DNA from: Brachycybe producta
Taxonomy: Eukaryota; Arthropoda; Diplopoda; Playtdesmida; Andrognathidae
Reading direction: 5' to 3'
Assembly (NCBI GenBank): GCA_036925085.1
Contig: JAUPFP010000001.1
Coordinates: forward strand, 13,712,854 to 13,776,853
DNA: 64,000 bases
A program made the position numbers and the translations under genes. The notes under the pieces were generated by a model. That model was not told the DNA's origin, ran no database searches, and was given only the letters and a program-made list of their open reading frames with translations. The stretch's first letter is position 1. Each line of letters starts with the position of its first letter. Below are positions 1 to 64,000 of this stretch, piece by piece.

Positions 1-2
1 TT

Positions 3-1084
3 CAAAAGTCAACCCTCGATGACCTTTTCGATATTGCTCATCAGGACGCACTCATCAATACTAATGAAGAAGACATGGCATTTTTGTTACTCCAGAGACA
101 AAAGGGACGTCCTGGGCTCTACCACTGGCCCTCAACCAGATATTTTTAAAAAATGTCAAGCTGCGTGGTCTAAGATAGAAAAAAAAACACAAAAGTGGCA
201 TTGAGGATAAAAATGTTAAAAACAAAATAAATAATCCTGAAGAGATTTCAAGCTTTCTGTTAGCACAACTAGAACAGCAGCAGCCCAGGGATATTAAGTC
301 TTAGTTTTTTGGGATGTACTACTGAAGAAGAAATTTTTTTCAGGGCACCTGGTGCCATTCATCATGCTAGGTGGATGGCCAAAGTTTCCATTAAATGATG
401 TGGAAAAGAATGCAATAGGTCAAATTTGTTTGTTTATTATCAATGTTTATGTGAGAGCTTGGTTTAATGCCCCCAAGGCGGCCATGGCTCCGAACCAAGA
501 TTTGCAACTGTTAAAATCATTTATAAATTATAAAAAAATTGATAAAGAGGTATCAGAAAAAGTACTAGGCAAAATTATAAATCACCAGTGGTATCAAAAT
601 CCAGAACAAGTGGCATTTGGATTTTTCGATGAAACTTTGAAGAAAGAAATTAGGAAAAAATGGCTTTAAAATTATTATCTTTTCGAGACCAGGAGGACGA
701 AAATGAATTACATGACAGAAATGTAAGAGCACAAATCAGCATTGAAGAAGCACATTCGTTGTTGAACAAGGAAATAGATTTTTTCATTTCTCCTCAAACT
801 TTTGATTTTTTTAAACGTTTCAAAATTACAACTTCTTTCTTGAAAATTGATCCAGGTGTTTGGTTTGAAAACCCTGATTAATTGAAAGGTAAAATGATAG
901 TAGAAAAATTAAAGGTTGTAAATGACACAACAGAGAGGGGTGTCAAATTGATCCAAGATTTTAATTCATGTATTACCAAAAACGAAGAACAACGCCAGTA
1001 TTTGTTACAAGTCGTAGCAGAATGTAGGAAACTTTACCCCGATACTGCAAAAGCCACCCTCTCTAAGCTTCTCCCTGATGTTTA
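3..1084 (+). pseudogene. Broken copy of a widespread uncharacterised protein (family 1)
   Basis: I do not know the function. One plus-strand protein can be followed in pieces across changing frames: an N-terminal piece to about 155 ending in a stop, a middle piece from about 327 to 669 (with QDLQLLKSF and NHQWYQNPEQVAFGFFD), and a C-terminal piece from 660 to 1084 (with VVNDTTERGVKLIQDFN and RQYLLQVVAECRKLYPD). It is cut by frameshifts near 155-330, 400 and 660 and by an in-frame TAA at 879-881, so it is not functional. The pieces remind me of a protein annotated as uncharacterised in many arthropod and cnidarian genomes, with no named domain; that is recollection, not a search. The gene runs in from outside the window. 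No introns are evident, which would fit a retrocopy or a gene carried by a transposon. Confidence 0.55.
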
Positions 1085-2165
1085 AATTATGTAAAATTTA
1101 AGTAAATGTCATTTCTTTTATGTTGTTTTTTAATTGGTACAATATACTTTAATACTCTTTTTTGTAATACATCTATCTTATAATACATCAGCATTTTTTT
1201 CGTGAATTAAATTTGTTGTAACTTACTCGCATTTGTATTCTTCTCCTCATTTCCTCTTGGGGCGGGAAATTTTCTATGAAAACATGTTCAGTACGTGACA
1301 TGAACTGTTTTTCGATTTAAACAATAAAACAAATTCAGTAAGATTATGATCAGAGATATTCACGTCTAGAGATGATCTTGAGCGTGTTCAGAAAATGTCG
1401 ATTTTGGGGATCTGGAACACAACCGGCCCTAAAAATTGCCTAATATCTTCAAATCTATGATCCGTACCTAAAACATGGTTGAGGTGATGTTTGTGGGCAA
1501 TAACATTGTCAATAAAATGAGACCATGATCAGGTCTCTAGGATAAATAGTTTTCATTTTATAAGAGAATAACCGAGATTTTTTAACAAAAACTACCTAAA
1601 ATCGTAACTTCAAGGTCGATGAGGCACGGGGTCTTGCGTTGAATAGACAAAAGTAAAACCCAGATAAAGCTGGTTGACACTGGACGTGTTTGCACATTTC
1701 CCTCTGTCTGCCCACTCCCATCCTTCCCTTTGTTGTCTTTCCTCCTACAGAGTGCCTCTTGACTTAGTGCTGTACACATGTTGTTCTTTGTTTTATCTGA
1801 AGTGGCAAGTTTTTCATTTTTGATTTTGTGCTGTTAATTTACGACGGCTTCTAGAGGATGTGTTACTTCATCCGATTGTTTCTGCTACATTTGTGGTAAC
1901 TACATAGTTAAAAAGCAACAAAGAAATATTTCCGATTTCGTTAAAAAGTTTACTTGGCTTACTTTGGCATGAAGTTAGGTGATCAAGATAAAACTTGCCC
2001 CCCCACAATGTCTACTCAGTTTGTGATGAGGAATTAAGGCAGTGGAGTCAAGGTAAAAAACAATCATTTCATTTTGGCATTCCCATGGTGTGGAGGGAAC
2101 CAAGAAATCAAAAACAGCGATGACTGTTATTTTTGTTCGTGCAATGTGCAAGGTTTCAACTTAAA
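1085..2165. other. AT-rich stretch without a recognisable gene
   Basis: Nothing supportable was found. The only open frame of note is a 65-codon minus-strand one at 1582-1779 with no family features. The stretch separates the two broken uncharacterised genes. Confidence 0.5.
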
Positions 2166-2287
2166 AAATAAAAAACATATCTTATCCTAACATCCCATCA
2201 GCAATCCGCCCCATTCCGCATGGGCCTACTATACCGATACCTTCCCCACCAGATACTCTAGATAATGTTTTACATGAGCCAGACACA

Positions 2288-3437
2288 ATGTCTCCACCGT
2301 GTGGTAGTGATGAAGACAGTGACAGTTACGATCCTGGTACAAGCGAGCCAATAAATTTCACTCAATCTGAATTGAATGATTTGGTCAGAGACTTAGGTCT
2401 TCCAAAGACTTCAGCAGAAGTTTTAGGATCAAGATTGAAGGAAAAAAATCTGTTGGATTCTGGTACGTCTTTTTCGTGGAACAGAGAAAAAGAGTTTGTC
2501 TCATATTTTTCTCAAGAAGGTGACCTAGTTTATTGTAACAATGTCCCTGGAGTTATGGAACGTTTTCATTTTGACTATGTACCAGAAGATTGGAGACTTT
2601 TCATCGATTCCTCAAAAAGAAGCTTCAAAGCGGTACTCCAACACAACAGTAACAAGTATGCTTCAGTACCTGTTGGTCATTCTGTTCATTTGAAGGAAAC
2701 ATGAAAATATTGAGCTGGTAGTCAACAAACTTTGCTATTCAAGCCATAAATGGATGATTTGTGGTGACTTAAAAGTCATTTCAATGTTGCTTGGTCAACA
2801 GAGTGGTTACACAAAGTATCCATGTTTCCTCTGTGAATGGGATAACCGTGACAGAAAACAACATTATATAAAGAAAGAATGGCCTGTTAGAAAAAACTTG
2901 GAGGCTGGTACAAAAATATTTAAAGAAAGAGTCTTGTAGACCCAAAAAAGTTCTGTTTCCTCCCCTTCACATCAAATTGGGTCTAATGAAACAATTTGTT
3001 AAAGCATTACCAAAGGAAAGAGAATGTTTTAGATATCTTTGTGAGCAGTTTCCTGGTTTATCTGAGACGAAGTTAAAAGAAGGAGTGTTTGTTGGACCTG
3101 ACATCTGAAGACTGATGAAGGATGGCAACTTTAAGACAAAAATGGACCCGAAAGAAAAAGTAGCATGGGTATCTTTTAAACCTGTTGTAACCGGTTTCCT
3201 TGGGAACAAAAAGGACCCAAACTACAAGCCCATGGTGCCAAATATGTTGAAAAGCTTCAAGAATTTAGGCTGTAATAAGAGCCTAAAAGTACATTTTCTC
3301 CACTCGCAATTGAAAAGCAATATCAAGAAAGGTGGAATGTTAATATGATAGCGGACTGTTGCTGGATGCTGAAAAGGAACGATCCTCAGCAAGCCTACAA
3401 CAGAAAAAGCACAAAAAGAAGTTTTGATTGGAAGCAA
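2288..3437 (+). pseudogene. Broken copy of a widespread uncharacterised protein (family 2)
   Basis: Three plus-strand pieces in order look like one protein. The first (2288-2704) has an acidic Ser-rich start, then LGLPKTSAEVLGSRLKEKN, DWRLFIDSSKRSFKAVLQHN and VPVGHSVHLKE. The second (2754-2939) has SGYTKYPCFLCEWDNRDRK and KKEWPVRKNLEAG. The third (2967-3437) is spread over frames, with FVKALPKERECFRY, VSFKPVVTGFLGN, a block around NLGCNKSLKVHFLHSQL, and a basic C-terminus. Frame changes near 2704 and 2939 and a TGA near 3107 break it. I recall this arrangement from uncharacterised proteins that are multicopy in arthropod and Hydra genomes; function is unknown and the multicopy habit suggests a mobile-element protein. 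Cys-x-x-Cys pairs are present but no known catalytic motif is visible. Confidence 0.55.
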
Positions 3438-3689
3438 AAACGATACTACATTCCATTTTATTAATTTTGTGTTGATTTAATGAAAAATGTTGTATTGCAT
3501 ATGATTTTAATAAATTTATAATAATTAGCTAACTATTCCTAAAATACATCCACGTTTTGTGAAAAAACCTTACGTGATAGACAAAAATGGGTTTCATTTT
3601 TGAATTCAGCACTAAAAACACATAAGAATAAGTGACTAAAGGCAAAACAATGTTTAAAAAATATTGTTTTGCAGACCTGTGTAATCAAT

Positions 3690-3800
3690 CCAAGCTGACC
3701 AATTAGAGACTAGAATAGAGTGAAAATCTACAATTTTAGTCAGTAAATTTTAGATTTTAGAGCAGAGTGCGGCAGACTCTCAAGGAGTGTTGAAATGAAC
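3690..3800. repeat. Interspersed repeat segment, relative of 57715-57810
   Basis: The stretch beginning ACCAATTAGAGA and continuing through a TAGTCAGTAAATTTTA-like run resembles a segment near 57719 that has the same order of motifs. Both are followed within about 100-150 bp by short tandem repeats. This suggests two copies of one old noncoding element, perhaps an LTR or its leader. No protein is attached. Confidence 0.35.
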
Positions 3801-3887
3801 AGGGAACTACAGTTGTAAGTCACAGTTGAGATTTATCCATACACTAGATTTCTATGAAAACCAAGTATATGTATTTGGTCCAACAAA

Positions 3888-4026
3888 GACATTTTCAGAA
3901 CTTCGAAAATTGTTATATTACAAACAATTTTCAGAACTTAGAAATTTTTTGCGTTTAACATTTTCAGAACTTAGAAAATTTTTGCATTGCAAACATTGTT
4001 CAGAACTTAGAAGAATTATGCATTGA
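3888..4026. repeat. Four tandem copies of a 34-36 bp unit
   Basis: The core TTTTCAGAACTTAGAAAATT recurs at about 3889, 3928, 3960 and, diverged, 3996. Each unit ends in a TTGCATTGCAAAC-like run. The short open frame over it is a translation of the repeat and not a gene. Confidence 0.7.
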
Positions 4027-4029
4027 TTC

Positions 4030-6940
4030 TGTTCTTGTGTGTGGTTTGCAATAATTCTAATCTTGTATATTTAATTTATAAATCTTATTCTATGCACTTT
4101 TGGGTCTTTACATATTTTTGAGTTAAAAATCAGTCTGTAAAATGCAAAATCTTTAATCCAAATAGTTGTTCCCTACGTACAATAAATATTGCCAATTTAC
4201 AATTTCCATCGTGTCCGAGTGATGATTAGAGTTGATGTTGAGTTGAAATCGTCAGATCAAGTGCCAAAATTAAGTGAAAGTGCTATCACAAAACAATTGC
4301 CAAAATCATCAAGCTGTGGAAGTGCTAAAATCAAAACCTGGAATCAAGACCACAACCAATAACCAACTACTGGGTACCAGCAGCAAGAAAGGTAAGACAA
4401 AAACTCAATATATTTTCCTTTAATATAAGGCCATCTCTTATCCAATACCTTAATAACAACAAAAAAACAAAGGGCACAGAACTCTTAAAACAAGGATTAC
4501 TTCCCCCTTTAAAACTAGTAATAGTTTGGGAAAAGAACCAATCTGTAAGCTCCACTCATTCCCCTTTCCCAAAAAATCTTAATTTTAAAATCAAGGGCCA
4601 AAGCGTGGGGGTTAACAAATAACACTTATCACTTAAGTGTGATAAGAGTCGATTGTTTGTGCCCTGAGAATCTGTCTTGTGGATTCTCAGGGTATATAAA
4701 GAGTAATATTTTTTTGTTTGGGACCGATTTCTAAAACACCGAACCTATGCCCAATTTTGGCTAGGTTCTTTTCATTAACTTTACAAAGCGTTATTATTTC
4801 TACGTGTTGTGATTTTCATATCAAGTTTTCTATTTCGCTTACTATATTTGTCTACAAAATAAACTTCTATTTTACATTTAAACTTAAACAGTGGTGTTTA
4901 ATTATTTGTAACTTAAATTCCGCGATTGTGCATTTCATCATTCCATTGCATCCCTTCACCCATTTGGATACTTCAAGTCCCAAAACAGGTGCAATAATGC
5001 AATACCAGATTGTAAGTATATTCACACTATTTTCAGGGGCAAATTTATGGACGAAAGTCGGAGAGATACAAAGACAAAAGTTTCTCAAGACTGTGAAAGT
5101 CTTTAGCCAGAGACTAGTGAGGACATTAAATAGACGTTATATTGGTCTAGTCCTCCTGGGCTAGTAGAATTAGTGACCTACCAACTCACTATTAATACGA
5201 GTGTAAACTTGCTCGTATCATTTAAAAGTGCAGATTCTGAAAAAGGTCCATCACACTATGACCCCATAATATGGAGAAATTTGCTCTATGGCCGTTTCCC
5301 CACAAACAAATCTTTCGCTATTCCTTTAATGACATACATTATAGGACCTTATACAGTGGCACCAACTGCAACCATAAAATTCATTATAATCGACTGTTTC
5401 ACCTAATGGCTCTAGCTGGCTGTTAAAATTATCTGTATTGGTGTTACATCATGTGGCTTACAACCCAATTCTTTTCTTTTGCAATTGTATACAAAGCCAT
5501 TTATAATGTTAGCCTTAGCATTTTTTTACTTTAAGCACTTTTTAGATTAAAAAAGGAGGTTAAAATGAAATAAAAGAGTATAGTTAAAGTGAATTATCAG
5601 CTTCAACTTCTACCTCTGGACTCCTACTGTACCGACCCTAGTGTCCCTGGTACTCGAGTATCAACACAGCTACCAATAGAGTGAAAGACTCGGGTATCAA
5701 CACTCACTAGACACATTCAAATAGCAACCCACGTAGCTCCAGAGGACCATACAAATGAGTGTTACAGGTTATTACATAATCTAAATGAATAATGAGGACT
5801 ACAAAACAGAAGTTTGAAATAATATCCTATAGAGAATGTTATTTCAATATATCTGGATCACCCAAAGAATCAAATGTCGAGGGTAAAATTATTGGGAATG
5901 GATGCATTCAAAATTGAGGATGGTATGATTCATTAAATTTACTAATCGTGTCATTCCGTCATTATGGTCAGTGCATAGTAATCAGATAATATGAGTAGAA
6001 AATCACAACAAGTAATTATAAATCCTGAATGCAATGTATCTGGCACAATTCATATAATGTTCATATTTAAAGGTAGTATGATAGAAAACAAATTCCATGT
6101 AGAAGGTAAAAAACATTTGCCACAAAAATGACATAATGTGTTATGAATTTTTATATAATCTACATCTACAATGTATGCCATCTTATTTAACCTATTCAAT
6201 TATTATTATTAACCAGTATATGGTAATATTATACATGTATGTTAAAACAGAGAAAATGGGGATAAGAAAATTAATATAATTATTGGTTAGAAGAACAGGA
6301 ATATTTAAGATTGATAAGGTAACATAACACTGACTACTCATTTGTTTTAAGTACCAAATGTCTCACTCTTATGACAAGTGCTGAAGTGTTAATTGAAATG
6401 TGTAAATAAAAGATTGGAACATTGTCTCACACAACTTGGAACTTAGTGTATTCATAAAAAATTGGAACATCAGTAGCCTTCAGATGCTAGAACAGTGAAT
6501 CGAAAATTTCTTTAGAAAATGAGAATAACTCTTTGATTACTTGGATCTTGGTTTAACACTGTGGGAGAACATTTCATTAGAGCTAATGAACTTTTGGGAG
6601 ACTGGACAACTTGATGAAATATTATTATTTTGAATACACGGTGCAATATTGAGGTAATTTGTCAATCGAACACAATTGACGATTTAAACAGGTGCAGTTT
6701 TCAGGGAATCAGCCAATTAAAAATAAGATAAAATGAAAATTTTGAAATTTAAGTTAATACATTTGAGAAGACAGTGGCAGTTCTGCTGGGGAAGTATGTG
6801 GGCAGTATGTGTCTGAGAAGTAACAGGGTGCTAAAAATGCTGTGGTAAAAAGAATTTTTGTAGAACTTGTGTTCTGAAACAAAAAAGTGAAGCACCAGCA
6901 ATCAACAAAGGAAAACTACCCACCAGTAACAGGTAGGACA
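4030..6940. other. Long AT-rich noncoding stretch
   Basis: No supportable coding region. A 148-codon open frame at 4718-5164 is Phe/Ile/Leu-rich translation of AT-rich DNA without a recognisable domain. The one notable spot is a hairpin followed by a TATA box at 4662-4700. The remainder (5400-6940) shows nothing beyond A/T runs. Confidence 0.5.
4662..4700 (+). promoter_or_regulatory. Perfect 11-bp hairpin abutting a TATA box
   Basis: CCCTGAGAATC (4662-4672) pairs perfectly with GATTCTCAGGG (4682-4692) across a 9-nt loop, and TATATAAA follows at once (4693-4700). A second inverted repeat, CTTATCAC with GTGATAAG, lies just upstream at 4625-4646. The layout resembles an LTR or transposon promoter, but no LTR partner or downstream gene was found. 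Confidence 0.35.
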
Positions 6941-6944
6941 AACG

Positions 6945-7059
6945 AAAACAAAAACATATACATATATACATACACAAAACATATAGATATACATACATTT
7001 ATATATACATGCATATATAAATATATGTATATATATAAAAATATATTTATATATATATA
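6945..7059. repeat. TA-rich microsatellite used as insertion site by element A
   Basis: Degenerate (TA)n/(ATAC)n runs lead directly into the 5' LTR at 7060 and resume directly after the 3' LTR at 16391. The bases flanking both ends are TATA, consistent with a 4-bp target duplication, although the repeat makes the exact duplication ambiguous. Confidence 0.8.
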
Positions 7060-7628
7060 TGTGACGGGGTGATATTTTACTCACCTTTTCCACAAAATGG
7101 AATCGTCCTATCATCAATACACCTCTTGTACTCGCTGAGATGGATAACTATATCCATCTCTCTCTCTGTTTCCTTTCTCTCTTCTGCGTCCGCGTGAGTG
7201 TGATCTATGACGTCACTTCCGCGGGATTGGAATATTCTGGAGCCTCGTGTTTGGAAACGTCCCCGTAGAATGGGGCGTGGTCAAACACGAGGGTATAAAA
7301 GGCGCGATGTTCAAATCTCGCGGTTCTTTCTTTGCTTATATGACGCTCATGCAGACGCTCTATAAGCCGTCTGCTTTCTGTCCGAGAGGACCGCTTATTT
7401 TCTACCGCCAATTGTAAATATAATCGTTCACCATCCTCTGTACCCTTCCTTCTGAGGAGACACAAACTATCATATGTTTGTTTGCAGAATAAATATTTCA
7501 TTTATTCTGCATTTAGTTTCCTTATTCTTCCATCATTTTAACAACGATCGGCCATTTTATTGGGTTGCCTTCCGTGCTCTTTTGTGGCAATTATCTGAGC
7601 CCCAGAATCGAAAACCCGTACTGTCACA
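7060..7628 (+). repeat. 5' LTR of element A
   Basis: It is 569 bp, TGTGAC...GTCACA, and matches 15821-16390 along its length. It carries TGACGTCA at 7208, TATAAAA at 7294 and AATAAA at 7488, a normal U3-R-U5 order for an RNA polymerase II LTR. Confidence 0.93.
7208..7300 (+). promoter_or_regulatory. LTR core promoter: CRE palindrome, ETS-like site, TATA box
   Basis: A perfect CRE/ATF palindrome TGACGTCA (7208-7215) runs directly into CTTCCGCGG, an ETS-type core, and TATAAAA follows at 7294-7300. The same sites recur in the 3' LTR (TGACGTCA at 15969, TATAAAA at 16056). The motif names are established consensus sequences; their use here is inferred. Confidence 0.6.
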
Positions 7629-7651
7629 TTTGGTGGAGGTGCGGGGTACCC
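7629..7651 (+). other. Primer-binding site region of element A
   Basis: Directly after the LTR end comes TTTGGTGGAGGTGCGGGG. It starts with the TGG that would pair with the CCA end of a tRNA. I cannot name the tRNA with confidence. Element G has a similar TTGGTGGAGGAGCTGGG after its LTR. Confidence 0.6.
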
Positions 7652-7702
7652 CATAATTTAGCCGCGTTTTTTGAATAATTTGGAAGAAAAGTGTAATTTT
7701 TT

Positions 7703-10700
7703 ATGTATGTAAACAACAACAACACACGCCCCCCAGACGGTGATTCTGTGGGGGAGAGGGTTATTTTTAACCCACGGACTACAAGAAATCCTCTGATTTC
7801 TTTACGACAACCTCAAGAGATGGATCGACATCATCATCCTGAACTTGATACCGGATTTGACACACCTTCCATGGAGGATAATGTGAGTAATCAATTTATT
7901 GAAAGTCAATCTATGACACCACAAAATCTTCAGTTGGGAGGTTCCTCTTCTTTCGGAATTACCGAAAAAATGAGGATGCCTACTGAATTGATATACACAA
8001 CCAGCTGTTCAACATTAACAACTGAACATATCCGACCAAGTTGTGAGTCACTCAGTCTGCATACTTCTTTCGGAATCTCGAATGAAGGAGCAGCTGGGGG
8101 ATTTTTACAACAGGATACACCCACACAAACACCTGTTGAGTCGGCGGAGATGGGGGGGATCGATGTCCCTCTTGCGGCATCCGCATTGATGGTGACATCA
8201 GATTCTTCGTCACCAAGACAGGCTAGACAGAGTGTCTCCTGCCCTCCTTTAACCGTGCAGACTCAGCTTACATCTCACGCACACGAAATAGGGCGGGAAA
8301 ATTCAAATTCTCATTCATTGCCGATACAAACAACACAATCTTTTGGGCGGCAAAATTTGAATTTTTATTCTTTACCATCACAACTAACGTCCAATTTTAG
8401 GCGGGAAAATCTGAATCAACCTCCTATACAACCAATACAAAATTTTTGGCGGGAAAATCTCAATTCTCATCAACCTCCTACACAACCAATACAAAATTTT
8501 TGGCGGGAAAATCTCAACTCTCACCAAACTCCTATACAACCAATGCAAAATTTTTGGCGGGAAAATCTCAATTCTCACCAACTCCCTATGCAACCAATGC
8601 AAAATTTTTGGCGGGAAAATGCAGATACATTGGATCCTATGTCTCGATCCATGGCTACTCAACAGCAGCCAACACAAAATTTTTGGCGGGAAAATTTGGA
8701 CTCAATGAATGAAATGACCAACACTTCATTAATTCAATCCACACAACCAGAAATTTGGCGGGAAAATCAAACGACTGTCCCACATTATATGCTACCTCAG
8801 CGTACACGCTTACCACACACCCAAGCTCAGCGGATTCAACACCACATGACGTCATACTCCCAGTCACAGGATCAGACATCAACTGGGACTGTGCCTATGG
8901 CTGATGGTGGTATCCGTTATCAGCCATGGGGGGGTGTGAGGTCAGGTGAGGGGGGACTCAATACATGCGATGCAACAGCCGGGTTCTCACATTCTCAGCT
9001 TACACATGTGCAGTCTCCGCATTCATCAATGCCGGGACCCCACATGCAGGCACCTACATACACCCAGCCTATGCAGATGCAATCCCAGCCGGGACCACAC
9101 ATACCAGAGTCAATATACACCCAGAATATGCAAATGCAATTCCAGCCGGGACCCCACATGCAAGTTTCCTCATGCACTCAACCTGTGCAAATGCAAACTC
9201 AGCCAGGACCCCACATGCAAGTTTCCTCATGCACTCAACCTGTGCAAATGCAAACTCAGCCGGGACCCCACATGCAAGTTTCCTCATGCACTCAACCTGT
9301 GCAAATGCAAACTCAGCCGGGATCCCACATGCAAGTTTCCTCATGTACCCAGCCTGTGCATGCACAATCTCAGCCGGGACCCCACATACAAGCGCCATCA
9401 TACACTCAGCCTGTGCATGGGCAATCTCAGCCGGGACCCCACATACAAGCACCATCATACACTCAGCCTGTGCATGTGCAATCTCAGCCGGGACCCCACA
9501 TGCAGCCTGTGCATGTGCAGCCTCAGCATTTATCAACGCCGGGTTCCCACAGCCAAGCACCTTGGTGCACCCAGTCTGAGTCGCAGCAACCCTTGGCCCA
9601 TGTCAGAGGGACTGTAGAGGGGGCCGTTTATCACCGGCCGTCAGAGGGTAGACCTGCAGGGGAGGACAGCACGATGGGGAATAGTCAGGGTAGAGGGGGT
9701 TTGCCAATGCGAAACACCAATGAGCTCTCAATAGAAGAACTCAATAAACGGTATGGGCATCGACATCCTTTAGATCACCTCAAGCCATTTACTGGGAGAG
9801 GCCAGGTTACCGCATTCCTGGAAAAGTTTGAGGCCATTGCTGCCTTACATGAATGGACCCCCAATCACCGATATTTCTACATCACAACATGCGTCAAGGA
9901 TGATGCATGGGATTGGTTATCACGTACCAGGCATCGAAATCCTGGACTAGACTGGTGGGGACTCAAAGACAAGATGATGGAAGAGTTTGGCCGACCAGGG
10001 GAGAACCTGTTACTAAGCAAAGATCTAAAGAAGCTTAAGCAGGAGGACGGAGAACCCACACCTAATTTCATCCGGAAATTCCTGAAGGTATCTGAGAAAC
10101 TATACCCGGACATGTCCGACGACTTACGTATAGGTCAGCTACGAGAGGCACTGCATCCCACGATGAGCAGGGCAGTTGAGGCTGCTTCGGGGGCAAACCT
10201 AAAAGCCTTCATAGATTACGCAGTAAACATCGAATGCACATTGTATCTCGCCGGAAAATGGAATTTGAGACGTGAGGAGGATGAAGAGGTGGAGAGATCC
10301 TCAAGTCTGGCACGAAATACCAACCGGACTCATATTTCCCAACGAACACACTCAACCAGCAATAACTCCTCAGACAGTGCAACAGACACCTCCGGTGCTC
10401 CTACCACATGGACCGACCGGACGGGACCCGCTCAGTCGGACCGTGGGGCAAGAGCTGCCCCAAGTGATACCCGAAAAAGACCCGCACCGGATCAAAAGAA
10501 GGTGGATGAGACGAAAGCAAAATGCTTCCGCTGTTATAAGATGGGGCATTTTTCCCGAAACTGCCCGGATCGCAAAAAGGTTAATGAGCTCACGAATGAA
10601 TGTCAAAATGAGGTATACTCAGTCGACATCGTAGTGGCATCTAGTGGCGTGGAGTTGGCAGTCATCTACCTCGGAGACCAAGTCAGCTATGTACCTTTGG

Positions 10701-10726
10701 TCAACCTAATAGCAGGGTTAAACTAG
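7703..10726 (+). CDS. gag: Gag polyprotein of element A with two repeat blocks
   Basis: This is the 1007-residue structural protein of an LTR retrotransposon, expected to form the particle and bind RNA. The first ATG after the primer-binding region is used. Residues 1-190 are Ser/Gln/Thr-rich. About 190-355 hold 18-residue repeats around NFWRENLNSHQ. About 440-620 hold 19-residue repeats around QPGPHMQ. About 670-860 form the capsid-like domain (LKPFTGRGQVTAFLEKFEA, then DDAWDWLS and LREALHPTM). A zinc knuckle, CFRCYKMGHFSRNC, is at about 945-958. The ORF ends at TAG 10724-10726, directly behind a GTTAAAC heptamer, and the protease frame is -1. It is much longer than usual Ty3/gypsy Gags because of the repeats, and is intact. 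Confidence 0.9.
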   Translation: MYVNNNNTRPPDGDSVGERVIFNPRTTRNPLISLRQPQEMDRHHHPELDTGFDTPSMEDNVSNQFIESQSMTPQNLQLGGSSSFGITEKMRMPTELIYTTSCSTLTTEHIRPSCESLSLHTSFGISNEGAAGGFLQQDTPTQTPVESAEMGGIDVPLAASALMVTSDSSSPRQARQSVSCPPLTVQTQLTSHAHEIGRENSNSHSLPIQTTQSFGRQNLNFYSLPSQLTSNFRRENLNQPPIQPIQNFWRENLNSHQPPTQPIQNFWRENLNSHQTPIQPMQNFWRENLNSHQLPMQPMQNFWRENADTLDPMSRSMATQQQPTQNFWRENLDSMNEMTNTSLIQSTQPEIWRENQTTVPHYMLPQRTRLPHTQAQRIQHHMTSYSQSQDQTSTGTVPMADGGIRYQPWGGVRSGEGGLNTCDATAGFSHSQLTHVQSPHSSMPGPHMQAPTYTQPMQMQSQPGPHIPESIYTQNMQMQFQPGPHMQVSSCTQPVQMQTQPGPHMQVSSCTQPVQMQTQPGPHMQVSSCTQPVQMQTQPGSHMQVSSCTQPVHAQSQPGPHIQAPSYTQPVHGQSQPGPHIQAPSYTQPVHVQSQPGPHMQPVHVQPQHLSTPGSHSQAPWCTQSESQQPLAHVRGTVEGAVYHRPSEGRPAGEDSTMGNSQGRGGLPMRNTNELSIEELNKRYGHRHPLDHLKPFTGRGQVTAFLEKFEAIAALHEWTPNHRYFYITTCVKDDAWDWLSRTRHRNPGLDWWGLKDKMMEEFGRPGENLLLSKDLKKLKQEDGEPTPNFIRKFLKVSEKLYPDMSDDLRIGQLREALHPTMSRAVEAASGANLKAFIDYAVNIECTLYLAGKWNLRREEDEEVERSSSLARNTNRTHISQRTHSTSNNSSDSATDTSGAPTTWTDRTGPAQSDRGARAAPSDTRKRPAPDQKKVDETKAKCFRCYKMGHFSRNCPDRKKVNELTNECQNEVYSVDIVVASSGVELAVIYLGDQVSYVPLVNLIAGLN
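8292..8765 (+). repeat. Coding array with eight perfect GGCGGGAAA sites
   Basis: GGCGGGAAA occurs at 8292, 8400, 8448, 8502, 8556, 8610, 8685 and 8757, with a variant GGCGGCAAA at 8346. Steps are mostly exactly 54 bp (18 codons). Most copies sit in TTTTTGGCGGGAAAAT, which contains the E2F/DP consensus TTTGGCGGGAAA. The same DNA codes for the NFWREN repeats of Gag. Confidence 0.85.
9022..9510 (+). repeat. 57-bp coding tandem repeats in gag
   Basis: A unit beginning CAGCCGGGACCCCACATGCA recurs about nine times, mostly 57 bp apart (19 codons, QPGPHMQ core). Several neighbouring copies are nearly identical, so the array is recently homogenised. Hydrophobic or proline-rich translations in the other frames over this region are by-products. 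Confidence 0.85.
10717..10723 (+). promoter_or_regulatory. Candidate -1 ribosomal frameshift site GTTAAAC
   Basis: In the gag frame the codons read G-TTA-AAC and then TAG. GTTAAAC is a known -1 slippery heptamer type (equine arteritis virus uses it). The protease frame is exactly -1 and is open from 10645, so a slip here would bypass the stop and give a Gag-protease fusion. No downstream pseudoknot was worked out. Confidence 0.55.
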
Positions 10727-10731
10727 GGGAG

Positions 10732-11871
10732 GTGAAGACAGAGGGGGAACCTTCACCTGGCGAGAATATTGGACCCCCAACAGAGGAAAATTCTGAGGAA
10801 TCTGAGGAGGGAAGTGATACGTCAACTGATATAGCTATCATTGAAGCCATAAAGGTCATGAATAAATGGACAGCAGACGATCTACTGGTGTGGTATGACA
10901 TGTTGCAAGCCTACAAGGAGAATTGCTACCAAAACGGAAGTCGTGAAGCCTATTTAGAGACATCTATGAATAGTGCAAACTGTCTTGCCACCAGGAAGGC
11001 AGGAAGAGATCCGACAAAGGGCAGAGCCTGCTGCCGCAAGGTAATGAGCGAAATATGGGAATTCGTTAAGAAACAGTGCGTGCCAAAGGAAATCGGAGAC
11101 TTTGATGAAGAGGAAGGATCGCCCAGGATCACAGTAACCATCAACCAAAAGGAAGTTCGGCTGCTGGTGGATTCTGGAGCCTTCACCAGTGTCTTGTCCG
11201 AATCCTTAGTAAAGGAGATGGGTTGGGCGGTGGAGCCAGTCTCCACCACTCCCACAGTTGGAGTTGTGGGAGGCAGCCGACTCGACGTAAAGGGCCAAGT
11301 GATCGCCACCGTTGAAGTAGGAGGAAAATCTGTAAGGGCCTGCTTCATAATTATCGGAGGAAAACGAGAGGCCATCATGGGGCGAGACCTTGGTGGGGCA
11401 CTACATCTCATCGTCGAAATGAGGTCCAATAAAGTGTACTTCAGTGAAGCCATGTTGAATGAAAAAGTCTACAAACGATGCGTAGAAAGCTATATAAGAA
11501 GTGCTATCCAGGAGGGAGAAAAGAGCACTGCTACGGGAGTAACCGGGAAGACAACCAAGCAAGAGGCTGAAGTGAAAGAACTTTTTGATTTAAGGGATAT
11601 ACGAGCCTTATGCCCCACTACTGCCATAGCCCTACCGCTGAAACAACTCGGATACAATGAAGTAGAAGCCGCCAACGAGCTCACATCCAATGACGTAATC
11701 TTTGGAGTAAATGACAAGATATGCGAATTGGGGAATAAAGATAGATGGGGAGGAACTGTAAGCGACTGCGTAAACATTGTCCACATGCATCCATACCATC
11801 AGTGTAGGGAGAATGTGCCCAATGTAGTTGGGGGAATGACATGCTGGATAATCCTCAGGGTTCTTCAGTAA
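10732..11871 (+). CDS. pro: Retropepsin (aspartic protease) of element A
   Basis: This is the protease that would cut Gag. The frame opens at 10645, overlaps the gag end by about 80 bp in the -1 frame, and begins with an acidic linker. About residues 40-60 form a conserved block (NKWTADDLLVWYDML) shared with elements B and C. A Cys-rich linker follows (GRACCRKV). The catalytic motif LLVDSGAFTSVL lies at about 145-156 and the flap/second-lobe motif AIMGRDLGG at about 215-223. The last 120 residues have no family match that I can see. The catalytic triplet is DSG, while element B has DTG. There is no ATG at the start, in keeping with production by frameshift. The ORF ends without running into any polymerase. 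Confidence 0.85.
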   Translation: MKTEGEPSPGENIGPPTEENSEESEEGSDTSTDIAIIEAIKVMNKWTADDLLVWYDMLQAYKENCYQNGSREAYLETSMNSANCLATRKAGRDPTKGRACCRKVMSEIWEFVKKQCVPKEIGDFDEEEGSPRITVTINQKEVRLLVDSGAFTSVLSESLVKEMGWAVEPVSTTPTVGVVGGSRLDVKGQVIATVEVGGKSVRACFIIIGGKREAIMGRDLGGALHLIVEMRSNKVYFSEAMLNEKVYKRCVESYIRSAIQEGEKSTATGVTGKTTKQEAEVKELFDLRDIRALCPTTAIALPLKQLGYNEVEAANELTSNDVIFGVNDKICELGNKDRWGGTVSDCVNIVHMHPYHQCRENVPNVVGGMTCWIILRVLQ

Positions 11872-11969
11872 ATGAAAATGTCAAAAATAATGCGCCACAG
11901 ATTCTTAAACAATCTACAAAGAACATCTGAGAAGTAGATTTAAGATTATTCACTCCATTAAAAGAAGCT

Positions 11970-14819
11970 TTGAATATTAATATTTGGCCCACGAATGACA
12001 ACCAAATTGCAGGTGAAGAAATTAATTTGCTTCGTTTAGAGGAAAACTCTCAAGAAAAAGCAAGGATAATATTCAAAATTTCGAAATCACCGCCAAAAAC
12101 TTCATCTCAGAACTATCTTCAATCCTTTGTAAAAGAACGATACGGATTCAGGCAAAGGAATCCATCTGACGACAGAGGAGTTCTTGAGAAAAGTAGCAAT
12201 GAGGTGCGAGAAAAGAAGTTCCAACGTGGAAGGATACAACAACAACTCCACGTGTTTAACACGCATGGAGTTGGATTGAGCATCGATGGAAAAACACCGG
12301 TGGCGCAGGAATACGCCTCATCTCTACATAAAGAATTAGTGCCGATCAAGACGCCATTCTACTTTCGGTACCCGAACTGTGGAGTGGTTTGTTTCGTCTT
12401 TGCGGAAACTCTTTGTCTTTGTTTAAAAACGAGCAAAATTTGGATTGTCGTGAGTGAGTCTTCAAATTACAAAAAGAACTTTGCGGAAAACTTTACCATC
12501 AGTGGAAATATCATCCAACAAGTTTATTTTCTATCGCGAAGTTTTCTGTTCTCAGAACAGGGTGTGGCAAGTTTGCTTTTAACTGTGCGGCGGTATACGT
12601 CAAATTCACTTCCTGAATACGCGAATTCAACGAAGCTCATTCGGATTGGGGAATTAACTGAGAAAACATCGAACTTCCAGAGGGAAGAGGAACGGTTCTC
12701 TAGTGTGCATCCTAAAAGTGTGCAGCTTGGTTCAAGGACAACATTCAAGGGTTCGCCTCCCAAAGTCAACCAGGAAGTAATACACCAAAGAACTGGTAAC
12801 GGAAGCCTAATATCGATTTTAAAAGCAACGACTCAAATTAACCAAAAGATGAGTCGTAGTCAACGATACTCTGGTCGGGATCGAGACCGATCTGGGAAAG
12901 ATTGGCGACTTCCGGGCTCCGAAGGTCGCCGATCCAACCCAGGTTGGGATCGATTACGATCTGGGAATCAAAGAGTTAGGGTGCAGGAGATGCCCTCTTC
13001 AATCCGACCGATGCGATTAGAGGAATCCAAGCATGTTTACGAGGAAAGAGAAGATCGGATCGATGTTTCTACAATGGCCTTGGGGATGACGAGGGAATTC
13101 CGGGAATCACTCCATCCCTGTAACGGATTCATCCCTGGCGGAGCAGCTCCTCCAGGATGGGGAAAAGGCCGACAAGACGATCAACTCACAGATCTGGAAT
13201 TAGAAAGGGTGCTAAAGAAGCACGCGCTGGCCGAACGAGTGCAGTATGTCCGCAACGTTTACGAGCTTAGGGAAGCTTGGGGAGAACAGGAGGAGGAGGG
13301 TTCTTCGGGGACCAAAGAACCTGCCCCTTCAGTTGTTCCTGATGGAGAGATCGAAAAGATTGTACCGAAAGAGACCATCGGAACCGAACTACAAGTAACT
13401 ACCGAGAGTGGATCAGTCATTGGCGCTGGAACCGAAGCCATCAGGAAGACTTCAACGCAAACAAGAAGGGAAGCAGGCTCCATCACTGCCGATAGCAAGG
13501 GGCCCCTTCAGAGAGATCGAAGTGAACCTGGGCGGACCAAAACCCAAAAGAGACGGGCAAATCGACAAAAGAAGAAGGAGCTGGTGAAAAGAACGTCTCC
13601 ACCACCTGTCGCTTCAGAGGCAACAGCCTCGGCCAAGGACCCCGAACGAGAGAAGTTCAAGGCTCAAGTAAAAGAACTCCGAGCTGTTTGTCGGGAGACC
13701 CGGAATGCTGGAGTTACCCTGCCGAAGTTATTGGAGGATCCTAAGGAGCCGACGGAAGTACTTATTGAACTACCGGATGAGGATATCGTGATGAGGGAAG
13801 CTCCTCCATTAAGCCAAGAGGGGTCAGCAGAAGTTTCATCGGAGGGAGAAGAACCAATGGATTTGGATACATCAGGACCTTCCGGAAAAAGGGCTCCATC
13901 TCCGATTAATTCGGATGTGCACCCAAGGAAGAAGAAAAACAAGAAACATCCGTGTCACCTGGATCGTGACCAAGCCCGGGCCGTCCTTTTCAGGGCCAAG
14001 AAGGCTGGGTTCGTATTGACGTACCGGAGAATAGGGGAGGAGACTCCAGTGGAGACTCCTGTCATCCAAAGGAAGGATAGTTCGACCGCCACTGAGGGGA
14101 GCGAGGAGGCTCAACCGGATCCGTTTAGAGAGTATGCCATTCGAGCCACTGGGTCTCGCCAGACACCACCTCCTGTTATACCCTTCGATAAGGATCTGCC
14201 TGAGGATCACCATCTACAGCGACATCGATTACCGATTCGAGGGAAGGAGGCGGCATTTGGGGCGGACGCTGTTCTGAAAGCCGCTGACTCTCCTCGGAGA
14301 CGCTGTCCTCTACGTCGGACCACTGTCAGCGAGCTGCTGCTAAACAACAGATGGGTTGTCTGGCAGCAGGACACCAAAGCAACAGGGACGCTCTATTTGG
14401 GGTTGTACGACCTTGAGGAGTCGACTCCGAAACTACTTCCTCCGGCAGCACCGAAACGGTTCGTCGTCAACATCACTGTCTGTGGCAAGTTGGCAACCGC
14501 CATCATCTTTCCCGGATGTCACATCGTGGAAGTATTTTACTTCCCCGGGGAAGTGACCCTGCCAGCCTATAAGGTCAGCCTGCGACAATTTTGTGCTGCT
14601 AACTTCCAAAGAGGACAATTCGAGAAATATAGCGTGCAAGGAATCCGACTCCGGGACACCGAGGAGAAACTTCAGCCAGCCATACTATTCGACGCGGTGT
14701 TGTGTCATCTACAGCAAACTGGCAACACCCGGAGACATCTTTCGGACACAAAGATTAATGACCTCTTCCGACGGGACCTGAGGGGAAGGACCGAAAAATG
14801 GTTGGAGCCGGAACATTAA
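11970..14819 (+). CDS. ORF3 of element A: unknown protein conserved in RT-less LTR elements
   Basis: The function is not recognised. The frame is open for 949 codons; the first ATG is at 12849 (MSRSQRYSGRD), which matches the MSGRG start of ORF3 in element B, so the 656-residue form from 12849 may be the real product. Visible parts, numbered from 12849: an Arg/Gly/Ser-rich start; block 1 at about 77-140 (MALGMTREFRESLHP, then IPGGAAPPGWGKG and a helical stretch); a Glu/Thr-rich linker; a basic cluster; block 2 at about 260-300 (REKFKAQVKELRAVCRE); an acidic stretch (LPDEDIVM); a lysine cluster; and a C-terminal domain of about 170 residues from LLLNNRWVVWQQ to DLFRRDLRGR. There is no signal peptide or membrane segment after 12849, and no RT, RNase H, integrase or zinc-finger motif. 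B, C and D carry broken relatives. Confidence 0.8.
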   Translation: MNINIWPTNDNQIAGEEINLLRLEENSQEKARIIFKISKSPPKTSSQNYLQSFVKERYGFRQRNPSDDRGVLEKSSNEVREKKFQRGRIQQQLHVFNTHGVGLSIDGKTPVAQEYASSLHKELVPIKTPFYFRYPNCGVVCFVFAETLCLCLKTSKIWIVVSESSNYKKNFAENFTISGNIIQQVYFLSRSFLFSEQGVASLLLTVRRYTSNSLPEYANSTKLIRIGELTEKTSNFQREEERFSSVHPKSVQLGSRTTFKGSPPKVNQEVIHQRTGNGSLISILKATTQINQKMSRSQRYSGRDRDRSGKDWRLPGSEGRRSNPGWDRLRSGNQRVRVQEMPSSIRPMRLEESKHVYEEREDRIDVSTMALGMTREFRESLHPCNGFIPGGAAPPGWGKGRQDDQLTDLELERVLKKHALAERVQYVRNVYELREAWGEQEEEGSSGTKEPAPSVVPDGEIEKIVPKETIGTELQVTTESGSVIGAGTEAIRKTSTQTRREAGSITADSKGPLQRDRSEPGRTKTQKRRANRQKKKELVKRTSPPPVASEATASAKDPEREKFKAQVKELRAVCRETRNAGVTLPKLLEDPKEPTEVLIELPDEDIVMREAPPLSQEGSAEVSSEGEEPMDLDTSGPSGKRAPSPINSDVHPRKKKNKKHPCHLDRDQARAVLFRAKKAGFVLTYRRIGEETPVETPVIQRKDSSTATEGSEEAQPDPFREYAIRATGSRQTPPPVIPFDKDLPEDHHLQRHRLPIRGKEAAFGADAVLKAADSPRRRCPLRRTTVSELLLNNRWVVWQQDTKATGTLYLGLYDLEESTPKLLPPAAPKRFVVNITVCGKLATAIIFPGCHIVEVFYFPGEVTLPAYKVSLRQFCAANFQRGQFEKYSVQGIRLRDTEEKLQPAILFDAVLCHLQQTGNTRRHLSDTKINDLFRRDLRGRTEKWLEPEH

Positions 14820-15820
14820 AAAAAAAAAAACTTTTTATGGATGTGACACGAAGATAATTGATCTCAAGCAACTGGTCTAGAAGATATACTCGTTTTTCTT
14901 TACTTGTCAGTTATATGTAAAAAAAAATAATAATAATAATAATAATAATCTTTCCATTTCAGGATCTCAGGAAGGAGAAAAACAATTTCTAGTTAAAAGT
15001 TATAATTAATTCACTATTGCATTGGGAGGGAGCAAGTTCTTTTGTTAAAATGTAACTTTTCTTTACTCTCATTCTTAAAGGGGAAAAAAAATAATATAAA
15101 AGATAACAAATCTTTTAAAAAGAAACCAAAAGAAACCAAGTAAATCGTTTTTCTCGTTTCTAGAAAAAAGTTTTGTTTCAATTTAATTTGAAAAGGGGTT
15201 ACATTTCATAGAATTGCTGATCGCTAGTCAGGAGAATTTGTTTTTAAAGTCATCTCATATATCGCAATTTGCTTTTATTCGTTTGTCTTGTTAAAAAAAA
15301 AATAATATATATATAATATTCACTATAGGCACTTTCTTTCCCTCAGAAAGACTTTGAGGGGATAATCGATACATTCGTGCCTTAACTTTGTTTGTTTTGT
15401 TAAAGAAAAAAATTGAGACAAGTCCATGGTTACTGTTTTTGTTTTAAAAAAAAAAATAATATGTAAATTTTATTCGTTGAAATTACAAGTTGACTCTTAA
15501 AAAAAATGGATTCTAGCCAGGTGTGGGCCAGGGATGGTGGTAACCATTAGCCCAGGCCCTGTCTGACCGGGTTCCACTCGAAAAAGAGAATATCTGTAAA
15601 AAAAAAAGTGTGTTAATTATTGTTTGTGTCTCCCAGGGTTAGGAATCCGGAAATTTGCCTGATATTCCAATTCATTGTTCATTCCAAAAACAATCATCAA
15701 CCTGTGATAGCTTTTTCTCTTCCTTTCTGTTTTTTTTGGGGGTTATAATAATAACGAAACGCAATATATTCTACATGTAAATCGAAGCTCGGGGACGTGC
15801 TTCGCTTTAGTTGGGGGGAA
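14820..15820 (+). other. 3' noncoding region and polypurine tract of element A
   Basis: About 1 kb of A/T-rich DNA with several short poly-A runs and no ORF. A TCTTTCCATTTCAG run at 14949-14962 resembles a 3' splice site. The last ten bases, TTGGGGGGAA (15811-15820), are the polypurine tract next to the 3' LTR. Confidence 0.7.
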
Positions 15821-16390
15821 TGTGACGGGGTGATATTTTACTCACCTTTTCCACAAAATGGAATCGTCCTATCATCAATACACCTCTTGTACTCGCTGAG
15901 ATGGATAACTATATCCATCTCTCTCTCTGTTTCCTTTCTCTCTTCTGCGTCCGCGTGAGTGTGATCTATGACGTCACTTCCGCGGGATTGGAATATTCTG
16001 GAGCCTCGTGTTTGGAAACGTCCCCGTAGAATGGGGGCGTGGTCAAACACGAGGGTATAAAAGGCGCGATGTTCAAATCTCGCGGTTCTTTCTTTGCTTA
16101 TATGACGCTCATGCAGACGCTCTATAAGCCATCTGCTTTCTGTCCGAGAGGACCGCTTATTTTCTACCGCCAATTGTAAATATAATCGTTCACCATCCTC
16201 TGTACCCTTCCTTCTGAGGAGACACAAACTATCATATGTTTGTTTGCAGAATAAATATTTCATTTATTCTGCATTTAGTTTCCTTATTCTTCCATCATTT
16301 TAACAACGATCGGCCATTTTATTGGGTTGCCTTCCGTGCTCTTTTGTGGCAATTATCTGAGCCCCAGAATCGAAAACCCGTACTGTCACA
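15821..16390 (+). repeat. 3' LTR of element A
   Basis: It is 570 bp and the same as 7060-7628 except for one extra G in the GGGGG run near 16034 and a G-to-A change near 16131. The flanking TATA after 16390 matches the TATA before 7060. Confidence 0.93.
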
Positions 16391-16397
16391 TATATAA

Positions 16398-16440
<43 letters not shown>
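16391..16440. repeat. TA microsatellite, continuation of the insertion site
   Basis: A nearly pure (TA)n run that continues the repeat seen before 7060. Confidence 0.8.
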
Positions 16441-16443
<3 letters not shown>

Positions 16444-16526
16444 AAACAATCAGTCCAGGAGCGATCCTGGCTCACTTAGCAATATCCTGCCTCGGGTCAC
16501 CTTTTGAGTCTTGGGTCTATTTCTCT

Positions 16527-16966
16527 CCCAGTTCCCGCCTAAACCATAGCCTGGGGGTAAACAACTCCTGCTTGTCCCTCCCTTCTCTCTGACTCACACT
16601 TCTGACGCATATCGAAGTGGCAAAGTAATACACTTAGGACCATGGTCACTTGGACCTGGTTACACCTCGTAGGTGTACACAGGTCCAAGGTATAAAAGGA
16701 CTGTGTTCCTCTTTGTCCCTGGTCCTTACTTTTGCTACTTTTGTATTATGTTGATTATTCCGTACCACATCTTGGGCATGAGGACGCACGTTTAATCTAA
16801 ACCATTCATTTTTATACTCTTGATGTTTCTGAGCAAAGATGAATAAAAGTGTTACAATGAGAAACTGCGTTTTCTTTATGTTTGGTAACTAATAACTTCT
16901 CTACCAAGGCCGGAGACACCATAGGGCAAGGAAGCATACGATCCTGAAGCAGCTACAGCATCTTCA
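16527..16966 (+). repeat. LTR-like repeat, copy 1 (partner 25131-25566)
   Basis: From TTCCCGCCTAAACC through AGCTACAGCATCTTC this matches 25131-25566 closely and in the same direction. It carries TATAAAA at 16691, set beside an inverted repeat of GGACCTG/CAGGTCC, and AATAAA at 16842. The 5' end is replaced by unrelated DNA from 16441. The match runs past the probable LTR end into the start of the element E ORF, where its ATG is changed to ATA (16921-16923). It flanks element B on the left, but because the match includes internal sequence I cannot say it is simply B's 5' LTR. Confidence 0.7.
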
Positions 16967-19339
16967 AAAATGGTAATCACCACGAGGGAAGATGCATATC
17001 AGCATCGGCGGAGAGAAGAATGGCCACCATCCTTCTGCATCAATTTCACCCCCATGCAGGAGGATGATCGTTAGCCAACTCCATCCAACTATTTCTGTAG
17101 CTTGAATCTTCTCCGTGCGGGCACCATGCGATACAGAAAAGAAACGAGCTATATAAATCATCATCATAATTTGGGTAAAATAATAGTCAACGTCAAAAGC
17201 TCACATTTGGTGGCTCCGACCTGTCTACAGAAGCCGTCCTTTGTCTAAAGTTTCGTGATTGTGCCTCACGATCCTTCGTCCGCCCTTTCTATGTTGGAGC
17301 CACGTGTGGAGACCGACGATTGCATCGGGAGTCAACCACGTGGCGCCGTTTTATGTTGAACTGCAAAAGACACTTGTGGCTACACACATCACAGGTCGAC
17401 CGCGTGATTCTGTGTCCTGTTCAGAGAGACACGTGGAGAAAAAACTTTTGTCTGCCATCTGCTTAGCACTCGAGAGAACACGAAGGCAACTGTTGTGGAC
17501 ACCCGTGTTTTTGTCCATGTTTTTAATCTCCGAGAGGAGTTTGCTTAACCGAAACTCCGTATCATTGTGAGGTAAGCAAACAAATCTCAGCTACTTGTCT
17601 TTAAAAGACGTGTGTGTCTTTTAAATGTGCCTATTATCTTCACTCTTCACTTTTAATTTTCCTAGCAAGTTTTCGTCCTAACTCCGTATCATTGTTAGGG
17701 GCTTACAAGCTTAAAAAACACTTTTTCTAGCCATGTGGGACTCTCTTGTCCCCCCTTTTTCCTTTGTTCTTTATTCTTTCATTGTGCTTCCCTTGGGACC
17801 CTCTATGTCCCAAGTCATCATCTTAAAAAACTCACCATCATCACCTCAATGGATCACATGAACTTCTCCATTGGACACCATTGAAGCACCGGCCGCCATA
17901 TTGGATCGACCGGACACTCTTCAAAAAGATGCCAACGGAGCGGTTTTTCGCTCCATTTGAACACTGTTGTATCTTCGCTTCTCTTTTTGTTCTCTCCTTT
18001 CTTCTCTTCCAAAGGGCCTGCACTTGTGCGCCCCTGGTGGAGTTTCTCTTTTTAAAGAAAATTTCTCTTTTCTTTCGAATTTTCTCTCTTTTTGTGTTCT
18101 TCCTCCTGGCAACTACAAAAACGCCACCTGGAGGAATTCTTCATTTCATCAATTTGAACATTTTCGGACATTACAATAAAATCTACGACCGGAAGTGGCC
18201 ACCACAGCACCACCTACGGATCTCTTCTCTTTACTCAACATAGTTCCTCACTGCCACTGACTCTGCCCTTTTCATCCAGAGCCATCCACCAGTGAGGATC
18301 ACGTAATTCACCCATATGAACAATTCTTCTTGTTTAAAAAGAACTTTTCTTTTTTAACAAATAGCAATCTTCCATTTCTGCACTGATTTGCTCTGCTCAA
18401 TAAATTAGATTCTGGGATGGGTGGTCACCACACCAGAATCCACTACACTTTAGAGCAATTCAGCTTTCTTCTCACTCTTTCTATAAAAGCCCAACCATCT
18501 TGGACTTTTATTCTTTCTGTTCCTCTTCGGAAAGTTCATATACTCTTAATTCTTATTTCAAGTAAACCTAAGTGTGCGGGCACCACGTTTTAGGTTCACT
18601 CTTCTCTTTTTATTTCCAATTTCTTGCAGTGCAATCTTTGATTGGGTGGTGTACCATGCTTAAAGTTGTATTGTACATCTGCTGTTTCTTATTGAGACTC
18701 TTAGAACTCTAATCTTCTCCACGTGGTCGCTAAACACCACGTGTTGAGAAATAACTCTAAAATCTGAAACTCAATAAAGAATTCACAACACTCTACACCA
18801 GTTGGGAACAACCAGTCGACACACACCCAACTGAAGACATTATAACCAACACAACACACCATTGGACTGAAAAAACAATGCAACTACACGTGCGAAGCGT
18901 AGGTAGTCCATTGTTACTCAGTGTATAAGAGTACGAGGGTGTCGGTTACCAACAGAAACACCAATTACCCATGCACATGCACATACACCGACTTACAGAA
19001 ACACGACGCTACTATGACTGCGTGTTGAACGAGTCACCTCATACTGGACTCCGATACGGAACCAAAAAGCATCGCTCAGAGTGTACTCAACAACCCTCGA
19101 AGCTGCACACACCGAATCGGACTCCGTCGGACCCGTTCGTCACCACAAATCCACACTGCTTACACACTACACGCCGCATCACGAATCATGGCTGCTGCAC
19201 ACGAATCCACTGACACCCTGTCTGATCACCGGGGCTCTCACAAAAATATCCCATCATTGGCAATGTGACCACCGCCACCGACACAACCAGTTGAACCCAG
19301 TCTCCTTGAGTTACCACAACAGGTGGCACAACAGAGCAC
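16967..19339 (+). other. Probable LTR end, primer-binding site and leader of element B
   Basis: AGCTCACA at 17198-17205 followed by TTTGGTGGCTCCGACCTG looks like an LTR end plus a primer-binding site; it resembles a tRNA-Trp type site (TGGTG-R-C-Y-CCGAC), which is an inference. The next 2.1 kb hold no convincing ORF. A GAGGTAAGC donor-like site lies at about 17568, and a CCGTATCATTGT-containing motif occurs twice (about 17557 and 17684). Short open frames at 18971-19356 are low-complexity and may be remains of the gag N-terminus. Confidence 0.45.
18719..18743. promoter_or_regulatory. Hairpin with two E-box (CACGTG) cores
   Basis: CCACGTGGT and ACCACGTG face each other across an 8-nt loop. 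CACGTG is the standard E-box core. Its location in the element B leader makes a regulatory role possible, but nothing else supports one. Confidence 0.3.
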
Positions 19340-20748
19340 GTGGCCCAGCTCATTAGCGATCGGTTCACACCAAACCGACCAACCACACCACAGTGGACAT
19401 GCACACAATGTCGTGACAATGATTCCGACGCCTCTGCAACCTCTTTTTATGGTTACAGAGAGTCCTACGTTCCGCATCGTGATCGTCACGACAGACACTA
19501 TACACCACGTCATCTACCACAAAACCCTGACTGGCAGTACACTCCACAATTGCGTCGAGACCAGTCAGATGGCTTAAACTGTAGAGACAAGCATGCGGAA
19601 CAACCGTGCGCACTACCGGCTATGACACGAGCTCACTCTCCACAATCTCTTGCCCAGGCTGCACGTAGTGGCCGTCACTCGGCTCCTCCGGAACAGCAGC
19701 AGGGTAGGGCTACAAACCAGGACCCGACACAAGACACTTCAGTATATGCGCCGCAATTTCAACCGCAATGGGCAGCACTGATGCCCACTGGGATGTCTAA
19801 CGTCCAAGACGGTGTTTACAGACCAGCCCCCAGAGAGAACTCAGTCGAGAACTACAATAAGTTCAGTGGTTGCCACCCGGCCAACTCAATCCAGAAATTT
19901 GAGGGATTGACAGGTTTCAGGCCCTTCCTGGAAGAATTCGAGGAAGTGGCCCACCTGTACGACTGGACCGACTGCCACAAAAAAGAGTATCTTACTGGGC
20001 GCTTCACCGTGGCCGCCCGTACGTGGTTGAGCAAACTGAAGTATGAATGCCGGGGCATTTCTTGCGCCCAGCTGAGAGTACAGATGGTGGAAACGTCAGG
20101 GAAACTGAACGAACTATCCACCTTGGAAAAACAGTATATTGAGATGCTCCAAGCAGAAGGCGAGAGTACACAGGCTTTCATCTGGAAGTTTATGGCACTC
20201 GGAGACCGTGTTTACCTGTATATGGCCGATCAGTGCATATAAGTCAGTTGCGTCGTGCTCTACATCCGACCATTCAGGGCGCCGTCCATCACGCACAAAC
20301 TACATCGTTCAAAGATTTCGCAAACGCCATCGTCAATATGGAGGTGGTCTTGATCTCCTTGAATCAATGGCCGATGGGACCGAAAACTGCATCTGATCCA
20401 CATGATGGTAAAAGAGCATCGAAGACCGACAAGGAGCAGGCGGTAACCGCCGGCTCTAAGGACAACACCCATTATTCTAGGAACAATAAAAAGCCGCACC
20501 AAACTGCTACTACCAACTCGGGGCGACACTCAGCAGCAAGCACCCAGACAGACACCACTCACATGTTCGACAAGAGCAAGTCGACGTGCTACAACTGTGG
20601 GAAGTTGGGGCATTTTCTTCGTGAGTGCCGCCAGCCGAAGAAGAAAATCACCATCAAGCAGTTTGGGGAACCGATTACGACGCCCAGGAGGAAGTGCCTG
20701 AAGCGGATGTTATCACTAAAAAATGGAGCTGAGTTCACTTTAATCTGA
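19340..20748 (+). pseudogene. gag: Gag of element B, one frameshift
   Basis: The N-terminal half is low-complexity (His/Gln/Arg/Pro-rich). The capsid-like domain then aligns with element A: FEGLTGFRPFLEEFEEVA, AARTWLSKL, LEKQYIEMLQAEGESTQAF, and after a frame change LRRALHPTIQGAV. A zinc knuckle CYNCGKLGHFLREC is near 20590-20631. The frame changes at about 20233, inside the capsid, so the copy is dead. No clear ATG opens the frame; the first codon used here is a GTG and the true start may be upstream. The end at 20748 is followed by the protease in the -1 frame, as in element A. Confidence 0.75.
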
Positions 20749-20831
20749 CTCCAGTTTCAGCCGCCAAGGCACCACCACCTGAAAAACCCGACACAGACAG
20801 TTCCGACGATCCTGAGAACGTACCGATTCAT

Positions 20832-21500
20832 GTGTTCAACCTAGCCCCCGTGCGAGCATGGACCGCAGCTGAGCTGATCACAAGGCAGGACACACTTGAT
20901 GTCCTTTCAACATCTGTGGAAGTCGAAGGGTGCTGTGAAAACAGAACGGTAGCCGTCATGGCTCCAGGCACCCAACCACCGACGAAAGGCCACTCCTGCT
21001 GCCAGAAACTCACGAAGACGGTATACCACCAGCTGGTAGACAGCTGCACGCCTCAGGAAGTCGGAGACTACGATGCTAGCGACAGAAACCCACACATCGC
21101 CATCACAATCAATGGAAAAGTCATAGATATGCTTGCGGACACCGGAGCTATGGTCAGCGTCATCTTGGCTGCACTTGCACAAGAACACAAGTTCAAAATC
21201 GAGCCTGTGCTCATCCCACTTGATGTTCAGGGTGTGGGAGGCATGAAAATCACCGTGGTGGGACGACTCCCCGCGGTGGTTCAACTCGGCACCCACACTG
21301 TGCGAGGACATCTGCTTGTGATTGCCGGCCAGCCCAAGGCAATCGCTGTGTCCATGGCCACCAACAAAGTATACTTAGAGGACGACCTCTTCGAGTCCAC
21401 GCTCCGACAGAAGTGCATCAAAGCACATATAGGACGGTCTCTAGGAGTGACTTCATCAGAGGCTTTTGATAAATCTAACAATGCTTCTGGGGTGGTCTAA
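20832..21500 (+). CDS. pro: Retropepsin of element B
   Basis: This is a 222-residue open frame in the -1 frame relative to gag. The start has the conserved block RAWTAAELITRQDTLDV seen in A and C, then a Cys pair (HSCCQKL) and CTPQEVGDYDASDRNP. The catalytic motif is MLADTGAMVSVI, followed by the hydrophobic second half with KAIAVSMATNKVYL; the usual I-x-G-R-D-L segment is shortened to AIAVSMA, which suggests a small deletion. It aligns with element A's protease from end to end except for A's extra C-terminal 120 residues. It probably has no independent start; the first codon of the open segment is a convenience. Confidence 0.7.
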   Translation: MFNLAPVRAWTAAELITRQDTLDVLSTSVEVEGCCENRTVAVMAPGTQPPTKGHSCCQKLTKTVYHQLVDSCTPQEVGDYDASDRNPHIAITINGKVIDMLADTGAMVSVILAALAQEHKFKIEPVLIPLDVQGVGGMKITVVGRLPAVVQLGTHTVRGHLLVIAGQPKAIAVSMATNKVYLEDDLFESTLRQKCIKAHIGRSLGVTSSEAFDKSNNASGVV

Positions 21501-22616
21501 AACCTCTACTCCGGAAGTGACGTCGATCTGCAGTTGGCCACCAACGCTAGCAAGACACCAAACGCGACGAATGAACAATAATAATTATCCATTAGTGTTT
21601 TATCTATAGCCATAGATATAAACACCAAACAATAGAAAAACGGGAGGAATTTGAGAAAACAACTGAGGACAGTTGTCAAGAGGTGGGGAGGGGCTAAAAA
21701 GGAACCCCTAATGAATAAATAACCTCACAACATCAACAACTCCTCTAAACACTCAAATATCACCTAAAACCACAAAATTCTCACAACTTTAATTTTTCAT
21801 CATGGTCATATTGGCAACCACTGCAATAACTACACCAAGACAATGTGGCCTCAAAAATAACTGTCAACCACGTGGTGCACCTGAGACAACATCATAATGA
21901 GTCAAGGACGTCCAAAAAATATATACAAAATGTCCCCTTATCATGAATGGACGTCAACGACCCCGACAGTTAATATAGGAAAATAAGTATGTCTAGGGGC
22001 CGAATCAATGCACACCTCATAGACATCAAAGGAAAACACACAAGAAAAAATAGAAGAAACAGAAGAATAATAATAAAAAAATAGAAGAACCGAAAATAAT
22101 TTTGAAGTATCAATTAAAGTATAAAAAATTCGGAACCTGCCACCTTCAATCAAGTAATAAAATTCTTGGGAATCAACCCCTCCGAAAAAAACATAACAAA
22201 CAATAAGGTACACTAGTGACCTTATTGACAAGTGTTTATTTGTCTTACTAAAAAAAAAGACATTAAGAAAGAGAGTTACGTGGTCAATCACTTCACTTGT
22301 TCCTTTTCTTAAAGAGCAATCGCCATCGCACTCTTCACCTTCGAATTCTTCAAATTTTGTTAAGTCTTCAGATTTTCTTTAAGTTCTTCAAGTTTCTAAC
22401 AGTTTTTATTTTTGCAAGTTTGCAACTTTGTGCAATTCATCGAACTTTTTGTGTGTTTGTGTATTTCAACAGTGTGCACCGACCTACCAGACTTTCTTCA
22501 TCTCTTTTAATTAATAGCAGAGTGATCGGCCACCGATTTCTGCTATTATTAAGAAGTGACTAGCGGCGGGACATTGAAAAAAAAACAATCTTTAAGAACT
22601 TTTTGAACATTTTAGT
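21501..22616 (+). other. Noncoding spacer between protease and ORF3 of element B
   Basis: About 1.1 kb rich in A/T and in CTTCAAGTTT-type runs, with no supportable ORF. In element A the corresponding 880 bp before the ORF3 ATG stay open in frame; here they do not. A small inverted repeat AGCAGAGTGATCGG/CCACCGATTTCTGCT lies at about 22516-22546. Confidence 0.5.
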
Positions 22617-24791
22617 ATGTCGGGCCGCGGATCCTAGAGAGGAAGTAGACGGATGTCCACCTCCTCCAGTGACAACGACAGTGGGAATGGAACGGCGGAG
22701 ACCACCGAACCTCCCTCACCAACTTCGACATATGACAAACGAATGCCGGGCACCACCTGTGCACCAACGACTAGGAGAGAGTCACCAAATGCATACTCTA
22801 GGTGCCGTATCTCCTCTGAGCCGGAGAATTTCCGCCGGTGTGGGGAGAAACACCTAAAGCCGAATTTTAAACACCCAGCGAACGTCGGACATGAGGGGAA
22901 GCCGGATACTCCCAGCAGTATCATCCCCTTCGACGTCACAATGTCCAATGGGAGGGGCGCAAGGACAGGATCGACATTAACACCATGGCCTGGGGTGTTA
23001 ATCAGGCATTTCGGGACAGCATCGCACTGGGACAGCCGCTTCTGGGTGGAGCCACCGCTAGAGGAAAGCGTAGGGGGTGGGTCAATACCCACCCCCTCGA
23101 GGATCTCCAGCTTGAGCTGCGGCGAGAGGCCGTCATGCAACAGGCAGAGAAAGATAAGGTGCAGGGGAGTAAAGCCTGGCTTACCTCCGTGCAGTTTGCT
23201 CCCACCTCACCGAGCTGGGTCTCCCCTATACAGGGCAACTCCCGAAGGAGGAGCTCTTATGAATCGAGGCCCATCTCAGAGGGCAAAGCTCCCACACCAT
23301 CGCCTTCACGTTCCCTGCCTGTCACGCCGGCCATATCACCCGAACCATCCTTGCTGTCTGCAACACCCCCGGAACCTTTTTGATACCAGGAGCCAATGCT
23401 AGAACCTGCCATGTCGCTCACCTCATCAACACCCGCCACACCATCGATCACGCCACCGCCTCCTCCACACACACACACCGATAAAACGCCACCAGCTCAA
23501 CACTGTGCCGCACCACCACATCAGGAGGGTGCCGCACTGCCACATCAGGAGGTCGCCGCGCCGCCTCCAAAGCTGCCATCCATAGTGGTAATTCCCAGAC
23601 CCATCAACATGAAAGCTTCTACTAAGAGAGCCTCAGTGGGCCCGTAAGGACCACCACTCTCCTCCACGTTTTCATCGAAGTGCCTCTCTTCACCTCGTGA
23701 CTCACATCCCCGATGCCAACCCGATGCAAGAAGTCAACAGGAGCAACCTGGCTCCTTCCAATGTGGCCCTCCGCCACGTGACGACTTTAACCGAAGGGTT
23801 ATGGCACCCCCGACCGTACCTATGCATCCAACTGGACCGTGACCATCGCTGCGTGTATTGGGGCCTAACGAATGTGGCTACATGCCGCTCTCCTCCTCCG
23901 CCATCTCTGGGTTACCCTTCTGAGAGATCTTCACCCTCCGCCGATCGTGCAGCCTTTTTGAGGAAGCAGAAGGCCATTATGGACCTTCTGCAAGACGTAA
24001 TGCGGGAGGGTGGTGATCTGAGAGAAGCACTGGGTCTTCTCCCAGGAAGCACAAAACCAGAAGAGGCGTTGAGCAAGGGATCGGGCCTTGAAGCACGAAT
24101 GCCAGCAAGCCTGCGATATGGCCAAGTCTGCCTTGCGCCACGCTAGGCCCATCACGGGCACATCAAATGAGATGAGGCCTGCACTTCCTGCAGCCTCAGA
24201 GCCAGCACGACCAGCCGCACTGCCCGCAGTACCCCATACTGAGACTACTGTGGGGCAGTTACCATTGGATTTTCCGTTCCGTATGGCCACCTCTGGTGAG
24301 CGACTCCTTAACAACCGGTGGGTCACTTGGCAGCACGAAGTATGCTATGCCAACACCCTCTACATGGGACACTTCGACCTGGAGAAAGGGTTCCCTCGAC
24401 TGGACCTCCCACCATGGGAGCGATATATCGTGGGGCTCTCCTGCCAGGCGAGCATCCTCATCACAATCATGTTCCCGAACCGGAGGATCGCCGAAACCCT
24501 GAGCTTCGCGGGGATGCCGTCGACACAGCCACGTCCGCCCTTCTGAAGGCTTTCATTAAATAAGTCTTCAGGCTCCCGGATGGAAAGACCTTCCGCACTA
24601 GTCGTCTTCACATCCCGGAACTGAATCCCCGCTACAGGATCGCCATTCTGTGGGACATCGCCTGGGCCATCCAACACAACAAGCAGTCCTCTAGGAAGAT
24701 CATCGGGGACGGGGACATCCATAATATCTTTCACCGGGACCTGCTGGACGACCAGGGTGAGTGGCTCTCTGCTACCGCCTCTCAACGATGA
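22617..24791 (+). pseudogene. ORF3 of element B, broken
   Basis: The start MSGRGS at 22617 is followed by a TAG after six codons. Downstream the conserved parts appear in changing frames: block 1 at about 22985 (MAWGVNQAFRDSI, then LEDLQLELRREAVMQQAE), a Pro/Ser/Thr-rich linker, block 2 at about 23945 (FLRKQKAIMDLLQDVMREGG), an ALRHARPI segment, and the C-terminal domain from about 24297 (LLNNRWVTWQ, TLYMGHFDLEKGFPRLDL, IPELNPRYRIAIL, NIFHRDLLDDQGEW). Stops and frameshifts near 22632, 23383, 24146 and 24540 disable it. It aligns block for block with ORF3 of element A and, more closely, with element C. Function unknown. Confidence 0.7.
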
Positions 24792-25115
24792 GTTCAGTCT
24801 CTACGGACTAATAGAGCAAGGACCTTCCCCACCCTCCACAACAGGGATAGCTGTGCCGCCCCATGACTCATGGGGCTACCACCCGGCCGGGTGGTACAAT
24901 AGAAACATTTTATAAAAAATAAAAATAAGTTAATGCTTTGTATATTTGTAATTTTCTTTACTTTTCAGCCTTTTGCCTATTTAAGAGGCACTGACACTGT
25001 CTTGCCTCTGTACAAGGTGCGTGCTCATTCACCCATGTCTCTACTGCTTGTGCAACTTGACTTCCTCCACCCTTGGCTGGAGTATGAGGACGTACGCCAA
25101 GCAAAGTTGGTGGTA
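24792..25115 (+). other. 3' noncoding region of element B
   Basis: It shares several runs with the region after ORF3 in element C, including CAGGGATAGCTGTG, TTTTCAGC and GCACTGACACT/TGCTGACACTT. A CTTTACTTTTCAG run at 24956-24968 looks like a 3' splice site. It ends at TGTAACACCC, the start of the LTR-like repeat at 25116. Confidence 0.5.
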
Positions 25116-25507
25116 TGTAACACCCAGTAACTCCCGTTCCCGCCTAAACCATAGCCTGGGGGTAAACAATTCCCGCTTGTCCCTCCCTCCTCTATGACAC
25201 ACTTCTGATGCACATCAAAGTGGCGGAGTAATACACTTAGGACCATGGTCACTTTCACCTGGTTACACCTTGTAGGTGTACACAGGTCCAAGGTATAAAA
25301 GGACCGTGTTCCTCTTTGTCCCTGGTCGTTACTTTTGCTCTCTTTTGTATTACGTTGATTATTCCGTACCACATCTTGGGCATGAGGACGCACCTTTAAC
25401 CTAAACCATTCATCTTTGTACTCTTGATGTTTCTGAGCAAAGATGAATAAAAGTGTTACAATGAGATACTGCGTTCTTTATGTTTGGTAACTAATAACTT
25501 CTCTACA
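25116..25507 (+). repeat. LTR-like repeat, copy 2
   Basis: It starts TGTAACACCC and probably ends CTCTACA. It carries TATAAAA at 25294 and AATAAA at 25446 and matches copy 1 at 16527-16966. It directly follows element B and directly precedes the ATG of the element E ORF, so it may serve as B's 3' LTR, E's 5' LTR, or both through recombination. Confidence 0.65.
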
Positions 25508-25522
25508 GAGGCAGGAGACACC

Positions 25523-27329
25523 ATGGGGCAAGGAGCATACGATCCTGAAGCAGCTACAGCATCTTCCTCACCTCGTGGGAGAAAAAGGCAAAAGAGACCC
25601 TCCCACTTCTGGGCGAAAATTGAATTTGCAAGCCTCACAGGATCACGTGAGAAGCCAACCGCCATTTTGGATGCCACTTCAGATTGTGATTCTGCAAAGA
25701 ATAGTCGCGCTTTGCAATTTTTCGAAAAGGAAAAAGTGGCAACATCTGAATTGAAAATAATCGGAAGTCTATGGATAAAGGAACATCTGGAAGTGAGGAG
25801 GCAGCGGAATTGGAGCTGTTTATGAAAAAAGGCGAGATGATGCCGGAATGGTTAAAACTACTGTTTGGGAGGAGGATGACAATGACACAATCGCTGCAGG
25901 GATTCTTTCTGGCAGCAATGCCGTGCCGTCATCACCTAAAAAGGAAGAAGCTTCGGGATCTTCAAAAACAAAGAAAAGGAAGAAGCTAGAGGGTAAGCAA
26001 ACTAATTTTGTACCGTTGATTCACTCTCCTGCAGGGCAACATAGGGACATCAAACCAAACTGGAGATTGTTTATGAAGGACCCGCAAGGGACCCAACGCT
26101 GCAATTTCCTTGACCCCCTGAGGAGATGGATACTCCTCCGGGAAGTCTTCTGGATGGGTGTTTGCCAGCAGAGCTAGTAGGCTCTCGTAGGAGTAGTCAA
26201 ACCAAAGGAGAAAACCGGACAAAACAGGGAACTAGTGGCCAGGGGACGGTCCCCTATCAAGGCACTGGAGGTCTGAACAGCTGTACCGAGCAAACGACAC
26301 CAAGGGAAGTCTCCCCTTCAAACAGTTGGGTTACTGTGGACCAGCAGATCATGAGAGGGTATGTTCATAATCCTAATCGACCACTTACTTTGCCAGGGGT
26401 GATGGAGAGGGTCTCCATCACTTCTAAAATCGTAAATCCGAAGAGTGATGCTCATCCACCAGCGGTGAGCAATCCCGCTCGGCCCACCAGGGACAAGTTC
26501 ATCACCGAAAGGCCCAGGGACCCTAGACGCCAAGAAACCGTCATCAAGAGTTGGCCCCAGGAGGAACAGCCACGCAGAGAACCAAGGGAGCAGCCAAGTC
26601 ATCATCCACACTTTCCTGGACAGGCCAGGGAGGGGCAAGGTGCCACCGAGAGGAGGAGACAACACAGGGACCAGATCTTCCCAGAGGAACACGGCCATCC
26701 AAGCAAGCCAACACCTGGACCAGTCACGGGAGCGATCCCGAAGATCTCTCCACTGCCACCTCCTCAACAATGGCCCAAGGACCAACTAGACATGTCGGAT
26801 GGATAGCTGTCAACCAACGGCAATTTTGGCTCCTATGGAATGGGTTAGTTTCTTTGGTCGCCGCTGGGGAAGAAATGCCTTTCGTGATTTAGGCGTCTTC
26901 AACAGCGACGAAGGAATCAGAGAAGATCGACTCCGGCCGAGGCAGGACAGGCCCTGGACCGCGGTTGTTGTACACTGGCCCGTCGTCCTCCATAACAACG
27001 CCGAGCCTGGCACCCTTAATCTCGTTTATCCACAGCCTTGGGAGAAATCCCTCAGCCAGATCTTCGAGGTGGTCATATCGTCAATGATGGCAACATTGAT
27101 ACCTAGCGGCAGGGGCCACCGGAAAATCGTTCATCATCGCTTGAAGGAACAGGATGGAAATGCGCATCTGGCCATCCAGCAGCTGGATTTCATGGAGTTG
27201 ATCGTACTGAGAGCAATCCCAAGGTCGCAAGTCATGCCACTTCAGATGCTGGAAGATTTCACCATCTTGTCTACAGAAGCAGAACCCAAAGCCAGGAATC
27301 CACAGGGGCATCTAGAGCCGGACCACTAG
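25523..27329 (+). pseudogene. Element E: unknown ORF after an LTR, possible distant ORF3 relative
   Basis: An ATG at 25523 (MGQGAYDPEAATASSSPRG) lies 16 bp after the LTR end. The protein continues through at least three frame changes (about 25780, 25850, 26126) into a Pro/Arg-rich segment (26126-26806) and a final segment (26799-27329). No Gag or protease motif is present. The last segment has the order GTLNLVYPQPWEK, FEVVISSMMATLIPSG and IVHHRL, which parallels GTLYLGLYDLEES, FVVNITVCGKLATAIIFPG and IVEVFYFPG in element A's ORF3. That similarity is weak and by eye only. No 3' LTR was found. Confidence 0.4.
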
Positions 27330-27419
27330 GAGGACCAGGAACGAAAATGGATCGGCATGGACCAGTTCCAATCCACGCAGAGAAACCGGAGGAACGAGTC
27401 AGCGAGGAGGCGTAAATTC

Positions 27420-27767
27420 GAAATTGTTTTATTTTTATTTTTATTTGGAATTAAAAAAGAATATAAGGGATTTCTTTTTGGGGATAAGAATTAAAATTTA
27501 GAATTACCATTTTTCTTGGGGTATTAGAATCTGTTTTTGTTTTGGGTTACCAGAGATTTAATTTTGGGACAAAATTAATTCTTTTAAAAAGTTTTTTTTG
27601 GGAAGTCAAGTTAAGTCGAGTTAAAAAGGTTTTAACTTTTTTTATATACACATATGAATACATACATACTGTATTTACTTTATTTTTCATACTTACCAGA
27701 TAGACTTTTGTTAGGTGTAACATAGGAAACTAATGATAGAAACCAATAAACAATAGAAAGCAAACAC
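27420..27767. other. A/T- and G/T-rich noncoding stretch
   Basis: Runs of TTTTATTTTTATTT and TTTGGGG with no ORF. It separates element E from the interspersed repeat at 27768. Confidence 0.5.
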
Positions 27768-28040
27768 CTAACAATTAAACAATAATAAAAAGTGATAAAC
27801 AATTAAAGTGTCAAGTGTAATTCGAGTAAAATCATCTGCCGATATAAAAACTTTTTAAAAAACTTACGATGGACGTAGCAGGTGGTAATAATAGAACACG
27901 ATACTCTCATCCTTAATACATAAACAAGGAACATAATTCAAAAATTAGAAAGTGAAATGTAATATATTACTACTAACAAATATTAAAACCACATAAAGAA
28001 ACATACAACACCTGCATATAATGATAGGAAATAGAGATAC
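27768..28040. repeat. Interspersed noncoding repeat, partner 57280-57555
   Basis: From ACACCTAAC through ATAAACAATTAAAGT, GATGGACGTAGCAGGTGGTA and CACCTGCATATAATGA to GGAAATAGA, this matches 57280-57555 in order and direction. It abuts the broken 5' end of element C. A GTTAGGTGT just upstream (27711) is complementary to the ACACCTAAC at its left end. No coding content. Confidence 0.8.
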
Positions 28041-28074
28041 GAGGAAATTCCTTGGCCCGAACTGAAGAGTACAG

Positions 28075-28902
28075 ATGGTGGACACGTTCGGGAAGCCGAA
28101 TGAGCTAGCCATCTTGGAGAAACAGTATGCAGAGGTGCTCCAGAAAAAAGGTGAGAGCACGCAAGTTTTCATCTGGAAGTTCATTTTACTCGGCGACCGA
28201 ATTTATCCACAACTTAATGCTCAGCTGCGTATAAGTCAGTTGCGTCGCGCTCTACATCCAACCATCCAGAGTGCCGTGCACCATGCATCTACATCATTCA
28301 AAAACTTTGCAAACGCCGTCCTCAATATGGAAGGGGTTCTGCTGTCCTTGAATAAATGGCCGACGGAACCAAAACCCGCAGCTGATTCACCGTCGGGTAA
28401 AGGAGCATCGAAGACCGACCAGGAGCAGGCGGTAGTCGCCAGTCCTAAAGACAAAACACACTGGTCTAGCCACGATAAGAAGCCTAGTCAGACTGCAACC
28501 ACCAATTCGAACCAACACTCTAGAACGGATCCACAACCAGACACCACTCGCACGTTTGACAAGAGCAAGTCAACGTGCTATAATTGTGAGAAGTTGGGGC
28601 ATTTCCTCCGTGTGTGTCGGCAACCGAAGAAGATTGCTATCAAGCAGTTTGGAAAACCGGTCACTGACTATGACACCAAAGGAGAGGTGCATGAAACAGA
28701 CATCATCACCGAGAACGGCATTGAGTTCGCCTTGATACGAGTAGCGGACAAATTTGCCGGATTCCTCTTCCAGCCCCAGACACAGCCGCCGGAGCACCTC
28801 CTCCTAAGAAACTCGACAATGACAGTTCTGACAACTCTGAGGACATACCAGTCAAAGTGCTCGACCGAGCTCCTGCACACAAATGGACCTCGGACGAGCT
28901 GA
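28075..28902 (+). pseudogene. gag: Gag fragment of element C
   Basis: The open frame contains the capsid C-terminal half (LEKQYAEVLQKKGESTQVF, LRISQLRRALHPTIQSAV), a Ser/Thr/Gln-rich linker and a zinc knuckle CYNCEKLGHFLRVC. It then runs on for some 85 codons past the place where B's gag stops. Sequence similarity to element B is high throughout. The N-terminal half is missing. Confidence 0.75.
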
Positions 28903-29600
28903 TCGTTTGGCAGGACATGCTAGACGTCCTTAAACAATCTACCGAGGAGGTTGGGTGCCGTGAAAATAAGACGGTAGCCGTCATGGCCTCCGGTTCGCCT
29001 CAAGAAGTTGGGGACTACGATGCCAGCGACAAGAACCCGCGAATCACCGTCACGATCGTGGCCCGACTCCAAGAGGCCACACAAGCTCCATCATTGTCCA
29101 CACCTTCACCACCGCCCTTGAACTCTCCAGCGACCCTGACAACTAGCCTCTCTACATTGCCTTCTCTGTCCGTGACACCACCGGAGCACTTCCAACACCT
29201 GGGTTCGCCGCTTGGCACATCACTGCACTCACCAGTGCCATCTATCACTCCGCCACCTCATGCTCATACACCACTACCGTCACCACCAGCTTCCCGATGT
29301 GCCACGCCTCCATACAAGGGGGTTGCAGCACCACGAATATTACCTTCTATAGTGGTGGTGCCCAAATCTGTTGATGTCCAGGTTCCCACTGGAGCTCGCC
29401 CCAAGGAGCCTCAACAGGCCTACAGGGGCCACCACTCTTCTCGAGGCTCTCTCCAACGGACGCAGCCACGTCGTTCTTCGCCTCATGGTTCCCAACCTTC
29501 GCCCCAATGCCGACCCAATGAAAGAAGTCAACAGGGACCACATGGTTCCTCCAGACGTGGCCTTCAACCGCGTGATGACTTCAACCCAAGGACCAGGTAA
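28857..29600 (+). pseudogene. Protease stub fused in frame to ORF3 linker, element C
   Basis: It starts like the B protease in the -1 frame (HKWTSDELIVWQDMLDVL, then GDYDASDKNPRITVTI). Right after NPRITVTI, where the D-T/S-G motif should follow, it jumps to the Pro/Ser-rich ORF3 linker (SLSVTPPEHFQ, ILPSIVVVPKSVDVQ). The catalytic aspartate is gone, so the product cannot be a protease. The join is open in frame for 247 codons. Confidence 0.7.
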
Positions 29601-29638
29601 GATCCACAGGACCTACGTGTCCAACTGGACCACAGCCG

Positions 29639-30582
29639 TTGCTACAGGACTCGGGCCCACCTAATCGGGCCCCGCACCGCTCTCCTCCTCCACCACCTCC
29701 AGGCCGCCCTCCTAGAAAACCTATGCCCACCCCTTTGATGCCTCCACCTTCCGCCGAGCGTGCCACCTTCTTGAAAATGCAGAAGGCCATCACAGACCTT
29801 CTGCAGGGCATCATGCAAGAGGGAGGTGACCCCGTGAAAGTGCTGGGCCGTCCACCAGGAAGTGCCAAGCCACTGGAGGCATTGAGTAGGAAGTCAGCAT
29901 CGAAGCAACTACGTCAGCGGGCCCGCATTATGGCCCGGTCCGCCTTGCGCCACGCCAGGCCTATTGCAGGTGCATCGGTTCCCCTGGAACCTGCGGCTCC
30001 AACACCAGCCCGACCAGCAGCACCACCAACTGTACCCCCTGCCGGGGCTACTCTGAGGCAGTTATCGCTGGATCGTCCATTCCTTGCAGCCACCTCCGGT
30101 GAGAGGCTGCTCAACAATCGATGGGTCACTTGGCAGCGCGACGTGCGCTCTGCCAACACCCTCTACGTAGGCCACTTTGCCTTAGAGGAAGAGTTCCCTC
30201 GTCTAGACCTCCCTCTCCGGGAGCGATATGTCGTGGGATTCTCGCCTGACAAGTGTCCTCATCACCATCATCATCATCCCTAAGAGATGGATTGTTGAGA
30301 CCATAAGTTTCGCCGGGAATGCTATCGACGAGGCCACGGAAGCCCTTTCGGGGGCTTTCGTCAACTCCGTCTTCGGATTGCCAGCTGGGCAGACGTTCTG
30401 CACCAGTCGCCACTATATCCCGGAACCAGACCCCCGTTACCGGATCGCCGTCTTATACTACGCTCTACAATAAGCGGTCTTCCCGTAAGATCAACGGGAA
30501 TCTGGATATTTTCAACATCTTTCACGAGGATCTACCTGACGATCAGGGTCAGTGGCTCCCCGCTGCATCCAGCTACCGATGA
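29639..30582 (+). pseudogene. ORF3 C-terminal part, element C
   Basis: Block 2 is clear (ATFLKMQKAITDLLQGIMQEGG), followed by the Ala/Pro hinge, LLNNRWVTWQRDVRSANTLY and GHFALEEEFPRLDLPLRERY. A frameshift near 30245 turns the next stretch into a His run; the domain resumes in another frame from about 30228 to 30470 (TISFAGNAIDEATEALSGAF, IPEPDPRYRIAVLYY). A final frame change leads to FNIFHEDLPDDQGQW and the end at about 30582. It aligns almost residue for residue with element B and clearly with element A. Confidence 0.75.
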
Positions 30583-31009
30583 GGCCAATTCCCTCGGGTT
30601 CATCCCTACCGTTAATGGACTCAGGATCCCCCACCCTTCGCAGCAGGGATAGCTGTGTGCCACATGTACTCGTGTGGTTGCCACCCATCCGAGTGGCATT
30701 ACCGAAAAATTAAAAAAAAACGTTGAAAAAATACGTTGTAATTGCTTTTCCCCCTTTTGTGTTTTTTACAAATAAGCGTTTTATATTTTCCATAGGGGTT
30801 CGCCACTCAGCGAATATTAATTGTCATTGTCTTTTTCAGCTTTTTGCATTTTAAGGGGTGCTGACACTTGTGTGCCAGCGCCTTTCCATAACTACCTCTG
30901 CACATGGTGAGTCCTCATACACCCTATACCCAGGTTCCTCGCTGCGTAACTTGAAACTGCTGACCACGGCAGCTAGCACTAATGGCTAGCAGTACCCAAA
31001 GTACTTTTG

Positions 31010-31098
31010 AGAATCTAAATGGAACCTATTTCGCTAGAACTGCTCAGCAGTCATCGTTCAACCAGCAGTTCCAGCGAAATAGTTCCCATTCAAATTCT
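31010..31098. repeat. 35-bp arm inverted repeat
   Basis: AGAATCTAAATGGAACC...AACTGCT (31010-31044) pairs with AGCAGTT...CAAATTCT (31064-31098) with few mismatches across a 19-nt loop. It sits between the tail of element C and the Harbinger-like remnants and may be a MITE or a transposon end. Confidence 0.6.
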
Positions 31099-31112
31099 AA
31101 AAAGCAATATAC

Positions 31113-31349
31113 ATGTATAATGTGTTCTACTCACCCACATTGACAGCCGAACAAGCAGAACAAAAATGGAAAGTTCAGCATGCCAGATTTACAAAAGAGC
31201 GTAAACGTGCCAGGGAAAGTGGGCTGAGTGGCAGTGGACTAAAAGATGTTTACACCCCACGATGGGAGTTCTATCCCATATTAGGAAATATGTTGGACGG
31301 CACAGACCAAAATACCAGGTACAACAATAGATGTTTGGCAAGAGACTAA
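31113..31349 (+). pseudogene. MADF/Myb-like DNA-binding fragment
   Basis: The short frame contains EQKWKVQHARFTKERKRARE, SGSGL, and PRWEFYPILGNML. This is the spacing of the C-terminal half of a MADF-type Myb/SANT domain (W...R..F.R......SG......W.....L.FL). MADF/Myb genes accompany PIF/Harbinger transposons, and a Harbinger-like nuclease end lies 300 bp away on the other strand. No start or end of the gene is recognisable. Confidence 0.4.
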
Positions 31350-31650
31350 TTATTTAATCCATTGCAACATATAGCACCTTTACAAGTATGAACGTCATGG
31401 ACCTATGCAGTCCACCACGACATGAACAGAACGGCCAAAATGAAGAGGATGACGCAGATGAGCCTACTTGTATTTTCTCTCTTGAAAGGTGTGATTTTTT
31501 TTAAAATTTGGCTTTCATGTATTTCTGCATTATTGTTGTTTATACATTGTTTACAGTACACCCTATTCACCAGCTTGTCAACCATTAAGTGCTATGTCAT
31601 CAGTTGCAAGGGGGGAGCCTGTTCCTAAATCCCTGCCTGACTTGGGTGCA

Positions 31651-31841
31651 TTAACAGATGTCCTCCGGTCCTTTACCCCCTATACAAAGATATCTAGCCA
31701 TTGCATCTCGTTGTAGCTTAATAGTTTCCCCATATCGATTTCCACCAAATCGAACACTATCACGGAGTCCTGCTGGTAAACCATCTGCCTGCCACTGTCC
31801 TGGTACAAACACATTATCCAAATCTGAATCTGCAAAGCCTG
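31651..31841 (-). pseudogene. C-terminal end of a PIF/Harbinger-type nuclease
   Basis: The minus-strand frame reads GFADSDLDNVFVPGQWQADG, then GNRYGETIKLQRDAMARYL, which is the usual tail of HARBI1-like DDE nucleases (PGxWR..., R-x-x-M/I-x-x-YF). The upstream part of the open frame is intron-like, and TTTATTTCACCAG directly before GCTTTGCAG in this direction makes a good 3' splice site. The catalytic part is absent, so this is a fragment. Together with the MADF piece it marks a dead Harbinger element. Confidence 0.5.
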
Positions 31842-31909
31842 GTGAAATAAATAAAAATTGTGTATTCAAACAAAACACATTCTTATTTTTCGGCTTCGAT
31901 CATTGGCTT

Positions 31910-32096
31910 AAACGGTAAAAAACGGTAAAAAGAGACTCCACTGTAAGTCTGACCATGAGACATGGACTTTTGTCCGTGAAACTGCGGTAGTTTACCGTTC
32001 TACCGGTAATTGTCGGTGTTTTACGGACTTTTGTTCGTAAATTCACGTATTTTACGGTTCTACCGGTAATTGTTGGTGTTTTACGGACCCTTCCAA
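31910..32096 (+). other. Leader remnant of element F with ACGGAC...GTCCGT hairpins
   Basis: ATGGACTTTTGTCCGT (31962) and TACGGACTTTTGTTCGTA (32022) are the same hairpin motif that is arrayed in the leader of element G at 39059-39575, separated by TTACCG/CGGTAA words. The 5' LTR that should precede this leader is missing. Confidence 0.6.
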
Positions 32097-32099
32097 TAA

Positions 32100-33919
32100 G
32101 TGGTAGCCAGTTTTGCCCGTGTTCGCACGGACGAAATCGGCCAAGACCCTGTTTTCCCGATGTCTGGCACCGTCGGCAGTTGTATTCAGCCGGTGGGGCA
32201 GCACCCAGTTGGGGGTGCTGTTGGCGGGAATGGTCACGGTGGTTCCACGGAGGAAGGTGCCGTAGGAGGTGACCCTACGGACCAACTTCCAACCGGAGAC
32301 TTTGTGTCTGCACCGTGGGGGCAGTGTCACCGGTGGAGCACCGTTATACGGTGAAGATGGGGTTGCACTGACCCCAGCTGGGACAGGTGGACGGCCAAGG
32401 GCTGGCCTATTAACCTCTACCGCCTCCTGTCCAGTTGGACCTGGAGGTGGTCTCTTACGTGAAGAGGAGGAGGGGTCCCGGTCGGGTGCCAGTTCAGTGG
32501 ACACAGCGTCATGGTTGGCGTCGATGACAGAAGAGCAACTCCTGTCGGTTGCAGGGCGAAATTCCCCTGGAATTGAAACCGGAATTCTCACTGTCACCCG
32601 TGCACCAGAGGGAGGCACGAAGAGAGGTGCCGCCGGCTCCGGCCGGGCGGATGCCTCCAAGAGGGGGAACTCGGACCGCACCTGCGGGAGTTGGTCGGGG
32701 AGTTCCTCCACCCGTTCAGCGACCATGGGTCCACCTGGTGGATCCTGTTGATACTGATAATGATGCTGAGACTTCGGGGAACCAGAGCAGGGCACCACGG
32801 CAGGTAAGTACCGTGCCGTGGACGCCTGCACCGGCCGTACCGTCAGAGATTCAGGCGTTTGGGTTTTTCAACCCGGTTCACTCGTTCATTCAGTATGATG
32901 GACGAGAGGACATTATGCCTTTTCTCCGACAGTTCGAAGCCAAAGCTAGGGCTCAGTGCTGGACGGATGAGGCCAGGTGCAGCTTCTTTACGTACCTGCT
33001 AGATGGTCCGGCTGAAGAACATTACGCCTGTTTGGTGGAGTTCAAGCCGAACCTGACCTGGCCGGAGCTGAGGCAGGCTATGCTTCACCGCCTTGAGACT
33101 AAGAATCAGGCTCAGGCCTGTTTCGACCGTTTCGAGGCCATAAAGCAAGGGCCTGCGGAATCGCTCCAAGCATTCTACTGGCGCTTTGTTGAGCTGGCAG
33201 AACGAGTTTCTATTGGTGAGGATGAGTCTTGTCGACTCCTCCGATACAAGAAAAAACTACAGCTGTAGATTCTCAGACCTCTCTGGGGATCGAAGGCCGA
33301 GACGGTAAGGGACTTTACCGTTGAGGCAATGTTGGTCGAGGCCGACATGCTGACGTTGGGAGCGTTACCTGCCCGTACCTTGATGGTACTGGGGACCCAG
33401 GCTGCGGCCAAGGCCTCTGGTGCTGTGGCACAGCCCAAGAGCTCTGCTACGTCTGCTTCTACCTCTTCGGGTGCAAAGGCAGCAGCACCATCCAAATCGG
33501 ACGGAGCTACTGCCAAGACCGGAGGGCAGAAGGGTAAAAAGACGAAGCGGCAGAGCCAGGGTGGGAATAAGTCCACAGCAGCCCCGTCAGGGTCCGGCCA
33601 AACGGCTGGAGGTGGAGGTCTTACTCGTAGGCAGCCAGGTCCTTGCTTTCGGTGCAACCAAATGGGTCACCTTAAGAAGGCCTGTCCGAAGGCGGTTGCC
33701 CAAGGACAGGTTGCTCGAGTATCACCGGGCAAAAGCCCTGTGGTGCGGTACATGCCGGGTCTAGCACCGGTGGCACTGCAGGGCCGGGAGTATCTGTCCA
33801 CCCTAATTCATGGACAGATGTTCTATCTGCCTGTTGCCAAACCGGCACCGGTCACTGCAGAACTGAGCTGCAGTCGACCGGTAGTGCTTAAAAACTCAGG
33901 TGCCCTGCAATGTCGGTGA
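32100..33919 (+). pseudogene. gag: Gag of element F
   Basis: This is a Ty3/gypsy-type Gag in pieces. The N-terminal part (to about 32550) matches element G's AFLAGLSEQQL segment in a shifted frame. The main piece has FGFFNPVHSFIQYDGREDI, FLRQFEAKARAQCWTDEARC, an FYWRFVELAERVS segment and then a stop at 33266-33268. After another frame change come an Ala/Lys-rich linker and a zinc knuckle, CFRCNQMGHLKKAC (about 33647-33688). The frame ends at 33919. At least two frameshifts and one stop break it. Confidence 0.75.
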
Positions 33920-34162
33920 AGCGAGGAAGGAGCGTACCTTCGGGCAGTCTCCAGATATGTGGGTATCCTGCATGAAGCAGGGGTGCCTCTGGCTAGGTCT
34001 GCGGACCCGGAAATTACCCGTTGGGTGTTTCCAGAGCCATGCCCCACACTGGAAGCTGTGCTTGCCCGGCTGGAGAGCTGGGTGGCACCTTTCTTCCCTG
34101 ATTGTGGGTAGGAAGGTCCAAATGGTACAGGCATTACGAGGGCTTCGAGCGTTGGTGCGCCC

Positions 34163-34672
34163 ATGCTGTCGCCCAGGCCTGGTGGGTCTCCCGGTGTGGA
34201 GACTGGAAGCCAGGCCCCTGAGCATCCTGTACGACCATCCCTTGGGGACGGGAGAACGGATGAGCCTCGGAAAAGTGATGTCAGGCAACGACGGTTGCAT
34301 ATTCCTGAATTGCAAAGCCGTGCGTATTTGCGAGGGGCACCGCATGTTCTGGTGTCGATGGATGGTCGGCTGGTTGAGTTGATCGTCGACACCGGTGCCG
34401 AGGTATCGGTGATGAGCATGTGGGTGGCACAGGAGATGGGGTTACCGGTGCAAGAGGTTAACCTCCCCTCATGCCTGACGGGCATGAGCGGGTACTCCAT
34501 CGCGATAGAAGGGGTCATGTACGTGGGCATGTCAATCCACGGAAGGTCCATACGAACCCATCTTCTCCTCATCGAGGGCGAAGGGGAAGCCATAGGAGGT
34601 GTTGACCTGGCTTCCCGGTTTGGGTTAATGTTGGACGTCGTGAGCCGGAAAGTTTATTTCCGGGATTTCTGA
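34163..34672 (+). pseudogene. pro: Retropepsin of element F
   Basis: The catalytic motif LIVDTGAEVSVMSMW is followed by a hydrophobic flap region (MYVGMSIHGRSIRTHLLLIE) and AIGGVDLASRFGLML, which aligns with the I-x-G-x-D segment of retropepsins. The frame is intact over the domain, but the flanking gag and pol are broken. It lies in the expected gag-pro-pol order. Confidence 0.7.
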
Positions 34673-34712
34673 GGAGCCTCTGCTACTCCCTCCCTTCGGG
34701 ATACCAGAAGGT

Positions 34713-36600
34713 ATGCCTGCAGAGCCTGAAAAGGTGGATGGGTGGGTTGACATTGTGTCACCCGCACTTGCCGAGACCAGTTCTACAATTAGGAGAACGT
34801 CGGAGAACGTCTGGCTATCAGCTCATGAGCGGAAGGTAGTTCCCATGAGCTTGATAGAGCATGCTGACCCTGGACAGCTGCTTCTCGTTGAGCCCCATCG
34901 TAAAGCCTTAGGTGGCCGTGGTCTGTTGGCGGTGGCAGGAATTGCCAAAGCCACAGAGAAGGCTCTTACAATATATGGCTTGAGAACGTCGCCGACGTAC
35001 CCATTGCCCAGGAAACAGGAGAGGGTGTGGCGACAGCTCAAGCTGTGGAGGCAGCCCTGGTGGTGGGACTGGACAATCCATCTAAGTTGAGAGGGGAGAC
35101 CCCACTCATGGAGATGGCCGCCCATGGCCACCCATTCCGCCTCAGTTGAGAAGGACGGCCAGGAAAGGTTGCCGGGTCCTCAAGGCGAAAGTTAATCCCA
35201 CTCTCGAAGAGTGCCTTAAAATCGGACCTAGTCTGAAGCCTGAAGAGGTGGCACTGCTTCGGGAGTTCCTGCTGAAATGCCGAGATCATTTTGCGTTCGA
35301 TTATACAGAGCTGGGGAAACCCCGCTCGTCGAGCAAACTATTGATACCGGTGGGTTACCTCCGGTGTGTGAAGGATTGCGAAGAACCGCTCCGGTGGCTC
35401 GTGCAATCGAGAGAAGAGGTAGCGAAGATGTTGGATGCCGGGGTTGTCCAACCTTCGTATAGTCCTTAAGCAAGCCCTATCTTACTTGTTCGCAAGAAGG
35501 ATGGTGGCTTTCGTTTTTGTGTGGACTATCGGCGACTGAATGCCGAGACAAAGGCGGATCAGTACCCGTTACCTCGCATCGATGATGCCCTCGATTCACT
35601 TGCTGGAGCGAGGTATTTCGCAACCCTGGACTTTGCTAGTGGATACTGGCAGGTCAGGATGGCGGAGCAAGACATTGAGAAGACAGCATTCATTTGCTCT
35701 CAAGGTCTGTTTGAGTTCCGAAAAATGCCTTTAGGACTCTGCAATGCTCCTGCCACGATGCAAAAAGCGTTAGACCTCTTGTTGGCGGGACATAAGTGGG
35801 AGAGCTGCTTGGTGTACCTAGACGATATTATCATCTTTGGGATCACCTTTGAGGCTGCTACGAGGGGCGAAGCTGAAACTCCAGCCGAAGAAATGTTTCT
35901 TCGGTTTTGACAAAGTCAAGTATCTCGGTCACATTGTGAGTGCCGAGGGAGTCGCTCCTGACCCGGGACTCGTGAGGACAGTCAAAAAGTTCAATGTCCC
36001 TACAACAGTGACCGCTGTCCGAAGTTTTCTTGGACTGGCCGGCTACTACCGTAGGTTCATTAAGGACTTCGCCAAGGTCACAAGACCACTGCATGATCTG
36101 ACCAGGAAGGATGCGTCCTTTGACTGGTCAGAGCAGTGTGGTCTAGCGTTCGAGCGGTAAAGGCATTTTTAACCGAAGCACCGGTGCTCACCATGTATGA
36201 TCCACGTGGTGAAGTGTTAATTCACACCGATGCTAGTGGGTACGGTCTAGGTGTCGTAGTATACCAGAAGTTACCTGCGGACAAAGTTCCTCAGGTCCTG
36301 GCCTACGCTAGCCATCTCATGAAGAGACCAAAAACACGGTATAGTGTCACCGAGCAGGAATGATTGGCGATCATGTTTGCCGTGGGTAAATTCCGACCTT
36401 ACATCTTTAACCGGGACTTTGTGATCGTAACTGATCACCATGCGCTGTCATTTGCAGACTGCCAAGAACCTGCGAAACAGGTTGGGGCGTTGGCAATTGC
36501 AGTTGCTGCAGGAGTGCCGATATAAGATTCAGTATAAGGGGAAACTTCACGAGGATGCTGACTGTTTGAGTCGGTATCCGGTAAATTAAGTTGTTGATCC
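34713..36600 (+). pseudogene. pol: Reverse transcriptase and RNase H of element F
   Basis: This is the only LTR-type reverse transcriptase in the window. The N-terminal thumb part ends at an in-frame TAA (35467-35469). The fingers/palm follow in the same frame: FCVDYRRLNAETKADQYPL, TLDFASGYWQVRM, FRKMPLGLCNAPATMQKAL and the catalytic YLDDIIIF. After a frame change come KCFFGFDKVKYLGHIVSAEG and GLAGYYRRFIKDF. RNase H follows with VLIHTDASGYGLG (first Asp), TEQE, a TGA at 36361-36363 and VTDHHAL. Order and motifs are those of Ty3/gypsy. The stops and frameshifts near 35900, 36150 and 36480 make it inactive. Confidence 0.85.
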
Positions 36601-36675
36601 TTCTTTGCCTGAACACGTCGAGGCAGACCTGGGTGAGGTTATTTACCGGGTCTGGTCCGAGGTGGATTGGGTGAT

Positions 36676-37555
36676 TGTGACAACCCAGTTTTGCTCTCTA
36701 TGTGGAGCAGAACTAAATCTCCTGTGTCGTCTGCTAGGCTGGCTAATTAGCTGCCAGGCAGACGACAAAATGGCCAGCAAGGGTCACTGTCCTCCCCCAG
36801 GTGGAGCAGCCTGGGGGTATATAATGGCGGCGGCCATTATATTCTGGGCAGTGTGTGTTAGACCCTGGATGCTGGTGCATGTAATTGTTGGTGCTCTTTT
36901 TGTTCAGGTGGCCAAGATGGCCACCATTATTCATGATCTTCTGTGGGGTTTAGGTGTGTTACACCTGAGCTCCTGGCTGGACTAGCCAGGAGATCTTTGC
37001 CTTTTTATAGTAAGTGTGTAAGCACTGGCTCATATTTATTCCACTGAATAAAGATCAACTTTCAACTTTGGAGTCATCTCTTTGGGTTTTTCTTGCTCTC
37101 TGCTGGAAACTGCTACCAGCAGATATTGCATGCTTAATTAAGTGAGTGTTTTTATCATTTATTCTTTGAATAAATTATATATATTTATTTTCACTCTACA
37201 CACTGAGTCCGTGTCATTCTTTGGGGAAGTTCTGCGAGGAGGGTGGGTGTTTATGGTTGGGAGTCACCATACCACCACCGTCCTGCTTCGGCTTGTTTCC
37301 GGCTTGTCGGCCGGTTCTTCACGCGCCGGTCTCTACGGTGGACCCATCGGGTGGTCACCGTAGGTTCTCGTCGTGGCTCGGCGGTCATCCGACCGTCGAT
37401 ATTCGGCGAGGCAGGCTCCGGTTGGCCGGCGCCACCCAGACACGTGGTCAAGAGGGCAGTCCGCGCTTCGATCCCGGCCCCTAACGGAGTCTGGATCCGG
37501 TAAGTCGGGGAAGATTTGCCGGGGTGTTGTTTCGGACCCAAGTCGGGTCGTTACA
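36676..37555 (+). repeat. Solo LTR inserted in element F, 4-bp target duplication
   Basis: It is 880 bp, TGTGACAACC...GGTCGTTACA, flanked by TGAT at 36672-36675 and TGAT at 37556-37559. It splits pol between RNase H and integrase. It has TATATAATGG near 36815 and AATAAA near 37048. Its 3' third resembles 38628-38950, 41533-41954 and 56637-56842. As a solo LTR it records recombination between the two LTRs of a former full element. Confidence 0.85.
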
Positions 37556-38134
37556 TGATGGAGCAGGCCAACGACAATTGGTGCTCTAAAGTGAAGCGTG
37601 AGCTCACCGACCCCGATTCGAACTTACGGTTCAAGTTCGTGGTGGCAAACAACTTGTTGTATGCCATCAAATCCATTCAGGATCGTACAAGAACTGTGTT
37701 GGTTGTGCAGAGGTCGTGTCAAGCCTTCTACTTGCGGAAGTTGCACGATAGCTTCGAAGCTGGTCACTTCGGAGTGTACAAGACCTACCAATGGTTACAT
37801 ACTCGTTTCTACTGGTTAGGTATGAAACGTGACACGGTGGAGTATGTTAAGTCATGCTTAGTGTCAGAAAGTACGACAGTTTTCAAGAGCACAAGGATTC
37901 CTGAGTACCCGGTTCATGCCTGGATTATGGACTTCGTTGGGCCTTTTCCCGCGTCCGTGGGTGGAGTCACCTATGTTTTGATCATGGTTTATTACTTCAC
38001 CCGGTACGGCGTGGCAAAGGCAGTACGAAGGGCTACAGCTGCTTGTGTTGTCAAGTTTCTTAAGGATGAGATCTTGTCGGTGTATGGCACACACCGACTA
38101 CTCTCATCTCGGATCGTGGATCCTAGTTCTGCAG
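37556..38134 (+). pseudogene. pol: Integrase of element F, truncated
   Basis: The zinc-binding region is visible (LHDSFEAGHFGVYKTYQWL, then RFYWLGMKRDTVEYVKSC), although the second Cys of the expected C-x-x-C is a Ser (CLVSES). The core begins at VHAWIMDFVGPFPASVGG with the first catalytic Asp, and runs to about THRLLSSRIVDPS, where the second catalytic region should be. There the LTR of element G (38135) cuts it off. The C-terminal part of the integrase is lost. Confidence 0.75.
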
Positions 38135-38950
38135 TGTGGCGACCTGGTCTGCTCAAATTTTAATTTTTGAGTGAGCAGACGGATTTCCCTATGGTGGTCT
38201 GCCTGACAGCTACAGTAGGCTGTTAGGTCGGACGCCATTTTGGTGCCAGCAGACCTCTCACCATGAAGTCTATGGGTGAGAGGTCAGATGTGACCTCTGT
38301 CCCCTCCAGGTGGAGTTGCCTGGAGGTTTCCTGTGGCCTAGTCAACCACAGGATCGGGGCAGTTGGTTGTAGGCTTTGGATCTGACTAGACTTGTGGGTG
38401 GAGGTCAAGAGGACCTCCACTGTCCAGCATCTAATTCTTCCTTTGTGCCTTTGGCCTGTTGGCTTCTGTGCCTTGTTTTGTTGTATATATTTATGGGGGC
38501 TTAGCTGGATAAGGAATCCAGCCAAGTTGTGTAAATATTACTGCCACTATTTTATCATCTTATTCATCGTAAGTGTTAATTAAACACTGTTTTAAATCAT
38601 CACTTGCTTTGTGTCGTGTCTGTTTATTTGGGGAGTACCGCGGAGGGTGGGTTGTCCAGTGGGGTCAACACCACCATCTTCACCGTCTTGTTTCGGCCGG
38701 TACTTGTGTCGGCTCGCGGTAGAACCGTTGTTCTACCGCGATATTCTCGGCGTGGCGGCGTGGTTTTCGTCCGTGTCCGTCGAGGGTGGCTCCAAGGAGC
38801 CGACACGTCTTCAGGAACACCGTGTGAGAGACGGCTACGGGTACGGTCCCGTCCCCGTAAGGAGCCGGTTGACGGTAAGTTTTTACTTCTATGCGTTTCG
38901 TGGGCGTCTGAACTTATCGTGGTATTGTAACGGTCCGGTGGGACGTTACA
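38135..38950 (+). repeat. 5' LTR of element G
   Basis: It is 816 bp, TGTGGCGACC...GGGACGTTACA. A primer-binding-like TTGGTGGAGGAGCTGGGCACC follows at 38952. It interrupts the element F integrase. Its 3' part resembles the solo LTR at 37215-37555. Confidence 0.75.
38873..38880 (+). promoter_or_regulatory. Conserved 5' splice donor near the LTR 3' end
   Basis: CGGTAAGT lies 70 bp before the LTR end here, and 49 bp before the end in three other LTR copies (37499-37506 as CGGTAAGTC with end 37555; 41898-41905 with end 41954; 56786-56793 with end 56842). It matches the 5' splice consensus and is kept while the surroundings diverge. Confidence 0.45.
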
Positions 38951-39058
38951 ATTGGTGGAGGAGCTGGGCACCTGTACCCCGCCTCTCGCACGGTGATTTA
39001 CAGTGTATTCGACCGTTTAGTCGGTCGAATCACCGTGCGGTTCGAGTACGCCACTGGG

Positions 39059-39575
39059 TGCGGACTTTGGTCCGTGGGACAGCGGCGGAAACCACCGGTT
39101 CACTGTTGATTTACCGTTGCTCAATGTGAGGAACGGACTCTGGTCCGTTGTACAGTGGTGAACGGTAAATCTACCGCAGTTCACCGTATTTTTACCATTG
39201 ATTTACCGTGGGGAACGGACTTTGGTCTGTTGCACCGTGGTTAACGGTAAATTTACCGTCGAACTTCCGTGGGGCACGGACTCCGGTCCGTGGTACCGTG
39301 GTTTTCAGTGGTGTAAGGTGTTTTGCCGCAAGTACACCGTGGTGTACGGACTTTTGTCCGTTGATCCACGGTCGAAGTGGTCAAAGGTCTTTTACCGAGA
39401 AGTACACCGTGGGAAACGGACTTTTGTCCGTTATACCGCGGTAGAAACCGGTAAAGTTACACTCTGACCATACATTACCGTGGGAAACTGCACGACACGG
39501 ACAAAAGTCCGTGTCCGTGCGGTTTCGCACGGTCCCATCCGTTCGTAACGGTATTTTGCGGACTTTTGTCCGTGA
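39059..39575 (+). repeat. Phased array of eight ACGGAC-loop-GTCCGT hairpins
   Basis: Hairpins of 5-7 bp stem and 4-nt loop lie at 39061-39074, 39132-39149, 39214-39231, 39275-39292, 39345-39362, 39415-39432, 39496-39513 (loop AAAA, inverted) and 39559-39572. Centres are 61-82 bp apart. Several carry loop changes such as CTCT/TCCG while the stem is kept. TTACCG and CGGTAA words fill the spacers. This is the leader between the primer-binding site and gag of element G. Confidence 0.85.
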
Positions 39576-39741
39576 GTTTACCGTTTTCGACGGTGGAAAC
39601 CCGATATCTGGAGGCTTTGTCCAGATTTTACCGTTCATTTACGGTAAAAAATGGAGCCAGCCCCAAAAGTACCGACGGGAGGTCGGGAAATTGGTGCAGA
39701 TGCGGGTTTAGAGTTACGCGGCCGCATAGTCGACCGTCCCC

Positions 39742-41408
39742 TTGGGGGCGGAAGGCGGAGATCCTCTGGAGACAGAGGAACATAGCGGTAGCGTAGACGG
39801 GAATTTCCCGGAGGAGTGGGTCACGGTGCGGAAACGCCGCAGTGACATTCGTCCGGGAAAATACCCGTTGGAAGACAGTGAGACCGATGGTGATCTCACC
39901 GGGGAGGACGATCGGCCACGGCCGAATGTCCAAGTTTCCACCATTGCTCGTCCGGTCGGACGTGGCAATCAACACCGTAGAGACATGGTGGAAATCCCGG
40001 ATGAGACTGCACGTGAGGGCCGGGCCTTTTTGGCCGGGCTATCCGAGCAGCAACTCATTGAGATTGCCTACGGGATAGATGTCCTTCGTTTGGAAGGACG
40101 ACTGTCCCGGTCGACGATTGCGCCGAGGGTGGCACCTCGGTTTTCACTGTCGCCCGTGCGTGAAGGTGCACGGAGAGAGGAACCACCGGTACAACCCCGA
40201 TTGGTACCTCCGCGGGAAGCACCCAGGCCATCTCCTAGGGGGATTGGCCGGGGAGTTCCTCCCGCACCCGGACAGCAGCCGAGAGTTCAGTTGATGATAC
40301 CCTCGGAAGCTGAGTCCGTGTCTGACGTTTCGGGGAACCGGAGCAGGCAGCCTCGCAGAATTAGCGCCGCTGCTTGGATGCCCACTCCAGCGGTGGTTCA
40401 GGCGTTCTGGTTCTTTAACCCGGTCCACTCCTTTGCTCGTTATGACGGCAGAGAGGACTTGACGCCTTTTCTCCGCAAGTTCGAAGCGAAAGCCCGAGCT
40501 CAGCGCTGGACGGACGAGTCCCGATGCAGTTTCTTTACGTTTCTGGACCGGCGGAGGAGTATTACACCACTTTGGTGGAAACTCTTCCAGACCTGACCTG
40601 GACGGAGCTGAAGGGCACTATGTGTAGCCGCTTCAGCACCAGCAACCAGGCTCGCCTCTGTTTCGGTGAATTTGAGTCGATGAAACAGGGGGCTACAGAG
40701 TCTGTACAGGCATTCTACTGGCGGTTCGTGAAACTGTCCGACCGAGTGTCTCCGGGCGAAGACGAGAGCTGTCGGCTCATACGCTTCAAACGGAAACTCC
40801 TGACGGCCATCACTGATCAATTGATCGGTTGCAAGGCCGGTACGGTAGAAGCATATGCCCGAAAGGCACGGCTGGTTGAGGCCGATTAGCTTCTGGTAGG
40901 TAAATTACCTACCCGTACCAGAGGGGTTCCTCAGGACAGGGCTAGCGCTCAGTCCTCCGGAACCACGGCTAGCTCTTGGAGCTCTGTCAAGGCTTCATCT
41001 TCGAGCCAAATGGGTGCGAAGGCTGCTGCACCGTCCAAGTCGGACAAAGCAGGAGCCAAGACCGGAGGCAAGAAGAAGAAGACGGCAGGCTCTGGCGGAG
41101 GTCAGCCGGCGGCAAAGCCTTGAAGTACGGACCGTACAGGAGATTCACTCCGGCGACTAGGTCCTTGTTTCGGGTGTAACCAGATGGGTCATTTGAGGAA
41201 GGATTGTCCAAAGGCTGCGGCTAAAGGGCAGGTTGCCAGAGTGGTGCCTGACGAGAGTCAGAACCTCCAGCCAACCACTGGCGTTGCGAAAGTTTGGCTG
41301 GAGGGTCGTAAGTACCTGGCCACCGTTCATGATGGCCAGTTCTACTATCGACTCGTGGAGGACGAGGAGAAATCCTCGTTAAACCGCCGCCGGTCGCCAC
41401 CGAACTGA
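39742..41408 (+). pseudogene. gag: Gag of element G
   Basis: The frame opens without a clear ATG and has an Arg/Glu-rich N-terminus, a helical AFLAGLSEQQLIEIAYGI segment, a Pro/Arg-rich linker, then the capsid start WFFNPVHSFARYDGREDL and FLRKFEAKARAQRWTDESRC. A frame change at about 40530-40590 leads to ESVQAFYWRFVKLSDRVS and an end at 40889. A further shifted piece holds the knuckle CFGCNQMGHLRKDC (about 41165-41206). It is the closest relative of element F's Gag in the window. Protease and pol are absent: the sequence is joined to an LTR fragment at about 41533. Confidence 0.75.
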
Positions 41409-41532
41409 GTGGTGTGCGACCGGTAAAGCTTCCAAGCTCAGGTGCCTGTCATGGCCTGAGCTCTGAACGAGGGACGTACCTCCGGGCGGTCTCCAAATAT
41501 GTGGATGTCCTGCATAAGGCAATCTCCGAGAG

Positions 41533-41954
41533 TGTTTTTATAATTGAATAAATTATATATTTATTTTCACTCAACCACTGTGGTACGTGTCTCTTGTTTA
41601 TTTATAATAATTACCATTGGGGAAGTAACCGCAGGGAGGGTGGGGGTTTGCCAGTGGGGTTGCACCGGTACTTCACCGTCCTGTTTCCACCATGCATCTC
41701 GTCATGTCGGCCGGTTCTTTTCATTGTCACCAACGGTGAGATCCACCGGGGATTCACTGTAGGTTCTCCGTCGTGTTCAGCGGCCTTACGACCGTGGATC
41801 ATCGGGGACGACTTCCGTTCGAAGCTACCCATGACACGGACGAGTGCAGGAGGAGGGCTGGCCCACGCAAGGATCCCGTCCCAAGGAAGTCAAGCGACGG
41901 TAAGTTTAAAGAAAATTTGCCGGGGTTATTGTAGCGCCCAGGCGGGTCGTTACA
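41533..41954 (+). repeat. 3' fragment of an LTR (same group as the solo LTR)
   Basis: From GAGTGTTTTTATAATTG to GGGTCGTTACA this aligns with about 37143-37555 of the solo LTR. It directly follows the truncated element G gag, so an internal deletion or recombination removed protease, pol and most of the 3' LTR. Confidence 0.75.
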
Positions 41955-42090
41955 GAGGTGAGGCAGACTAAAGTTAAACATTTCCTTAATAATTTTAAAT
42001 GAGATAAAATTGCATTTTATAATTATTTTAACTCCAGTCAAATAGATTTTCAACAGTGGCATATTTTATAACCTTGTACTATTTTTATTT

Positions 42091-42480
42091 ACTGCATTGA
42101 TGCCTTTCAAACCTCGCCCTAATTTGCATTGACGACTTGCATGACTCACTTACTCCAATATTATTGGTGATTCGTTTTAATATCCGAGTCTTCATTGGTT
42201 ACTATTTTAAAATACTGCATTGACGTCTTTATAACTTTGTCCTATTTTACATTGACATCTCTCATGACCTTCAATTACTTCTATATTATTGGTGCTTCTT
42301 TTTTTTATCTGCGTCATCATTGGTTCATATTTCCAGGTACTGCATGTAGTCTTTCGTAACCTTCAATTACTTCTATATTATTGGTACTTCGTTTTAACAT
42401 ACAGCGCTTCATTGGTTAGTATTTTAGCCTACTGCATTGACGCCTTTCATAACCTTGACCTACTTATTATTATTGCTGTT
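42091..42480. repeat. Diverged tandem repeat of about 90-125 bp
   Basis: ACTGCATTGA(C/T)GCCTTTCA-like starts occur at 42091, 42214, 42339 and 42431. Each unit continues with CATGACCTTCAATTACTTC-like and ATATTATTGGTGCTTCG-like segments. It lies just upstream of the polymerase remnant. Confidence 0.6.
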
Positions 42481-42999
42481 TTGTTTTCAGTCTTTACTGA
42501 ATGCTATTTTCAGCAGGGGGCAATTTTTAGTATACAAAGGCTAACTTTTCATCCTAAAATTCACGCATCAACTTTAATTCTGAATTTCCTCAACGAAAAC
42601 TTACATTCACTTACTATTCACATCTAAACATCCTACTTTCCACGAGCATCAACGCTTCAAAAATACTTTTTTTTTACTGTGGTCGCTGTTATTTTTGCCA
42701 ACTGCAATTCAATCTGTAAAACACTTTGTTCTTCAAAAGTTGAACAGCTATAACACATAATTGCATCAAAACAAGGCAGGACAATAAGGATGCCATTGGT
42801 GAGTTTACTTTTATACCACAAACGAATCTCTCCTTTTTACAATTTTTTTTTATTTGATGAGTAATTTTCATTAGTTATTCGTGATCCCATACACATTTTC
42901 AAAGTTTACAATAAAGGCAATATTGTTTCTTAGAAAAATTCTGAAAAAAATATTGATAGACTTGACGGTAGAAACCGAAGTAACTAGTCCAAAAACAAA

Positions 43000-45900
43000 A
43001 AAAGCAGCAGCATAATCTCAAGCCACAAAACGTAAAGCGAATGTGGTAAGTGATGCAGGACCTTCTACCACTGTAAATGAAGACGTGATTAAAGATTGGT
43101 TTGGACGTCAGTATTATGAAACTTATTATGCATCACTCAAGAAATAAAACGGTACTTGTGAGAATGTAAAATGCAGATTTTAAGCGCGATAGAAGCTTTT
43201 ATTAATAGAGGCTTGGGTTGGGTTATCGATTCCATCGAAGACATCAATATCAAAACTGGCAAATACACACTGTATAAAGGTGGATGTTCAGGTAAACTTC
43301 CCATTTCCTTAAATAATAAGAAATCTATTGTAAATATCACATCCAAAAATGCCAATTGATTTTTATGGTGTGTACTAGCTCATTTACATCCTGACCCATT
43401 CCACAAAAATCCAAATAGATTGAGTCACTATAAAAAATTAGAAGGCACGCTCGATACAACCATGCTTGAATACCCCGTCCCGTGGCTTTAAATCAAATCT
43501 CAAAGTTCGAAATTGCAAATAATCTAAAAATTATTGTTTGTGGCTACGATAAATTTGTCGTTCCTCTTCACTTAAGTAATTTCAGTTCAAATAGAAAAAT
43601 TAATCATCTTCTTCAAGACAAACATTACTTTCTAATTCAAAATATTGCACGATTAATGGGTCATGTTGGATTTAAAAAGAATTTTTTGTTACCAATGTTA
43701 TAAAGGGTTTTATCTGTTGAAAGCGCTTTAGAAAGGCAACATCTTATGTGGGAAGAGCATACATCGGCAAAAATTCTTTTACCAGGCAAAGCAAATTGCA
43801 TTTTAAAATTTAACGATTTTCATAAGGCTTTGCATTGCCTTTAAATAGCTTATTTTGATTTCGAAAGCCTAATCCAAAAAGTCAGTGGTCCAGCACAAAA
43901 TCCGAGTACCTCCTATACAAAAAACATCCAGATACAGGAAGCTTCCCCTTATTCTTACGTCATCGTTGATTATCACAATAAGGTTGTCTCTCACGAGTGT
44001 AAAAGGTCCCAAGATCCTGCTTATGAACTTGTCATGACCTTACGAGACAAAGCCAGCGAATTGTTGAAATCGAACCAAATAGAGCCTATGGCCATGATGA
44101 ACAAAGACGAAAAAAAATTTCAGAAACCAACCCATTGCTATGCTTGTCAGACGAGCTTAACGAATTTACTATGGGAAAAGTAAGAAATCATGGTCACCAT
44201 CTCCTAAAAAATAATTATAGAGGTGCCGCATGCTTCAGTTGCAATGCCACTTTACATGACCACTTTTTACTTACCATGCTTCGCTCATTGTTTACGTTCG
44301 TATAACGAGCATTTTATCGTTAGAGCCCTAGGTAGGATTAAAACAGAAAAAATCCATTAGCATTATTTCTTTGAGTATTGAACGTTATACAAGTTTCATC
44401 GTCGATGATCTCGTGGTCCTAGACAATTTTCAATTCTTATCTGCCCCGCTCCACTCGCAACCATCGCCCAAAATCTTCCTAAGGAAAAATTTAATTGCAT
44501 TTCTTGGTATTTTAAGACCCTGCAAAAATCGATCTCATGACGCAAAAAGGATTTTTTTCCTTATGAACACTTGGACAGTCACTCAAAATTTGATGCAGTG
44601 GGTATTCCTGATAAAGTTTTTTTTAACAATATGCTCAATGAAGAAGGAATATCCGACAATTACAAGCACGTAAAAAATGTATTCGAGTTGTTCAGATGCA
44701 AAACTGGGAGACTATCACGATATTTATTTAAGAAGCGATTGTCTCATTTTGGCCAATGTTTTCGAACATTTTCGAACTATTTCTTTTAAAAGTTTTGGCC
44801 TTCATTCCACGCATTATTTCATTTCACCCATGTATGCTTGGCCTGCCGCTTTGAAATACACTAAAGTTGAGTTGGAGTTAGTTACAGATTACAATATGCA
44901 CCTATCTATCGAAAGAGATATCCGTGGAGGTGTTTCTGTTGCCAGTCACAGATAGGCAAAAGCAAACAATATTTAAATTATTACAATCCGTCACAGCCTA
45001 AATCTTATACTGCCTAATGATATTACAATTCCCTGTATGCTACGGCAATATGTGAACCCATGTCCATGAAAGATTTTCAATGGCTCGATGAAAATGAGAT
45101 CGAAACTTTCGACGTTCATTTCACTAGCCCAGATGGCCAAAAGAGATACATATTAGAAGTGGATCTCGATTATCCCGGAGAGTTACATTTTGATCACAGC
45201 AACTACTCTCTTTGTAAAAAAAGACTCGATATGCTATCCTCTTATGCTAGCCCTTTTAAAAAATAAAAGGAAAAGAACCCAAAAATTACAAATCAAAGAA
45301 ACTCGTTCCTAATCTATCAAACAAAGTTTTGTCAATCACGCTAGAAATTTACAATATGAAATTAACCGAAATTCATTGTGGTCTTTCTTTTACCCAAGGC
45401 AAGTAGTTAAAATCTTATATAGAATTTAACATCGTCATGCGTATACTGGCAAAAGATAATTTTGAAAATTAATGCCAAACTTGTTAATAAAGAAGAACGA
45501 TGTCTAAAATTATTCCGCAAAGCAAATTTAGTTTCATTTCACATTAATGACAAGAACCTCACTGTTTTTAAAATGAAAATATGGTACATTTATTTTAAAA
45601 AGCCATTGTATACGGGTTTACTGAACTAGAAATATCAAAGTTGTTCATGTATGAATTTTATTATCATGTTCTGAAATCAAATTATCCAGGAAATAGATTG
45701 AAATTATTGTATACGGTAAGGAAACTTTCATCATGCACATTCAAACGAAAGATCTGTATCATGACATGCTGCATTGCTGCATTACCAGTATCATTTGGAT
45801 ACGAGTGACTTTCCAAAAATTCACTTTCTGCATTCTCTTAAAACAAACAAGTTATGGGAAAAGTTAAAGACGAAATGAATGGCGAACCTATTTCGGAATT

Positions 45901-46130
45901 TGTGGCCTTACATTCTAAAACGTATTCCGTACAGTTAAATAGCTGTAAGTATAAACGTAAAGCTAAAGGTATTAAAAAACAAATTGTTAAATCTCACTTC
46001 CATCATGATATGTACATTGAACCTTTGCATCAATCCATCCCGAATAGAGTAATTCAAAAACAAATCATGTCTAAAATGCATGATTTACACTCTAGAAATG
46101 AACAAGATAAGTCTCACCACATTCAATGAT
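43000..46130 (+). pseudogene. polB: Family B DNA polymerase remnant (Polinton/Maverick-like)
   Basis: This is the remains of a protein-primed type B DNA polymerase, the replication enzyme of Polinton/Maverick-class elements and related viruses. In order: an N-terminal region with GLGWVIDSIEDINIKTG; an exonuclease motif YFDFESL (about 43850-43875); a Cys pair region (CYACQTS); TLGDYHDIYLRSDCLILANV-like text around 44680-44760 in two frames; HYFISPMYAWPAALKYT and LVTDYNMHLSIERDIRGG (44677-44955); a palm/finger part at 45060-45266; and a C-terminal part at 45854-46129. At the catalytic palm motif near 45716-45730 a base is missing and the second aspartate position reads Glu. Many stops and frame changes make it dead. 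No capsid or Polinton integrase was found nearby. Confidence 0.7.
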
Positions 46131-46479
46131 AAACGTTACATTGAGAATGACGAAATTACTACCCTCGTTTATGGTTATTTTTCGATTTAAACAAAATTTA
46201 GATGAAATCTATTATTATTCCTTATAGAACCTGTCATAATGGTTAGCAGATTAAGCGATACTATTAGGTGTTGCAATAACACCCACAAACACCTAACATA
46301 GATTAATTTTTATAGATTACAAAAAATTAAAATAAAGAAAAAGTGATATAAACCAAAAAAAAAATATAATAATCATAAATATACTTGTAAAATAGTGGGT
46401 AATAATGAATCATACTTTTGATAAATATTAAAAATGTAAACAAAGTACCCATAACAGGTATTTGACTAGAAGGTGTAAT

Positions 46480-46500
46480 ATAACTGTTAGGTGTAGCATA
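46480..46500. repeat. Palindromic GTTAGGTGT element split by the Tc1-like transposon
   Basis: GTTAGGTGTAGCATA ends at 46500 and CACCTAACAAG resumes after the transposon at 48083, so the empty site would read as a GTTAGGTGT/ACACCTAAC inverted repeat. The same motif occurs at 27711, about 27769, 46264 and 57282. Confidence 0.55.
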
Positions 46501-46502
46501 TA

Positions 46503-48080
46503 CAGTCCCTGGCCACATTATTAGACCCACCCCATTTTTTTATGATTTACTGACTTCCCAAGTACCAGATTTATTTTATGGCTCATCTATTGTTGTCAAA
46601 ATCAATTGAAATGTTAAGAAAAATGTCCTCTATTAAATAAATGCTTTTATTTTGATGCATCCACACACTTGCTATTCAAAATGACCTTGTTTTTTTTTGT
46701 GATTGTAAACTTTAATTTAAACATTGTCAGTTTTATTTTAATGTGTTTTGTGTGATACACACAGGACAACATGGGTAAAACTAGTGATTTAACACCTCGA
46801 AAGATTTCCGCAGTTAAGACTCTAATTGGCACCGAAAATTATTCTAATCGAGAAATTTCAAGAAGGTTGGAGATTTCTGAGTCATCTGTAAGAAGAATTA
46901 AGAAGAAAATTGATCTAAAGGAGGAGTTCGGACCTCAAAGAAAAAAAATGTTTCCGAAAACCCATCCTAACGCCAAGAGCAAAACGCTGCTTAAAAAAGA
47001 TTTGCCTGGAGAACCGGTTTGCTACTACAAAAGAAATTAAATCCAAGCTGGAAAGCAACAAAATTCTTGTCTCAGAAAGAACTGTTAGGCATAAACTTTC
47101 AGAAATGAATTTTAAGGCCCACAGACCATCTCGAAAGTCCAAATTAACTGCGGCTATGACAACAAAACGTTTCAAGTGGGCAAAGGATCACAAAAACCAA
47201 AGTTTAGACTTCTGGAAATCAGTAAATATTGACAATTGTGTATTTAAAAAAACAACTGTCTATTCTGAATTAAAATTTGCTCCAAAATCGACCTTTGCGC
47301 TTTGTTTTAGGTATGTTTTAGTGATGAGAGCACTTTTGAGATCTTGTCCAACAAATCACAGTTTGTGCGAAGACACCCTAATGAAAAATACCATCCAGAT
47401 TGTGTCATACAGTCTGTGAAACATCCCACCAAAGTAATGATTTAGTCTGTTATCAGTAGCAAGGGCACTGGGCGTGTGTATGTGGTTAAAGGGACAATGC
47501 GCCAGGACCAGTACAAAGAGTTTGCTAAGAAATTGGTTTCCAAATGGAGAGTCCTTCGTTTTTATGCAGGATGGAGCTCCATGTCATACTGCAAAATCTG
47601 TAAAAGCTGTTTTGGAGGAAAACAGTGTTCCTATCTTGCCTTGGCCTGGAAACTCACCGGATATGAATCCAATAGAAAATGTGTGGGAGTTGATGAAGAG
47701 AGAAGTTGCAAAGGAGGTGATTACAACAAAACATCGCCTTATTGAAAAAAATCATTGATGTCAGGAATCATCACCCACAAATGCAGGAGACAGTTCAGGC
47801 ATGCATTAATAGCATGCCAAGAATCGAGGCTTTAATCGCTGCCAAAGGTGGTTTAACAAAATATTAAAAAATGTAAGTTTTTCTACAAATTTGTGTTATT
47901 TTATGAAAATGAATAAATATTTAATGAATACTAAGAAAACTGTGTTATTAATTAACAGTGGCCAAAAAATAAAAAAACACTGCTATAAACTTGTATACAA
48001 AGAATAGTTGTCATCTTTGTCAACTGAAGATGCATCTAACCAAAAATTTTAGGTGCGTCTAATAATTTGGCCGGGGACTG
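46503..48080 (+). mobile_element. Tc1-like (DD34E) transposon, inactive
   Basis: Terminal inverted repeats begin CAGTCCCTGGCCACATTATTAGAC on the left and end GTCTAATAATTTGGCCGGGGACTG on the right. Both sides have the TA duplication typical of Tc1/mariner (46501-46502 and 48081-48082). It is 1578 bp with one broken transposase gene. Confidence 0.88.
46771..47867 (+). pseudogene. Tc1-like transposase
   Basis: It starts MGKTSDLTPRKISAVKTLIG with a helix-turn-helix (NREISRRLEISESSVRRI). The catalytic part carries the first Asp in an SDES context (about 47319-47330), the second in FMQDGAPCHTAKSVKAVLEE, and the Glu in NSPDMNPIENVWELMKRE. There are 34 residues between the second Asp and the Glu, hence DD34E. 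Frameshifts near 46960, 47270, 47545 and 47750 and a stop near 47443 break it. The ORF would end at 47867 (LTKY). It would cut and paste the element at its terminal repeats if intact. Confidence 0.88.
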
Positions 48081-48082
48081 TA

Positions 48083-49090
48083 CACCTAACAAGAAAATAA
48101 CACCTTCATTATTACAACTTACCGATCGATCATCGATCGTCGATAGGAGTAATGTGAATGTTAAAATAAAAAATAACTAAAGAAAATTAATTAGTTAACG
48201 GTCGTTGGAGCCTGCAATCAGCTGATATTAAATTTCTATATCATACGACTGCTTTAATGGTTCCAATGTCCATTTATGGGGACACAATTTTATTTTCTCT
48301 CTCTGGTCTGTTTTTGGGGTGCAAAGTGCACCATTTTCAATATCAATGTCAATAACATGAAATCACAGTCATTAACAAATGACGTATGATTTCAACATAG
48401 CGATCATAGGGTACAAGGTCAAGTAGCTTACTATACAACTCTGGGCCAGTATGTAGCCCTGATTACCAACCACACAATAAGTCCACATGATAATCATGTG
48501 AACAATCCAAGGGTTAGGTGACCAATACGAGGCAAATTAATTTTACGACAAATAAAAAATTGAAGAGATAGTTGAAAGCCGGACTCGCTCGAGGAAGGAC
48601 GTTTGTGTGTCAGACAACAAGTGGTACCAAATAAAAGGTGGATTACAAACAGGAAAAGGGGGATACTCTGGAAAAACAATTACGACAATACTACAGGCCT
48701 CCTCGCAAGACAGATGGACAGAGAGAGAGAGAAAGAGTGTGTGTCAAGTGATGACGTGTTTTTGTGTTCTCCGTGTTGTTTTCATCCGAGTGTATTATTC
48801 TATTCGCGAATTTCCATATGTGTTTGTTTTGTGTTGATTTTGACATTTAAATTGACGTTCTAACTTTCTTATCAAATATATCTGGACTATTACAAGAAAC
48901 TAATGGTGTTTATGTGTCTGACAACCCTTTTAAAGTGATTAACCTAAAGGCGTGAGTGAGGGATCTGGTGGTGGTAATAGTAAGGGTTATGCCCACCCAG
49001 TAATACTGGTTGGACACCAACCTTTCCCCCCTCCCTTATAACCCTTATCTTACCTGGTAATCCAGGTTCTCTTCCTCTCTATGAGGTTCT
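48083..49090. other. Noncoding stretch between the Tc1-like element and the LINE
   Basis: No supportable gene. The palindrome CGATCGATCATCGATCGTCGAT lies near 48123-48144. From about 48900 the sequence may already belong to the LINE 5' region. Confidence 0.4.
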
Positions 49091-49249
49091 TGTAATATTT
49101 CTTCTTTCTTTATTCTATTTAACTTTATTCTATTTAACTTCCTTTATCTTTGGCCAAAATTACAGCTTTCACACACCAACTAACCCACACCCTATTTGGC
49201 CTACACTAACGGTCACATTCTAACATTCCATACACATTACACACCCACA

Positions 49250-49930
49250 CATCCATTAGGTTGCATTCTCATACTGGGTGCATTATAACACAAGAGCAAT
49301 TTTCTCACCCACACCCAATTCTACTCCCTGCTAGGGCACTTTCCCATGCTGGGTGCATCTTAATACACTGCCTCCTGGGTGGAACCTAACACACTGCCTT
49401 TGGGTGCATTCCCACACTCGTCATCCCAACACAAATTTTACACCTTTCTTCACAATATTTACCCAACTCTAAACCCAACTAACCACCTCCTCACACACCC
49501 AGGCCCGACCCCGGTTAGGTGCATTCTCATACTAGGTGCATCCTGACACTTCTCTACAAATCTATCTATTCACCTTTCATAAATTTCACACCTTTCATCA
49601 CAATATCTACCCAACTCTAAACCCACCTTCTTGCACACCCTGATCCGACCTTCTTTGGTTTATCCTCATGCTAGGTGCATCCTAACACTTACAATATCTC
49701 ATCCATTCACCTCACAAACCAAACCTCTCCTCACTTAGGGTGCCTTCCTACCCAAGGTGCATTCTACCACATCTCCCATACATACTCCACAACACACTTA
49801 GGGTTCATTCCTATTCAGGGTGCATCCTAGCACACCCCCTCACACAACCCCTTTACAAACTTGGGGTGCACTCCCAAACACCGTGTACATATAAACATAA
49901 ACCCACTCCAGTCCACCCTATACACCACGC
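49250..49930 (+). repeat. Degenerate GGGTGCATTCC/GGTGCATCCTAACAC repeats before the LINE
   Basis: Paired words of the form GGTGCATTCTCATACTAGGTG followed by GCATCCTAACAC recur about eight times, at roughly 49258, 49333, 49401, 49515, 49653, 49735, 49799 and 49865. Spacing is 65-140 bp. They end 30-90 bp before the first ORF of the LINE, so they are probably its 5' untranslated region or promoter units. Confidence 0.6.
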
Positions 49931-49962
49931 ACTACCCTACCTTCTGTCACTGTTCGGGAGTA

Positions 49963-51586
49963 TGGCAGCCGGGGGACTAGACCCTGACCTCACCAGGATC
50001 CCCAAATCCCTGAGGGCGGAATTCTCTAAATGTTGGACTCTACGGCATGACGATGTGGTAGCCGAGACAATGCGGCTAGTGAAAGAGGCGGGAATAGAAG
50101 CCTCAGAGAAACGACAGCTACGAGAAGACACTACGGGAGCTGCAAGCCGACCTCTGTTCTTCGATACTTCTAGGAAGGGTGGAAGACGACCTGGTGAATA
50201 CAGACAAGGGTACCGAACACAGTACAGCTAGGCGGCAGACTCGAGCAGCGTCGAAGCGAATGGGAGGCCCGACATCTTCGGGCACAGACTGCGAATTAAC
50301 CATAGACAGAAAGGCCACTGAGACAGTCGATATTGTGGATGGACCGGAGGCGCCTGACTATTTTAACCTGCCAGTTAGCAACATTTTGTAGCTGGTGTTC
50401 AAACATATAGTTGCCATACGAGGGGCGACTTTGGTCAAAACCGGCACCAAACTCACTTTTCATCGAGAACACCAGGAAAAACTCCTTAAGGCATGTGTTG
50501 TTCTCAATGACAGCAACCAAAAGCTGTCTCTAGAGCTAGCCCATGCGCAAAGCCACAAACACTCACAAGCCACCCAAGAGGGCCTGCCGGGAAGAGGCAG
50601 CGGACACCAACCCAACGGAATGGCCACAAGTACCCCACCACCACAGACCCCAGATGGAATCGGACACAGAAGGTGAACAACAGCAAGCAAGTCCTACAAC
50701 ATATGCATCCGTGGTACGCGGCGACAAAGCTGAGGATTGGACAACGGTGACGAGGCGATGCCGCAAACCCCAACCTCAACAACAACAACCTGATGACCTT
50801 ACATACAGTGTCCTAAACAAACCAAAGACGGCCCCGGGAGCATCCTATGCTATCATCATGAAAGCACCTGAGTCCGGAGCTACCCCACGAGCAATCGGGG
50901 CTCAGCTCCAAAGATTTCTCTCAAAGATGTCGGCGGCAGCTTCAAGTTGATTCGTGAGAGCAAAGACGGAGGGCTTATCATTGAGTCATACAGACTGCCA
51001 ACGCAACAAGCTGCTCGAACTACTACATGGGGACCCGGAGTTCACCACAAGGCCATTGGCTAAGAGACATCCCAAGCTGGCGGTTATCGGCATCGATGCA
51101 AAATTACAAGACAAGGAGATCCTGTCCCTAATTGCTAATAATAACGACAATATGGCGACAACGGTCGGCGGAACAAAGGAGCTGGAAACGTCTCTGCGTA
51201 TAGTGGGTCGTAGGCCATGAAGAGTCGAATGCAAAACGAATGTCATCATCGCGATGCCCCCTGGACTTTACAAGGAGTGCATGGCAGCTGGATTCATCAA
51301 TGTAGGCTGGACAACGCATAGAGCCGAAGAATTTGCGGACGTCACCCGGTGTTACCAGTGCAGTGGTTATGGACACCTCGCAAGAGACTGCAAGGGCACC
51401 ACGGTCTGCTTTCGATGTGGGGGCAACCACATAGCACGCGACTGCAAGAGGACTAATCTTGATTGCATCAACTGCCGAAGGAAGAAGTGGCACTTAGATG
51501 CCACGCATTCACTGATCCCAAATGCCCTGTCTTCCTGGCAGAAGTGGAAAAAAATGAAGTCCAGAACTGATTATGAAGGCCAGTAA
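49963..51586 (+). pseudogene. LINE ORF1 (Gag-like, three zinc knuckles)
   Basis: It starts MAAGGLDPDLTRIPKSLRAE at 49963. The protein then continues in changing frames: an acidic/polar N-terminal half, a TYASVVRGDKAEDWTTVTRR segment near 50690, an RNA-binding-like region (VIGIDAKLQDKEILSLIANN), and a C-terminal set of CCHC-type knuckles, CYQCSGYGHLARDC and CFRCGGNHIARDC with a third at CINCRR. Stops near 50391, 50676, 50950 and 51220 and several frame changes disable it. Three knuckles in ORF1 are typical of I, R1, LOA and Jockey-group LINEs, where the protein packages the element RNA. Confidence 0.75.
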
Positions 51587-51620
51587 GGCCATCCAAGTAT
51601 AGCCGCTCAGGAGTCCAATC

Positions 51621-54600
51621 ATGGGAGCTGGGAAGTACCCAACCAACATCCGGATTCTCCAACTCAACCATAGGCAGAGGAATCGCAGCAGGAGCGATGG
51701 TACACACAATGGCGTGCGAGAGGAAGTGCGACATCCTGTGCCTACAGGAGCCAGGACGGAACCTGGCAGGCATCCTCACAGACTGGCTAGTGGTCACTGG
51801 CGAGCAACCACAGAAGGTCTTAACTGCGATAAGCCCCGGCTTTAAAATGGCAGTAATTTCCACGGAGGACTGTTCAGACACTCTGGATTGTGTTCTGATA
51901 GGAACTGGAAAGATGCGGTGGACATTGGACCACAGGCGAACCTCGAAGCCACCCTTTCAGCACTAGAAAACATCCATCAAAAATACCCGGGGCCAAAGAT
52001 AATAATGGGCAACTTCAACGCCAAGAACTATCTCTGGGGCTCGCCCACCTCAGACCAGCAGGGGAGGTCGTGTGTGATGAAACCTGGGGCCAGCCTTCTC
52101 CTCGACCAATGGTACTAGTTACATCGACTTGACCCTACTTTCGGGAGTGACAGACTTCACCTGGAGCATCTCGGATAGCGAGAACCTGAGCGACCACCGA
52201 AGTATCCACTGCGAGGTCACATTCACTGCCGGGACGGAAGAACCACAGAACCGCTTTAACTGACGGAAAGCAGACAGGCCTCTATTCCGAAGAGTGCTCA
52301 CAACAGGGTTAGAGGATTTTGAGCAATGGCCTTACAATGCGGAGGAGATGGCAGTCCGACTCCAAGATCTCTGCATACGGGCCTGCCAACAAGCGATGCC
52401 ACTAACCAGGGTAAGAACAAAAAATACCAATGTGAGCAAGCTCAGGAGTGCTGAGAGGCCCTACGAGAGGAATATAAGCGAGGGAGGCAAGACTTCAAAA
52501 AGAAGGTCCTCATTAAGAAGCAAGAAAGTGGGCACAACTTCTGCGAGCAACACCCCAAGGCAGATCCGTTTGGCATCCCCTACCGGGTGTTAACAAGCCA
52601 GGGTCGACACAACAAGGTCGGAAAGGCAGTACAACGGCCAGATGGAACATGGACAGCAGACAGTCAACAAACCGCTGAGGCACTTCTCGACAAGTACTTT
52701 CCCTCCGACGACCAGACGATTGACCGAACCGGGGGACAGCATGATGACACCCCATTCACAATGACAGAGTTAAGGGAGGCAGTTATGAGTTTTAGGATAT
52801 CCAAAGCTCCAGCAGAGGATGGCTTTCCAGTCATGGGCCTCCATCACCTGCTCGATGAGCAGGGACCAAAATGGCTCAGGATGCTCAATGCCTGTTTCGA
52901 GCAGGGAGTATTCCCAAAAAATCTAGAAGAGGGGCAGCGTCGCCTGGATTACTAAGCAAGGAGATGGGGGCTTCCGACCAATATGTCTACTCCCCGTGCT
53001 CGGTAAGGTCCTCGACAAGTTGTGCACAGGAAGGATCCGTTGGTTCCTAGAAAAGCAAGGGCACCTCTCTCCATCCCAGTATGGCTTTCGATGTGGGAGG
53101 CGTGCAGTACAAGCTGTTGCCGACTACGTTTCTTGGGTGCGGCAGGCTAAACAGAGACGGGAGCATAGCTTGGCAGTTGCACTCAACATCAGCAATGCCT
53201 TCAACAACGCCTGGCACCTTAGTATCCTCTGTCAGCTGCATCGTATATGTATTGCCCCGAAAATCTCCATAAGTTAGTGGCGGCCTTCTTGATAGGGCGG
53301 CAAGTGACTAGCGGCAGTTCCACCAGAGAAACCAACAAGGGCTGCCCACAGGGCTCATGTCTGGAGCTGGTCCTGTGACTCATCCTCATGGAATCCTTCT
53401 TGGCAGCCATAACAGAATAGGCATCAGCAGAGGACCGGGTCCAAGCATTTGATGTCGACGTACTGGGTGTAATATGCGGCCGATCGGTCAAAATCCTGGA
53501 GGAAAAATGGCAACACCTTTGGACTGTGTGCCCGACATGGGCTGCAGCAATGAAGTTGGAGTTTGCTGCACAGAAGACCGTAGCGGTCTTCCACCCTGCA
53601 ACGGTAGGGGGCCTATCCCTACTAACGGTACCATGCGCTACCTCGGGATTGTGGTGGACTCGCAGTTCAAATGGCTGGAGCATGCCCGGTACGTAAGGAA
53701 CAAGGTGGCAGCAATTGGAGCCCGACTGTTCATAATAGCCGGGAAAGAATGGGGGATTGCCCCAAGCACGCTGAAGATTATCTACGAGCACGCAGTTGTC
53801 CCCGCATCCTCTACGGTGCAGAGGTGTGGGGAGAAAGAGGAGTGGATCGGAGGATCATCGGTCACCTCGATGCCATGCAAAGACCATTCCTGTTGGCAAT
53901 CTGTAGGGCATACAGGACAACTGCCAGCAGATAACTGCAGGTGGCATCCGGGTGTCCACCTTTGGCAGCTCTAGCAGTGGAAACGAGCAACTTGTGGAGA
54001 AAAAAGAACTTCTTGGCTGACCAGCTGGACACCCCGATGCCCGAGATGGCAACAGATCACCCGGGTAACTGACACTCTTACGATATACACATTTGGAGCG
54101 AATCTCTGGTGGATCGGATGGACCTGTGCTTGTATACAGATGGGTCGAAGATGAATGGCAAAGTTGGTGCTGCATACGTGACCGTCCGGGGAACAAACAT
54201 CTCTGACACATGTGAGCGCCTGCCTGACGGCTGCACAGTATTCCAAGCGGAGCTCTCGGCCATCGGCCAGGCCATTAGTGCGGAAAGGGATTCACACACC
54301 TGGGCATCGGTGGCTATCTGTTCTGACTCCATGTCGGCTCTTCAGGCAGTAGCTGGTGGAAACAGCACCCTCACCGATGCACATTATGAAGGTGGAGTGC
54401 TTAGTAGGTGGCAGCAATCGAGACAGTGTCTCTCTTATGCGGATTAAGGCCCGTGCCGGGCACATGTTCAACGAACTAGCAGATGGGGCAGCTAAGCGGG
54501 GCACTATGAAAGAGGTCATCACCACCCATCAACTACCCATGGCAACACTGCGGCAGACACAACAGGTGGCAATAGTTCTCCGGTGGCAGCGGATGTGGGA

Positions 54601-54983
54601 TGTTGCAATCCAGGGGCGGCAGTTATATGCTTTCACCCCAGAGGTCAAGCGTGGCACTCGTCTCCTTACAGAAAAGCTGCTTCAACTGCTGACGGGACAT
54701 GGCCCATTCCGGGGCTAAATCTTTCGATTTCATTTACGTGGCAATGACCCATGCAAGTGCGGGGCGGGGCCGGACACGCTACCCCCTATATAACCTACCC
54801 TATATGAGTGTGCACTTGCACAGAGGGTGGCAGCACACGGGAGGCTGTAAGGCAGCAAGTAGTGGACACAGGTGGCCACTAGAGCCAGATGAAGTTCTGG
54901 AGGACAGTCGGTTAAGCTCCGAATTACAGCGGTTTGCTTCTGCAGCGGTATTCGAATACGCGAATGATGATATTGAGCCCTAG
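51621..54983 (+). pseudogene. LINE ORF2: endonuclease, reverse transcriptase, RNase H
   Basis: Pieces in order: an APE endonuclease start (NIRILQLN), CDILCLQEPGRN, KIIMGNFNAKNYLWGSP and the SDHRSI signature (about 52190). The reverse transcriptase follows with APAEDGFPV, GFRPICLLPVLGKVLDKL, SQYGFRCGRRAVQAV and GCPQGS. The catalytic F-A-D-D position reads AFDVDVLGV (about 53448), so both aspartates are out of place. An RNase H domain follows with LCLYTDGSKMNGKVGAAY, FQAELSAIGQA, CSDSMSALQA and FNELADGAAKRG. Frame changes and stops occur throughout. The combination of APE, RT and RNase H places it in the I/LOA group rather than R1 or Jockey. The 3' end is near 55000-55140; no poly-A tail is obvious. 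Confidence 0.8.
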
Positions 54984-55139
54984 ACGATTACATCACCACG
55001 TGACACGTATCCTGCATAATCTATGAGCTAACCTATGAACTGATAGTTGATATATGATTTGAGTCATTGTGTATTTCTGTATTTGTGTATTTCTGTGTAT
55101 CCCAGGCCTATAGCCTAACGGCAGGAGGGCCTTTAACCC

Positions 55140-56636
55140 TTATTAGAGGCCTCTTTGCAGAGCGAAGTTTGGTTTATTTCAGCTGAGAGGGGAAAGACCT
55201 GTACCCAGAAGCCAGGAAGAAGGAAAAGAAATAACATGGACCAGGAACTACTGTAAGTGAAACAAAAATTCTCCTTTTCTTCTCTTTTCTTTTTCTTTTC
55301 TTTTGACTTAGACCTTATGCACACCTGAGCTAAATGAATTCAATTTAAATGTGTTTAGGTGGTTTATACAAAATACAGGTGGGCCCTGAATCCAAATAAA
55401 AACTGACAATTTGACTTTGATTTAATTTGACTTAAGTAATAAATTGAATAAAGTACTGAATCAACATTTTTTAAAGTTTATATTGCTAATATCTGAACAA
55501 GTTGAATTCAACTAATTCAACTTATTGGCCAATTGCCTTTCACTGTTGAATGTGTTTAAGAATTAGAGGAATTTAACTGTGTAGGTGTCGGAGGTATTAG
55601 GTTGGGTTATTGGAGATTACAACAATAACTTGAATTAAACTGAATTAAAATTAGGATAAGGTAAATTAAAACTTGGTTGAGTTAGACTGGATTGAATTCA
55701 GTGTAATTCATTTTCGTCTGGAACGATCAAGTTCCGTCATAAACAGTGAGACCCTTAATCGTGACATAGTTATGAACACCCCAAGAACACAGACCAGGAC
55801 AAGTGAAACCGTCCCTACAGCCATTTTTACTTATTGTGATTTTGTGAAAGAATAAAGTTAACAACCTTTGTAAAGCAACAAGGTTTTTTTGTAGTAGTAA
55901 GGTAAACTGGAAAGAGGTTATATATTACTACTGCACCTCAGAGCTTTATTGTTCTTGAACCTGAGGGCATCACAAAACATTTTTGTAGGTGCATTTCGGC
56001 AAGCCAAATTTAATTGGTGAAATGCACCCAATAAAAGTTAGCGTCATGAACAGGATTTAATCAACTTTTACAAATTTTCAAATTCAATTACACTTGGCCT
56101 GGTCTTCTTTTTTGTGGTATGAGTTTTGTTTCGTTTGTAGTATTAAGGTCGGAAATGCATGCGATGCGCAAAGGTAAAAATCACTAAATGCTAGATTGTC
56201 CAAACACTTACACAGTGCCTGTAACTACATAAAAGGACAATGGCAACAGTACTTATAGTAAGAGGCAGATATTAAATGAACCTTTTCTGATTGTAACAGG
56301 AACCATTTTCGGGAGACGAACAACTGCCCGGGTCATGCAGATTGTCAACTGGAAACGGTTGAATACACGGAAAAGGTCGACATCTACTGTTTCGTGCATA
56401 AACTTATGACCACCTGCATTTGACGAAAGGATGAAGAAGAAACAAGCCTTGGGTCATTCATGAAATCATTACAAAGAACGTGTTCATCGATCGAGTGAAA
56501 GCCAAAATCCCTTATGCCATCTGGCATAGTTTCTGTCTGAGAGACTGGAACAATTTCTACTGGCATTATATACAGAATAATAATTTAATAAATAATAATA
56601 TATTAATATATATTAATATTACATATAAATAATTAA
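55140..56636. other. AT-rich stretch without a recognisable gene
   Basis: Only short frames with no family features. A TTTTCTTTTC pyrimidine run lies at 55270-55300. Many GAATTCAA/TTGAATT words occur at 55340-55700 but no clear repeat unit was seen. Confidence 0.45.
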
Positions 56637-56842
56637 CTGGGGAAGTTACCGCAGGGAGGGGGAGGGCTACTGGTGGGGTTTTTATCGTACGGGTATCGAC
56701 CTCCAACCGGTGCTACCCGTAGGCACGGACGGGTGCAAGAGGAGGGCTGGTCACTGCTTTGACCCATCCCAAGGAGGTCAAGTGGCGGTAAGTTGGTCAA
56801 ATTTACCGTGGGTCATTGTAGCGACCAAGTCGGGTCATTACA
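56637..56842 (+). repeat. LTR 3' fragment (same group as 37215-37555)
   Basis: GGGGAAGTTACCGCAGGGAG begins the match and GACCAAGTCGGGTCATTACA ends it. It has lost most of the middle of the corresponding LTR part. It abuts the zinc-knuckle fragment. Confidence 0.7.
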
Positions 56843-56851
56843 AAATCCAGT

Positions 56852-57188
56852 GTGGAATGTTTAAATTGCCACAAACGTGGGCACTTTGCAAATGAGTGCA
56901 CATCCCCAAAACAGTCAAGTTTCCATAGGAGTCCACAAAGAAGACCTTTTCAACAGCCAATCCAGGCCCATGCTTTTTTTTCGATAGTGTTACAACTGTG
57001 CGAAAATGGGACACATGGCTCGAGACTGTTGGTCAAAGGCCCAATTAGGGAAAAACACCTCTTCACAGTGTTTTAATTGTGGAAAGAGTCTACATTTTGC
57101 ACGGGATTATCATAGCCGTAATGTCGGAAGACCACCACAAAGGAATGCTGGAAATCAGTCCAGACAAGACCCTAGAAGGGGAAACTAA
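56852..57188 (+). pseudogene. Three-zinc-knuckle fragment (Gag nucleocapsid-like)
   Basis: CLNCHKRGHFANEC (frame from 56852), CYNCAKMGHMARDC in another frame near 56990-57030, and CFNCGKSLHFARDY (57078-57120), whose last Cys is a Tyr. Gln/Arg/Pro-rich linkers separate them. Three closely spaced knuckles suit a retroelement nucleocapsid or a CNBP-like protein. The context (LTR fragment before, integrase fragment 2 kb later) favours a retroelement. One frameshift and the lost Cys mark it as dead. Confidence 0.6.
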
Positions 57189-57279
57189 AAGCTTCCCCTA
57201 TAAAAACACGTACATGGGGAGGACAAGAAAAAGAACGCATCTCATATTTAATCCGTTTGAAAAAAATAAATAATAGAAA

Positions 57280-57555
57280 TCTGACACCTAACACTTAAAA
57301 CAAAAATAAAACGATAAACAATTAAAGTATGACAAATGTAATTGGAGTAAAAACATCGCCAATGTAAAAACTTTATAAAAAAACTTCCGATGGACGTAGC
57401 AGGTGGTAAAATAATATAATATGATACATTTCTCCTTAATGGATAAACAAGGAACTTAATTCAAAAATTAGAAAGAGGTAATATGATACTACTACTAACA
57501 AATAATAGTCACATAAAGAAATATACAACACCTGCATATAATGACAGGAAATAGA
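57280..57555. repeat. Interspersed noncoding repeat, partner 27768-28040
   Basis: The same order of words as at 27768-28040 (ACACCTAAC, ATAAACAATTAAAGTATGAC, GATGGACGTAGCAGGTGGTA, CACCTGCATATAATGACAGG). No coding content. Confidence 0.8.
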
Positions 57556-57849
57556 TATAATAATTTACAAACAAAAGGTAATATAAAATTGACCCCTGTT
57601 TAAAGGGTTAACTTCAATTATTGTCTAAGGTAACTGATGTCAATCAAATAACATTCACATAATACCGTAATATGTTAATCATATGATTGACCAATAAACA
57701 ATTAGAGAAGAAACCCAAATTAACCAATTAGAGATAAAAAACAAAAATCAGATTATAGTTAGTGAATTTTATTCTTTTAGTCAGAGGGTGTCGGTCAGTT
57801 GATCAGTGTAATATGAAGTGTATTTGTTCATGAATATTTGATTTCTTTA

Positions 57850-57995
57850 AGTTGTCTTGCAGTTTTCAACTTTTCTACAAGTTTTAAATTTTTCTTTAAA
57901 AAATTTCCAAGTGTTAAACTTTTTCTTTAAAGAATTTCCAAGTGTTAAATCTTTCCTTAAAGTATTTTAAAGTTAAATTTTAATGTTTCTTTAAA
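57850..57995. repeat. Tandem copies of a 29-31 bp T-rich unit
   Basis: About four copies of AAGTGTTAAATTTTTCTTTA followed by AAGAATTTCC. They follow a segment similar to 3690-3800, which is likewise followed by short tandem repeats. Confidence 0.6.
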
Positions 57996-58002
57996 GTGTT
58001 TG

Positions 58003-58383
58003 AATATTGAATTTATCAAGAAAATTTTTTTGTTGTAAACTAAGCCTGGTGGACTGGTTATCATTAAAGAAAACGGCAGTCACAAAGATTTCGAAAAGAA
58101 ATCATAAGACCATAAAAATAGTCCAAATGCACATCAACTGCAAACACTTGAGTATTGGGGTTCCCCAATACTTCTGTTGGAGTTTGAAGCCTATTGATGA
58201 TCCACTATGCAGTGGTGAAACATGTTTAGGTAGCCTCTCCTAAATGGTGGATGTGTATTTGGACTATTTTTATGGTCTTATGATTTCTTTTCGAAATCTT
58301 TGTGACTGCCGTTTTCTTTAATGATAACCAGTCCACCAGGCTTAGTTTACAACAAAAAAATTTTCTTGATAAATTCAATATTA
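58003..58383. repeat. Foldback (MITE-like) element 1
   Basis: Arms of about 125 bp form a near-perfect inverted repeat. The left arm runs from TTGAATTTATCAAGAAAA through TTGTTGTAAACTAAGCC and GAAAACGGCAGTCACAAAG; the right arm is its complement ending TTGATAAATTCAATA. The interior of about 125 bp is unique and reads in one direction. Confidence 0.8.
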
Positions 58384-58671
58384 AAAATACTTTTTCATAG
58401 TCTGAATAATGCTCTTATTCGTTCATTCGGCAAGACCATTACTTGTGCTTATTTCCTTGTGCTTATGTGCTTATTTCCTCCAACCGGTTGTACTAATGTT
58501 CCAATGAAATCCATTCCCCAGCATTCACAAGGTTTTCCAATGGGCATTTCTTGAAGGAAAAGTTCAGGTTTCTCCGTACCTAACTTACAACCTACAACCA
58601 ATTAACTTTCAAGAATGCTTTAATGATAAATTCAATAATATAATAGAAAAATAGTTGGCTTGTAATAATAA

Positions 58672-59030
58672 TGCAAGAAAATTTTGTTGTTGTAAACTAA
58701 GCCTGGTGGATTGGTTATAATTAAAGAAAACGGCAGTCACAAAGATTTCGAAAAGAAATCATAAGACCATAAAAATAGTCCAAATGCACATCCACCATTT
58801 AGGAGAGGCTACCTAAACATGTTTCACCACTGCATAGTGGATCATCAATAGGCTTCAAACTCCAACAGAAGTATTGGGGAACCCCAATACTCAAGTGTTT
58901 GCAGTTGATGTGCATTTGGACTATTTTTATGGTCTTATGATTTCTTTTCGAAATCTTTGTGACTGCCATTTTCTTTAATGATAACCAGTCCACCAGGCTT
59001 AGTTTACAACAAAAAATGTTCTTGCACTAT
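58672..59030. repeat. Foldback element 2, interior inverted
   Basis: The same arms as element 1, but the interior between them is in the opposite direction (GTTTCACCACTGCATAGTGG comes before CCCCAATACTCAAGTG). It forms most of the core of the large palindrome. Confidence 0.75.
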
Positions 59031-59099
59031 TATTACAAGCCAACTATTTTTTTCTATTATATTATTATGTACTTTAAATATTATTATGTGCACTCACAA

Positions 59100-59345
59100 T
59101 TTCATGAGTGTTGGTTGTGATCCACTATATGTGGTTCCCCAATACTCATGTTGGAGTTTGAAGCCTACTGATGATCCACTTGGCAGTGGTGAAACACATT
59201 TAGGTAGCCTCTCCTAAATGGTGTATGTGCATTTGGACTATTTTTATGGTCTTATGATTTCTTTTCGAAATCTTTGTGACTGCCGTTTTCTTTAATTATA
59301 ACCAATCCACCAGGCTTAGTTTACAACAACAAAATTTTCTTTCAT
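59100..59345. repeat. Foldback element 3, left arm missing
   Basis: The interior in the element 1 direction and a complete right arm ending GTTTACAACAACAAAATTTTC. The left arm is absent. Confidence 0.65.
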
Positions 59346-59439
59346 TATTATTACAAGCCAACTATTTTTCTATTATATTATTGAATTTATCATTAAAGCA
59401 TTCTTGAAAGTTAATTGGTTGTAGGTTGTAAGTTAGGTA

Positions 59440-60485
59440 CGGAGAAACCTGAAGGTTTCCTTCAAGAAATGCCCATTGGAAAACCTTGTGAATGCTGGGG
59501 AATGGATTTCATTGGAACATTAGTACAACCGGTTGGAGGAAATAAGCACATAAGCACAAGGAAATAAGCACAAGTAATGGTCTTGCCGAACGAACGAATA
59601 AGAGCATTATTCAGACTATGAAAAAGTATTTTACTCCTGCCAAGAACCAAACCGATTCGGCTACGAAACTGGATGCAGTTTTGGAATCGTACAACTCATC
59701 CATAAAGTTTACACCTTATAGACTCATGTTTGGATGGGAGCCTAGAAATAAAGTTGACACCTTAGTTCCAGAATGGCCAATTATTGTGGATAACGAGGCA
59801 TTAAACCTCATGGACGTTCGACAACAGGCGGAGGAACGCCAAGAAGACGAACTAAGAACAGCCAGAGCAAACCTGAAAGCAACACATGATTGTCGAAAGA
59901 AATACTATGACCAAAGGCACAAGAAGCCTTATGAGTATCAAAGTTGGTCAAAAAGTAATTGTGCGAGACATGCGTATCAGGCCTGGCCAGAACAAGAATT
60001 TTTTTACGAAATGGAGACAGGGATATACGATTGTCTCGAAAGTATCAGACACCGTATACCGATTATCGTATGGAAATTGAGCTGGAAGATTAGTGGAGGA
60101 CTCTGTGAATGTTGTTAACATGAGACCACTATATGAGACTTACCAACAATATGGACTCACTGTTCCAACAGCTGGAGACACCCTAGAGTTCACGGGTAAC
60201 TCATCACCAGAAGAAACTGAATCGGAACCTGAAAAAGAAAAGAATATGCCAGCGTTTGTCAAAAAGAAGAACTTACCTTCCCGTAAGAAGATATGTTGTG
60301 GACACTGCAGATGCCAAAATGCATGGATTGAATCATCTGAGGATGATGAAGAAATTGAAATATTTACGAAAGAAATCCAAAAGCATTCCGACCGTAACGT
60401 CGAAATTCGAAGAAAAATGGCAGCAGACGATAACCAGCAGCAATTCTCATACTTACCTGGCGAAGATGCGATGCAATTCACCTGA
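59440..60485 (+). pseudogene. pol: Integrase fragment and C-terminal tail of an LTR element
   Basis: GKPCECWGMDFIGTLVQPVG gives the start of the integrase core with its first Asp. A deletion then joins it to NGLAERTNKSIIQTMKKYF, the part with the catalytic Glu. The C-terminal region follows: YNSSIKFTPYRLMFGWEPRN, RANLKATHDCRKKYYDQRHK, and after a frame change FFTKWRQGYTIVSKVSDTVY. A last segment (60093-60485) is an acidic tail with a Cys/His cluster (KICCGHCRCQ). The deletion is present in both palindrome arms, so it is older than the duplication. Family: Ty3/gypsy-like by motif. Confidence 0.65.
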
Positions 60486-61062
60486 GAATATGGTAACAAG
60501 CCGAATTTCACCAAGGAAACCATTGGATTCATCAAAGAAATTAAAGGAATACCTGAAGAAACGATGAAAATCGACAAAAAAGACGCAAATTCAACGATAG
60601 AATTTCAAATCGAAGTGAAAAACATGCAAATTATCGATGAAACAACAAAAAGGAACGATAATATGGATGCTAGTGATGCCACAGAAGGAGATGATGTCCC
60701 AAATGAGGAAGTAAACAGAGCGGTCAATGACGCTAATGCACATAGGAGAAACACGTGGGCAGAGGGATACATTTAGTGAGAAAACCACTAGCCTAGCACA
60801 ACTCTGGACCCGGTCCTAATGTTTATCTTCTTCATGACTGACAACCTTGCCCATGTGTTGTGCACATGTACCGGCACTATTTTTTGGCATCTTGATCATA
60901 TCGACACTTTTTATGCAATAATCGGCCATCTTTGGAAAAGTTTTATTAATATCGACAAAAATCAAAGAAATCAGGAAGATTCAACGGGATGGATCGAAAG
61001 AGGTAAGAAAGAGCCGGAAAAAGACTTTTCATTTCGGGCTCCGAAATACAAATTTTCTTTCT
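60486..61062 (+). other. Spacer with one short acidic frame
   Basis: A 70-codon frame at 60564-60776 is rich in Asp, Glu and Asn and has no recognisable domain; it may continue the tail of the preceding pol. Nothing else is supportable before element D. Confidence 0.35.
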
Positions 61063-63165
61063 TTGTCTTTTGCCTCCGATAGGAGCCGTAATATGAAATC
61101 ACCACTAGAGAATCTCTACGGGGATGTGGATACTACCAGGCAGGGTTGGGGCACAGTGTCCGTGGGCCAACCTTGCAGGGTCGTGCCCACAAGCGCACAA
61201 GATATTTCGAGCAACGAAAAGACCAGCCAAGCTCCATCATTCCAATTGAGGAAGGGTCGAAATTGGTTTTCGACACTGCAGCTGTTCCTCTGGAAAAAGA
61301 TTGCTGATGGGTTGTGGACATGCGAGGCCACACCCAAGATGACGAAGCGCCAGGAGGCCAAGCGAAAGGCCAAGATATTGCCTAGTTTTGTCGGCGCAGG
61401 ACAACCAAATTTTTACCGTTCAATAAAACCTGGAGAGTTCACTCCCGGAGGGGCTGAGCCACGCCACTGGGGCAAGACTGGCGAGCCAGAAGGTACAGAA
61501 GAATGGACTGCCCATCATTGAGAATGCCACCAACGTCGAAACCGCCCACCAATTCCTCACCGTACCCTAACTGAAATTTGGGACGAGAAGGGGAATTATG
61601 TAAGGAAGAGTATGGCCCTGCGAAATGCTGAGAAGGCATATGCTGCATTAGTGGAACCAGAGGCTGCCAAAGCAAAGGCTCACCTCTAGACATTACAATG
61701 CTCCCATCGATTGTCCTGAAGCAGCTGCCATCGCTCCTATCATAGAACCGAGTCTGTGCAAGAACAACCCGAGTAAGCGGCACAGGAAGGCGAAGAAGCA
61801 TCGTGAGGAAGGACTTGCAGAGTCCTGCGATGTCCACCTCCCCTTTACTAGAGTCGTCAAAGATCAACCAATGGGACTCATCATCACTATCCAGAATGAC
61901 CACGAAGAGGACAATGACGTCCTATACATCGATACCGATGATGAGGAGCTCCCAGGAACAGAGCCTGAAGGAAGTGCCAGAGGAGTTAGCCGTGCTGCCC
62001 CTCCTCCTCCCAAGATCTACACCAAGTTGACAACTCCAGACCAGAAAGCAACCGCAGTCCCAGAGGATCCCAGAAGCAGCTACAACGAGCAGCTCAAACT
62101 CCTCATTGATATCGCCATGGAGTATCACCTCCGAGGACTGTCACTAATCGACCAGGTATATGAAACGTTTCATGGCGAATGTATGGTCCTGTATGATGGA
62201 AGGATAATGGAATACAAGGAAGCTGCCCTTTCGGTTGAGATTGCTAATTCAGGTCTCACAGAAGACCTGCTGGTTCGTGGAGTTCGGCGTTGGAGGCAAA
62301 TTAGGCCTCTCTTCGAACGAAACCGACCCAGAAGAGTCCAGTAAGATCGGAAGTTCGTAGCTTCTTTCATCAAGCGCCAGAAAATAAAGTGATGCTGAGA
62401 GACATCTGCCCTCGAGAACCAGGACAGCTGTATGCCGACGATGTTGAGATCACGGAGCCAAAGGCTGCCGCCAGGAGCGATAAGGAAGCTCCTGGGTGTC
62501 CTATGGCTACCGTATCGTCTCCTGTCACCATGGAAGCAGAAGTGAAATCAAAGGTCGAACCAGCGAAGGAAACAGGGACCATCCCAAAAAAGCAGTTCAT
62601 CAAGGAGTGTCTGGGGTTGCCATCAGGAACCCCCACGAAGTCCTTGAGGGTCCCTGAAGGCAAGCCCATTACTCAGCCTCACAGAAGTACTATAGAAGAT
62701 GAGACCATACTCAATAACCTCTGCGTGTATTGGCAAAGAAAACGGGACTCTCTGAGTAGGATGAAACACCACCCAAAGGGCCCAGGACATTCGTAATTTG
62801 CCTTGGTCGTCCGCGCTGTCTCCACAATACTTCTCCTCGACACCAAGTATAAGGAAGTCACGATATTTCATTATGAAGACGTCTTGAAGATCCAAGACAT
62901 CAAGGAAGGCATCCGGGATTGGATTCGGGCCTTCTTTCAGTGGAACAAGAAGGACAAAAACGCCATCAGGGGATGAAGAGTGTCAGCTCCCAGATTCCAC
63001 GACGACCGGCCTTACCTACTATATGATGCGGCCAACAGCAGAGCAGAGGGACGACAGAGTCTTCGCCTTTACAAGGGATCTGCCAAAACCGCTACCCTAC
63101 TGGAAAAGGAACTACGAAGCAGCCAAGAAAGTCCTGCCCTGGGTTGGGCCCGTATGGAATATTAA
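61063..63165 (+). pseudogene. ORF3 of element D, broken
   Basis: This is a fourth relative of the unknown ORF3. Block 1 is recognisable at about 61417-61490 (FYRSIKPGEFTPGGAEPRHW, then GKTGEPEG; compare IPGGAAPPGWGKG in A). An acidic stretch follows (DVLYIDTDDEELPG), then block 2 at about 62080 (YNEQLKLLIDIAMEYHLRG). The C-terminal domain starts at ILNNLCVYWQRKRD (about 62707-62748) and continues in shifted frames through STILLLDTKYKEVTIFHYED, IRDWIRAFFQWN and APRFHDDRPYLLYDAANS. Stops and frameshifts near 61521, 61850, 62344, 62796 and 62975 disable it. Gag and protease are not present upstream. The element's 3' LTR begins 360 bp downstream. Confidence 0.6.
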
Positions 63166-63525
63166 TTGTATTGTTAAGTATCCTATACTTGTTCTTGTTT
63201 TTATGCACATTTGGATTTGCATTGATTCTCTTTTAATATTTTTGTATTTTTATATGCATGTTCGCATTTTTCTTGTAGGCAGTTGCCTGTGTTTTTATAG
63301 TAAAGTTTTAGGGATTTCTCCTTTTAGTAATTTAATAGGCCTATTGATCAATATATATATAATATATAGGGCCTATTGATCAATTTTAATCTTTTAGATT
63401 TGTTTAATTCCAAGCGAGAATTTTTAATATTTTGAATCACGAGTAGTGATTTTTGCATTTAATTATCCATTTAACGGGTTCAACTTTTGGAAGTACAGGG
63501 ATGTACTTCTAAACTAGTTTGGGGG

Positions 63526-64000
63526 TGTAACGAATTCATCGTTTAGGGTTCGTCATTTGTTTAAACACCCTGTAGAAATAATAAAAGAATGTTTAACGGA
63601 GGTTTTCACCTCATGCTTGGGGGTGGCTGGGAGGCCATCACGACGATGACTCCCTGCCCTCCAAGATGAGTATAATAGACAAGAGAACTGCATCGATGGT
63701 TTTGATAGGACATATCCTAGAAGAACCAACGATGCAGAACTCTTGGACGTGAGAATCTTTTGATCGTTTTATTAGAAGAATCAACAAAGATCCCTCTTAA
63801 TTGTTATAACTATTACATCTTATAGATGTTTTTCATATCATAACTAATGTAATTAATTGAAGGTCCTGGTTGTGTCCAAGAGACTTGGACACACCTGGCA
63901 CCATTGTCTAGCGATCATATGTTTGTATTGTATTAAGAGTATATATACACAGGACCGCTTGGATTGAGAGATCAGACTGGTTAAATCTACGAACTAGACA
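63526..64000 (+). repeat. 3' LTR of element D, cut by the window end
   Basis: TGTAACGAATTC starts directly after a purine-rich GTTTGGGGG. A TATATATA box lies near 63941-63949, about 415 bp in. The 5' LTR was not found in the window, so this is inferred from the boundary signals rather than from a repeat match. Confidence 0.5.

What the first reader, a model, noticed from the sequence alone, without database searches (positions are those of the whole stretch)
12849..14819. ORF3 is a conserved unknown protein shared by at least four LTR elements in one window
A (12849-14819), B (22617-24791), C (29639-30582) and D (61063-63165) share the same order of blocks: an N-terminal block (FRxSI/L, PGGA-x-P-x-x-W-G-K in A and D), a helical block (for example KQKAIMDLLQDVMREGG), and a C-terminal domain opening (L/I)LNN-x-x-V-x-W-Q. 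In A-C this continues with TLY-x-G-x-x-x-LE, an I-x-P-x-x-x-I-x-E strand, and a (D/N)(L/I)F-x-x-DL ending. I know no family with this pattern. Its kept position after protease suggests it does something needed for the element, such as recruiting a partner's polymerase, packaging or targeting.
Basis: partly seen in the sequence, partly recalled or inferred. Interest (0 to 1): 0.88.

Follow-up and report, generated by a model that had tools for sequence, protein, structure and literature searches.

The report
Persistent extra gene in split retrotransposons
An animal genome carries a family of virus-like jumping genes that keeps breaking into partner pieces lacking the capsid or the polymerase, and nearly all the kinds examined keep one otherwise unknown protein domain, which suggests that each piece needs its own copy of it.

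Summary
ORF3 is real, but its position was misread. It is the last part of a Ty3/gypsy Pol region: in relatives of A elsewhere in this 295-Mb animal genome, protease, RT, RNase H and integrase precede ORF3, in three copies within one open frame. "After protease" in A-C results from loss of RT/RH/IN, at least three separate times. A-C are homologous far above chance, D weakly. The C-terminal ~180 residues had no match in Pfam, PDB sequences, IMG/VR or the protein database, are not a degraded RT, RH, IN, CA or PR by profile comparison, and lie in an ORF under purifying selection. Unexpectedly, two large recent classes are reciprocally defective: one (128 Gag rows, capped) has Gag-PR-ORF3 and no pol; the other (73 RT rows) has PR-RT-RH-IN and no Gag in 3 of 3 copies read. 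0 of 128 Gag rows lie near an RT row; 72 of 73 RT rows are followed by an ORF3 C-domain. One class read has lost that domain. I infer, untested, a protein acting mainly on its own RNA.

The parts
7059..7629 (+). 5' LTR of element A
   Evidence: 99.65% identical over 572 bp to 15820-16391; TGTGAC...GTCACA ends
7624..7648 (+). LTR end plus primer-binding-site region, identical over 25 bp in the Gag-less class (L069)
7703..10726 (+). Gag of A (capsid domain and zinc knuckle)
   Evidence: Pfam Retrotrans_gag 8.6e-7; zf-CCHC 0.001, just under its curated cut-off
10645..11871 (+). protease frame of A; its end reads as the integrase tail
   Evidence: Pfam Asp_protease_2 3.6e-10; the tail resembles by eye the integrase tails in L006 and L010
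11693..11735 (+). place where A lacks about 2.9 kb (RT-RNase H-integrase) present in its relative on contig C86
   Evidence: blastn of L050 and L003 against the window; pol domains in L050
12849..14819 (+). ORF3 of A, 656 aa
14277..14816 (+). ORF3 C-terminal domain of A (LLNN-x-W-V-x-W-Q ...)
15820..16391 (+). 3' LTR of element A
19340..20748 (+). decayed Gag of element B
   Evidence: ORFs; window 18598-21272 is 71.8% identical over 2770 bp to L070
20832..21500 (+). protease of element B
   Evidence: Pfam Asp_protease_2 4.3e-10
22638..24788 (+). decayed ORF3 of element B, in several frames
28066..28902 (+). decayed Gag of element C
   Evidence: ORFs; 28042-28993 is 87% identical over 959 bp to L070
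29579..30579 (+). decayed ORF3 of element C, middle block and C-domain only
59415..60115 (+). integrase-like fragments upstream of D, by motif only; Pfam found nothing in 59546-60115
60922..63162 (+). decayed ORF3 of D (N-block and C-domain remnants)

Best explanation
ORF3 is a third gene region of a Ty3/gypsy (Metaviridae) family in an animal genome. In the full arrangement the element reads LTR, Gag, PR, RT, RNase H, integrase, ORF3, LTR; in some copies ORF3 is a C-terminal extension of the Pol frame, and it has a methionine of its own at a corresponding place in all lineages aligned. It has an arginine-rich N-block, a variable middle, and a conserved C-domain of about 180 residues. The family has repeatedly dropped RT/RH/IN and, in one class, Gag, and the defective classes have multiplied, so these proteins are presumably shared in trans inside common particles. 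The C-domain is kept by every amplified class I read except one. From this I infer that it acts mainly on the RNA that encodes it (cis preference), most likely as an RNA-handling protein for nuclear export or packaging of the unspliced genome, in the manner of CERV of Cer1. Shown: anatomy, homology, purifying selection on ORF3, reciprocal defects, recombination. Inferred: sharing in trans, cis preference, RNA handling. The confidence is for the whole chain with the mechanism; the anatomy alone I would put at 0.85.
For: Anatomy: L031 (upstream of L010, contig C32) holds PR, RT, RNase H and IN by Pfam; L046 (upstream of L033, C41) holds RT, RNase H and IN; L050 (upstream of L003, C86) holds all four, ORF3 there having one TGA. 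RT and ORF3 rows report the same open frame for C32, C41 and C23 (2350, 2313, 2263 aa). Pol-less: A and C62; L032+L006 (no RT, RNase H or IN zinc domain, most of rve left); O type (L045+L039), Gag-PR-ORF3 in a 2097-aa frame; the 754 class (L070, L061, L074). Selection on 705-718 codons of ORF3 in four 754-class copies: dN/dS 0.15-0.22, Fisher p 8e-6 to 1e-10, 6 of 6 (non-independent) pairs. C-domain dN/dS 0.03-0.11 in eight pairs with a finite ratio, dS saturated in others, so the protein rather than the RNA sequence is conserved. Retention: 72 of 73 RT rows of the 1597 class have a C-domain row 2.7-3.3 kb downstream; 40 of 150 C-domain rows share one bit score at 100% identity. Reciprocal defects: 0 of 128 Gag rows with an RT row within 12 kb; no capsid match or zinc knuckle in 3 of 3 1597-class copies read; shared LTR stretches 94.9-98.2%. 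Arginine-rich N-block by eye.
Against: The P type (10 near-identical 2287-aa frames with RT; one copy read in part) has lost the N-block and C-domain, so the domain is not absolutely needed in cis; four more RT rows (C10, C38, C26, C2:3783689) have no listed ORF3 and were not read. In the 1597 class the N-block, the part I would expect to bind RNA, was not found, only the C-domain. ORF3 as a whole is not basic everywhere: K+R 112 against D+E 99 in A, but 88 against 97 in L033. No structure, localisation, RNA binding or transcript was seen. An acceptor-like AG near the ORF3 start is found in some lineages only. The C-domain taken alone in the 754 class gives ratios 0.13-0.44 in 4 pairs; A/L039 across lineages gives 0.29, and L006/L004 and L039/L040 show 2 and 1 nonsynonymous and no synonymous change. 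In the 1597 class the C-domain has too few differences to decide (5 synonymous, 3 not), and over the whole 416-aa frame only 1 of 10 pairs has p < 0.05.
Confidence: 0.37

Rival explanations
1. ORF3 is a structural or particle protein (assembly or maturation partner of Gag) that works in trans; pol-less elements keep it because they are the suppliers of particles.
For: The pol-less A, O and 754 elements keep Gag, PR and ORF3 together; in the L006 class PR and ORF3 were seen and Gag was not tested. The P type lacks the domain and shares Gag at 99.7% over 1129 bp with the O type that has it.
Against: The Gag-less 1597 class also keeps the C-domain, which a pure supplier model does not predict.
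Confidence: 0.25
2. ORF3 is an integrase extension that steers integration (as a chromodomain does) or imports the integration complex.
For: It follows the integrase tail in the same frame in some elements and contains basic, NLS-like stretches by eye.
Against: It is kept under selection in the 754 class, where no integrase was found, and as a separate frame in the 1597 class, whose pol frame stops after integrase.
Confidence: 0.15
3. ORF3 is a divergent envelope-like gene, as in Athila.
For: 3' position, own methionine, and pol-less relatives that keep Gag plus the 3' ORF, as Athila does (PMC2410132, passages). The highest Kyte-Doolittle 19-mer reaches 1.62 in A and 2.03 in L034, which is in the range of membrane segments (threshold about 1.6, recalled).
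Against: The peak lies inside the C-domain and is not kept: 0.99 in L039 and 1.40 in L041. The N-terminus is charged and shows no signal peptide by eye.
Confidence: 0.08
4. ORF3 has no present function; it is carried along and looks conserved only because the copies are young.
For: Most listed copies are recent and nearly identical, and C-domain tracts move between copies by recombination.
Against: Synonymous changes far exceed the neutral proportion even between young pol-less copies; between subfamilies dS is high or saturated while the protein is kept.
Confidence: 0.05

Closest known systems
Athila retrotransposons of Arabidopsis (PMC2410132; passages seen)
   Same: Whole pol-less families keep intact Gag, some also a 3' ORF (Env), under purifying selection, and recombination links autonomous and defective families.
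   Different: Here the host is an animal, the 3' ORF has no clear envelope features, and a reciprocal Gag-less, Pol-bearing class shares the LTR.
BARE1/BARE2 of barley (PMC3735527; abstract and passages seen)
   Same: A subfamily that makes no Gag is packaged in a relative's particles.
   Different: There the helper is, as I recall, complete; here the Gag-bearing partner class is itself pol-less.
Tos17 of rice (PMC3977881; abstract and results section seen)
   Same: Intact pol, gag missing, recently active.
   Different: Copia rather than gypsy; two copies rather than a large burst; no 3' ORF is described in the parts I saw.
CERV of Cer1 in C. elegans (PMC10309623; passages seen)
   Same: A Ty3/gypsy element with an extra nuclear protein encoded mostly in the frame of the polyprotein and needed for export of genomic RNA.
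   Different: CERV comes from a spliced five-exon mRNA and its N-terminal half shares peptides with Gag; I made no sequence comparison with it.
Additional ORFs of plant Retand elements (PMC11963269; abstract seen)
   Same: A long pol-to-3'LTR region with conserved proteins of unknown function, and some non-autonomous members.
   Different: Those ORFs are antisense; ORF3 is in sense.

Membership tests
Ty3/gypsy (Metaviridae) LTR retrotransposon | LTRs and domain order PR-RT-RH-IN | tested here: met
   in A itself RT, RH and nearly all of IN are missing
Retroviral envelope-like third gene | signal peptide and transmembrane segment | tested here: inconclusive
   hydropathy only, 17 copies: peak 1.55-2.03 in A-like copies, 0.99-1.40 in O-type copies; signal peptide judged by eye
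Degraded RT, RNase H, integrase, capsid or protease | profile similarity of the C-domain | tested here: not met
   hhalign probability at most 2.2% in six comparisons
Any known Pfam or solved-structure family | significant profile match | tested here: not met
   the best PDB line (SAKe6AR, E 0.004) has no stretch that passes on its own
CERV-type RNA export factor | spliced mRNA, nuclear, needed for export of genomic RNA | not testable with these tools
   no transcripts or cells available
Athila-type pol-less families | intact Gag plus 3' ORF without pol, under purifying selection | tested here: met
   the 754 class; selection was tested for ORF3 and a piece of PR, for Gag only frame integrity was seen
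BARE2/Tos17-type Gag-less element | intact pol, no Gag, recent multiplication | tested here: met
   the 1597 class: 3 of 3 copies read lack Gag; PR, RT, RNase H, IN by Pfam in one copy; 73 RT rows
Active Ulp1/C48-like peptidase (idea from the pattern of the C-domain) | profile match and conserved catalytic His and Cys | tested here: inconclusive
   no Pfam match and no invariant His or Cys; the planned profile comparison did not complete

The most novel reading that the evidence does not exclude
A naturally split (two-genome) LTR retrotransposon in an animal: one amplified class supplies the capsid (Gag-PR-ORF3, no polymerase), another supplies the polymerase and integrase (no capsid). Both share LTR and primer site, and each carries its own copy of a new ORF3 domain that acts as a cis passport for its RNA.
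Probability: 0.35. Interest if true: 0.8.

Novelty: new variant of a known kind. Interest (0 to 1): 0.62.

Why it matters
LTR elements are usually described as autonomous masters with parasites. Here two recently amplified classes each lack what the other has, and a protein domain of unknown family is the part that only one class read has given up. That makes a general question testable: which retroelement functions can be shared in trans and which must stay on the same RNA. The domain is also a clean target for structure work, and the mosaics show that ORF3 moves between backbones as a module.

Tried and rejected
Rejected: degraded RT/RH/IN/CA/PR; a special mutation process behind an island of synonymous divergence. 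In A versus copy C62 (L002), codons 476-600 carry about 13 nucleotide differences per 25 codons with 5 amino-acid changes in all. But the C62 tract is 98.9% identical to L009 and the A tract 98.1% to L003, so it is ordinary recombination. Disfavoured: envelope. Rejected after a check: my first reading that the C-domain is relaxed in the Gag-less class. The loose part is the N-terminal half of its 416-aa frame; within the C-domain there are 5 synonymous and 3 other differences. Led nowhere: three protein-database searches, IMG/VR (82 pattern matches, none confirmed), the first DNA pattern, a universal splice acceptor before ORF3. Limits: whole-genome searches score only the best candidates, so row counts are lower bounds and 'no RT row nearby' (54 of 70 ORF3 loci) is not proof of absence; the pol-less state was read directly only in the copies named.
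Full report
What was claimed and what is there. The window lies in a 295-Mb genome of 442 contigs at C1:13712854-13776853. Thirty-nine matches to Wnt, a family that I recall as restricted to animals, point to an animal. Element A is bounded by 572-bp LTRs of 99.65% identity, with Gag and protease by Pfam and ORF3 as an open frame. A profile built without any window sequence finds ORF3 in A (E 7e-215), B, C and, weakly, D; the reversed window gives nothing better than 1.6. The profile found no N-block in C and no middle block in D, so 'same order in all four' is only partly right. B and C are broken by stops and frameshifts.

Where ORF3 belongs. A search of the genome with A's ORF3 gave 94 matches, a lower bound, some inside open frames of 1,700-2,350 aa. 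In L010 and L006 the same frame holds, upstream of ORF3, what reads by eye as the integrase tail; Pfam finds nothing there. The neighbouring piece L031, which overlaps L010, holds protease, RT, RNase H and integrase by Pfam; L046, upstream of L033, holds RT, RNase H and integrase. A's own close relative on contig C86 has all four in a 1210-aa frame (L050), preceded by Gag sequence like A's. RT and ORF3 rows report the same open frame in C32, C41 and C23, 3 of the 16 loci that have both; in the others the frame is interrupted between them. Compared with C86, A lacks about 2.9 kb between window positions 11693 and 11735. In the full arrangement ORF3 therefore follows integrase; 'after protease' is what remains when RT/RH/IN is lost. 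D too has integrase-like fragments upstream, recognised by motif; Pfam found nothing there.

Repeated loss of the polymerase. Four pol-less arrangements were read. A and its copy on C62 are as above. L032+L006 has protease, then the integrase core from profile position 15 of 102 without its zinc domain, then ORF3, and no RT or RNase H; two near-identical ORF3 copies lie on C142 and C7. The O type (L045+L039) is one 2097-aa frame of Gag, protease and ORF3 with no RT, RNase H or integrase by Pfam; ORF3 has 4 near-identical copies in such frames and further groups in frames of 2089 (4 rows), 2082 (3) and 2126 aa (1). The 754 class (L070, L061, L074) has Gag and protease by Pfam, then about 1.4 kb whose longest frame is 131 aa, then ORF3. 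The stretches before ORF3 in two more copies (L077, L078) align with L061 over nearly all of it; L076, before a fourth copy, aligns over 1.46 kb and its protease was not matched. The junctions differ, so I count at least three and probably four separate losses. By coordinates, 16 of 70 listed ORF3 loci have a listed RT within 8 kb upstream and 54 do not; both lists are capped.

Reciprocal classes. The RT search gave 103 rows, 73 of them at about 73% identity, most in frames of 1573-1597 aa. One copy, read in pieces, has protease (L067), RT/RNase H (L083) and integrase (L062) by Pfam; its pol frame stops just after integrase, and an ORF3 C-domain follows in a separate 416-aa frame. No Gag match or zinc knuckle was found in 3 of 3 copies examined (C5, C12, C3). 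The Gag of the 754 class gave 128 rows at 99-100%, also capped. None of the 128 has an RT row within 12 kb downstream, while 6 have a listed 754-class ORF3 (6 of the 17 such ORF3 rows). 72 of the 73 RT rows have a C-domain row 2.67-3.27 kb downstream, and 0 of 128 Gag rows lie near such a C-domain row (71 of 73 without one weak row that I kept). The two classes share an LTR stretch at 98.2% (279 bp) and a longer 3' stretch at 94.9% (925 bp), and a leader at 81.7% (514 bp); the 25 bp across the LTR end and primer site of A recur exactly in the Gag-less class. A second complementary pair is likely. The P type (2287-aa frames, 10 near-identical rows, one copy read) has Gag and protease by Pfam and RT/RNase H; its integrase region was not read. 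It has lost ORF3's N-block and C-domain. It shares leader, Gag and protease at 99.5-99.7% and the 3' end at 96.5% with the O type, which has ORF3 and no pol.

Selection. The C-domain has dN/dS 0.03-0.11 in eight pairs with a finite ratio inside or between near subfamilies, and saturated dS in other pairs. Against this, A/L039 across distant lineages gives 0.29, and the very young pairs L006/L004 and L039/L040 show 2 and 1 nonsynonymous changes and no synonymous one. Inside the pol-less 754 class, four copies give dN/dS 0.15-0.22 over 705-718 codons of ORF3 with Fisher p from 8e-6 to 1e-10 in 6 of 6 pairs, which are not independent; the C-domain alone gives 0.13-0.44 in the 4 pairs tested. RT in five copies of the 1597 class is also constrained (8 of 10 pairs p < 0.01). 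In that class the C-domain shows 5 synonymous and 3 other changes, too few to decide, although 40 of the 150 C-domain rows share one bit score at 100% identity. Over the whole 416-aa frame only 1 of 10 pairs has p < 0.05.

Recombination. A and C62 differ by 7 nucleotides over the first 325 codons of ORF3 and by about 13 per 25 codons over codons 476-600, with 5 amino-acid changes there; each tract has a close relative elsewhere. The O-type groups 2097 and 2082 are almost identical over the end of Gag, protease and most of the spacer, while their ORF3s are 69% identical; over the aligned 910 codons with the diverged end of the spacer dN/dS is 0.76, so the spacer is not kept as protein. ORF3 therefore moves as a module, and dN/dS between subfamilies cannot be assigned to the pol-less state; only the 754-class test can.

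What the C-domain is. 34 columns are invariant among ten diverse members of the last ~300 residues, 33 of them in or next to the C-domain, none a His or Cys. There is no Pfam match, no PDB-sequence match with a stretch that passes on its own, no relative in the protein database or confirmed in IMG/VR, and no profile similarity to the element's own enzymes or capsid. These collections may hold few animal retroelements, so absence there does not make the family unique to this genome. Hydropathy gives no membrane segment that is kept across lineages.

How it most likely works. The C-domain survives loss of polymerase and loss of capsid and is missing from one class read; four more RT rows without a listed ORF3 were not read. 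A function that is easily supplied in trans should be lost as readily as the polymerase was, so I infer cis preference. With an arginine-rich N-block, handling of its own RNA (export or packaging) is my first choice, by analogy with CERV of Cer1, whose loss blocks export of genomic RNA (PMC10309623, passages). The P type, the missing N-block in the 1597 class and the acidic overall charge of ORF3 in the C41 lineage count against a strict version.

Known parallels. Athila has pol-less Gag-Env families under purifying selection and recombinants (PMC2410132, passages). BARE2 uses BARE1 Gag (PMC3735527, passages). Tos17 lacks gag (PMC3977881, results section). A deer-mouse study of nonautonomous ERVs, some mobilised in trans, was seen in passages (PMC10089650). 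What I did not find in print is a pair of amplified classes in which each lacks what the other has. That rests on the searches in an open-access library, of which 89 and 92 returned no paper and the others were seen as listings only apart from the papers named, so it is weak evidence.

Noticed in passing
G000:C11:3206441-3207643: An RT row of the Gag-less class lies in an open frame of 5498 aa, far longer than the others; not read.
   Followed up: no
L060:2761-3264: Near one Gag-less element an open frame resembles, from memory only, the small basic capsid-associated proteins of Polinton/Maverick elements.
   Followed up: no
window 58017-59632: A nest of direct and inverted repeats (best arms 97-98% identical) lies at the integrase-like region of D.
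   Followed up: no
window 8970-9578: Tandem repeats of about 57 bp inside the Gag of A.
   Followed up: no
window 10645-10726: Gag and protease frames of A overlap out of phase; L031 has an in-phase slippery heptamer in the same overlap and the scan found none in A. O and P types read Gag and protease in one frame.
   Followed up: partly
window 32549-38163: A separate decayed Ty3-type element with RT and integrase, Gag-like sequence and a zinc knuckle, and no convincing ORF3 match.
   Followed up: partly
G000:C38:702841, C26:602294, C10:3474435: Three RT rows of the A-like lineage (two in frames of about 1795 aa) have no listed ORF3 nearby: a possible second class without ORF3, not read.
   Followed up: no
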